Shown piece by piece: positions 1 through 32,276 of a stretch of 32,276 nucleotides of DNA. Source of the DNA: a virus. The notes beneath the pieces are model-generated. The model had not been told where the DNA came from. It saw nothing but the letters and a program-made list of their open reading frames with translations, and made no database searches. The stretch covers positions 1 to 32,276 of IMG/VR virus record IMGVR_UViG_3300035212_000444. One strand, written 5' to 3'. Numbering within the stretch: position 1 is the stretch's first letter; each line of letters starts with the position of its first letter. A program made the position numbers and the translations under genes.

Positions 1-1
1 G

Positions 2-562
2 GAGGAAATCCCCCGCATCTGCACGAGCAAGGAACTGCTGGTGCACTGCCTTGCGGCCAAGAAGATCATCGACATCTACCGGGCAACTGCCGCACCTGTC
101 GTAGAGATGTGGGACTTGTTTGGCCAGCTCATCGAGCGCAGCCTGTACAACGGCAAGGAGTACACGCACAAGTGCCTGACCTTCAAGAAGGGGGAGATCA
201 TCTTGCCAAGCGGTATGAGTTTGTTGTATCCTGATCTCAAGCCCCTCAAGGATGACAAGGGCCGGGTGCAGTGGGTTTACGGCCCCGACCAGACCAAGCT
301 ATATGCTGGTAAGATAACGAACAACGTCACGCAGGGCGTAGCAAGATGCGTGATGACAGACGGGATGCTTCGCGTAGCAAAACAGTATCCAGTCAAAGGG
401 ACAGTGCATGACGAGCTGATCGCCGTGGTGCCTGACGATGAAGTAGCCACCGCTAAGACATGGGTCTTGGCGCAAATGACTATGGAGCCGAAGTACTTGC
501 CGGGGATACCCCTGGCCGCTGACGGTGGTGCGCACCGTCGTTATGGGTTAGCAAAAAATTAA
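2..562 (+). CDS. DNA polymerase, family A, C-terminal part (5' truncated by window)
   Basis: This is the C-terminal ~186 residues of a family A (T7/Pol I type) DNA polymerase; the reading frame is open to the left edge, so the start lies outside the window. The polymerase motif C, V-H-D-E-L, is visible with the His codon at 407-409; its Asp is a catalytic metal ligand in this family. Before it is the helical stretch around N-N-V-T-Q-G-V-A-R, typical of the O-helix-following region (family members read N-x-T-Q-x-x-A-R). It would replicate the phage genome. Nine bases separate it from the metallopeptidase gene, whose ribosome site (AAGGAG) directly follows this stop, so it heads the visible part of a replication operon. 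The GTG at 41 is an internal codon and not a start. I am sure of the family and cannot see the exonuclease half. Confidence 0.93.
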   Translation, partial: EEIPRICTSKELLVHCLAAKKIIDIYRATAAPVVEMWDLFGQLIERSLYNGKEYTHKCLTFKKGEIILPSGMSLLYPDLKPLKDDKGRVQWVYGPDQTKLYAGKITNNVTQGVARCVMTDGMLRVAKQYPVKGTVHDELIAVVPDDEVATAKTWVLAQMTMEPKYLPGIPLAADGGAHRRYGLAKN

Positions 563-571
563 GGAGAAGCA

Positions 572-889
572 ATGACAGTAAAGCACAGACAGATACCGCG
601 CAAGATGCGCGTAGGCAGCAGGACATACTCGGTTGAGGTTGTCGAAGCGATGATCGAGAAGAACCTGATGGGGCGCACGTACTACCCCGACAGGAACATC
701 AAGATCGGACTCAAGAGCAACAGCACCGGGCGTGTGTACAAGCCCACCGAAGTCCACGACACCTTCTGGCACGAGGTGGTGCACGCCATCTTGCACGACA
801 TGGGCGAGGACAGCTTGAACAAGAACGAACGCTTCGTGACCCGGTTCGCCAACCGCTTGACCAAAGCAATAGAGACTGCGAGATTTTGA
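572..889 (+). CDS. Small zinc metallopeptidase-like protein (HExxH)
   Basis: This 105-residue protein carries a clear zincin motif, H67-E-V-V-H71, in a helix (TFWHEVVHAILHDMG), followed by N85-E86 as a plausible third ligand. That layout resembles the ImmA/IrrE or SprT-like small metallopeptidases common in phage early regions. In the first family, members cleave repressors; in the second, DNA-crosslinked proteins. The sequence does not tell which substrate is used here. The start has an AAGGAG ribosome site 7 bases upstream. Its stop overlaps the ATG of the next gene by one base (TGATG), indicating translational coupling. It has no signal peptide or membrane segment, so it should be cytoplasmic. 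The motif is certain and the substrate unknown. Confidence 0.8.
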   Translation: MTVKHRQIPRKMRVGSRTYSVEVVEAMIEKNLMGRTYYPDRNIKIGLKSNSTGRVYKPTEVHDTFWHEVVHAILHDMGEDSLNKNERFVTRFANRLTKAIETARF

Positions 890-1122
890 TGATTCACGAA
901 GTAATTTACGAAGACGACAAACCAGTGTTCGTGCGCTTCTATGCGGTGGCCGTGTCAGACTACGGCAGTGAGGGGTGCACGCCTACGCATCGAGAAGAAT
1001 GTCCACTTACTGGCTTTGTTGCGTGCGTGGGTCGATCAGGCGACAACATCTGCGGCGGGTACTACGGCCACGCAGGTCCTCATGTTGTTAAGTGCCGCGA
1101 ACAAAGGAAAGCAAATGGCTAA
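889..1122 (+). CDS. Cys-rich small phage protein, unknown function
   Basis: This 77-residue protein starts at the ATG overlapping the previous stop; a TTG one codon earlier is possible but less likely. It has five cysteines (C30, C38, C46, C55, C69) plus H33, H61 and H65, and a Gly-rich segment around D-N-I-C-G-G-Y. The cysteine spacing suggests a zinc-bound or disulfide-stabilised fold, but I cannot name a family. The last eight bases overlap the start of the Cas4-like nuclease gene, placing it firmly in the operon. Small Cys-rich proteins at this position are familiar from other phage replication clusters, which is why I treat it as real and not as a shadow. The function is unknown. Confidence 0.6.
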   Translation: MIHEVIYEDDKPVFVRFYAVAVSDYGSEGCTPTHREECPLTGFVACVGRSGDNICGGYYGHAGPHVVKCREQRKANG

Positions 1123-1780
1123 GGTGACATGGAGCCACAGTGCTCTCAAGGATTTCGAAGGGTGCGCACGCAGGCACCACGAAGTCAAGGTGCTCAACAA
1201 CTATCCGTTCCAAGAGACGGAGGCCACGCGCTACGGCACGAGCTTTCACTCAGCGGCTGAAGTCTACATTCGGGACGGCACACCGCTGCCCCCTGAGTTT
1301 GCTTACGCCACGGCGGTGCTTGATGCGCTCCTGGCCAAACCGGGGAGGAAGCTGTGCGAGTACGAGATGGGCATCACCCCGGACTTGCAGCCGTGCTCCT
1401 TCAACGAACCCAAGCGCTGGGTGCGGGGCATCGCTGACTTGCTCATCATTGACGACGACAACTTGACCGCCTCGGTGCTGGACTACAAGACGGGCAACAA
1501 CAAGTACCCAGATCGTGACCAGCTAAAGCTCATGTCCCTCATGGTGTTCAAGCACTTCCCCCATATCCGCAAGGTGCGTTCAGCGCTGCTGTTCGTGGTC
1601 AAGAACGATATGGTCAAACACACCATGGCCGTGGACGAGACCGAGGCTGAGTGGTGGCGCTATCGTGAGCGTGTGGCCAAGCTGGAGTCCTGCTATGCCA
1701 CAGGCGTATGGAACCCAACGCGCACCCCGCTGTGCGGCTGGTGCCCTGTGAGATCATGTGAGTTCAACCCTAAACACTGA
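1115..1780 (+). CDS. Cas4/RecB-like PD-(D/E)XK nuclease with probable Fe-S cluster
   Basis: This 221-residue protein has the features of the Cas4/RecB branch of PD-(D/E)XK nucleases: an N-terminal S-x-S-A-L-x-D-F-x-x-C-x-R-R segment, H45 in G-T-S-F-H, D108 in G-I-A-D, D123-Y-K125 as the catalytic D-x-K, and Q136 downstream. Four cysteines (C17, C207, C210, C215) follow the one-plus-three pattern that binds a 4Fe-4S cluster in Cas4 and AddB. Family members are DNA exonucleases; here it probably resects phage or host DNA during replication or recombination. The ATG at 1115 is chosen because it overlaps the upstream gene by 8 bases and begins just before the conserved motif. Longer in-frame starts reach back across the Cys-rich gene. 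No cas genes are nearby. Confidence 0.88.
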   Translation: MAKVTWSHSALKDFEGCARRHHEVKVLNNYPFQETEATRYGTSFHSAAEVYIRDGTPLPPEFAYATAVLDALLAKPGRKLCEYEMGITPDLQPCSFNEPKRWVRGIADLLIIDDDNLTASVLDYKTGNNKYPDRDQLKLMSLMVFKHFPHIRKVRSALLFVVKNDMVKHTMAVDETEAEWWRYRERVAKLESCYATGVWNPTRTPLCGWCPVRSCEFNPKH

Positions 1781-1790
1781 AAGGCAAACC

Positions 1791-2024
1791 ATGGCAACCC
1801 GCAACTACAAAGCTATATACAAACGCGATTTGGAAACGGGCAGGTCTGGCCCTGACTCCGATCAGCACGAACGCCAACGCGCTCGGCGTGAGTATGACAA
1901 GAAGGGCATCGCCCGCACTGGCAAGGACATTGACCACATCAAGCCGCTGCGCAAGGGCGGCAAGTCAGTACCGGGCAACCTGCGGTTGCGTGCTAAGAAG
2001 GCCAACCAAGGAGACAACAAATGA
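1791..2024 (+). CDS. HNH endonuclease-like small protein
   Basis: This 77-residue basic protein contains an HNH-type core: D48-H49-I followed by K-P-L-R-K-G-G-K, then N63 in G-N-L-R-L and N72 near the C-terminus. The Asp-His pair, central Asn and terminal Asn match the beta-beta-alpha metal fold, although the paired CxxC zinc knuckles seen in many HNH enzymes are absent. It could nick or cut DNA during replication, recombination or packaging. The ATG at 1791 has a GAAAGG site 6 bases upstream; an earlier ATG at 1758 would overlap the nuclease gene and lacks a comparable site. Its TGA stop overlaps the ATG of the following 36-residue ORF. A stand-alone mobile HNH is possible, but the tight operon fit argues for a resident gene. 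Confidence 0.8.
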   Translation: MATRNYKAIYKRDLETGRSGPDSDQHERQRARREYDKKGIARTGKDIDHIKPLRKGGKSVPGNLRLRAKKANQGDNK

Positions 2025-2131
2025 CATTCGAGGAATGGTGGAAGACCCTCACGGTCTCAGAGCAAAAGCTCATAGGCTACAACGTAGCCCGCTTCGTTTG
2101 GGAACAAGCGTTGGCGTTAGGAAAAAAATAA
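2021..2131 (+). CDS. 36-residue small phage protein, unknown function
   Basis: This very short ORF begins MTFEEWW and ends GKK. It overlaps the HNH stop in an ATGA arrangement and has AAGGAG nine bases before its start. The peptide is rich in aromatic residues (three Trp, two Phe, one Tyr) and would form an amphipathic helix (W-W-K-T-L..., then R-F-V-W-E-Q). Similar short E-E-W-W-type peptides are familiar to me from phage replication clusters, which raises my confidence that it is translated. Its function is unknown, and it could be a small host-takeover peptide or a helper of the following helicase. Confidence 0.6.
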   Translation: MTFEEWWKTLTVSEQKLIGYNVARFVWEQALALGKK

Positions 2132-2144
2132 ACCCGAGAAGCGA

Positions 2145-3704
2145 ATGCAAATCATAGACAACAAAGCACTGCTGTTCACTACCCGCAACCCCAACAAGTA
2201 CTGCATCATTCCAAAGCACAAAGTCATGCCTCGCACAGATGGTGGCTTTGATGTTGCAGTCTATTGGGGGTTGGATGAGGCGCGAGTGTTGAAGAACCTC
2301 GGTGTCAAAGATGTACCCTCGCCCATCGTGAGGAAGTACCCCTGGCCTGGGCGCTACAAGCCCATGGCCCACCAAGTCGAGACCGCTGCCTTCTTGACAC
2401 TACACCGCCGCGCATTCGTGTTCTCGGAACCCGGCACAGGCAAGACGCTATCCGCACTGTGGGCAGCGGACTACTTGATGCAGCGCGGTGAAGTGCGCCG
2501 CGTGTTGATACTGTGCCCCCTGTCGATCATGCAGTCAGCGTGGGTGGGAGACATCAGCAATAGCATCATCCATCGCTCGGCCATAGTCGCGCACCATCCC
2601 CAGGCTAGCAGGCGCATCGAGATGATTCAGCAGAACTACGAGATCGTCATCACCAACTACGAGGGGTTGAACCTGATAGCCGATGAGATCAACTCCAACG
2701 GCAAGTTTGATCTGGTGATCGTTGATGAGGCCAACGCATACAAGACCGTCAGCACACGGCGCTGGAAGTCACTGGCATCCATCATCAAGCCCAACACCTT
2801 TTTGTGGATGATGACGGGCACACCCGCATCGCAGTCGCCTGTGGATGCCTATGGTCTGGCCAAGCTGGTCAACCCGGATGGTGTACCCAAGTTCTTCACA
2901 GCATGGCGCGACAAAGTAATGAACAAAATGACCATGTTCAAGTGGGCACCCAAGGCAGACGCCAAGGACACCGTGCATGAGGCACTACAGCCCGCCATTC
3001 GCTTCACCAAAGAGCAGTGCTTGGACTTGCCGCCCGTGCTGACCACAACCCGCGAAGTGCCGCTGACCCCACAGCAAGCCAAGTACTACAACATGCTCAA
3101 AGAGCGCATGGTGGTGCAAGCCGCAGGCGAGACGATCAGCGCGGTCAATGCGGCGACAGCGGTAAGCAAGCTGTTGCAAATTAGTTGCGGGGCGGCGTAC
3201 ACCGATGACAAGGAAGTGGTTGAGTTTGATTCGGCTCCTCGCCTTGGCGTGTTGGAAGAAATTCTGGAGGAGACCAGCCGCAAGGTACTGATCTTTGCGC
3301 TGTTTCGCTCGAGCATCGACGGCATCCACACGCATCTGCTCAAGAAGGGCATCGCCGCTGAGTGCATCCATGGTGGCGTGACAGCCAGCAAACGCGCTGA
3401 CATCATCCGCCGCTTCCAAGAAACACCTGACCCCCGTGTGCTGGTCATGCAGCCCCAGGCTACAGCGCACGGCATTACCTTGACTGCTGCCGACACTGTG
3501 GTGTTCTACGGCCCGCTGATGAGCGTGGAGCAATACATCCAGTGCATAGCCCGTGCTGACCGCAAGGGACAGAACTCAGACAAGGTAACCGTCATCCACA
3601 TCGAGGGTAGCCCCATCGAGAAGAAGATGTTCAAAGCCCTTGGCGGCAAAGTGAGCGACAACTCACTGTTGACCGATATGTTCACCCACGAAATTAAATC
3701 TTGA
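2145..3704 (+). CDS. SNF2-family DNA helicase/translocase (superfamily 2)
   Basis: This 519-residue superfamily 2 ATPase has both RecA-like lobes. Visible motifs are a Q-motif-like H76-Q77, Walker A S-E-P-G-T-G-K-T at 94-101, motif Ia around C-P-L-S-I-M, Walker B D-E-A-N at 194-197 (DEAH-box position), motif III T-G-T-P at 224-227, and motif VI R-A-D-R-K-G-Q at about 470-476. The R-x-x-R-x-G-Q form is characteristic of SNF2/RapA proteins, which translocate on duplex DNA and remodel or displace bound proteins. Here it may clear host proteins or act in recombination and replication. The length is short for SNF2, consistent with a minimal phage form. The start follows the 36-residue ORF by 13 bases, with GAGAAG before the ATG. 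I am confident of the family; the phage role is inferred. Confidence 0.92.
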   Translation: MQIIDNKALLFTTRNPNKYCIIPKHKVMPRTDGGFDVAVYWGLDEARVLKNLGVKDVPSPIVRKYPWPGRYKPMAHQVETAAFLTLHRRAFVFSEPGTGKTLSALWAADYLMQRGEVRRVLILCPLSIMQSAWVGDISNSIIHRSAIVAHHPQASRRIEMIQQNYEIVITNYEGLNLIADEINSNGKFDLVIVDEANAYKTVSTRRWKSLASIIKPNTFLWMMTGTPASQSPVDAYGLAKLVNPDGVPKFFTAWRDKVMNKMTMFKWAPKADAKDTVHEALQPAIRFTKEQCLDLPPVLTTTREVPLTPQQAKYYNMLKERMVVQAAGETISAVNAATAVSKLLQISCGAAYTDDKEVVEFDSAPRLGVLEEILEETSRKVLIFALFRSSIDGIHTHLLKKGIAAECIHGGVTASKRADIIRRFQETPDPRVLVMQPQATAHGITLTAADTVVFYGPLMSVEQYIQCIARADRKGQNSDKVTVIHIEGSPIEKKMFKALGGKVSDNSLLTDMFTHEIKS

Positions 3705-3710
3705 AAGGAG

Positions 3711-3738
3711 TTGCAAAGCCAAAAAATCTGTGTACCAT
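3711..3738 (+). promoter_or_regulatory. Possible sigma70-like promoter in 67-base gap
   Basis: The gap between the helicase and coiled-coil genes is the longest in the + strand operon. It contains TTGCAA (3711-3716), a 16-base A-rich spacer and TACCAT (3733-3738). Each element matches the sigma70 consensus at four of six positions. It could drive separate expression of the coiled-coil, ssDNA-binding and primase genes. The match is weak, and AT-rich gaps throw up such hits by chance. Confidence 0.2.
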
Positions 3739-3771
3739 GTCCAACCTTAGACAAAAAAACAGGAGAAGTAG

Positions 3772-4176
3772 ATGAGTGATGAAGCAGTTCCCCTCGATAA
3801 GTTGGCGAGGGTCTACCGCAAGATTCGTGACCGCATCGCTGTGCTGACACAGGAGTACGACACCCAAGTCGAACTGCTCAAGGCACAGCAAGATGAGATC
3901 AAGAACGCGATGAAAGAGCATCTCAAGACGCTCGGCGCAAGCTCAGTCAACACGCCGCAAGGCACGGTGATTATGAGCATCAAGACACGGTATTCGACAG
4001 ACGACTGGGATTCGTTCAAGGAGTTTGTCAAGACCGAAGACGCCATCGACTTGTTCGAGCGGCGCATCCATCAAGGCAACATGAAACTGTTCCTTGAAGA
4101 CAACCCCGGCAAACTCCCGCCTGGACTCAACTCCATGCACGAGTACGACATTTCCGTTCGCAAACCTTCCAAGTAA
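3772..4176 (+). CDS. Coiled-coil phage protein, unknown function
   Basis: This 134-residue protein has a charged N-terminal helix with coiled-coil periodicity (about residues 7-52, alternating Leu/Val/Ile with Lys/Glu/Gln) and a compact C-terminal part. That part reads like a short beta segment (T-V-I-M-S-I-K-T-R-Y) followed by a D-D-W-D...F-K-E-F-V helix and ends basic. A GGAGAAG ribosome site precedes the start. It sits between the helicase and the ssDNA-binding candidate with a 15-base gap downstream. Proteins of this layout recur beside replication genes in podoviruses, and I know no assigned function. The helix-then-domain form loosely recalls Gam-type DNA-end proteins, but no diagnostic motif supports that. 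Confidence 0.75.
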   Translation: MSDEAVPLDKLARVYRKIRDRIAVLTQEYDTQVELLKAQQDEIKNAMKEHLKTLGASSVNTPQGTVIMSIKTRYSTDDWDSFKEFVKTEDAIDLFERRIHQGNMKLFLEDNPGKLPPGLNSMHEYDISVRKPSK

Positions 4177-4191
4177 CCCCAGGAGAAACCT

Positions 4192-5157
4192 ATGAGCAAC
4201 GTAGCTCTTTTCAACCCTTCCCAAGTCCCGTCCTTTGCACGCAAAGGTGAGTTGTCCGATATTGCCAAAGCCCTTGCAGGCGGTGGTGCTGGCCAGTCAG
4301 GTGAGCGCATCTCCATCAAAGGTGGTGTGTTTCGTTTGCTGTCAGGCGGTAAAGAAATCGCCGCCATTGAGGAGCGCTACCTCGATGTGGTGATCGTCAA
4401 GGCCGCGCCCAAAGTCGCCCGTACCTTCTACATGAAGAAGTATGACGGTGAGACCGCAGCGTCCCCCGACTGCTGGAGCAATGATGGCGAGACCCCAGAC
4501 GCCAAGTCCAAGAACCCCCAGGCCGACACCTGCAACGGCTGCACACAGAACATCGCGGGTTCAGGTCAAGGCAACAGCCGCGCCTGCCGCTACCAACAGC
4601 GCCTTGCTGTGGTGCTGGCCAACGACATCGAGGGTTCAGTCAAGCAGTTGGCCCTGCCTGCCACCTCGCTGTTCGGCAAGGAAGTTGGCGAAGACCGCCC
4701 ATTGCAGGCGTATGCCCGCTGGTTGGTGGCCCAGGGTGTTGACCCCAGCACCGTTGTGACCCGCATGAAGTTTGACACCAAGGCCGAAGCGCCCAAGTTG
4801 TTCTTCAAAGCCATGCGCTGGCTGACCGATGAGGAGTACGCCGAAGCTACCAAGCAAGGCGAGTCCGAAGATGCCAAGCGTGCGGTGGTGATGAACGTGG
4901 CTGCACAAGACAGCGTAGCTCCTGCCAACCCCCTGGGCGGCACACCGCCCAAAGCGGCCAAGGCTGCGCCTGCTCCCGTTGCTGAAGAAGAGGACGAAGC
5001 ACCTGCTCCCGCCCCCAAGGCCAGCAAGAAGCCCAAGACCGAGCCCGTAGCGGACGCGGACGAGGAGCCGACTGTGAAGAAAGAAGAGAAGAAGCCCAGT
5101 GCTGTGCCCGGTAAGAAAGACTTGGCATCTGTTGTGGCTGATTGGGACGACGAGTAA
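4192..5157 (+). CDS. Probable ssDNA-binding protein with zinc-site cysteines and acidic tail
   Basis: This 321-residue protein has a folded N-terminal part of about 240 residues and a low-complexity tail (about 243-321) rich in Ala, Pro, Lys and Glu that ends D-W-D-D-E. Four cysteines, C94, C114, C117 and C132, could bind zinc. A zinc-holding core plus an acidic, aromatic-ended tail is the plan of phage ssDNA-binding proteins such as T4 gp32, whose tail recruits polymerase and helicase. There is no clear sequence match to gp32, so the assignment is by architecture and position beside replication genes. AGGAG lies 7 bases before the ATG. The gene is followed by a UUCG-capped hairpin. An alternative is a conserved recombination mediator. 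Confidence 0.6.
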   Translation: MSNVALFNPSQVPSFARKGELSDIAKALAGGGAGQSGERISIKGGVFRLLSGGKEIAAIEERYLDVVIVKAAPKVARTFYMKKYDGETAASPDCWSNDGETPDAKSKNPQADTCNGCTQNIAGSGQGNSRACRYQQRLAVVLANDIEGSVKQLALPATSLFGKEVGEDRPLQAYARWLVAQGVDPSTVVTRMKFDTKAEAPKLFFKAMRWLTDEEYAEATKQGESEDAKRAVVMNVAAQDSVAPANPLGGTPPKAAKAAPAPVAEEEDEAPAPAPKASKKPKTEPVADADEEPTVKKEEKKPSAVPGKKDLASVVADWDDE

Positions 5158-5163
5158 AACCAG

Positions 5164-5181
5164 CGGGGGCTTCGGCCCCTG
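5164..5181 (+). promoter_or_regulatory. GC-rich hairpin with TTCG tetraloop
   Basis: A GGGGC/GCCCC stem (5166-5170 with 5175-5179) closes on TTCG, giving the very stable C(UUCG)G loop, and G-T and C-G pairs extend the base. It lies 8 bases after the ssDNA-binding gene and 8 bases before the HTH ATG. Only a weak T-run follows, so it is a poor intrinsic terminator; it may attenuate, protect the upstream mRNA end or control translation of the HTH gene. Confidence 0.45.
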
Positions 5182-5189
5182 TATTAACG

Positions 5190-5468
5190 ATGGCCTACTC
5201 AGAAAAAACAATTAACGCGATCATGCGTGCCCCCAAGACTCAAGGCAATCAGCTTGGGCGGTGGGCCGCGCATCACAACTTCTCGGTCGTGCGTATCTCC
5301 AAAGCCTTGGGGGTGTCGCGCCAGACTGTCTACAACTGGTTTGAGGGTGGCGACATCTTCCCCGCCTATGAGTTCCGGGTCGAGACCATGTTGAAATTCC
5401 TACAAACCGCCCACTCAGCCGATGACGCCTGGAGAAAAATATGCGCACACTACAACCTCGAACCCTGA
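5190..5468 (+). CDS. Helix-turn-helix DNA-binding protein
   Basis: This 92-residue protein contains a helix-turn-helix at about residues 33-54 (V-V-R-I-S-K-A-L-G-V-S-R-Q-T-V-Y-N-W), with the usual A-L-G-V-S turn and a recognition helix starting S-R-Q-T. The rest is helical and ends with a Trp- and His-containing segment. It is probably a small transcription regulator or accessory replication DNA-binding protein. The ATG at 5190 has no ribosome site in the usual window because the preceding bases belong to the TTCG hairpin. A TTG at 5142 would add 16 poor residues inside the upstream gene. The end overlaps the next gene by 28 bases. No operator could be identified. Confidence 0.75.
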   Translation: MAYSEKTINAIMRAPKTQGNQLGRWAAHHNFSVVRISKALGVSRQTVYNWFEGGDIFPAYEFRVETMLKFLQTAHSADDAWRKICAHYNLEP

Positions 5469-5626
5469 CCAACAGCGAACTCATCCGCATTGCGGCGGAC
5501 GAACTGGACTCGCACAACAGCATGCCCCGCGAGTGGCAGCTTGAATTGCTACGCCGCTTCACAGCGCTGGCACCCAGCGACGAGTACCCACCCAAAGACC
5601 CACAGCAAATCGACCTGTTCAAATAA
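5441..5626 (+). CDS. Small phage protein, unknown function
   Basis: This 61-residue protein starts inside the end of the HTH gene (28-base overlap, different frame), with GGAGA a few bases before its ATG. It is mostly helical and charged (S-E-L-I-R-I-A-A-D-E-L then R-E-W-Q-L-E-L-L-R-R-F) and ends with D-L-F-K. It has no cysteine, signal peptide or membrane segment. The overlap and the ribosome site suggest coupled translation with the HTH protein and a common regulatory or replication role. I do not recognise a family. Confidence 0.6.
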   Translation: MRTLQPRTLTNSELIRIAADELDSHNSMPREWQLELLRRFTALAPSDEYPPKDPQQIDLFK

Positions 5627-5640
5627 GCCGAAGGACATCC

Positions 5641-8535
5641 ATGACCCCGCTTGAATTTCTAGCGGTCGTTTTGCCGTCCCCGGAATACGGGTACTACTGT
5701 GCGGCAGAGCTATCAACAAAACAAAAGGAGCACATCTATGTCACAGCGCTTGAGGAGTTTTACCCCACCGTAGATCGTTGGGTCGATGAGGAGAAGAACG
5801 TCTTCTTCGCCCTGGCTACATTTGAGAACAACACCAGCCGCAAGGCTGAGAACGCCGCCTTCGTTAAGTCCTTGTTCATCGACATGGACGGCTACGCATC
5901 CAAGCGGCAAGCGGCCCTGGCACTGCACGCCTTTCTGGTGGAGACCGGGCTTGAAGAACTGGGCATGCCCTGGGTGGTGGCATCTGGCGGCGGTTTGCAC
6001 TGCTACTGGCCCTTCACCAAGGCGCTGCCCAAGGACGAGTGGAAGCTGATCGCCGAGAGCTTCAAGCGGTTGTGCAAGCAGTGCAAGCTCAACATCGACA
6101 TGACCGTCACGGCGGACGCTGCCAGGGTGCTGCGCATCCCAGGCACACGCAACTTCAAGGAGAAGTACCCAACCCCTCGGGAAGTCAAGCTGATGACCGA
6201 AGGCGCTGTGTTCGACCCTGATATTTTGTCCGACATGATAGTCAGCAAGCTGGTCATCCAGGCGGTGCAACCAGCCAAGCTGGACTTGCCGGGCAAGCGT
6301 CCCGATGCCGCCCCAGTACCGACAGCGACCACGGCCAAGATGTTTGAGAACAGCGTGACCAAGTTCAAGAACATTCTGGTCAAGACCAAGGCAGGCAACG
6401 GCTGCGCCCAGCTCAAGCACTTTGTTGAGAACGCCGAGGAAGACGGCATGGAGCCGCTGTGGCGTGGGTGGTTGAGCATCGCCCAGAAGTGTGAGGACGG
6501 CGGCAAGGCAGCGGCATGGCTGTCAAACCTGCACCCCTACCCCCAAGACCGCATGGAGCAAAAGCTGCGTGAGATCAAAGGGCCGTACCCTTGCGTCAAG
6601 TTCGATAGCGAGAACCCAGGGGTCTGCGACCGGTGTCAGTTCTTTGGAAAAATCACCAACCCACTTGCACTCGGACGCGAAGTAAAGCTTGAGACCCAGG
6701 CCAAAGAGATCGAAGTGGTCATGCCTGCCGAAGCCAGCGGTATTGCGGCTGAAGTAAAAAAAGTCCTGCGCCCCACGCCGCCACGGGGCTACTCATACGG
6801 GACCAAGGGCGGCGTATATATTGACAAGGAGATTGAAGACGCAGAAGGAAACAAAGTAAAGAAGCCTGTACTCATACTGCCATACGACCTGTTCGTAGTG
6901 GACATTCTCAACAACGGCGGTGAACACATTGTTCACATGCTTGCACTCAGGCCAGACGGGCCTGCAACCATCACCATGGCGCAAAAGGCCGTGGTGAGCA
7001 AAGACGAAACTGTCAAAGCCCTAGCCACCCAGAACATCATCGCAGCGTTCGGTTCGGGCAATGACGCAAACCTATTTTCATATGTGAGAGCAGCCGTGGA
7101 AGAATCCAGCACAGGAAAAGCCGCCGTCAAAGTCCCCGCCAACTACGGCTGGCAAGACGACAACACCATCGTATACGCAGGCAAGATTTACTCCACGGGC
7201 ACGCCCATCTCGGTGCCCATGCCAGGGCTTGAGAACATCGTGGCCAACACCAAGCCAACCGGGACGATTGAAGCATGGCGCAATTTTGTGAACCTGCTCA
7301 TCCAAAAGGAGATGTACGACCACTTGGCCATCATGCTTGCGGGTATTGGAGCGCCACTCATGCGCTTCACTGGCATGTACGGAATGACCTACCACTGCGG
7401 CTCTACTGAGTCAGGTACGGGTAAGACGCTGGCGCTGGAAGCAGCCGCCTCAGTCTGGGGCCACCCCACCCACTACCGCACGGGCAAGAGCACATCGCCT
7501 GTCGCCATGCAACAGCGCCTGGGTCTGCTCAACAGCTTCGCCCTGATAACGGACGAGATCACCGCCAAGAACCGCAAGGACTTCGAGTGGTTCCCTGAGT
7601 TCTTGCTGGACATGACCGAGGGCCGGGGCAAGGAGCGCATGGAGTCGGGGTCCAACAAAGAGCGCTTGAACCTGTCCACCTGGATGACCAACGCGATCAT
7701 GTCGTCCAACACCCACGCCGTGGATATGCTGACCGGGGCACGCAAGCATGCGTCTGAGGGCGAACTGCGCCGCCTGTTGGAGTTCATCATGGACCAGCCC
7801 CTGACTTGGGAGCCGCACGAGATCGAGATCGTCAAGTCCTTGCAGCACAACTACGGCGTGGCTGGGCACATCATCGTGGACTACATGGCCAAGAACGTAG
7901 ACTTCCTGGCCAAACTTGTGCCCGACACTGTGCGCACCGCGTACAAGGAGTTCAACGCCACCAATGACGAGCGCTTCTGGATGGCAGGCATTGGCACCAT
8001 CATCGCTGCCGGGGTCATGATTAACAGCAAGCACGCTGGTGTGATCGACATCCCCATGATAAAAATCATCGAGCGCTTGCACAAGGTGATCGACACCATG
8101 CGCGGCAACGTCAAGGGCAACGCCCGCACCGCAGAGGATGTGCTCAACGCCTATACCCGCGACAACTACGGCAAGTTCATCATCGTCAAGCAAATTGAGC
8201 GTGGTCGTATCCTGGCAGAACTGGGCAACGGCAAGGAGGTGGATGAGTCCATCACGCGCTCAAGCATCATGGGCCGGGTCGAGCACGGCTTCACGCCGGG
8301 GTACATCGACTACTACATTGAGGAGAGCATGCTCAAGGCTTGCTGCGCCAGCATGAGCTACGGCTACGCCGACTTCAAACGCAAGCTGGGTATGGAGTGT
8401 GCGGTCACTCCCATGCCGAAGAAGGACTTGACTGCAAAAACCCGTGGGCCGCAGATGCGTGTGTCCGTGCTCAAGATCAGCAGACCCGTAACCGACTTGG
8501 AAGATGACGATCCACTATCCATGGCCGCAGCTTGA
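5641..8535 (+). CDS. Primase-helicase: AEP-like primase fused to DUF927-like AAA+ helicase
   Basis: This 964-residue protein combines two replication activities. The N-terminal ~200 residues carry archaeo-eukaryotic primase motifs: D81-x-D83 in F-I-D-M-D-G (metal binding), S115-G-G-G-L-H120, and R162...R165 in A-A-R-V-L-R-I-P-G-T-R. A middle helical region ends in a cysteine cluster (C318, C329, C332) typical of primase linker domains. The C-terminal half has Walker A G587-S-T-E-S-G-T-G-K-T596 and Walker B L-I-T-D638-E639, in the style of DUF927-type phage and plasmid helicases. It should prime and unwind at the phage fork together with the family A polymerase. AAGGAC precedes the ATG. Its last 32 bases overlap the next small gene. 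Confidence is high for the primase and ATPase parts, and moderate for the DUF927 label. Confidence 0.88.
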   Translation: MTPLEFLAVVLPSPEYGYYCAAELSTKQKEHIYVTALEEFYPTVDRWVDEEKNVFFALATFENNTSRKAENAAFVKSLFIDMDGYASKRQAALALHAFLVETGLEELGMPWVVASGGGLHCYWPFTKALPKDEWKLIAESFKRLCKQCKLNIDMTVTADAARVLRIPGTRNFKEKYPTPREVKLMTEGAVFDPDILSDMIVSKLVIQAVQPAKLDLPGKRPDAAPVPTATTAKMFENSVTKFKNILVKTKAGNGCAQLKHFVENAEEDGMEPLWRGWLSIAQKCEDGGKAAAWLSNLHPYPQDRMEQKLREIKGPYPCVKFDSENPGVCDRCQFFGKITNPLALGREVKLETQAKEIEVVMPAEASGIAAEVKKVLRPTPPRGYSYGTKGGVYIDKEIEDAEGNKVKKPVLILPYDLFVVDILNNGGEHIVHMLALRPDGPATITMAQKAVVSKDETVKALATQNIIAAFGSGNDANLFSYVRAAVEESSTGKAAVKVPANYGWQDDNTIVYAGKIYSTGTPISVPMPGLENIVANTKPTGTIEAWRNFVNLLIQKEMYDHLAIMLAGIGAPLMRFTGMYGMTYHCGSTESGTGKTLALEAAASVWGHPTHYRTGKSTSPVAMQQRLGLLNSFALITDEITAKNRKDFEWFPEFLLDMTEGRGKERMESGSNKERLNLSTWMTNAIMSSNTHAVDMLTGARKHASEGELRRLLEFIMDQPLTWEPHEIEIVKSLQHNYGVAGHIIVDYMAKNVDFLAKLVPDTVRTAYKEFNATNDERFWMAGIGTIIAAGVMINSKHAGVIDIPMIKIIERLHKVIDTMRGNVKGNARTAEDVLNAYTRDNYGKFIIVKQIERGRILAELGNGKEVDESITRSSIMGRVEHGFTPGYIDYYIEESMLKACCASMSYGYADFKRKLGMECAVTPMPKKDLTAKTRGPQMRVSVLKISRPVTDLEDDDPLSMAAA

Positions 8536-8692
8536 GCGGGGGCAGGGGTTCTTTGTCCCCTGCCTCGATGTGGAACGCATCCGCGAGGAAGGACTGCGCG
8601 AAGCGGTTAAGTGCAGATTGAAGGATGCCCGCGCTGTGTCGGGCATCCGCCACGCCCTTATTGGGGTTTGGTTCTATCGGCTACCTCGATAA
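8504..8692 (+). CDS. Small conserved phage protein at end of early arm
   Basis: This 62-residue protein overlaps the primase-helicase end by 32 bases, with GGAAG immediately before its ATG. It begins with a Pro/Trp-rich stretch, then R-G-Q-G-F-F-V-P-C-L-D, then a basic helix (R-E-E-G-L-R-E-A-V), and ends G-V-W-F-Y-R-L-P-R. I recall this G-Q-G-F-F-V-P pattern from short orphan proteins in other phages, which supports a real gene. Its 3' end runs 35 bases into the end of the convergent late gene. The function is unknown; the Arg-rich helix and aromatic C-terminus would suit nucleic-acid contact, but that is a guess. Confidence 0.6.
   Translation: MTIHYPWPQLERGQGFFVPCLDVERIREEGLREAVKCRLKDARAVSGIRHALIGVWFYRLPR
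8541..8564. terminator. Perfect 8-bp inverted repeat after the primase stop, possible terminator
   Basis: GGCAGGGG (8541-8548) pairs perfectly with CCCCTGCC (8557-8564) around an 8-base TTCTTTGT loop, and the stem can extend two more pairs (one G-T). It lies 6 bases after the primase-helicase stop, inside the 62-residue gene, where the two transcription arms converge. No T-run follows on either strand, so any termination would be weak or factor-assisted. Confidence 0.35.
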
Positions 8693-11600
8693 ACTTTCGA
8701 GCGTAGTTCGTTTTCAGCTTGTCCAGCTTTTCCAACTGTGCGTCTTTCTGCTCAGTGGTCAGGTTGGGGGATGCGCGAATCGCACGCTCTTGCTTGGCCA
8801 TTTCGCCCAGTGCCTTTTGCACTTGCCCGGATGTGGTGGCCAGTGCCAACTCAGTTGAGTACCGCTGAGCAAACTCCTTGGCTTCCGCACGCTGGCCTTT
8901 CTCGACCATACTGTTAAACGTGCCCTTGATCTGCTTGAGTTCTTCCATGCGGTCGTAGGCTTCGTCAATGGTGCCCCGGCCTTGAACGGGCTGGAACAAA
9001 CCGCCAATGAACGGCAGCTTGCTGGGCTTGGCAGAAGGCGTGGCAATATCACTGCGCTCACTGGGGGACAGTATCGGGTTGGCCAAGGACATCAATGCAA
9101 TCCCCAACGGCCCGGTGTATCCGCGAATCAGGTGGTCAATGGTGATCGCGCTCACGCCAGCTTCACCTGTGACGCTTCCAATCAGTTTGGCAATCTCGGT
9201 GCTGCTGTCGCGGTAGCGGTCGGTGGCCAGCACCCCTTTTTCTCGCACGGACTCGATGTCGCCGCCGTAGAACGATTTACCCAGTATCGCCTCGGTCAGC
9301 GGCTTGACAGCTTGCGGCAACGCAAACGGGTTGGTCTGGGCAAGCAACTTGCCAATTCCCGCCGCAGCTTTGCTTGCCTTCTCGTCGCCCTGGGCCACGT
9401 TCCATATCGCCTCTGGCAGTGACTTGAACAGGTAGCCCAATTCAAACGGGATTGGCACGCGCACAGGTTCCGACACGCCTGGGATGTACACAAACCAGTT
9501 GCCGTAGCGCTCTTCGGGTTTGGCGCGTTTGTATGCTTCGTCGTCGCTCATCAAAGCGGCGTAAGCCATCGTGCCCACCGCCAACATCATGCCGCGTGCG
9601 TACAGTTTCTCTTTAATTTTGAGTTGTTCGCTGTACGGCATCTGGCCTTTGAACGCCCGGTACAAAACATCCAAGCCTTGAATCTGTGCGTTGAAGAACG
9701 GAATCATCGTGGACAGCATCTGCATGCTGGGCGACAACCCCTTGCGGCTGAAGTTCATGGACTCCAAGGTGCGCAGCAATGCCTGCTGCTCCGTCATGCC
9801 TTTGGCCAAGGAGTCGTTGTACACCACGGCGCGGGTAGCGGCATCTGCCCGCATTGCAAAAACATCAGCTCTGGCCAGATTTTTTTCCCAACCAGATTTG
9901 TTTACGGCAATGTCAGCCAAGAACTTGGACATATCGCGCTGGTCGCCTGTGAAGACATTGCTGCTGATTGCGCCAGATGCCATAAGCGCCTTTTCTGTTT
10001 CGCTGCGGCCTGCAACCATTTTGCCAAGCTCTTTCATTGCGCTGAGCACAGGAGTGGCATCAGTACCTGTAGTCAGCCAAGCATTCAGGGGGTCGCGCAC
10101 CATTTGACGAAAAACGTATGTGGGGTTGCGTGTCACAAACTTACGCAGCACATCCGCTGGGTAGCCCATCAGCTTGACGATTGCCGGGATGGTGGTCTTG
10201 ATGCCTTCCATGCCCTTGACAATCAAGTCGGCGGGGATGCCGTACAAGTCGGTGTCGATCAGCGCGTAGTGATCTTCGCCGTTCTTTTTAAAGCGCACAA
10301 CATCATTGCGCGTGCCAGCGGGGCCTTTGCCGGGAGCAACGCGGCTGGCAATACCGATCTTGCGCAGGGCAAACGCCGACTCCTTGATGGCTTGATTGCG
10401 CAGGCCCATGCGTGTGAGCATGAAGGTGTTCTGAACCGAACTGGTAAACAAAGGCAGAATCTGCGTGTTGCCGCCCACAAGCTCTTTGAGCTGCGGTTCA
10501 TCCTTGATGTTGGAGATGCGCACAGGCGTTTCTTTGTCTACCATCAAATCGACGTTGCCTTCGCGGTCTACCCGGTAGAACGGCACGTACTCCATTGCTT
10601 TGAGTTCGGCTGCTTTACCGGGCTTGAGTGCGCCTGTCTGCACAATAAAGTCCAGCAACCCGGCGTTGTATTTCTGATACAGCTTAGAGCCGTCTTCAAA
10701 CGCATTTTTGGCAGGCTGGTTGGCGTTGAGCACTGCCATCAATTGCGCGTAATCGGCTTTGATGGCGGCCAGTTTGTCTGCGTCGAAGTTGAGCTTTTCC
10801 CAACCCACTTGCTTCGCACGTTTGCCTGCCAGATACAACGTAGCCATGGCTTCGGTCTGGGCATCATTGCCCACATTGGCTTTGGCAAACGCCTTGGCCA
10901 CATCAATCATGCTGACGCCGGGCTTACTTTTGTAGACATATTCAACGCCTTGGGGAGTCTTGTTGGCCACCAGTTCAACAGCGCCATTGGTCAAGAACTG
11001 CCCGGCGTACTGGCTGTTTTGCTGGCCAAACCGCAAGGAGTATTCGGCGTTGCCTGCTTCTAGAGAAGTGATCTGCCCTTTGGTCAAGCCTTGCTTGAGC
11101 GCCTCAGACAAAGCGGCGTGCTGGTCAACAAGCTGCACACGCCCGGTCAACCCCATGAAGTTCCCAAGCAGGCGGTCTTTTACGCTGGCCTGGGTGGCGG
11201 TCAGGGATGAGCCAATCGTCACGGGTTCTTTGCGGGTGCGGAGTGCAATCTGTCCATCAGCAGCGCGATACGGCCCAATCTTCCTGTCAGCAAACGCTTG
11301 GCGAGACTTCTTCAGTGCGTAGAAAATGTCCGAGTTGGACATCGCGGCCATGTCAGTAAAGCCCATGTCGCGCAGGGCTGCGCGAACCATACCGACCAAC
11401 TCCTTGAGCCAGCGCCCAGCCTTTTGACGGAACGACTCGGTGACCCGCGTTTCTTCCGTGTGCGCAATGATCTCGCGCAACACTTGCAGCTTTTGGATTT
11501 CTTCGCTGCGGCCCAAGGCGGCGTTGGATGCCGCTACTTGCTGCATCTCGGCCAACAGGTCAGCTCCGCCAATGTCCTCGGCCAGTTTTAGCAAATCAGT

Positions 11601-14600
11601 CTTGTTGGCATACTCTTGCAACCGCTTGGCCCCAATCATTGTGTCGATGCCGTAATGGCCAAACAACTCGTGGGCCACGGTGGCTTCCAAGTCCTTGAGG
11701 TCTGTGTGCTGGTTGCCAACGATCAAGACCGTGCCATCACTGAATACCGCGCCCTGCACCATGGCGTCCGTGGGATCAATCCCTTCTTGAGACATGCGCG
11801 TAAGCAAACCAAGGGAAATCTTGCCGGGGTCGGCGGCGTACACAAACTTGACGTTCTCTGGCAATCCTGCCTGCACTTTGTCGATAAATGCTTGTGCTTG
11901 GGCGGGGTCAATGCTTTCACCGGGTGCGGACCGAACGCGGAAAGCTGTGCCTGCTTCGCTGTCTTTGATCGTCTGCTCAATCTCTTTATCAGACATGCGG
12001 CTACCAGCAACCCGCAACTCTTTGGGTGCACCAGTGGCTTTGCGTGTAACTTGAGGTGTGCGCTTACTTGCGGCAACTTGCTTGCCTGCTGTGGGTAGCA
12101 CTTCTTGAAAGTAGGCAATCTGCTCCTTCAGCGTGGCTTTGTATTCAGGCGTTGTTTTGCCCAACTCCAGCGCCTTGGCTTCCATCTCTTCGCGCACCAC
12201 GGCTTTGAAATCGTTGACCGCATCGTCGTCCTTGCCATACCGGGCAACCAACGCATCCAGCCGCTTCTTGCGCTGCTGTAGCATCGCCTTGTACCCCGGC
12301 TCTTGACGGCCCAACTCCATGGCCAGATTGCGCAGCTTTTCAGACGTTTCGGCTTCCTTGCGCACATCCCCCCGGTTAATCCGGGCGGCTGTCTGTGCCG
12401 TGCGTGACATCGGGGTCTTGGCTGTGCCTGCTTTAACAGCGGCTGCGGTGGCTTGGCGGCGTTCGTTTTCTTCTTTTTGCAACCGTCCCCGTTCTTCTAC
12501 AACAGGTTTAATGGGAGTTGTCTCGTACAGGCTTTGGTGCAACTTGATGATTTGCTCACGCACAGGGGCAATCTTGCCTAACACCATGTTGTATTTGTTG
12601 AGCGCAGCGTCAAGTTTGCGCTGAAGGAACACGTTGGTTTTTCCTTCACGCGCCGCCATTTGCGCAGTAAGCGCATCATGCTCCGCTGCCAAATCGTAGG
12701 CTTGTGCCAACAAAGACTTCTTGGCATTGCGCTGGCGCGTTTCCACCAGCTTCTTCAGGTCTTCAATCTGTTGCGTGACCATTTCATACTCGACCGCAGG
12801 CGCACCGCCTTTGTCGTAGATGTCTTGCAACTTGATCTTTTCCGTTACGGGTTTGTTGTCCTTGTCCAAAACGACGTTGCCATCTTCATCTGTTTTGGTT
12901 TTCTCAATAACTTCAAAGTTCGTGCCGTTTGTAAATCTAGCTTTTGCTCTGGTGTCAAAAAAAGATTCAAACAACGGCGTGCGAGTACGGCGCACGCTTT
13001 GAAGCCGCAGCCCCGGTTCAATCGGTTTCTTAACCAGCTCTTCCCCGCCAAGCCCCAACCGCTCGTCCAACAAACGCATAACACGGGTGCGCTCATCAGC
13101 GGCTTTATCCAACGCGGCAGTTTTGGTCTTCTTGTTTTCTACGTCCGTGATGGTGGCTATCAGTTTCTGGTCGTTGTTCTGTACGGCAGTGCGCAAAATG
13201 TTGGCGGGGCTGAACAAATCAAAGATGTCCGTGCGGGGCTTCTTCTGTGCTGTGGCCAACTCATTTTCAATCTTGTTGATGTCGTCGGTCTGCTTGGACA
13301 GTGCGGCAGCATCCCCAGCCTTGGCCAGTGTGGGCAGCGCAGCGTTGGCTTCGTCCAGCTTGGTTTGCAACGCCTGTACTTTGGCGGGTTCTTTTGGCTC
13401 TGGTGCGGCAGGCGCGGCTGCTTCAACCACTGTGGTTTCAGGCGCTTCAGTGACTTGGGGTGCTGGAGTGGGTGCTTGCTCTTGGGAGAACAGCGCCATT
13501 GTCTCGCCGGGTTGCGTCTGCTGATACGTGCGCATGGTTTCAAACAGCGGGACTTGGGCCTGAAGCTGCTTGACCTTAGTGACTTGCTGGGCGGCAGCGT
13601 CGAAGTCCCCCTTGGCCAACAACTCAAGGCGTTTCTTTTCTGCGGCTTTGAGTTCGCCCAGGAACTCTTTCTCGGACGCTGCCACACCCCCGCGCTCAGT
13701 TACCACCGCGCCCAAGGACTCCAGTTGAGGGAGCAACGCTTGGCGCTGGGCCTGGAGTTGTTCTTGCTCTTCAATGCTTGGGCCTGCGGCCAACTGAGTT
13801 TCAACCGTGTCGATCTGGGTGCGTATTTGACTTAACTGGTCCATCAGCTTGGTGACGGGCGGTAGTGCGGTAGCGTTGGGGATTGCCTGTGCAGCGGTTG
13901 GCTGTGCCCCGGCTGTCTCAGCTTCCATCTGCGCCGCTTGCTGTGCGTACAACGCGTCAATCGCTTCTTTGCGCTGCTGGTATTCGGCTTCCAGCGGTTT
14001 GAACTCGTTGTTGAACTTGGCCAGCTCTTGCTTGGCCGCAACATATGCCTTCTTCTCTTCTACCGTGGAGGCCTTGGTGGGCTTGGTTGCAACCAATGCT
14101 TCAAGTTGTTGGCGCTGTGCAGCCGCAGCCCGGTACTGATCGTCCAAAGCAATCAGTGCTTCTGGTGCATTCTTGGCAGCTTCGGCTTCTTGCGCGGCCT
14201 GGGCGGCTTCGTCCGCTTTTTGTTTGGCCACAGTGTCGCGTGCAGCACCGCGCTCAGACAATCGGCCAGCCCCGCCAATAGGGGCCAGCAGACCAACTTG
14301 GTATGCAGTCCTGCCATATTCAGCCAACGCATCGCTGTCTGTGAGAGACAACCCTGCTTGTGCACGCTCTAGCATCTGCTGGGTAATTTCCGTGGGGATT
14401 TCAGCTACTGCGCCAACGGCGGTGCCTTTGGCCAAGGTTGCAAGCAAACGCTCTTCGGCCAGCTTGGTGGCGTTGCCTGCTCCAATCGTCAACGCTTTGA
14501 CGGGTATTCCTGTCAGTTTGCTTACAAGCTGCCCGCCCAAAGGAATGAACGTCCCGGCCACATCCAGTGCAGCCTGGGGCAAAGCAGCGGCTGCTGCCGC

Positions 14601-15185
14601 ACCTCGGTCAATGTTGAGCGTTTCTCCCCTGGCCTGCTGTTCAGCGGCTTGGCGCTCGATGTTGCCGCCAAACTGGGAGATTAAAGACGGGGCGGCTGCG
14701 CCTGCCACGCCGCCAACAATCGTGCCGACCGGGCCAAAGACGGAGCCTGCTGTTGCGCCCAACCGGGCCGCGCCCAGTGTCGATGCTATGTTGGGCGCTT
14801 GTTCAGCAATGGCTGCGGGGACTTGGCCCAGCGCTTCCTTGGCGGCAGAAAAGACGCCTTGCTCTTCGTATGCCTTCTTGACCTTATCCCAACTGACCTG
14901 CTCTTCGTATTTTTTACTCCGAGCTTCTCCGCGTGCCAATGCGCTTTTGGCCGCTTCCTCGGGAGACCCCATCAGGGATTCTGCGGCGGTCTGTCCGCTG
15001 GACAGAAGTGACTCAAGCCCCTTACCAAACGCCCCGCCCAGACCGCTTTTAGTTGTGGGGGCTGGGGCTTCTACACCAAACGCTTGTGGAAAGTACTTAT
15101 ATGCGTCTCGAAAGGCATCCGCAGGGGACTGTCCTTCTGTAGCTTCATAGTACGCGCCGTTGGGCAAGCGGATGTAGTTGGCCAT
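8658..15185 (-). CDS. Giant polyvalent virion protein with zincin motif and LPD38-like C-terminus
   Basis: This ~2175-residue protein has a recognisable start (M-A-N-Y-I-R-L-P-N-G-A-Y-Y), a Gly/Ala-rich amphipathic region (about 100-260) that could insert in a membrane, and a long Ala/Gln/Lys coiled-coil middle. A metallopeptidase-like domain with H1172-E-L-F-G-H1177 follows. The C-terminal region (about 1680-2050, including V-Y-I-P-G-V and V-P-I-P-F-E-L-G-Y) resembles the large-polyvalent-protein domain LPD38. Polyvalent proteins are multi-domain phage products thought to enter the cell with the DNA and disarm host systems. By position and size it also matches T7 gp16, the internal ejection protein. 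I chose the ATG; a GTG three codons upstream is in frame, and neither has a strong ribosome site. Confidence 0.85.
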   Translation of the reverse strand: MANYIRLPNGAYYEATEGQSPADAFRDAYKYFPQAFGVEAPAPTTKSGLGGAFGKGLESLLSSGQTAAESLMGSPEEAAKSALARGEARSKKYEEQVSWDKVKKAYEEQGVFSAAKEALGQVPAAIAEQAPNIASTLGAARLGATAGSVFGPVGTIVGGVAGAAAPSLISQFGGNIERQAAEQQARGETLNIDRGAAAAAALPQAALDVAGTFIPLGGQLVSKLTGIPVKALTIGAGNATKLAEERLLATLAKGTAVGAVAEIPTEITQQMLERAQAGLSLTDSDALAEYGRTAYQVGLLAPIGGAGRLSERGAARDTVAKQKADEAAQAAQEAEAAKNAPEALIALDDQYRAAAAQRQQLEALVATKPTKASTVEEKKAYVAAKQELAKFNNEFKPLEAEYQQRKEAIDALYAQQAAQMEAETAGAQPTAAQAIPNATALPPVTKLMDQLSQIRTQIDTVETQLAAGPSIEEQEQLQAQRQALLPQLESLGAVVTERGGVAASEKEFLGELKAAEKKRLELLAKGDFDAAAQQVTKVKQLQAQVPLFETMRTYQQTQPGETMALFSQEQAPTPAPQVTEAPETTVVEAAAPAAPEPKEPAKVQALQTKLDEANAALPTLAKAGDAAALSKQTDDINKIENELATAQKKPRTDIFDLFSPANILRTAVQNNDQKLIATITDVENKKTKTAALDKAADERTRVMRLLDERLGLGGEELVKKPIEPGLRLQSVRRTRTPLFESFFDTRAKARFTNGTNFEVIEKTKTDEDGNVVLDKDNKPVTEKIKLQDIYDKGGAPAVEYEMVTQQIEDLKKLVETRQRNAKKSLLAQAYDLAAEHDALTAQMAAREGKTNVFLQRKLDAALNKYNMVLGKIAPVREQIIKLHQSLYETTPIKPVVEERGRLQKEENERRQATAAAVKAGTAKTPMSRTAQTAARINRGDVRKEAETSEKLRNLAMELGRQEPGYKAMLQQRKKRLDALVARYGKDDDAVNDFKAVVREEMEAKALELGKTTPEYKATLKEQIAYFQEVLPTAGKQVAASKRTPQVTRKATGAPKELRVAGSRMSDKEIEQTIKDSEAGTAFRVRSAPGESIDPAQAQAFIDKVQAGLPENVKFVYAADPGKISLGLLTRMSQEGIDPTDAMVQGAVFSDGTVLIVGNQHTDLKDLEATVAHELFGHYGIDTMIGAKRLQEYANKTDLLKLAEDIGGADLLAEMQQVAASNAALGRSEEIQKLQVLREIIAHTEETRVTESFRQKAGRWLKELVGMVRAALRDMGFTDMAAMSNSDIFYALKKSRQAFADRKIGPYRAADGQIALRTRKEPVTIGSSLTATQASVKDRLLGNFMGLTGRVQLVDQHAALSEALKQGLTKGQITSLEAGNAEYSLRFGQQNSQYAGQFLTNGAVELVANKTPQGVEYVYKSKPGVSMIDVAKAFAKANVGNDAQTEAMATLYLAGKRAKQVGWEKLNFDADKLAAIKADYAQLMAVLNANQPAKNAFEDGSKLYQKYNAGLLDFIVQTGALKPGKAAELKAMEYVPFYRVDREGNVDLMVDKETPVRISNIKDEPQLKELVGGNTQILPLFTSSVQNTFMLTRMGLRNQAIKESAFALRKIGIASRVAPGKGPAGTRNDVVRFKKNGEDHYALIDTDLYGIPADLIVKGMEGIKTTIPAIVKLMGYPADVLRKFVTRNPTYVFRQMVRDPLNAWLTTGTDATPVLSAMKELGKMVAGRSETEKALMASGAISSNVFTGDQRDMSKFLADIAVNKSGWEKNLARADVFAMRADAATRAVVYNDSLAKGMTEQQALLRTLESMNFSRKGLSPSMQMLSTMIPFFNAQIQGLDVLYRAFKGQMPYSEQLKIKEKLYARGMMLAVGTMAYAALMSDDEAYKRAKPEERYGNWFVYIPGVSEPVRVPIPFELGYLFKSLPEAIWNVAQGDEKASKAAAGIGKLLAQTNPFALPQAVKPLTEAILGKSFYGGDIESVREKGVLATDRYRDSSTEIAKLIGSVTGEAGVSAITIDHLIRGYTGPLGIALMSLANPILSPSERSDIATPSAKPSKLPFIGGLFQPVQGRGTIDEAYDRMEELKQIKGTFNSMVEKGQRAEAKEFAQRYSTELALATTSGQVQKALGEMAKQERAIRASPNLTTEQKDAQLEKLDKLKTNYARKFIEVADRTKPQ

Positions 15186-15243
15186 GTCTGTCACTCAAAT
15201 TGTGTTGCCCGTGCGACGGCGTTGGGGTTGCGCACAGAAAATA

Positions 15244-16971
15244 TTATCGCTGACCCGGCGCTCTTAGTACAGGGGCATTTGCAGGGGGTGCGACAAAACT
15301 GCTTCCGCCAGCACCGCCCATACCTGCCATATACACAGCAAACGTGGGGTACCGGGCCATGAACTCACCGCCCTTCAAGGGGTCTGCGGCTTGTGATGTG
15401 TAGGCTTTGTACAGCATAGGTACCTTGTCCGCTTCTTTGAACAGCCCAAAACCTTTAAGTAACGGGCTTCCTTCGGGCTCATTACCAAGCTGTTGGTACA
15501 TGTGGAGAGGGGAACTCAGTCTTGCCGTTTCCGCTTGCTTCGCTGCAATTCTTTCTTGTGCAGAAATTTGAGCTAGCCCCATTCGCTCTCTTGCATTGAT
15601 GTCGTACATCTTGGCGCGGTTTTCCGACATTACGCCAAACGCAACCCGTGAATCTGCCCGGTTCATATCGCCGTCTTTTTGAAGCGCGTCCAACCCCAGT
15701 TTTTCAGCTTCTGTCCTGGTAGCGCGGATGTCTTTCTGGGCAGCGCGGACTTCTTTGGCGTTCATGTCCGCACGGTTTTGACGGAACATGTCGATCTTGT
15801 CAAAGGCTTCGTCCAGTTTTTCACGAGACGCCTCCAACTTATCCAACCCTTCGGTGTAGGCCTTGGCCCCAACGCCCGCACCCTTGCCAATGTTGACCAG
15901 CCCGTGCGGAGATTCCCCGGACATGATGGCAAGTCCTGCTTGGAAAATGGCCAACCCAGGTAGATCAGCTTCGCGTTTGCTCAACTTTTCTCCCCGTTCT
16001 TTGGTTCTTTTTTCGACGGCTTCCATGCCCAAGCCTTGCTTGGCTTGATCGGCTTTGATTTCATCGAGTGCAGCTTTGGCGTCTGTTTCGCGGGCTAGTG
16101 TGTACGTGCCAATTTTGTTTTGCACTGCTTGCGACACAGTGGGTTCGCCAAACTGGTCACGCATATTTTGAAACTCTTTTGCAGTGCCTGTAGCGGTCTG
16201 AGTCAGGCCAGGGATGTCTGCCATCAGCCCTTCGCCGCCAACGGTGGGATTCAGTCCTTGACCGCCGCCGGGTTTTATTCCTCTTGCCGGGGTAGCACCG
16301 GGAACAGGCGTGGCTGGAAGCGGGGGTGCTGCGGGAGCAGCGCGGGGGACAGGCGCGGGAGCAGTGGATTGTTGGAGACGCGCCGCATCTTCTTGTTTCA
16401 TTCTTTGTGCAGTATCGGGTGCGGCAGTTTCAAGAAATTTAATTTGGGCCGCTCTCTCCGCAGCTTTTCTACGCGCAAGAATTTCTTCAACTCGTGCTTG
16501 GTCATAAGCCAAAGATTCCGGGTGTACACCAAAAAGTCCGCTGGGGTCAACCATACCGTGTGAGTACCCCTGCGGCTGGCCCCCAACTCGGAACCGGGGA
16601 ACTTCTCCGCCTTCTTCAAAAGCAACGATGCCACCAGTAGCCATGCGCTGCATATTAGGTGCCGGGAGCTGACCAATACCGCTGTCTTCTGGAAGCTGTT
16701 GTGGCGGCGTGCCTTGCGGCGCACCTTGCGGTGGCATCCCTTGTTGGGGCGGCATTTGTGGCCCCATCTGCGCAATTTCTTGGTCAACCACTTTAGGCTG
16801 CGGCTGTTGCTGCCCCGCCTGTGCACCCTGACGCATCTCTTTACGGCGGTTGGACTCAGACAGCGCCAACGACAACGTGTAGGGGTCGGCCTTGTGCATA
16901 GCCGCGTATTGCTGCAACGCTTGGTCGGACATCCGCGCCATTTGGGCGGTAATCTGGTTGACGTTAATCAT
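15244..16971 (-). CDS. Internal virion protein candidate, Pro/Gln-rich with coiled coil
   Basis: This 575-residue protein starts M-I-N-V-N-Q-I-T-A-Q after an AAGGAA site. The N-terminal 45 residues are helical. A Pro/Gln/Gly-rich linker (about 50-105) follows, then a Gly-Gly segment (A-T-G-G-I-V-A-F-E-E-G-G-E-V-P-R-F, about 111-127), a second Pro/Ala linker, a long charged helical region with coiled-coil character, and a hydrophobic tail. Comparable Gly-Gly segments occur in the two neighbouring virion genes. Lying directly before the giant polyvalent gene, it matches the place of T7 gp15, so it is probably an ejected core protein. No enzymatic motif is seen. A 58-base gap separates it from the giant gene. 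Confidence 0.7.
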   Translation of the reverse strand: MINVNQITAQMARMSDQALQQYAAMHKADPYTLSLALSESNRRKEMRQGAQAGQQQPQPKVVDQEIAQMGPQMPPQQGMPPQGAPQGTPPQQLPEDSGIGQLPAPNMQRMATGGIVAFEEGGEVPRFRVGGQPQGYSHGMVDPSGLFGVHPESLAYDQARVEEILARRKAAERAAQIKFLETAAPDTAQRMKQEDAARLQQSTAPAPVPRAAPAAPPLPATPVPGATPARGIKPGGGQGLNPTVGGEGLMADIPGLTQTATGTAKEFQNMRDQFGEPTVSQAVQNKIGTYTLARETDAKAALDEIKADQAKQGLGMEAVEKRTKERGEKLSKREADLPGLAIFQAGLAIMSGESPHGLVNIGKGAGVGAKAYTEGLDKLEASREKLDEAFDKIDMFRQNRADMNAKEVRAAQKDIRATRTEAEKLGLDALQKDGDMNRADSRVAFGVMSENRAKMYDINARERMGLAQISAQERIAAKQAETARLSSPLHMYQQLGNEPEGSPLLKGFGLFKEADKVPMLYKAYTSQAADPLKGGEFMARYPTFAVYMAGMGGAGGSSFVAPPANAPVLRAPGQR

Positions 16972-16980
16972 GAATATTCC

Positions 16981-18609
16981 TTACCCTATTTTGGAGAGTG
17001 CCAGCTCAGCCAGACCTGCTGGGCGCTGCTTGGCTTTAACTTTGCCGCCCTTTTTCATACCTGCCATTCTGCTCAAGCCATAACCTGCCATGCCCAGACC
17101 TGCTAACTGCGACACGTTGCTGGGGGCGGCTTGGTACATGTTGGTGCTGGTGGACTGCATCGGCAAGCCGCGCAGCATGTTGCTCATAAAGGCCAACTGC
17201 TGCTGGGGGTACTGCTGCGCCATGGCGTAGTTCTGAATCTGCTGGTTCAAGATGCCTTGCTGCTGCGCTTGCTGTTGAGCGCCCAACTGATTCTGCAAAT
17301 TAATGTTGCCAACCTGTTGGCCGTACTGCGTCTGGCCCAACTGACCCAACTGACCAGCGGCTTGCAGCCCGGTCTGCAACCCTTGCATGCCGTAGCCTGC
17401 ACCAAACTGGCGAGACTGCTCCCCGGCTTGCTGGCCAGCCAACCCATACTGTGCGCGTTGCTGTGCGGCGGTCATGCCCTGACCTGCGCCAAACTGTCGG
17501 GACTGTTCACGCATTTGTTGCGCGTTCATACCTTGCTGCTGGTTGGCCAGTTGTGCTTGGAGGTTTTGTCCAGAGCCAAGCCCCTGGGTTTGCAAACGCG
17601 AAGCCAGATTCTGCTGGCCAACATTGAACCCCATGCCTTGATTGGCCAACTGCGCTTGCAGGTTTTGACCTGAACCCAGTTGCTGTATGCCCAATTGAGC
17701 GCCAAGATTTTGCTGACCCACAGTAAGACCCGCGCCTTGGTTGGCTAACGCTGCTTGCATGCGTGCGTTTTGCTCGGCATTAAATTGCTGTTGCGCGTTT
17801 TGGAACGCGGCGTTCTGCCCTTGTGCTTGGATGTCGCCCTTTTGCGTGGCCAAGTTACGTGCGGCTTCAGCTTCCATCAACCCTGCACGGGAGCCACCAA
17901 ATGCGCCAGAACGAACCGCCTGACCAGCACGCTGGGTGCCTGCAATATCGGCTTGACGCTGGGCTTCGCGTTGCTGGATGTCCACTACATTTTGCATGTA
18001 GGGGTTCATGAACTGGTTAGCAGTTCCAGGTTGGTTAAAGCTGTCTGCGCTGACACGCTCGGCAGGCCCCATCTGATACTGCTGCAAGTTGGGCGCGTTT
18101 ACATTAGCCGGGCCTTGCATTTGCAAGTCTTGCAACTGCGGTGCATTGACTTGTTGGGAGTTGAACTGCCCGGTTTGATAGTCTTGGGGCGCTTGGAACT
18201 GATTGCCAAACTGCCCTGCGTCGTAGCTTGCCCCCATAGCGCGTTGTCCTGCCAAGCCCGCAATACCCGACGCCGTGTCCAACTGGGGAGATGTGCCCAT
18301 GTTGGCGGCTCCCCTGAACGACTGCTCCTGCATGGGGCTGAACCCAGCAACGTACTTGGATGGGTCTTCGCTGAACGGCGTGTAGCCCTTCATGCTAGTG
18401 GCGTATTTCTGCCCCGTGGTCGGGTCTGTCTCGTAGTTGTACAACTGCTGCTGGGTTGTGCCAAGCATCGTCTCTACGTATGGACGCGCATACTCAGGGA
18501 TGTTTGTGTTGGACACCGTGGTCTGTGTAGGCGGAGGAGCGCCGCCACCCCCGCCCATGTACAAGCGTGGCCCCATAAAAAAGTCGAGTATGTCGGTAAA
18601 TTTGAACAT
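16981..18609 (-). CDS. Gln-rich repeat virion protein (internal/ejection candidate)
   Basis: This 542-residue protein opens M-F-K-F-T-D-I-L-D-F-F-M-G, then a Gly/Pro linker and a folded N-terminal part (N-T-N-I-P-E-Y-A-R-P-Y). A long Gln/Ala/Gly-rich section follows (about 170-470) made of degenerate repeats around L-G-S-G-Q-N-L-Q-A-Q-L-A-N-Q and R-E-Q-S-R-Q-F-G-A-G. It ends with a Met/Gly segment and M-K-K-G-G-K-V-K. Such Gln/Ala repeats suit long helical bundles, and the position matches T7 gp14, a core protein that forms a pore in the outer membrane during ejection. The ATG at 18609 has GAGGG nearby; a TTG nine codons earlier would overlap the previous gene's end. The next gene lies 9 bases beyond the stop. 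Confidence 0.7.
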   Translation of the reverse strand: MFKFTDILDFFMGPRLYMGGGGGAPPPTQTTVSNTNIPEYARPYVETMLGTTQQQLYNYETDPTTGQKYATSMKGYTPFSEDPSKYVAGFSPMQEQSFRGAANMGTSPQLDTASGIAGLAGQRAMGASYDAGQFGNQFQAPQDYQTGQFNSQQVNAPQLQDLQMQGPANVNAPNLQQYQMGPAERVSADSFNQPGTANQFMNPYMQNVVDIQQREAQRQADIAGTQRAGQAVRSGAFGGSRAGLMEAEAARNLATQKGDIQAQGQNAAFQNAQQQFNAEQNARMQAALANQGAGLTVGQQNLGAQLGIQQLGSGQNLQAQLANQGMGFNVGQQNLASRLQTQGLGSGQNLQAQLANQQQGMNAQQMREQSRQFGAGQGMTAAQQRAQYGLAGQQAGEQSRQFGAGYGMQGLQTGLQAAGQLGQLGQTQYGQQVGNINLQNQLGAQQQAQQQGILNQQIQNYAMAQQYPQQQLAFMSNMLRGLPMQSTSTNMYQAAPSNVSQLAGLGMAGYGLSRMAGMKKGGKVKAKQRPAGLAELALSKIG

Positions 18610-18619
18610 CACAGTGCCC

Positions 18620-19033
18620 TCATATCTTTGTTTCAACCACGGTATAACGCCGTGTAAATCCCTGGTTCTCCAGCAGGCGAACCATTGCTGGACGCCCGCC
18701 CGCTTGAATCTTGGTAGCGCCCATGCCGCGCAACACCGCCTTTAACTGATCCAGTACTGGCTCATTGACAATCCCTGCACCCCCTGCGCTAGTCACAAAC
18801 GCCACCCTGTCGTTGGGGTAGTTTTGAAAAGCGATTGTCATTGCCCCGTGAAGCTGGTTGTCTTCGTCAGTGGCCACTAACAACGTCCAATGTCCCAGCG
18901 TGACGTACATTTTGATCTGCTCAAGCGAGTAGTCATCCCCGCCAAACTTCTCTGTTGCAGCGATGAATTTCTCCACCAACGGCCAAGTCTGGGCGGTGTA
19001 CTGTTGCGGGACATGCTGGACAGTGAGCGTCAT
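18620..19033 (-). CDS. GNAT-like small protein, possible T7 gp13-type internal protein
   Basis: This 137-residue protein reads like a compact alpha/beta acyltransferase (GNAT) fold. It has an N-terminal helix (V-E-K-F-I-A-A-T-E), a central strand (H-W-T-L-L-V-A-T-D-E), a further strand (G-A-M-T-I-A-F), and a C-terminal G-G-R-P-A-M-V-R-L-L-E-N-Q-G-F, the usual end of GNAT domains. The acetyl-CoA loop (Q/R-x-x-G-x-G/A) is not clear, so it may be catalytically silent. T7 gp13, of about the same length and place, also looks GNAT-related to me. Its ATG overlaps the previous stop (ATGA), so it is translated with the Ala/Gly-rich virion gene. It is cytoplasmic or virion-internal, with no signal peptide. 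Confidence 0.6.
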   Translation of the reverse strand: MTLTVQHVPQQYTAQTWPLVEKFIAATEKFGGDDYSLEQIKMYVTLGHWTLLVATDEDNQLHGAMTIAFQNYPNDRVAFVTSAGGAGIVNEPVLDQLKAVLRGMGATKIQAGGRPAMVRLLENQGFTRRYTVVETKI

Positions 19034-20184
19034 GCTGGCATGTACTTGGTCGGGTTGATCTGCTTGGCCTGTGCTTGTTTACCTGTCCTGGCGGCGCGAA
19101 CCCGGTCCATCATCTTGTACAACTGCTTGGCCCCAGCGTCCGATGAGCCGTTACCCAAGCCCGACACCACATCGGCAGAAACCACAAACTCGTCGTTGGC
19201 CAACCGGGCGGGTTGCTTGCCTGCAATGGTGGCGGGGATGCTGTCACTCATGCCGTCTCCTGGGCCTTTGAGCATGCGCCCACCACGAGCGTAGTCGGCA
19301 TAACCGCCAAGATCGGCCAAACCGCCACCAGCCATACCGGGCCGGGCAACCATCTTTGTGCCAGCTTCAGCGTCATACCGGGCAGGGTCGTAGCTCAGTG
19401 GGGGGGTGGCGTACTTTCCCTGTTCTTGTTCTTGTGCAAGCCGCTTTATTTGTTCTCCAATACTTGTAAGCCCGCCGCCAGCCATGTTGCGGTAGTCTTT
19501 GTACACCGGAGTGTAGGGGGTAGGCGGCTTGACTTCAAGCGGCTTGTAGCGGTCTGGGTCGTACTTGAGCTTGTTCAACGGGCCGTCATACGGCGGGGCT
19601 TCGGGATAGGGACTCTTGCGGTCTGCCAGCATTGCCGCAGCCGCCAGGGGAATGCCGTATTTGGCCACGGCGGGGAGTCCGCCGTACCAGTTAGCGGCGG
19701 AGTTTGCCATGCCTGCAATACCGCCAGGAGCGGCGGGAGCCGCAACACTTGGAACCATCGCCGCCTGCCCGCCCACATAGGGAGTAGCTATCCCAGACCC
19801 AATGGCATCAACACCAGCAGCACCAGCGGCGGGAAGGGCGCTAGCCGCAGCGGCGGGAGCGGCGGGGGCCAAACTTGCAAGTCCCGCCAATTGAGACGCC
19901 TCAACTGATCCAGCAGCAGCGGCAGCAGCCTGAGCCGGTGTTAACGCAGAGGCAGCTAAATACGCGCTGTCGGCAGCAAGTGCTCCAGCCGCAGTCCCAG
20001 CACCAGCAGCCCCGGCTCCCGCGCCCGCCGTCCCTGCTCCAGCAAGCGTCTCCCCGCCAAGAGCCCCGCCAGTAAAATACATGGCAGTCGCCGCTGCAAT
20101 CAGCGGCGCATTCTGTGAAAGGCTTAAACTTTTGTCAAGGTTGGCAAGCTCTTTGCCGGGGTCGAATCCGCCGCCACCGCTCAT
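19030..20184 (-). CDS. Ala/Gly-rich virion-associated protein
   Basis: This 384-residue protein starts M-S-G-G-G-G-F-D-P-G after a GGAG site. The first half is dominated by Ala and Gly (about 25-160) and could form hydrophobic helices. A Pro/Tyr-rich linker follows, then two M-A-G-G-G-L segments and a conserved C-terminal block including K-G-P-G-D-G-M-S-D-S-I-P-A, the stretch A-N-D-E-F-V-V-S-A-D-V-V-S and G-A-K-Q-L-Y-K-M-M-D-R-V. I recall this last block from virion proteins of uncultured podoviruses, where its function is unassigned. The stop overlaps the GNAT-like gene (ATGA). It probably belongs to the internal core or the tail-portal interface. Confidence 0.65.
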   Translation of the reverse strand: MSGGGGFDPGKELANLDKSLSLSQNAPLIAAATAMYFTGGALGGETLAGAGTAGAGAGAAGAGTAAGALAADSAYLAASALTPAQAAAAAAGSVEASQLAGLASLAPAAPAAAASALPAAGAAGVDAIGSGIATPYVGGQAAMVPSVAAPAAPGGIAGMANSAANWYGGLPAVAKYGIPLAAAAMLADRKSPYPEAPPYDGPLNKLKYDPDRYKPLEVKPPTPYTPVYKDYRNMAGGGLTSIGEQIKRLAQEQEQGKYATPPLSYDPARYDAEAGTKMVARPGMAGGGLADLGGYADYARGGRMLKGPGDGMSDSIPATIAGKQPARLANDEFVVSADVVSGLGNGSSDAGAKQLYKMMDRVRAARTGKQAQAKQINPTKYMPA

Positions 20185-20215
20185 AGCGTACTCCTGGTTA
20201 ATTGTTCAAATGGTA

Positions 20216-20857
20216 TCATGTTGAGAGCGCCGAGACAAATGTGACAGTCAAGATTGCCGAGGGAATAGCCGGGACTGGAGCCGCTGCCGCAACAGCCTTA
20301 ATTTGGACGTTGGTGTCATCCACACTCCACATCAGCTCAAAGTAGTCCCCCGCCTGCATAGATAACACAAAATTCCAAGCTGCAATGTTTTCTGCTACGG
20401 TTCCTTGAACAGCCATTTCACTGGCGGAATACGCAACGTCTACCCCATTTATCCGCGCCCAAATGTAAGCGTGCCCTGCGGAACCAGATGCCTTATCAAG
20501 CTGCAAGGAAAACTGGAAGTTGTAGATGCCTGCATTTGTAACAGTAATTTTTGATGTTGGCGACCCTATAGCAACGCCGTTACTTAGACCAGTAGAGTTA
20601 AATGTAACTGTATACGCCGTGCCTGTTGCCGCCGCCGATTGTGTTGTAGTGTCGTGGAATGCTCCGTAAGGGAACTGAACAAACCGTCCCCCGTTATCCC
20701 CCACCACAACGCCCAACAAACTATCAAGCTGGTTAAAGTACAACCGCAAGATGTTCATAAACTGCTCTTGGTATTGGGCGTTGTATTCCTGCGGAGCGGA
20801 CGGCAGGCGCGGCGCTACGACAGGCCGATAGCGGTTGGTGATTATGTTAGTTGCCAT
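20216..20857 (-). CDS. Structural protein with C1q-like jelly-roll C-terminus
   Basis: This 213-residue protein has an N-terminal helical segment (Q-E-Q-F-M-N-I-L-R-L-Y-F-N-Q-L-D-S-L-L-G, about 30-49) that resembles a trimerising or docking helix. A beta-rich C-terminal domain (about 75-213) follows, with G-I-Y-N-F-Q-F-S-L-Q-L-D and A-G-D-Y-F-E-L-M-W, the alternating pattern of a C1q/TNF-like jelly roll. Such heads cap trimeric phage fibres and decoration proteins. The ATG follows the stop of the tail gene directly (TAAATG), with a GGAGA site upstream, so the pair is likely co-translated. It is most likely a head or tail fibre or decoration protein. The function beyond that is unknown. Confidence 0.65.
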   Translation of the reverse strand: MATNIITNRYRPVVAPRLPSAPQEYNAQYQEQFMNILRLYFNQLDSLLGVVVGDNGGRFVQFPYGAFHDTTTQSAAATGTAYTVTFNSTGLSNGVAIGSPTSKITVTNAGIYNFQFSLQLDKASGSAGHAYIWARINGVDVAYSASEMAVQGTVAENIAAWNFVLSMQAGDYFELMWSVDDTNVQIKAVAAAAPVPAIPSAILTVTFVSALST

Positions 20858-23188
20858 TTATCTCCTGCCGTCAGGACGGAGGTCAATGCGAGGAGCGCCC
20901 AGTTGCCACTGCACCCCCAACCCGTCTGTCGTTGACCCCGTGGTCCCAGAACTTACCTTGAATGCCATCTGCCGCCCACGAATCCGCACGTATATCTGTT
21001 GGGTGAACTGTTGCACGTTGTACGTAATCTGGTTCTGATAGTTCTGGGTGCTTTGCACTGCGGGGTTGTTTGAGCTTCCGTATGCCGCGCCAGGGAAAGT
21101 TCGGGGTATGGCTGTGAAATACGCTGTTGGAGTATTTACGCTGGAGCCGTCAAACGTCAGGTCAGGAATCAAGCGCCACACAAACCCAAAGTTGTTGCCG
21201 TCCCCAATATCAAAGTCGGAAGACTGCACATTGGCCACAATGGGAACCGCTGGGTTGACCGTACCATCATCCACACCACTCTCATGGTAAACAAGAATTG
21301 CGTTTGAACTTCCGCCAGCAACGCCATAAGCTGTAGCCATTGGGGAGGCACGCAACGCACTATCCAGCCATGCTGTACGGCCTTGATACGCGCCGTTGTA
21401 GTTTGCCCAATCGCCGTAATACCAAACATTGTCTTTGTAGTTGTAGATTACATAACGGTCAATTACGTTGGACGTAGAAGAGCAGTACTGCCACCAAACC
21501 TCGTTGTAGCCTTCATTTGTACCTGACACAATTTGAAAAGACTGTGTTCTGTTTATATCGGTGAACACATATTCCCGTAGCGTAGACGGCAGAACATCCA
21601 CCCTACCAGAGTATTGGTAGAACTGATCTAGTCCCATCCAGTACGTGATGTTGGTAGCAGTTGCCACAGCATTAGGGCCAGCAATAGAGATGTTGTCCCC
21701 CAGAATCTGGAAGCTCCACACGTAGGGCGGACCAATATATTGCATAGAGTAAATGGCTGAATCAGTAAACACCAAAACCTCTTGGCGTGTCTGCTGGGCC
21801 ATGATAATGGCCGAGCCGTGGCTCAGTCGGTAATCCCCTGCTTGGTTGGTGATAGCGGGAGTCCATGTCAACAAATCTTCTTGGTTAGACCATCGAATCT
21901 GCATGGGGTCAAGTGCTGCCGTGGCATATACCCCAGTAGGGTCATTCGTACCAAAAGCAATTGTGAATCGGCTTGAGTCGGATACCAACACAAAGTTACA
22001 CACCGTGGGGCATGTCGAATCTGCATCCCAGTAAGCAATACTATTTTGGGTATTGGTGTTGGAAGCGGAAACTACCTGCGCCCTATTAAAAATGGTAGGT
22101 GTTGCATCTGCAACCCAGTAGTAGATTGCCCCACCACGAGGATTTAACACCAAGTTCTGGCCGTAGTTTGACTCACTCCAAGTACGCAATTGCAGCCCAA
22201 TACCAAAACCTATAGGAGCAGCAGCGCCCCAGCCTGTAGCAGTGGATGAATACTGATATACAGGTGTTCCAACCGTGTGTGTTGCCGCCGTAGTACCAAC
22301 CCCCCGAACCACAGGAGATGCAAAGGTGGTAGCAGTAACAGACGGGTACGTAATAATTTCAGTGTCAATAACAATGTTCCCGCTGGCCGCAAACCCGGTT
22401 GTGGAACTGACGCTAATAGCCCCAGTAGAAGTTGTGCTAGTAATAGCTGAAGTTAGTGCGGTAGCAACACTGGGGCCAGTCGAGCCACCCCACCCACCAG
22501 AACCCCAGCCTACGCCAACGGTGTATACATCGCCACCCGTTGAAATCTGCACTGCAAAAGCAGCCGCGCCCGTTGTGCCAGCAGTCACCGTAACAGCCGA
22601 TGAGACATAGACCTGTATGGTAAATGTAGAGCTACTGACGTATGTAATTTGAAACTCAGCATTGAGGTTTGCCGCAGGAATGCCGTTAACTGCGCTGGCC
22701 ACCCCTGAGATGGTTACAAAGTCGTTTGTCTGCCCGTTGTAACCCGACACGTTACAGGTCACAGTCACATACCGTGCAGTGCCTGATGAAGAGGCAGTCG
22801 TGGTGAATGCGTTTGAAGCAACGCTAATTGCGGCAGGGGGGATGCCTGTTATTGGCGTTATGTCGTAGAACAGTCCACCTGTACCGTTTTGGATGTAGTA
22901 CTTGAGATTGGTGCCCAGACCAAGCAGGTTGTACCCAGACAAGGTAACCCAGTTCCACAAGGAACGACAAACACCCCATAACGTGCCAGTTGTGGGGTAC
23001 GCAATACTGGTAGTCACATTGGCAATGTCGGTGGATAGAATGCCCGCATCCTTTGTCCAACCGCCAATCTTTTCTGGCAGACCAGAACGAAAGCGCACCT
23101 TGTTGGTTTGATACCAACCGCCTTCATTGCCGTAGTTGGTGCTTTCTCGGTTGGTTCCCGGCGTGAATGCAAGTTTCTGTAAGGGCAT
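20858..23188 (-). CDS. Large tail protein, gp12/P22 gp10-like nozzle candidate with Ig-like inserts
   Basis: This 776-residue, beta-rich protein starts M-P-L-Q-K-L-A-F-T-P-G-T-N-R-E and continues N-E-G-G-W-Y-Q-T-N-K-V-R-F-R-S-G, a start I associate with large podovirus tail proteins annotated as tail tubular B or packaged-DNA-stabilising proteins. Residues about 120-235 form an inserted Ig-like beta domain (Y-N-G-Q-T-N-D-F-V-T-I-S-G). Residues about 250-310 form a second small insert (V-S-S-T-T-G-F...V-R-G-V-G-T-T-A-A). The remainder has WD-like aromatic blades consistent with a propeller, as in T7 gp12. It is probably the tail nozzle protein. AGGAA precedes the ATG. It leads the run of genes that ends in the giant polyvalent protein. 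Confidence 0.7.
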   Translation of the reverse strand: MPLQKLAFTPGTNRESTNYGNEGGWYQTNKVRFRSGLPEKIGGWTKDAGILSTDIANVTTSIAYPTTGTLWGVCRSLWNWVTLSGYNLLGLGTNLKYYIQNGTGGLFYDITPITGIPPAAISVASNAFTTTASSSGTARYVTVTCNVSGYNGQTNDFVTISGVASAVNGIPAANLNAEFQITYVSSSTFTIQVYVSSAVTVTAGTTGAAAFAVQISTGGDVYTVGVGWGSGGWGGSTGPSVATALTSAITSTTSTGAISVSSTTGFAASGNIVIDTEIITYPSVTATTFASPVVRGVGTTAATHTVGTPVYQYSSTATGWGAAAPIGFGIGLQLRTWSESNYGQNLVLNPRGGAIYYWVADATPTIFNRAQVVSASNTNTQNSIAYWDADSTCPTVCNFVLVSDSSRFTIAFGTNDPTGVYATAALDPMQIRWSNQEDLLTWTPAITNQAGDYRLSHGSAIIMAQQTRQEVLVFTDSAIYSMQYIGPPYVWSFQILGDNISIAGPNAVATATNITYWMGLDQFYQYSGRVDVLPSTLREYVFTDINRTQSFQIVSGTNEGYNEVWWQYCSSTSNVIDRYVIYNYKDNVWYYGDWANYNGAYQGRTAWLDSALRASPMATAYGVAGGSSNAILVYHESGVDDGTVNPAVPIVANVQSSDFDIGDGNNFGFVWRLIPDLTFDGSSVNTPTAYFTAIPRTFPGAAYGSSNNPAVQSTQNYQNQITYNVQQFTQQIYVRIRGRQMAFKVSSGTTGSTTDGLGVQWQLGAPRIDLRPDGRR

Positions 23189-23196
23189 TTTGATTC

Positions 23197-23673
23197 CTAT
23201 GACAAGAACATGGCGCGTTCGTCAATCCGACGGTTTTGCAGCCCTTTGAGTATTTTCCCACCAGCCATGCAATACTTCAAGAGTTCTTCCGCAGCACCCG
23301 CTTTATCGCCCCGAAGCAGCTTTTGACGAAGCGTCGAACGCTGGAGTGTTCCAAGACCGACATTGAAACTAAAGCTAACAAGGCTATCATACATACCTTG
23401 TGTAAGGGGAACGGGGCAGAACTGAGCCACTCCACGCTCAAACCTTGCAAGATCGCTTCTGAGAATCCCATCTACTTCGTCCTTTGAAAAAACCCGGCTA
23501 TCTTCTGGGCGAAGCGGGTAAGCTCCTCTTTGATCCATTGGTATCTTAGCTTGGTCTGGGTAAAGTACATGTCCAACTCCTATTGTCCAAAGCAGGGCTG
23601 GGCAACGGTATGGTTTAAACCGAATGCCCTCATGGTGGCAGATGACCTTGATGGCCTCTGGGCTGAGATTCAT
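23197..23673 (-). CDS. Endolysin: GH24 lysozyme with E-C-T catalytic triad
   Basis: This 158-residue glycoside hydrolase family 24 lysozyme cleaves the glycan strands of peptidoglycan at the end of infection. The active-site layout E15-x8-C24-x5-T30 matches T4 lysozyme E11-D20-T26 in spacing, with Cys in place of Asp as in phage P1 Lyz. T-I-G-V-G-H follows the Thr as usual, and C-terminal helices contain V-S-F-S-F-N-V-G-L-G and R-R-I-D-E-R. No signal peptide or signal-anchor is present, so release should depend on the upstream holin. Its ATG overlaps the holin stop (ATGA), and the stop lies 8 bases before the tail gene. The length is normal for a single-domain enzyme. Confidence 0.92.
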   Translation of the reverse strand: MNLSPEAIKVICHHEGIRFKPYRCPALLWTIGVGHVLYPDQAKIPMDQRGAYPLRPEDSRVFSKDEVDGILRSDLARFERGVAQFCPVPLTQGMYDSLVSFSFNVGLGTLQRSTLRQKLLRGDKAGAAEELLKYCMAGGKILKGLQNRRIDERAMFLS

Positions 23674-24176
23674 TTGGATTTAAAAGCTTGGCCGCCAAAC
23701 CAGAACGACACAATACACGCCCAGATGATCTGGGTTTCATCGTCCCACAGGTTGTCCAGCGCAACGGTAAATTCCACGTTGGTGTGCCATGCGTAGTAGA
23801 AGCCAAAAATCTCAACAAACATAAACATGGCAAACATGCCGTAGGTGATGACGCTACGGGTGGCGGCTCTCATATTAATGACCCAAGTGCTGGCCCCTTG
23901 ACCCAGTGCTACATCGTGTGCATACAAAGCTTGGCGCTCCTGCATTGCGGTCTGGGCGTTGGTGACCTCTGCGTTGATCTGAATCTGCTCGGTCTGGATA
24001 TGCTCAATCCGTTCCTGCGCTTCCAGGCCAGCTTTCTTCAAGGTTAGTTCCCGTTCGGTCTGCATGGCCGCAAGGGCAAGCTCATGCTTCTTGTCGGCCC
24101 GGTCTTGGAAGAATTCAAGGATTTTGGGCAAGCCGCCCATGAGGAAGCTGATGAGGGATGAGAACAGGGTTAGCAT
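23670..24176 (-). CDS. Holin, three-transmembrane, GTA-type
   Basis: This 168-residue membrane protein has a short hydrophobic N-terminus (about 4-22, starting M-L-T-L-F-S-S-L-I-S-F-L), a long charged helical segment with coiled-coil periodicity (about 25-85), and two C-terminal membrane helices (about 107-130 and 148-163, ending W-F-G-G-Q-A-F-K). This plan matches the three-TM holin family first noted in gene-transfer-agent release modules. It would open the inner membrane so that the lysozyme downstream reaches the cell wall. Its ATG lies three bases after the stop of the preceding anchored protein, and its own stop overlaps the lysozyme ATG. Confidence is good on topology, neighbour and family pattern. 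Confidence 0.8.
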   Translation of the reverse strand: MLTLFSSLISFLMGGLPKILEFFQDRADKKHELALAAMQTERELTLKKAGLEAQERIEHIQTEQIQINAEVTNAQTAMQERQALYAHDVALGQGASTWVINMRAATRSVITYGMFAMFMFVEIFGFYYAWHTNVEFTVALDNLWDDETQIIWACIVSFWFGGQAFKSK

Positions 24177-24179
24177 TTT

Positions 24180-24635
24180 TTAGCCTTTCAGGTCGAAACT
24201 TAAATTGGGGTGGCGGGGGTACTGCACAACGCGCTCCCCTTCTGGACATTTGTATTTGATTGTTGCCAACAAAGTTGCCTTGCCGCTGGCAATCTTCTCT
24301 TTTTGAACCATTGTCAACTGGTACGTAAATGTATCAATCTCTGGGCCTGCGGGGCCGCTGAACCTGCTGGCTGTGGTGGTTGCTTCATGCACCATACCCG
24401 CCGCATCACGAATGCTTGGGGTAAAACTTTCAACGGAGCAGTCATCGCGCTTCTTAATCCGTGCGACAGTTACGTTTATTGGCTGTCCAGCCTCTGCCAC
24501 GATCTTGAAGTTCTCAGGCGACCACTCAATGATTGCGCGGTCAAACCAGCCAAACTTGTCGGCCAGCGTGTAACTGCCACCCAGTGCGGCAACGCTTGCG
24601 GCAACTGCTCCAATGGCCTTGGTGAGGTCAATCAT
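24180..24635 (-). CDS. Membrane-anchored beta-rich protein with paired cysteines, lysis cluster
   Basis: This 151-residue protein has an N-terminal hydrophobic helix (about 7-24, Ala-rich, no lipobox Cys) and a beta-rich remainder with two cysteines, C66 and C130, that could form a disulfide in the periplasm. The pattern of alternating strands (I-N-V-T-V-A-R-I and T-F-T-Y-Q-L-T-M-V) suggests an Ig-like sandwich. It overlaps the preceding gene by four bases (ATGA) and lies three bases from the holin. I do not recognise the family. The location suggests a role in lysis or lysis control, for example a holin partner or a component acting in the cell envelope, but no spanin lipoprotein signature is seen. 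Confidence 0.65.
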   Translation of the reverse strand: MIDLTKAIGAVAASVAALGGSYTLADKFGWFDRAIIEWSPENFKIVAEAGQPINVTVARIKKRDDCSVESFTPSIRDAAGMVHEATTTASRFSGPAGPEIDTFTYQLTMVQKEKIASGKATLLATIKYKCPEGERVVQYPRHPNLSFDLKG

Positions 24636-24931
24636 TTTTCTTCCTTCTTTTGAGCTTCTTCAATCTGCTTTCGCAGTTTCTCGGTTTTTTCCATTTGGGC
24701 CTTGGCCTCTCGCCTTACCACCATCGTGTCCACATACATCATCCCGACAAGGGGAAGCACCAACACAAAGACCAGTGCAAACAGGACTAAGACCAGAAGG
24801 TATCCAAACGACCCTGATGATTGAGACTGATTATCCACATTAGGCCTATCAAGTAAGCGACTACGAAAACCACCGCTACCGTCTCCAGCACCCTGTCCAG
24901 AATCTGATTTTTTAACCTTTGTCGCCGCCAT
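24632..24931 (-). CDS. Single-TM coiled-coil protein, candidate i-spanin-like
   Basis: This 99-residue protein has a soluble, basic and Gly/Ser-rich N-terminus (1-42), one strong transmembrane helix (about 43-67, Leu/Val-rich) and a short charged coiled coil to the end (K-A-Q-M-E-K-T-E-K-L-R-K-Q-I-E-E). A membrane helix followed by a periplasmic coiled coil is the plan of inner-membrane spanins (Rz), which join the outer membrane to complete lysis. The N-terminal tail is longer than in Rz and no Rz1-like lipoprotein gene is evident. The start lies inside the preceding gene (145-base overlap in another frame), and the stop overlaps the next ATG. The ribosome site is weak. Confidence 0.6.
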   Translation of the reverse strand: MAATKVKKSDSGQGAGDGSGGFRSRLLDRPNVDNQSQSSGSFGYLLVLVLFALVFVLVLPLVGMMYVDTMVVRREAKAQMEKTEKLRKQIEEAQKKEEK

Positions 24932-25356
24932 GCTTTCACCCGCTTTTCGTGCAGTTCACGAGCCGCCTGCTCTGACTTTTGATCCAAGAGCCGCTGATAC
25001 TCTTCTACGATGTCACGCCACATATCAGGCATTCCCATCTCCCAGCGCACCATTTTCTCTAAGTCAGCGTAAAACTGCTTGGTCTGCCGCAGATACATTA
25101 CATTGTCTATGGCTTGTGTGGCAAGGTCGTCTTTGATCCCCTTTTTCTGATTGTCTTCCCGTTGAACTTCCGCTTTCTCGTGGCTGGCCTCGAGCTCGGC
25201 GTGCCCCTTGAAGAACTTTGACAGTGCGCCGCCCACTTCCGTGGTGATCTTGGACAGATCATTGCCTGTTTTCTTCAGGTCTTGGTAGACGGCAACGCAC
25301 CCCTTTATGCCTTCATAGGCACCTTTGCAGAGAGCGAATGCCGTGATTGGATCAAT
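24787..25356 (-). CDS. C-terminally anchored membrane protein, probable ATT start
   Basis: If started at ATT (25356), this is a 189-residue protein with a mainly helical, charged soluble part and one transmembrane helix near the C-terminus (about 156-178, V-L-E-T-V-A-V-V-F-V-V-A-Y-L), ending in a short tail. The N-terminal D-P-I-T-A-F-A is the kind of start I associate with phage membrane proteins of this cluster. A GTG at 25236 would give 149 residues and drop this part. The ATT has AAGGGG six bases upstream; the GTG has no good site, and the frame is closed by TAA two codons before the ATT. The function is unknown; it sits at the head of the lysis cluster. Confidence 0.65.
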   Translation of the reverse strand: MDPITAFALCKGAYEGIKGCVAVYQDLKKTGNDLSKITTEVGGALSKFFKGHAELEASHEKAEVQREDNQKKGIKDDLATQAIDNVMYLRQTKQFYADLEKMVRWEMGMPDMWRDIVEEYQRLLDQKSEQAARELHEKRVKAWRRQRLKNQILDRVLETVAVVFVVAYLIGLMWIISLNHQGRLDTFWS

Positions 25357-25362
25357 TTTTTA

Positions 25363-25368
25363 CCCCTT
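25363..25368 (-). promoter_or_regulatory. Ribosome site for the ATT-start gene
   Basis: On the minus strand these bases read AAGGGG, overlapping the stop of the upstream gene, with six bases before the ATT at 25356. This is as good as the sites of neighbouring genes and is the main reason to place the start at ATT and not at the GTG at 25236. Confidence 0.5.
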
Positions 25369-25777
25369 AAGGGTGCAATGCCCGCAGTTGAGCAAGCGTT
25401 GTGCAGGCGTCAGTCAAAGTGGGTAGATCACGCAGGCGCTGTTTTTCCGCCACGATTGCAGTAGTGTCACTGCCAGCTTCCAACGCACGCTGGAAGGCTA
25501 CATCCTGCGCTGTCAACAAAGGGGCACGTTCGGAACGCAAACGGGTTTTTGTAAGCGCTTGGGCTTTAGTGAAGTTAATTGTCACTGCGCCATCAACTTG
25601 TTCCCATGCGTCAAAAAAATCATTATTGTCATAAGGAAGCGTTGATTGAGCAACAATAAAACTTGAAACACCAGTGGGTATATCTTTGGCCTGCACTTGT
25701 TCAATTGGCAATTCCCCCGTAGGGACGCAGACGGACACGCCGCCAAGATCATTGGTGTAAATAATTACATCAGACAT
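25367..25777 (-). CDS. Small fibre-linked protein, unknown (tail-assembly-like)
   Basis: This 136-residue protein starts M-S-D-V-I-I-Y-T-N-D-L-G-G-V-S after a clear AAGGAG site. The N-terminal half is beta-like, with a W-E-Q-V-D-G-A-V segment. The C-terminal half is helical, with R-L-R-S-E-R-A-P-L-L, then E-K-Q-R-L-R-D-L-P-T-L and an end in L-A-Q-L-R-A-L-H-P. That R-L-R-D-[IL] ending recalls small proteins often coded just after phage tail fibres, some annotated as fibre assembly proteins. Direct proof of a chaperone role is not visible. It is encoded 40 bases after the second tail-fibre gene and before the lysis cluster. Confidence 0.6.
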   Translation of the reverse strand: MSDVIIYTNDLGGVSVCVPTGELPIEQVQAKDIPTGVSSFIVAQSTLPYDNNDFFDAWEQVDGAVTINFTKAQALTKTRLRSERAPLLTAQDVAFQRALEAGSDTTAIVAEKQRLRDLPTLTDACTTLAQLRALHP

Positions 25778-25817
25778 CTTGGACTCCTTATTTGTTGAGT
25801 GTTAAAGGAAATCATAT

Positions 25818-27914
25818 TTATTCGTAAAGAATGTTAATTGAGCCAGCGTCAAAAGTGTCTGTGCCAGTGGTTGTTGTGATGCGAACAGCAGTCAGTACTG
25901 CACTTAATGAAACATCGCCAGCACCAGAACAAACGGTTCCAGTGTTATATTTCCCATTATGACTTGATACCCAGTCGTTACCACTAATGTTTGTAATAAC
26001 CATATGTCCTGACCAAACACCTGCGGTACTTGAAATATAGGCTAAAAACCCAGTAGTGTCTGAAAGAATAGTGTTGCCTCCGCTTACAGCCGCCAAAGCG
26101 GTTGATACATACCCACTTGTTGTATAAGTAGTGCTACCCGTCCCAAGTTGAATCAAAAAATTTGCACTTGAATTTAAACTTACCCCTCGAAATTGCACAG
26201 TTATACGTTCTACACCTGATGGTATGCCTGTAAAGTTAATACTTGTGCCGCTGGTAGATGCTTGCACCGTTGCTGACCTGATTAAAGCTGAACTTGCCTG
26301 AGTGGCAAGGGTGGCAAGGGTGGCAAGGGTGGCCGTGGTGGCAAGCGTTGCCAAGGTAGCCGTGGTTGCAAGTGTTGCCAAAGTAGCAGTTGTTGCTAAT
26401 GTTGCATTTGTGGCCGAACCCGCAGCAATACTAGATTGCGCCACCCATGTTGGAGCGGCGGCGGCATTGGAAGATAGAATTTGTCCAGAAGTCCCGACAA
26501 GAGAATACGCCTGTGCAGTGCCCGTGCCGTAAGTAATCCCGCCATTTGTTGGCGTTGCTGTAGAGTTTGTTCCGCCATTGGCAATAGGCAAAGTTCCCGA
26601 TATGTCCGTAGTTAAAGCCACTTGAGCAAATGAAGTGTCTGTGCCATTTGAGCGGAGCACTCGACTGTTTGTTTGGGCGGGTAACAATGCGTTGAGGGCT
26701 GCGTTTGCCGTGGTTTGTCCAGTACCACCGTTGGCAATAGGCAGAGTTCCTGACACATCTGCTGACAAAGCCACGGACCCCCATGTAGGAGCACCAGAAG
26801 CGTTGCCATGCAGCACTTGGGTAGAAGTGCCAGCCAACGTGGTGGCCATAGCCGTGGTGGTTGAGCCGTACAAAATACCGTATTGGGTTAGAACGGCTGT
26901 TTGTCCCGTGCCGCCATTGGCTACAGCCAAAGTACCAGTAATGTCGCCGGTACTGATGTCAATGTCATCCCAGGTTGGCGCAGTTGCGACTGTGCCGGTA
27001 CCCACCGATACCAAGTACTTTCGAGTGGCTGTGGTGTTGCCTGCCAGTTTGGCTAGTGTGTTGGCGGCGGACGAATACAGAGTGTCCCCGGTTGTGTACG
27101 TGCTTTGCCCCGTGCCCCCGTTGGTAGCGGCAAGAGTACCCGTAATGTCGGATGTACTAAGGTTAATCGCATCCCAACTTGAGTTTGTGCCGTCGGTCTG
27201 AAGGTATTTATTGGCGTTGCTTGTTTGGACGGGAAGCAGCGCATTGAGTGCCGCGTTAGCCGTAGTCTGCCCAGTGCCGCCGTTGGCGATGGGCAGTGTG
27301 CCTGTCAAGTTTGATGCTTGTATTTCATAGAAGCTTGTCCCATCTGACCAGACCATGACCTTGGAGCCATTGGCAATTAGAACAGTAGCCGTTACTGTCG
27401 CACCACCAGCAAGCGTGCCCGTAGCAGTTGCAGTAATGGTTTGCCCCACAGTCGGTATTGCAGACAAGCTACTAAAAAACGCCTGCCATTGCCCCAGAGT
27501 TGTGCTGCTTAGAGTTGCAACCGTGTAAGCAACCCCGCTGATAATGCTAGTGCCCGTACCCGCTGCCGTGGTGTTGCCAATCACAGTCGAGTTGTAGATG
27601 GTCATTGACTGGCCGCTGTCGTTCCAAACAATATACGCTTTGGAGACGGGGGGTGCGTAGACCGCAAAAGCCGCGCCAGTTGTGGTGGTGAACCGCAGCA
27701 TGGCGTACACAGCTTGGTTTGCAGAGGCCGTAGATGTAGGCCCGCTGGTGTATGTCAAAGCTTGGCTGGCCGCAGTTACGCTAACCGTCTGATACCCGGC
27801 GATCGACGAGTCCAGCACATAGGCCAAATTGTTGTTGGTTGTGTCCCCCCACGTACCCGCCTGGGTGCCGTTGGTGATGAGTTCAATCCGTAGATTTGAT
27901 GAATAAGTGCTCAT
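25818..27914 (-). CDS. Tail fibre protein with GGTGQ repeats and ATL-rich array
   Basis: This 698-residue fibre protein starts M-S-T-Y-S-S-N-L-R-I-E-L-I-T after AAGGAA. The N-terminal region, which includes Q-A-G-T-W-G-D-T-T-N, is the usual attachment part. The shaft holds five degenerate repeats around G-T-L-P-I-A-N-G-G-T-G-Q, spaced by beta-rich segments, and then a low-complexity array of A-T-L/A-T-T triplets. The C-terminal ~150 residues are a separate beta domain, likely the receptor-binding head. Such GGTGQ repeats are widespread in phage tail fibres. A module ahead of the array is nearly identical to one in the next fibre gene. It probably acts in host recognition. Confidence 0.85.
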   Translation of the reverse strand: MSTYSSNLRIELITNGTQAGTWGDTTNNNLAYVLDSSIAGYQTVSVTAASQALTYTSGPTSTASANQAVYAMLRFTTTTGAAFAVYAPPVSKAYIVWNDSGQSMTIYNSTVIGNTTAAGTGTSIISGVAYTVATLSSTTLGQWQAFFSSLSAIPTVGQTITATATGTLAGGATVTATVLIANGSKVMVWSDGTSFYEIQASNLTGTLPIANGGTGQTTANAALNALLPVQTSNANKYLQTDGTNSSWDAINLSTSDITGTLAATNGGTGQSTYTTGDTLYSSAANTLAKLAGNTTATRKYLVSVGTGTVATAPTWDDIDISTGDITGTLAVANGGTGQTAVLTQYGILYGSTTTAMATTLAGTSTQVLHGNASGAPTWGSVALSADVSGTLPIANGGTGQTTANAALNALLPAQTNSRVLRSNGTDTSFAQVALTTDISGTLPIANGGTNSTATPTNGGITYGTGTAQAYSLVGTSGQILSSNAAAAPTWVAQSSIAAGSATNATLATTATLATLATTATLATLATTATLATLATLATQASSALIRSATVQASTSGTSINFTGIPSGVERITVQFRGVSLNSSANFLIQLGTGSTTYTTSGYVSTALAAVSGGNTILSDTTGFLAYISSTAGVWSGHMVITNISGNDWVSSHNGKYNTGTVCSGAGDVSLSAVLTAVRITTTTGTDTFDAGSINILYE
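26302..26412. repeat. Tandem 9-bp-based repeat array in tail fibre gene
   Basis: The + strand shows three perfect copies of GTGGCAAGG at 26302-26328, followed by degenerate nine-base units. They encode the A-T-L/A-T-T triplet run of the fibre on the minus strand. Unit number could change by slippage without shifting the frame. Confidence 0.85.
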
Positions 27915-27933
27915 TTAATTTCCTTATTTGGGG

Positions 27934-29817
27934 TTATATAAAACACGACACATTAACAACTTCCATATCTAATGGAGAACCAGTGGTCATGTCGGAAGTA
28001 ATAATAAGCAATGTAGCGCCCGTAGCACTGTAGTTTTCAGTAGTTACTCCAAAATTACGTTCGTTGGTAGAGTTTAATGTATAACACCCTCCTGTAACGG
28101 CACAAAAATTTGCGCTGCCCAAAGCGTTCGTAAAGTTTAGTGTGTAGTTCCCCGCGCTGTTACGTGTAACGCTAGTGACATTAAAACTGCCCCGCCTAGT
28201 ACCAGTGTTACCGTTAAAGTTTACCCAAGCTTTTGAAGCGTTTGTAGCCGTGGTGGCCAAGGTGGCCAAGGTGGCCAAAGTTGCAAGGGTTGCCAAGGTC
28301 GCTAGGGTAGCCAAAGTGGCATTGGTAGCAGAAGACGCCGCGCCACTCAAAGTAGCAGTGATCGTGCCTGCGCTGAAGTTACCCGAGGCATCCCGTGCAA
28401 CAACTTTGCTGGCAGTGTTGGTGGTAGTTGCATCCACTGCAAAGGTACGGGCGGTTGAGCCATTAAAAGTACCGCCGCTTGTAAGGTATGTCCCCGCCGT
28501 CAGAGCCGCTGCTGTAGCGTTTGCTGTGGTCGCCGTAGTAGCCAAAGTAGCCAGGGTTGCCAAAGTCGCTAGGGTAGCCAGAGTTGCGTTGGTGGCTGCG
28601 CCTGCGGTATAGCTGCCAATATTACCTGCGGAAATGGCAATGTTGGGGCCAAAATAATAGTTTGCCCCGTCAAAATAAACGTAGTTGGCCCCGGAACTTG
28701 ATAAATATATAACCCCGGTAGTGCCGCCACTGCGATACGCTGTAACGTCACCGTTTACAACTGTTAAACCCGTGCTTACACCGGCGGTGTTGGGCGTAAT
28801 GATCGCGGTTGTGGCTTTAATTTGCCCCGCAGTTGTTGAGGATGTGCCAACCCCCAGCGAGTTGACTTGATAATTGTTGGCTGTGTTAAGCGCATTGGCC
28901 GTTGTAGCAGTTGTAGCCAAAGTTGCAAGCGTAGCCGTAGTGGCCAAAGTTGCAAGCGTAGCCGTAGTAGCCAACGTAGCCGTAGTAGCCAGTGTGGCGT
29001 TGGTTGCCGAAGACGCCGCGCCGCTTAAGGTTGCGGTGATTGTCCCCGCGCTGAAATTGCCTGAGGCATCCCGCGCTACAACCTTGCTGGCAGTGTTTAG
29101 GTTAGTTGCATCTACTGCAAACGTGCGAGCAGTTGACCCATTAAAGGTGCCACCACTTGTAATATACGTCCCACCCGTTAGGGCTGCTGCTGTGGCGTTT
29201 GCTGTTGTTGCAGTTGTGGCTAATGTGGCTGTAGTAGCAAGGGTCGCCAGTGTGGCAAGAGTCGCCGTAGTGGCCAAGGTTGCATTGGTAGCTGAACCTG
29301 CTGCAATGCTGGACTGAGCCAACCAAGTGGGGGCTGCTGCGCCATTGCTTTGCAAAACCTGCCCGGAAGTGCCTGCTAAAGAATACGCATGGGCCGTACC
29401 CGTACCGTACCCAATACCACCGTTGGTGGCAGTAGCTGTAGAGTTTGTGCCGCCAGAAGCAATTGGTAACACTGCACTGTTGGTAGCCGTTAACGTGGTT
29501 CCGTCGGCATAAACCGCCCTTTCAGCCGGGTACGTAACAAACACATCTTTGGTGCCCGCACTGAAATTGACAGCCGTGCCCCCATTACTTGACTCTAAAA
29601 TTGTGTCCCTTGAGAGCAAAGTACCAGCAGCAGTGTATGTGCCAATCCCAACTTCCCACTCAGAACCGCTTTGACCTGCAATCGTGTAGTAGGTGGTGTT
29701 TGCGTTACCAATAACCGAGAAAGACTGGAACCCCGTGGCTGCGCCAGCAAGCGTGATAGTGCCGGTACCCGTGGTTGTGGTGGTTTCTTTAACCCTGTCT
29801 TTTAGTACTAAAGCCAT
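27934..29817 (-). CDS. Tail fibre protein with common N-terminal adaptor, duplicated modules and ATL arrays
   Basis: This 627-residue fibre protein begins M-A-L-V-L-K-D-R-V-K-E-T-T-T-T-T-G after AAGGAC. Its first ~105 residues, including the stretch T-K-D-V-F-V-T-Y-P-A-E-R, are a very common fibre adaptor that docks on the virion. The shaft contains a module shared with the other fibre gene, then two copies of a roughly 70-residue module (including N-T-A-S-K-V-V-A-R-D-A-S-G-N-F), and four arrays of A-T-L/A-T-T triplets. A short C-terminal beta domain with two cysteines (C-A-V-T-G-G-C) follows. It likely forms a long trimeric fibre for host recognition. The duplicated modules and neighbouring homology indicate modular evolution. 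Confidence 0.85.
   Translation of the reverse strand: MALVLKDRVKETTTTTGTGTITLAGAATGFQSFSVIGNANTTYYTIAGQSGSEWEVGIGTYTAAGTLLSRDTILESSNGGTAVNFSAGTKDVFVTYPAERAVYADGTTLTATNSAVLPIASGGTNSTATATNGGIGYGTGTAHAYSLAGTSGQVLQSNGAAAPTWLAQSSIAAGSATNATLATTATLATLATLATTATLATTATTANATAAALTGGTYITSGGTFNGSTARTFAVDATNLNTASKVVARDASGNFSAGTITATLSGAASSATNATLATTATLATTATLATLATTATLATLATTATTANALNTANNYQVNSLGVGTSSTTAGQIKATTAIITPNTAGVSTGLTVVNGDVTAYRSGGTTGVIYLSSSGANYVYFDGANYYFGPNIAISAGNIGSYTAGAATNATLATLATLATLATLATTATTANATAAALTAGTYLTSGGTFNGSTARTFAVDATTTNTASKVVARDASGNFSAGTITATLSGAASSATNATLATLATLATLATLATLATLATTATNASKAWVNFNGNTGTRRGSFNVTSVTRNSAGNYTLNFTNALGSANFCAVTGGCYTLNSTNERNFGVTTENYSATGATLLIITSDMTTGSPLDMEVVNVSCFI
28253..28327. repeat. 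Tandem 9-bp-based repeat array (fibre array 1)
   Basis: Units of GTGGCCAAG/A (28253-28279) continue in degenerate form. They encode triplets A-T-L near the C-terminal part of the fibre. Confidence 0.8.
28521..28595. repeat. Tandem 9-bp-based repeat array (fibre array 2)
   Basis: Degenerate nine-base units with gtagccaaa/gtagccagg-like forms encode another A-T-L/A-T-T run in the same fibre. Confidence 0.75.
28899..29005. repeat. Tandem repeat array with a 27-bp superrepeat (fibre array 3)
   Basis: Within this run a 26-base sequence at 28916-28941 recurs exactly at 28943-28968, an offset of 27 bases (three nine-base units). It encodes A-T-L/A-T-T triplets. The exact copy suggests a recent duplication. 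Confidence 0.8.
29204..29290. repeat. Tandem 9-bp-based repeat array (fibre array 4)
   Basis: Degenerate nine-base units encode the first A-T-L/A-T-T run after the module shared with the neighbouring fibre gene. Confidence 0.75.
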
Positions 29818-29825
29818 ATGTGTCC

Positions 29826-31787
29826 TTAATCCGTTTCAACCAGCACCCAGTCGGCGGTTTCTGCGTTGTTCACCAATGCCCACGACGCTGTTTCTGCGTT
29901 GTTCACCAATGCCCACGACGCTGTTTCTGCATTGTTCACCAATGCCCACGACGCTGTTTCTGCATTGTTCACATTTTGCCAGTTTGCGGTCTGGCTGTCA
30001 TCAACCAATTTCCAATTTACCGCAACTATAGTCCCAACCCCTCCCGTGGCTTGCACGCCAGTCAAGGCAACGGTTCTGACCCCATTGCTTATTGTGCCTA
30101 TTGCCCCCGCCGCAGATACCCCCGTTATAGCAACCAGCTTTGTAAACTCAACTGCCCCAACTGCCCCGGAAGCGGCGACACCTGTAACGGCAACCAGTTT
30201 TGCAAACTCAACTACCCCAACTGCACCGGAAGCTGAATTGCCTGTAAGGGCGAGTGATGTGGCTGGGGCTACTGCCCCCAATAACCCAGAAGCTGATACC
30301 CCCGTTATAGCAACCAGCTTTGCAAACTCAACTGCCCCAACCGCGCCTGCTGCCGATACTCCAGTGAGGGCCACTGTCTGAACAACCCCTACATTACCTA
30401 CAAATCCGTTGGCAACGTCCCCATCTTCACCCTCTGAGGTGCTGGGAGCCATTGTCTCAACCGCACCAGAAGCGGATACGCCTATGAGCGCAATTGATGT
30501 AGCGCCCCTAGACACTGTGCCAACCGCACCAGAAGCAAAATTGCCTGTCAGAGCAACCGTTGTGCTGGGAGTTACTGTCCCCAACAAACCAGATGCAGAC
30601 ACCCCGGTAAGAGCCAGCGACCTCTCAGCAACCGTTACCGCTCCGACAGAACCCGATGCCGCCACACCTGTCAAAGCAAGAGCTGTCGCACCCCTGGAAA
30701 CCGTGCCAACCGACCCTGTAGCCAATACCCCAGTAAGGGCAATCGTTGTGCTGGGAGCTACTGTCCCAAGCAGTCCTGATGCTGCATTGCCCGTCAAGGC
30801 AAGCGATGTAGCGCCTCTGGAAACCGTCCCAACTGCACCAGAAGCCGACACCCCGGTCAATGCAATCGTTGTGCTGGGTGCTGCGGTTCCGACAAAACCA
30901 AAGGCTACATCACCATCCTCACCTTCGGAACTACTGGGAGCAACTATGCCCACTGCACCTGAAGCCAAAACCCCGGTAAGGGCAAGTGATGTTGCACCCC
31001 TGGAAATTGTGCCAACTGACCCCGTAGCGGATACACCTGTAAGCGCGATTGATTGACTTGGGGTAACCGTACCAACAGAACCAGAAGCCGATACGCCCGT
31101 CAAAGCAAATGATCTTGCTCCAACAGCAACTGTCCCGGCAGAACCTGATGCTGATACGCCTGTAAGCGCAATTGTCGTACTGGAGGTTACTGTTCCAACA
31201 ATACCTGTAGCCGATATGCCAGTGAGAGCGAGAGATGTGGCACCCCTGGAAACCGTGCCAACCGACCCTGTAGCCAATACCCCAGTAAGGGCAATCGTTG
31301 TGCTGGGAGCTACTGTACCGACCGACCCTGTAGCTGATACCCCGGTGAGCGCAACTATAGTTGCTTGAGTTGCGGTAACTGTGCCAACAGAACCTGTGGC
31401 TGATACCCCCGTCAGAGCAATTGTTGTGCTGGGAGCTACTGTTCCAACTGCGCCAGAAGCAGCCACGCCTGTCAAAGCAACCGCATGACTAGGTGCTACC
31501 GTTCCAACTGCGCCAGAAGCAGTTGCGCCCGTAAGATCGACGGAATGAGATGGCGTTGCTGTACCTACGCTACCTATCGCAGCATTGCCATCTTCTGCTG
31601 GGCTGTTTGTCTCTGTAACAGACCCAACACTACCTGTAGCCGATACCCCGGTTTTAGCAACCGATATGCTTGGCGTTGCTGTGCCTACCGCCCCGTTCGC
31701 GGCAACACCAGTTAAAGCAACCGTTACCGGCGATCCACCAGCAAGAGACGCAAACGGGACTTCGGCAAATGCGGCTATACCAAACAT
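29826..31787 (-). CDS. Repetitive beta-fibre virion protein (28 x ~20 residues) with C-terminal Trp repeats
   Basis: This 653-residue protein starts M-F-G-I-A-A-F-A-E-V-P-F-A-S-L. It then has about 28 tandem repeats of roughly 20 residues, typically A-L-T-G-V-S-A-S-G-A-V-G-T-V plus a short variable linker such as S-R-G-A-T-S or A-P-S-T-T. Three repeats replace the first strand with an acidic segment (E-D-G-D-V or E-D-G-N-A). The alternating hydrophobic and small residues suggest a beta-solenoid or trimeric beta-fibre. The C-terminus carries about four copies of an 11-residue unit (E-T-A-S-W-A-L-V-N-N-A). It is most likely a structural fibre or whisker of the virion. The ribosome site is weak. 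Confidence 0.75.
   Translation of the reverse strand: MFGIAAFAEVPFASLAGGSPVTVALTGVAANGAVGTATPSISVAKTGVSATGSVGSVTETNSPAEDGNAAIGSVGTATPSHSVDLTGATASGAVGTVAPSHAVALTGVAASGAVGTVAPSTTIALTGVSATGSVGTVTATQATIVALTGVSATGSVGTVAPSTTIALTGVLATGSVGTVSRGATSLALTGISATGIVGTVTSSTTIALTGVSASGSAGTVAVGARSFALTGVSASGSVGTVTPSQSIALTGVSATGSVGTISRGATSLALTGVLASGAVGIVAPSSSEGEDGDVAFGFVGTAAPSTTIALTGVSASGAVGTVSRGATSLALTGNAASGLLGTVAPSTTIALTGVLATGSVGTVSRGATALALTGVAASGSVGAVTVAERSLALTGVSASGLLGTVTPSTTVALTGNFASGAVGTVSRGATSIALIGVSASGAVETMAPSTSEGEDGDVANGFVGNVGVVQTVALTGVSAAGAVGAVEFAKLVAITGVSASGLLGAVAPATSLALTGNSASGAVGVVEFAKLVAVTGVAASGAVGAVEFTKLVAITGVSAAGAIGTISNGVRTVALTGVQATGGVGTIVAVNWKLVDDSQTANWQNVNNAETASWALVNNAETASWALVNNAETASWALVNNAETADWVLVETD
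29857..29972. repeat. 33-bp direct tandem repeats, three full copies and a partial
   Basis: Units at 29857-29889, 29890-29922 and 29923-29955 are near-identical, differing at one base (GCGTT/GCATT), and a partial unit lies at 29956-29972. They encode the 11-residue Trp repeat. Near-identity at the DNA level points to recent expansion. Confidence 0.9.
30020..31730. repeat. Degenerate ~60-bp tandem repeat tract coding the beta-fibre
   Basis: About 28 units of 54-66 bases encode the A-L-T-G-V-x-A-x-G-x-V-G-T-V repeats on the minus strand. Some blocks recur almost exactly, for example the segment at about 30699-30770 and the one at about 31248-31320, both with gaccctgtagccaatacccc. Confidence 0.85.
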
Positions 31788-31813
31788 GGCTTACGGCCTG
31801 CGCCGCCCCCGCA

Positions 31814-32260
31814 TTAAGTTGTGGCTAAGCGCAACAGAGCAGTCGAAGTCGTGTTGGAAGGCATCGTCAAGGTGAAAGTTCCCGCCGTGATTGTCTGTGA
31901 ACCAAACGTGTGAACACTAACCGCCTTGTTGCTTTGAGTGGAGTTGTAGATCAACACTGCATCAAACGCCGTGGTCAAAGTCACTGTGGTATAGGTGATT
32001 GAAGCCGAAGGCGTAACAAAACCCACACCTGCCGTAGCAGAAGAGTTGGTTGACGTTGGCGTAGTTGTAGTTGTTACCGCAACACCGCCTGCCGTATAAC
32101 CTGTACCAGACACTTCATTCGTAGCTGCGTAAGCCGTGGTAGAAGCATTAACAGTGGCTGACGTCAAATACAGTGCCGCTTTAAATGTATCCCCAGTTGG
32201 AGACGTCAAACTAGTGCGTGAAACAATAGTTGAAGCCCCAAACTGATGTTGGGCTGACAT
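31814..32260 (-). CDS. Small structural phage protein, beta-rich
   Basis: This 148-residue protein is rich in Thr, Ser and Ala and nearly all beta. It contains D-T-F-K-A-A-L-Y-L-T-S-A, then N-E-V-S-G-T-G-Y-T-A-G-G and F-D-A-V-L-I-Y-N-S-T near the middle, and ends in a G-T-F-T-L-T-M strand. I recognise the D-T-F-K-x-A-L-Y...E-V-x-G-T-G-Y-T-A-G-G pattern from a widespread but functionally unassigned group of phage structural proteins often coded near tail fibres. It lies 26 bases before the 28-repeat fibre gene. Its ATG is about 17 bases from the window edge, preceded by GGTGA. No signal peptide is seen. Confidence 0.7.
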   Translation of the reverse strand: MSAQHQFGASTIVSRTSLTSPTGDTFKAALYLTSATVNASTTAYAATNEVSGTGYTAGGVAVTTTTTPTSTNSSATAGVGFVTPSASITYTTVTLTTAFDAVLIYNSTQSNKAVSVHTFGSQTITAGTFTLTMPSNTTSTALLRLATT

Positions 32261-32276
32261 CAGTTCACCAAGGAAC

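Follow-up and report, generated by a model that had tools for sequence, protein, structure and literature searches.

Closest Described Systems

Iyer et al. described in 2017 a HExxxH variant of the zincin motif in phage polyvalent proteins (PMC5512222), and the kind of peptidase considered here is therefore already known, if poorly understood. In the parts of that paper that bear on our case, the HEXXXH metallopeptidases have a glutamate on the following helix and belong to very large phage proteins, LPD38 is given as a phage-only domain, and section 8 discusses autoprocessing first and host targets last. An LPD38 domain-containing protein has been named in an Edwardsiella genome, as that report gives it (PMC12779148). 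The N4 virion RNA polymerase (gp50) is presented as a giant ejected protein with a zincin directly ahead of a large helical C-terminal domain (PMC12633501). For gp69 of JC1, a DarB-like protein of a Bcep22-like phage, 51 unique peptides are listed from CsCl-purified virions (PMC9144972), and the first 30 residues of P1 DarB are reported to target a reporter to the capsid (PMC9024508).

We analysed a stretch of 32,276 nucleotides of viral DNA (IMG/VR record IMGVR_UViG_3300035212_000444, positions 1 to 32,276), called the window below. It encodes a protein of 2175 residues that resembles the polyvalent proteins of Iyer et al. in its HExxxH motif, in its glutamate on a later helix and in its size. 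However, the zincin is its sole recognisable enzyme, and no Pfam family beyond LPD38 scored above its cut-off, whereas the polyvalent proteins of Iyer et al. combine several activities. The C-terminal module of about 840 residues, the exchange of peptidase classes and the exchange of N-terminal tags go beyond what these parts of the paper describe.

JC1 gp69 has the same order of zincin and C-terminal module, and its gene lies close to where the morphogenesis block ends. However, it has 4515 residues, additional transglycosylase-like, methylase/helicase-like and LPD3 domains, and HExxH where the window protein has HExxxH. It was found by the profile of the C-terminal module, with a match that falls in the module's second half (E = 3.1 × 10−17). 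Its HExxH zincin was found by the HExxxH profile (iE = 8.7 × 10−9). The C1 zincin of N4 gp50 resembles the HExxH class of the window's relatives (a single hhalign comparison; probability 91.6, E = 8 × 10−7) and matches the HExxxH profile weakly (iE = 0.098; hhalign probability 13.6). One relative (L036) matches PHROG 2206, which is consistent with a resemblance to the N4-type zincin. No RNA polymerase was recognised in the window protein. T7 gp16 resembles the window protein by its position after other internal virion genes, but has 1318 residues. No significant similarity between the C-terminal module and T7 gp15 or gp16 was detected by hmmsearch and hhalign. The transglycosylase domain, which is present in the N-terminus of T7 gp16 and is not universal, had no Pfam match in the window protein.

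The Giant Gene and Its Neighbours

The gene (8658..15185, minus strand, as are all features located below) is a single open frame of 2175 codons, with its ATG at 15185 and its stop at 8658. The sequence-only reading had reported this protein without its strand. Four further metagenome contigs carry copies that are nearly identical (99% in L001, 100% in L002, 100% over residues 1–1348 in L003 and 100% over residues 1–535 in L005), so the protein is not an artefact of a single assembly.

In the window, the gene is the terminal one of a minus-strand late block and converges with a plus-strand gene that ends at 8535. Among 46 nonredundant relatives, the largest ORF of at least 100 aa in the next 1.5 kb was on the same strand in none of the 40 that were testable; in close relatives, too, the gene is the last of its block. 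In contrast, same-strand genes come after the LPD38 gene in several named phages.

Two upstream late genes are candidate ejection partners. The first encodes 575 aa (15244..16971; a sub-threshold match to DUF4865, E = 0.22, and otherwise no family match), and the second a Gln/Gly-rich protein of 551 aa without a family match (16981..18636). They are followed upstream by a gene for 137 aa (18620..19033; phrog_25629, function unknown, E = 0.025) and by one for a virion structural protein of 776 aa (20858..23188; phrog_3287, E = 6.9 × 10−45). In Pelagibacter LPD38 phages the order is tail tubular B, acetyltransferase, internal virion protein, a protein of about 580 aa, LPD38 protein and tail fibre; the 137-aa gene lies roughly at the position of the acetyltransferase annotated in relatives, its own identification being weak. 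No neighbour matched T7 gp13–15, or its counterparts in JC1, CF418P1, PTXU04, two Pelagibacter phages and ct8d5349, better than E = 0.01; the 575-aa gene came closest, with a match to one of the CF418P1 genes (E = 0.011). Thus, of the T7-like set of internal proteins proposed earlier, the gene order fits, but sequence matches of the neighbours to T7 gp13–15 were not obtained.

The size of the protein and the late block that it shares with a PHROG virion structural protein fit a polyvalent protein. Judged by its domain content, the protein is an LPD38 "large polyvalent protein", and the LPD38 match and the place in the late block agree with the ejection-protein position assigned to it before. 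It is probably carried in the virion and injected with the DNA. JC1 gp69, a distant relative, is the only one for which presence in the virion has been demonstrated, and by analogy the window protein would be packaged as well.

N-Terminal Parts, Linker and C-Terminal Module

Residues 1 to about 45 (15051..15185) form a tag of the LPNG...EGQS type. Differing tags replace it in relatives, so that tags are swapped as the peptidase class is. The Gly/Ala-rich stretch at residues 115–220 (14526..14843) had been noticed before and is present: its G+A fraction is 0.41, and it contains the most hydrophobic 19-mers of the whole protein (near 142–170 and 196–216). It is a candidate membrane-inserting part. 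Heptad-like stretches in the protein are modest. Residues 341–1080 (11946..14165) are a charged and fast-evolving region, with 25–46% identity to 11 relatives as against 58–72% for residues 1339–1880.

A linker at residues 1306–1338 (11172..11270), for which model confidence is largely low, is a candidate processing or docking site. On visual inspection, relatives with either class of peptidase show a stretch there that resembles [IV]G-x-Y...DG...FR. A common linker motif as cleavage site was rejected: 46 rows were searched, of which 4 were not located (L070, L072, L090, L017), and one pattern occurred in only 20 of the other 42, while another also hit helix ends.

Residues 1339–2175 (8661..11171) align with the relatives and form a conserved module, which is present in whole or in part in LPD38 proteins of Vibrio, Escherichia, Achromobacter, Burkholderia, Bacillus, Pelagibacter and Planktothrix phages. 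Pfam LPD38 (PF18857) matches residues 1882–2060 (9006..9542) over the full profile (1–189; E = 4.5 × 10−31, 108.8 bits against a curated cut-off of 27), as the earlier proposal of an LPD38-like C-terminus implied. PHROG 18222 spans residues 1453–2044 (E = 3.7 × 10−29). The statement that the middle 400 residues between zincin and LPD38 match nothing is therefore withdrawn, and the region belongs to the conserved module. Against solved structures, the module matched EssB over 63 profile positions of its helical tail (E = 0.0052), which we took as a helix match, and another match had E = 4.6. A fold search of the PDB with a 1114-residue model was uninformative. The same model gave 63 matches in BFVD at E ≤ 0.001, and many of the best 50 were named LPD proteins, which supports family membership and not function. 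No prophage relatives were found in genome contigs scanned twice, each time with two short peptide patterns, a search that prophages may have escaped.

The Zincin Domain

The zincin domain covers residues 1082–1305 (11271..11942; AlphaFold pLDDT 84.1, pTM 0.77). Its HELFGH motif (residues 1172–1177, 11655..11672) lies on the predicted catalytic helix. The positions given earlier for H1172, E1173 and H1177 are correct, but the motif is one residue longer than the canonical HExxH and must be read as HExxxH. We aligned the window domain with those of 27 relatives, the divergent L015 being excluded. The relatives are 17–75% identical, and eight residues are invariant in all 28 sequences: D1165, H1172, E1173, G1176, H1177, G1185, E1238 and A1241. 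The last two belong to EIIA (residues 1238–1241, 11463..11474), which is located in helix 147–164 of the model, where the blocks have a pLDDT of about 94–95. E1238 is thus a candidate for the third ligand that the sequence-only reading had called for. The model has a helix, three strands, the HExxxH helix and a later helix with E1238; this is the layout expected of the core of HEXXXH metallopeptidases (an N-terminal helix, three strands and two C-terminal helices), so the predicted layout is zincin-like.

The ratio dN/dS was 0.03–0.24 in all 13 pairs analysed, which included L086/L090 and omitted the near-identical L041/L042; synonymous change exceeded 2 in two of the pairs. The domain is under strong purifying selection.

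Matches to known zincins are weak. No zincin family of Pfam or NCBIfam matched the 2175-aa protein, and the best PDB sequence-profile match, a predicted zincin-like metalloprotease, had E = 0.43. Foldseek found nothing significant in the PDB for the domain model (best E = 0.34). VIA-align gave Z of at most 5.1, a value similar to that reached by unrelated folds; 19 of its best 50 matches were zincins or their relatives, and 14 of these were entries of anthrax lethal factor. Several lethal factor matches align through the N-terminal part of that protein. Other matches of zincin type among those listed were 3e11, YbeY, PPEP-2, collagenase T and IrrE. An HExxxH motif of the HELLGH type with a distant glutamate also occurs in dipeptidyl peptidase III (family M49). 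This enzyme shares the motif type with the window protein and was absent from the best 50 matches of VIA-align, but may all the same resemble the domain. On sequence conservation and predicted structure, the zincin reading of the HELFGH region holds.

Presence and Class of the Peptidase in Relatives

We collected 91 relatives and dropped four (L003, L016, L018, L019) that had no frame with the C-terminal module. A peptidase motif, HExxxH or HExxH, lies upstream of the module in 67 of the 69 closed relatives; of the two others, one (L065) has its start at base 6 of the contig, and the other (L066) has a zincin in a different frame. In a second and more diverse set of 48 loci, three of them cut, all 45 testable loci had the motif, 43 also by profile. 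Exactly one peptidase class was recognised by profile in each of the 44 nonredundant motif-bearing proteins (46 examined). The order of HExxxH zincin and C-terminal module was found in 73 of 77 loci, and the remaining 4 end at a contig edge. The phage group is common among metagenomic virus contigs.

The peptidase class changes 10 times on the tree of the C-terminal module, and differs between L033 and L060, whose modules are 93.3% identical. In the HExxH class, the proposed ligand and catalytic positions are invariant in 16 of 16 sequences. In the HExxxH class, 27 of 28 peptidases lie 638–670 residues ahead of the module anchor, whereas 11 of the 16 nonredundant HExxH proteins have theirs 1308–1499 residues ahead and not about 650. 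A fixed place beside the module is therefore true of the HExxxH class and not of all. The motif is absent from the near position in four frames open at the 5′ end (L030, L076, L078, L080). No similarity between the two classes was detectable by hhalign, which thus gave no sign of common ancestry in the slot. Some other LPD38 phages have HExxHxxD as peptidase motif. A zincin relic in L073 was considered and rejected, the identity there being mostly in linker and C-terminal module. These comparisons show a peptidase that is nearly always kept and whose class is repeatedly swapped, most likely by recombination. We found no description of the LPD38–zincin arrangement or of its exchange in the open literature at the level of abstracts, and passages of PMC10386132 had no relevance to it.

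Of 17 proteins from named phages, 11 have the motif and reach 2197 aa or more, and the 6 that lack it do not exceed 1681 aa. Host and lineage both confound this correlation, and the six short proteins fall into roughly three lineages. HTVC010P, the source of one of them, has its protein annotated in pieces, of which 504 aa were tested. Two short closed metagenome frames have the motif (L070, 1328 aa; L092, 1502 aa, which looks interrupted).

Role of the Zincin

The explanation that we favour, at a little under an even chance, is that of a virion LPD38 ejection protein, similar to T7 gp16 by position, whose plug-in zincin processes the giant chain or its partners. The short N-terminal tag would carry the protein into the head, and the amphipathic region and the C-terminal module would work in ejection or DNA entry. 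Shortly ahead of that module, H1172, H1177 and E1238 would hold the metal and E1173 would activate water. The peptidase would cut its own chain or those of its ejection partners, at the time of ejection or later, and thereby split the N-terminal cargo off the C-terminal core; one would be retained per chain, with its class exchanged through recombination. We infer the giant chain or its partners as the first choice of substrate and a host target as the second.

The absence of the motif from short named proteins fits a peptidase that serves long cargo, although the short motif-bearing L070 and L092 and the confounded correlation weaken this argument. In section 8 of Iyer et al. (PMC5512222), P1 DdrB is cleaved before packaging, which counts for processing, and N4 virion RNA polymerase is packaged uncut, which counts against it because its zincin resembles the HExxH class. 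The available literature yielded no report of cleavage of any LPD38 protein. The 10 class changes also count against self-processing, which needs no change of class. Against the favoured explanation as a whole stand the HExxH spacing, the four frames without a motif at the near position, the weak structural matches in the PDB and the lack of similarity to T7 gp15 and gp16.

It is possible, if somewhat doubtful, that the injected zincin is an effector that cuts a host protein of defence, transcription or the envelope, and that class exchange tracks host targets or inhibitors. Frequent exchange, even between near-alike modules, would suit a changing target; host targeting is one of the options listed in section 8 of PMC5512222; and related phages without the motif show that the peptidase is dispensable for the module as such. 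However, a peptidase in nearly every frame that is long enough would be unusual for an optional counter-defence gene. No host target or link to defence came up incidentally in our analyses, and the earlier suggestion of a counter-defence effector gains nothing from them. A further idea, which we hold with slightly greater reserve, is that the peptidase in this near-obligate and exchangeable slot acts during a step that is important for entry, on a target that varies between hosts, for example a protein of the envelope or inner membrane.

A maturation protease at work in assembly, which would trim the window protein or further virion proteins ahead of packaging or in its course, is improbable: DdrB offers a precedent, but the zincin-bearing N4 polymerase is packaged whole and the related phages without the motif still possess the C-terminal module. 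Still less can be said for a zincin fold retained for structure alone, with a dead or non-catalytic metal site. The N4 C1 zincin was published without an assigned activity, as far as its description goes, but the ligand and catalytic positions are invariant in both classes (28/28 HExxxH and 16/16 HExxH), which keep the active-site pattern although neither is matched by the other's profile. A chance match of HELFGH is hardly credible, for despite the failed family and fold searches the motif is conserved at 17–75% identity, in a zincin-like predicted layout under strong purifying selection.

Implications

What zincins do in phage proteins that are ejected is a question raised in the 2017 paper (PMC5512222, as far as section 8 shows), and the comparative pattern addresses it. 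Nearly always one peptidase, never two by profile, a swapped class and none in six short relatives together make this a testable question. Escherichia phages PTXU04 and N4 offer one kind of zincin each, PTXU04 through the HExxxH motif of its LPD38 protein PTXU04_00025 and N4 through gp50 for the HExxH class; the literature matches listed for virion proteomics held nothing on PTXU04. The exchangeable N-terminal tags are candidate capsid-targeting signals. If the idea of an entry step with a host-variable target is true, the peptidase would be neither an optional anti-defence gene nor a fixed self-cleaving device, and the occupant of its slot would be HExxxH or HExxH here and HExxHxxD elsewhere, with the N-terminal tag exchanged likewise.

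The Giant Gene and Its Surroundings

The giant 2175-residue protein placed at 8658–15185 by the sequence-only reading was recovered as an open frame. It is encoded on the minus strand, with its ATG at 15185 and its stop codon at 8658. Within the late block on that strand, which extends to the window's end, this gene comes last, and it is convergent with the plus-strand replication genes. The window, a whole virus record of 32,276 bases, may be a genome fragment. The protein is near-identical in four further metagenome contigs (L001, L002, L003 and L005, two of them cut).

The gene had been said to follow a T7-like set of internal proteins. Annotations of Pelagibacter phages list, in order, tail tubular protein B, acetyltransferase, internal virion protein, a ~580-residue protein, the LPD38 protein and tail fibre, an arrangement like that of T7 genes 12 to 17. 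Because the window's neighbours had no significant match to T7 gp13–15 or to the corresponding genes of the Pelagibacter and other phages compared (best E = 0.011, to a CF418P1 gene), the likeness concerns gene order only.

An SNF2-type helicase gene (2145–3701) adjoins a PD-(D/E)XK nuclease gene (941–1777, plus strand, E = 7.4e-16) and a gene with a weak HNH match (1758–2021, plus strand, E = 0.0021, below the cut-off). Near the replication genes, a 105-residue protein (572–889, plus strand) has its own HEVVH motif and a weak, sub-threshold SprT-like hit (PF10263, E = 0.0057); it is possibly a small free-standing metallopeptidase. At 25818–31787 on the minus strand, three adjacent large genes are full of short repeats, ALTGVSASGSVGTV-like and TLATTATLATLA-like. 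Two of them were searched against Pfam without a match; the three are perhaps tail-fibre or decoration genes. The GC skew was −0.217 at 30–31 kb.

The Zincin Domain

Iyer et al. (2017) found zincin-like peptidases to be the commonest domain of polyvalent proteins, noted a HEXXXH set, and listed LPD38 among phage-only domains (PMC5512222). Thus, the window protein belongs to an already described type. Its HELFGH motif (1172–1177), proposed earlier as a metallopeptidase site, is of the HExxxH form, and the zincin-type site is conserved. In the window protein and five relatives (17–68% identical), G1089, H1172, E1173, H1177, G1179, E1238, A1241 and E1245 were invariant. In a 28-sequence alignment, which is nearer to the window and leaves out locus L015, the invariant residues were D1165, H1172, E1173, G1176, H1177, G1185, E1238 and A1241. 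G1176 is absent from L015 (HEVGAH) and from phages 1.232.O, phiARM81mr and PTXU04.

AlphaFold modelling of the zincin domain alone, using the 28 aligned sequences, gave a pLDDT of 84.1 and a pTM of 0.77. The predicted layout is helix, strand, helix, two strands, the HExxxH helix and further helices, with E1238 in helix 147–164. In a longer model of residues 1062–2175 (mean pLDDT 67.7, pTM 0.47), most of the zincin scored 63–87 and the linker 1296–1353 was mostly of low confidence. Foldseek found no match of the zincin model in the PDB at E ≤ 0.001. By hand count, zincins made up 19 of the 50 VIA-align matches listed (14 of the 19 being one protein; Z ≤ 5.1), and unrelated folds reached similar scores among the matches listed. 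A profile search against PDB sequences gave nothing significant (best E = 0.43, a predicted zincin-like metalloprotease).

Pairwise dN/dS of the zincin was 0.03–0.24 in all 13 pairs, the ratios being unreliable in two comparisons with synonymous change above 2; the C-module, that is, the conserved C-terminal part, gave 0.03–0.17. The region upstream of the zincin had higher dN/dS than the zincin in seven pairs, lower in four, and was saturated in two.

The C-Terminal Module

Pfam confirmed the LPD38-like C-terminus (residues 1882–2060, E = 4.5e-31) and gave nothing else above the cut-off on the giant protein; NCBIfam gave no match. PHROG 18222, of unknown function, corresponds to residues 1453–2044 (E = 3.7e-29). 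Among 50,697 phage records searched by tblastn, 154 matched, each at less than 60% identity and none with 80% query coverage. The longest matches start just upstream of the zincin and reach the protein end (1150–2171 in Vibrio phage 1.232.O, 1135–2154 in Aeromonas phage phiARM81mr). In those phages, therefore, a single inherited stretch comprises zincin, middle and LPD38. The middle, for which the sequence-only reading could name no match, is part of this stretch and is covered by PHROG 18222 and the long matches. Two alignments, with six and ten proteins, set the C-module limits at 1339–2175.

One Peptidase per Chain

Relatives were collected in five scans of IMG/VR virus contigs (5, 12, and three times at least 80 loci, in overlapping sets). 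One scan gave at least 503 confirmed relatives among at least 599 pattern matches; thus, the C-module is frequent among these contigs. The 91 locus ids yielded 87 open frames with a C-module anchor (four ids had none); three of the frames are second copies of contigs already counted (L020, L021, L022).

A peptidase motif lies upstream of the C-module in 67 of the 69 closed frames (48 HExxxH, 19 HExxH). Regarding the other two, L065 opens at contig base 6, and in L066 the zincin is in another frame. At bases 2681–5840 of L066, one LPD38 gene has its zincin and its C-module in separate frames, through either gene disruption or faulty assembly. Eighteen frames are open at the 5' end, with a motif in ten. 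Among the eight without one, L054, L067, L068 and L082 are too short for the zincin position, and L030, L076, L078 and L080 extend past the usual place; these four would need a peptidase farther upstream, like the insert-bearing proteins.

After removal of 90%-identical C-modules, 46 proteins were left (28 HExxxH, 16 HExxH, and two cut proteins with neither). Class profiles found exactly one zincin in all 44 motif-bearing proteins and never both classes, L015 matching weakly (iE 4e-3). The distance from motif to anchor was 638–670 residues in 27 of the 28 HExxxH proteins and 828 in L015; in the 16 HExxH proteins it was 653–658 (four), 777 (one) or 1308–1499 (eleven). L033, L036, L072, L095 and others carry an insert of several hundred residues between HExxH zincin and C-module; those of L033 and L036 gave nothing in Pfam at E ≤ 0.1.

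In a more diverse set of 48 proteins (three cut), an HE motif was present upstream in all 45 with enough sequence, L205 and L211 being assigned by motif only (in L205, 470 residues upstream of the C-module). In reverse, the HExxxH zincin led to a same-frame C-module in 73 of 77 loci, the other four being cut by the contig end. Many of these loci lie on contigs already represented earlier, so they do not count as independent sets.

Named Phages and N4

Seventeen named records carrying the C-module were analysed: JC1 and 16 picked from the 154 tblastn-matched records. An HE motif lies upstream in 11 (JC1, 1.232.O, phiARM81mr, Pag-Yong1, CF418P1, PTXU04, VvAW1, BA3, 1.183.O, D171 and FGH). The match of Pag-Yong1 is a weak profile match only; in VvAW1, BA3, 1.183.O and FGH, assigned by motif alone, it is HExxHxxD, resembling another form in PMC5512222. 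JC1 gp69, for which 51 unique peptides were detected in purified virions (PMC9144972), matched the C-module profile (E = 3.1e-17) and the HExxxH zincin profile (iE = 8.7e-9).

No HE motif was found in the other six: Bacillus phages Pascal and Pony, Pelagibacter phages HTVC034P, Lederberg and HTVC010P (annotated in pieces), and ct8d5349. Their short LPD38 proteins (L181, L184, L185, L187, L189, L011) keep the C-module; in some phages it therefore occurs with no peptidase. Motif-less named proteins have at most 1681 residues and motif-bearing ones at least 2197; among these 17 phages the peptidase goes with long N-terminal regions, an association confounded by host and lineage. In addition, two closed metagenome frames are short despite having a motif: L070 (1328 residues) and L092 (1502 residues, looking interrupted).

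The HExxH class resembles the zincin domain of the N4 virion RNA polymerase, which has an HExxH motif (PMC12633501). Positions 2099–2311 of PHROG 2206, the virion RNA polymerase family, match the zincin region 1218–1404 of L036 (protein E = 5.2e-10); the best stretch of L033 against this family lies elsewhere, at 106–564. In a single hhalign comparison over 103 columns, the HExxH profile matched N4 residues 2124–2375 (probability 91.6, E = 8e-7). HExxxH and HExxH profiles showed no detectable similarity by hhalign.

Exchange of Peptidase Class and N-Terminal Tags

On a C-module tree of 46 rows (quick IQ-TREE run, SH-aLRT support only, one long-branch warning), peptidase class changes 10 times, at least nine changes being forced by well-supported branches. 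Shuffled labels gave a mean of 13.2 changes, and 14 of 500 shuffles were as low as observed; thus, class is only loosely bound to the tree. L033 (HExxH) and L060 (HExxxH) have C-modules 93.3% identical; their DNA is piecewise alike to about codon 1204, unlike across the peptidase, and similar once more from codon 2281 onward. In the HExxH pair L086/L090, the zincins are just 45% identical and the C-modules 88%.

Several unlike N-terminal types (first ~45 residues; window 15051–15185) alternate among otherwise near-alike LPD38 proteins. L032 and L075 have C-modules 99.2% identical, DNA 97% identical over codons 56–1439, and unlike tags. Tag type changes 10 times over 37 proteins (100 shuffles: mean 13.96, minimum 10), with types set by regular expressions that left 4 of 67 frames outside and separated LPDG from GPDG, which are alike and may be related. 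Because the first 30 residues of P1 DarB are enough for capsid targeting (PMC9024508), we propose the tags as candidate capsid-targeting signals.

Metagenome contigs can be chimaeric, but chimaerism would seem unlikely as a general cause of these exchanges, given the number of independent cases and the preserved reading frame. Swapping of enzyme domains among ejection proteins has already been described for T7-like phages (PMC8954989); mosaicism is therefore no novelty in itself.

Possible Roles of the Peptidase

Iyer et al. considered self-processing at three stages: prior to packaging (P1 DdrB), inside the head, or once injected. Action on host proteins came last, and they noted that the N4 virion RNA polymerase enters the particle uncleaved (PMC5512222). 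We tentatively favour the reading that the zincin processes the giant chain, or its partner proteins, while ejection is under way or afterwards. That the peptidase does not adjoin the C-module in all HExxH proteins weighs against processing and slightly in favour of action on a host target; the latter is possible, though the less probable of the two. Maturation before packaging, as discussed for P1 DdrB, seems improbable, and retention of the conserved site for a structural use very improbable. That the domain is no zincin at all is scarcely credible.

The near-constant presence of the peptidase argues for a core role, whereas the frequent exchange of its class argues for a varying substrate or inhibitor; on the role of the peptidase, the two do not point the same way.
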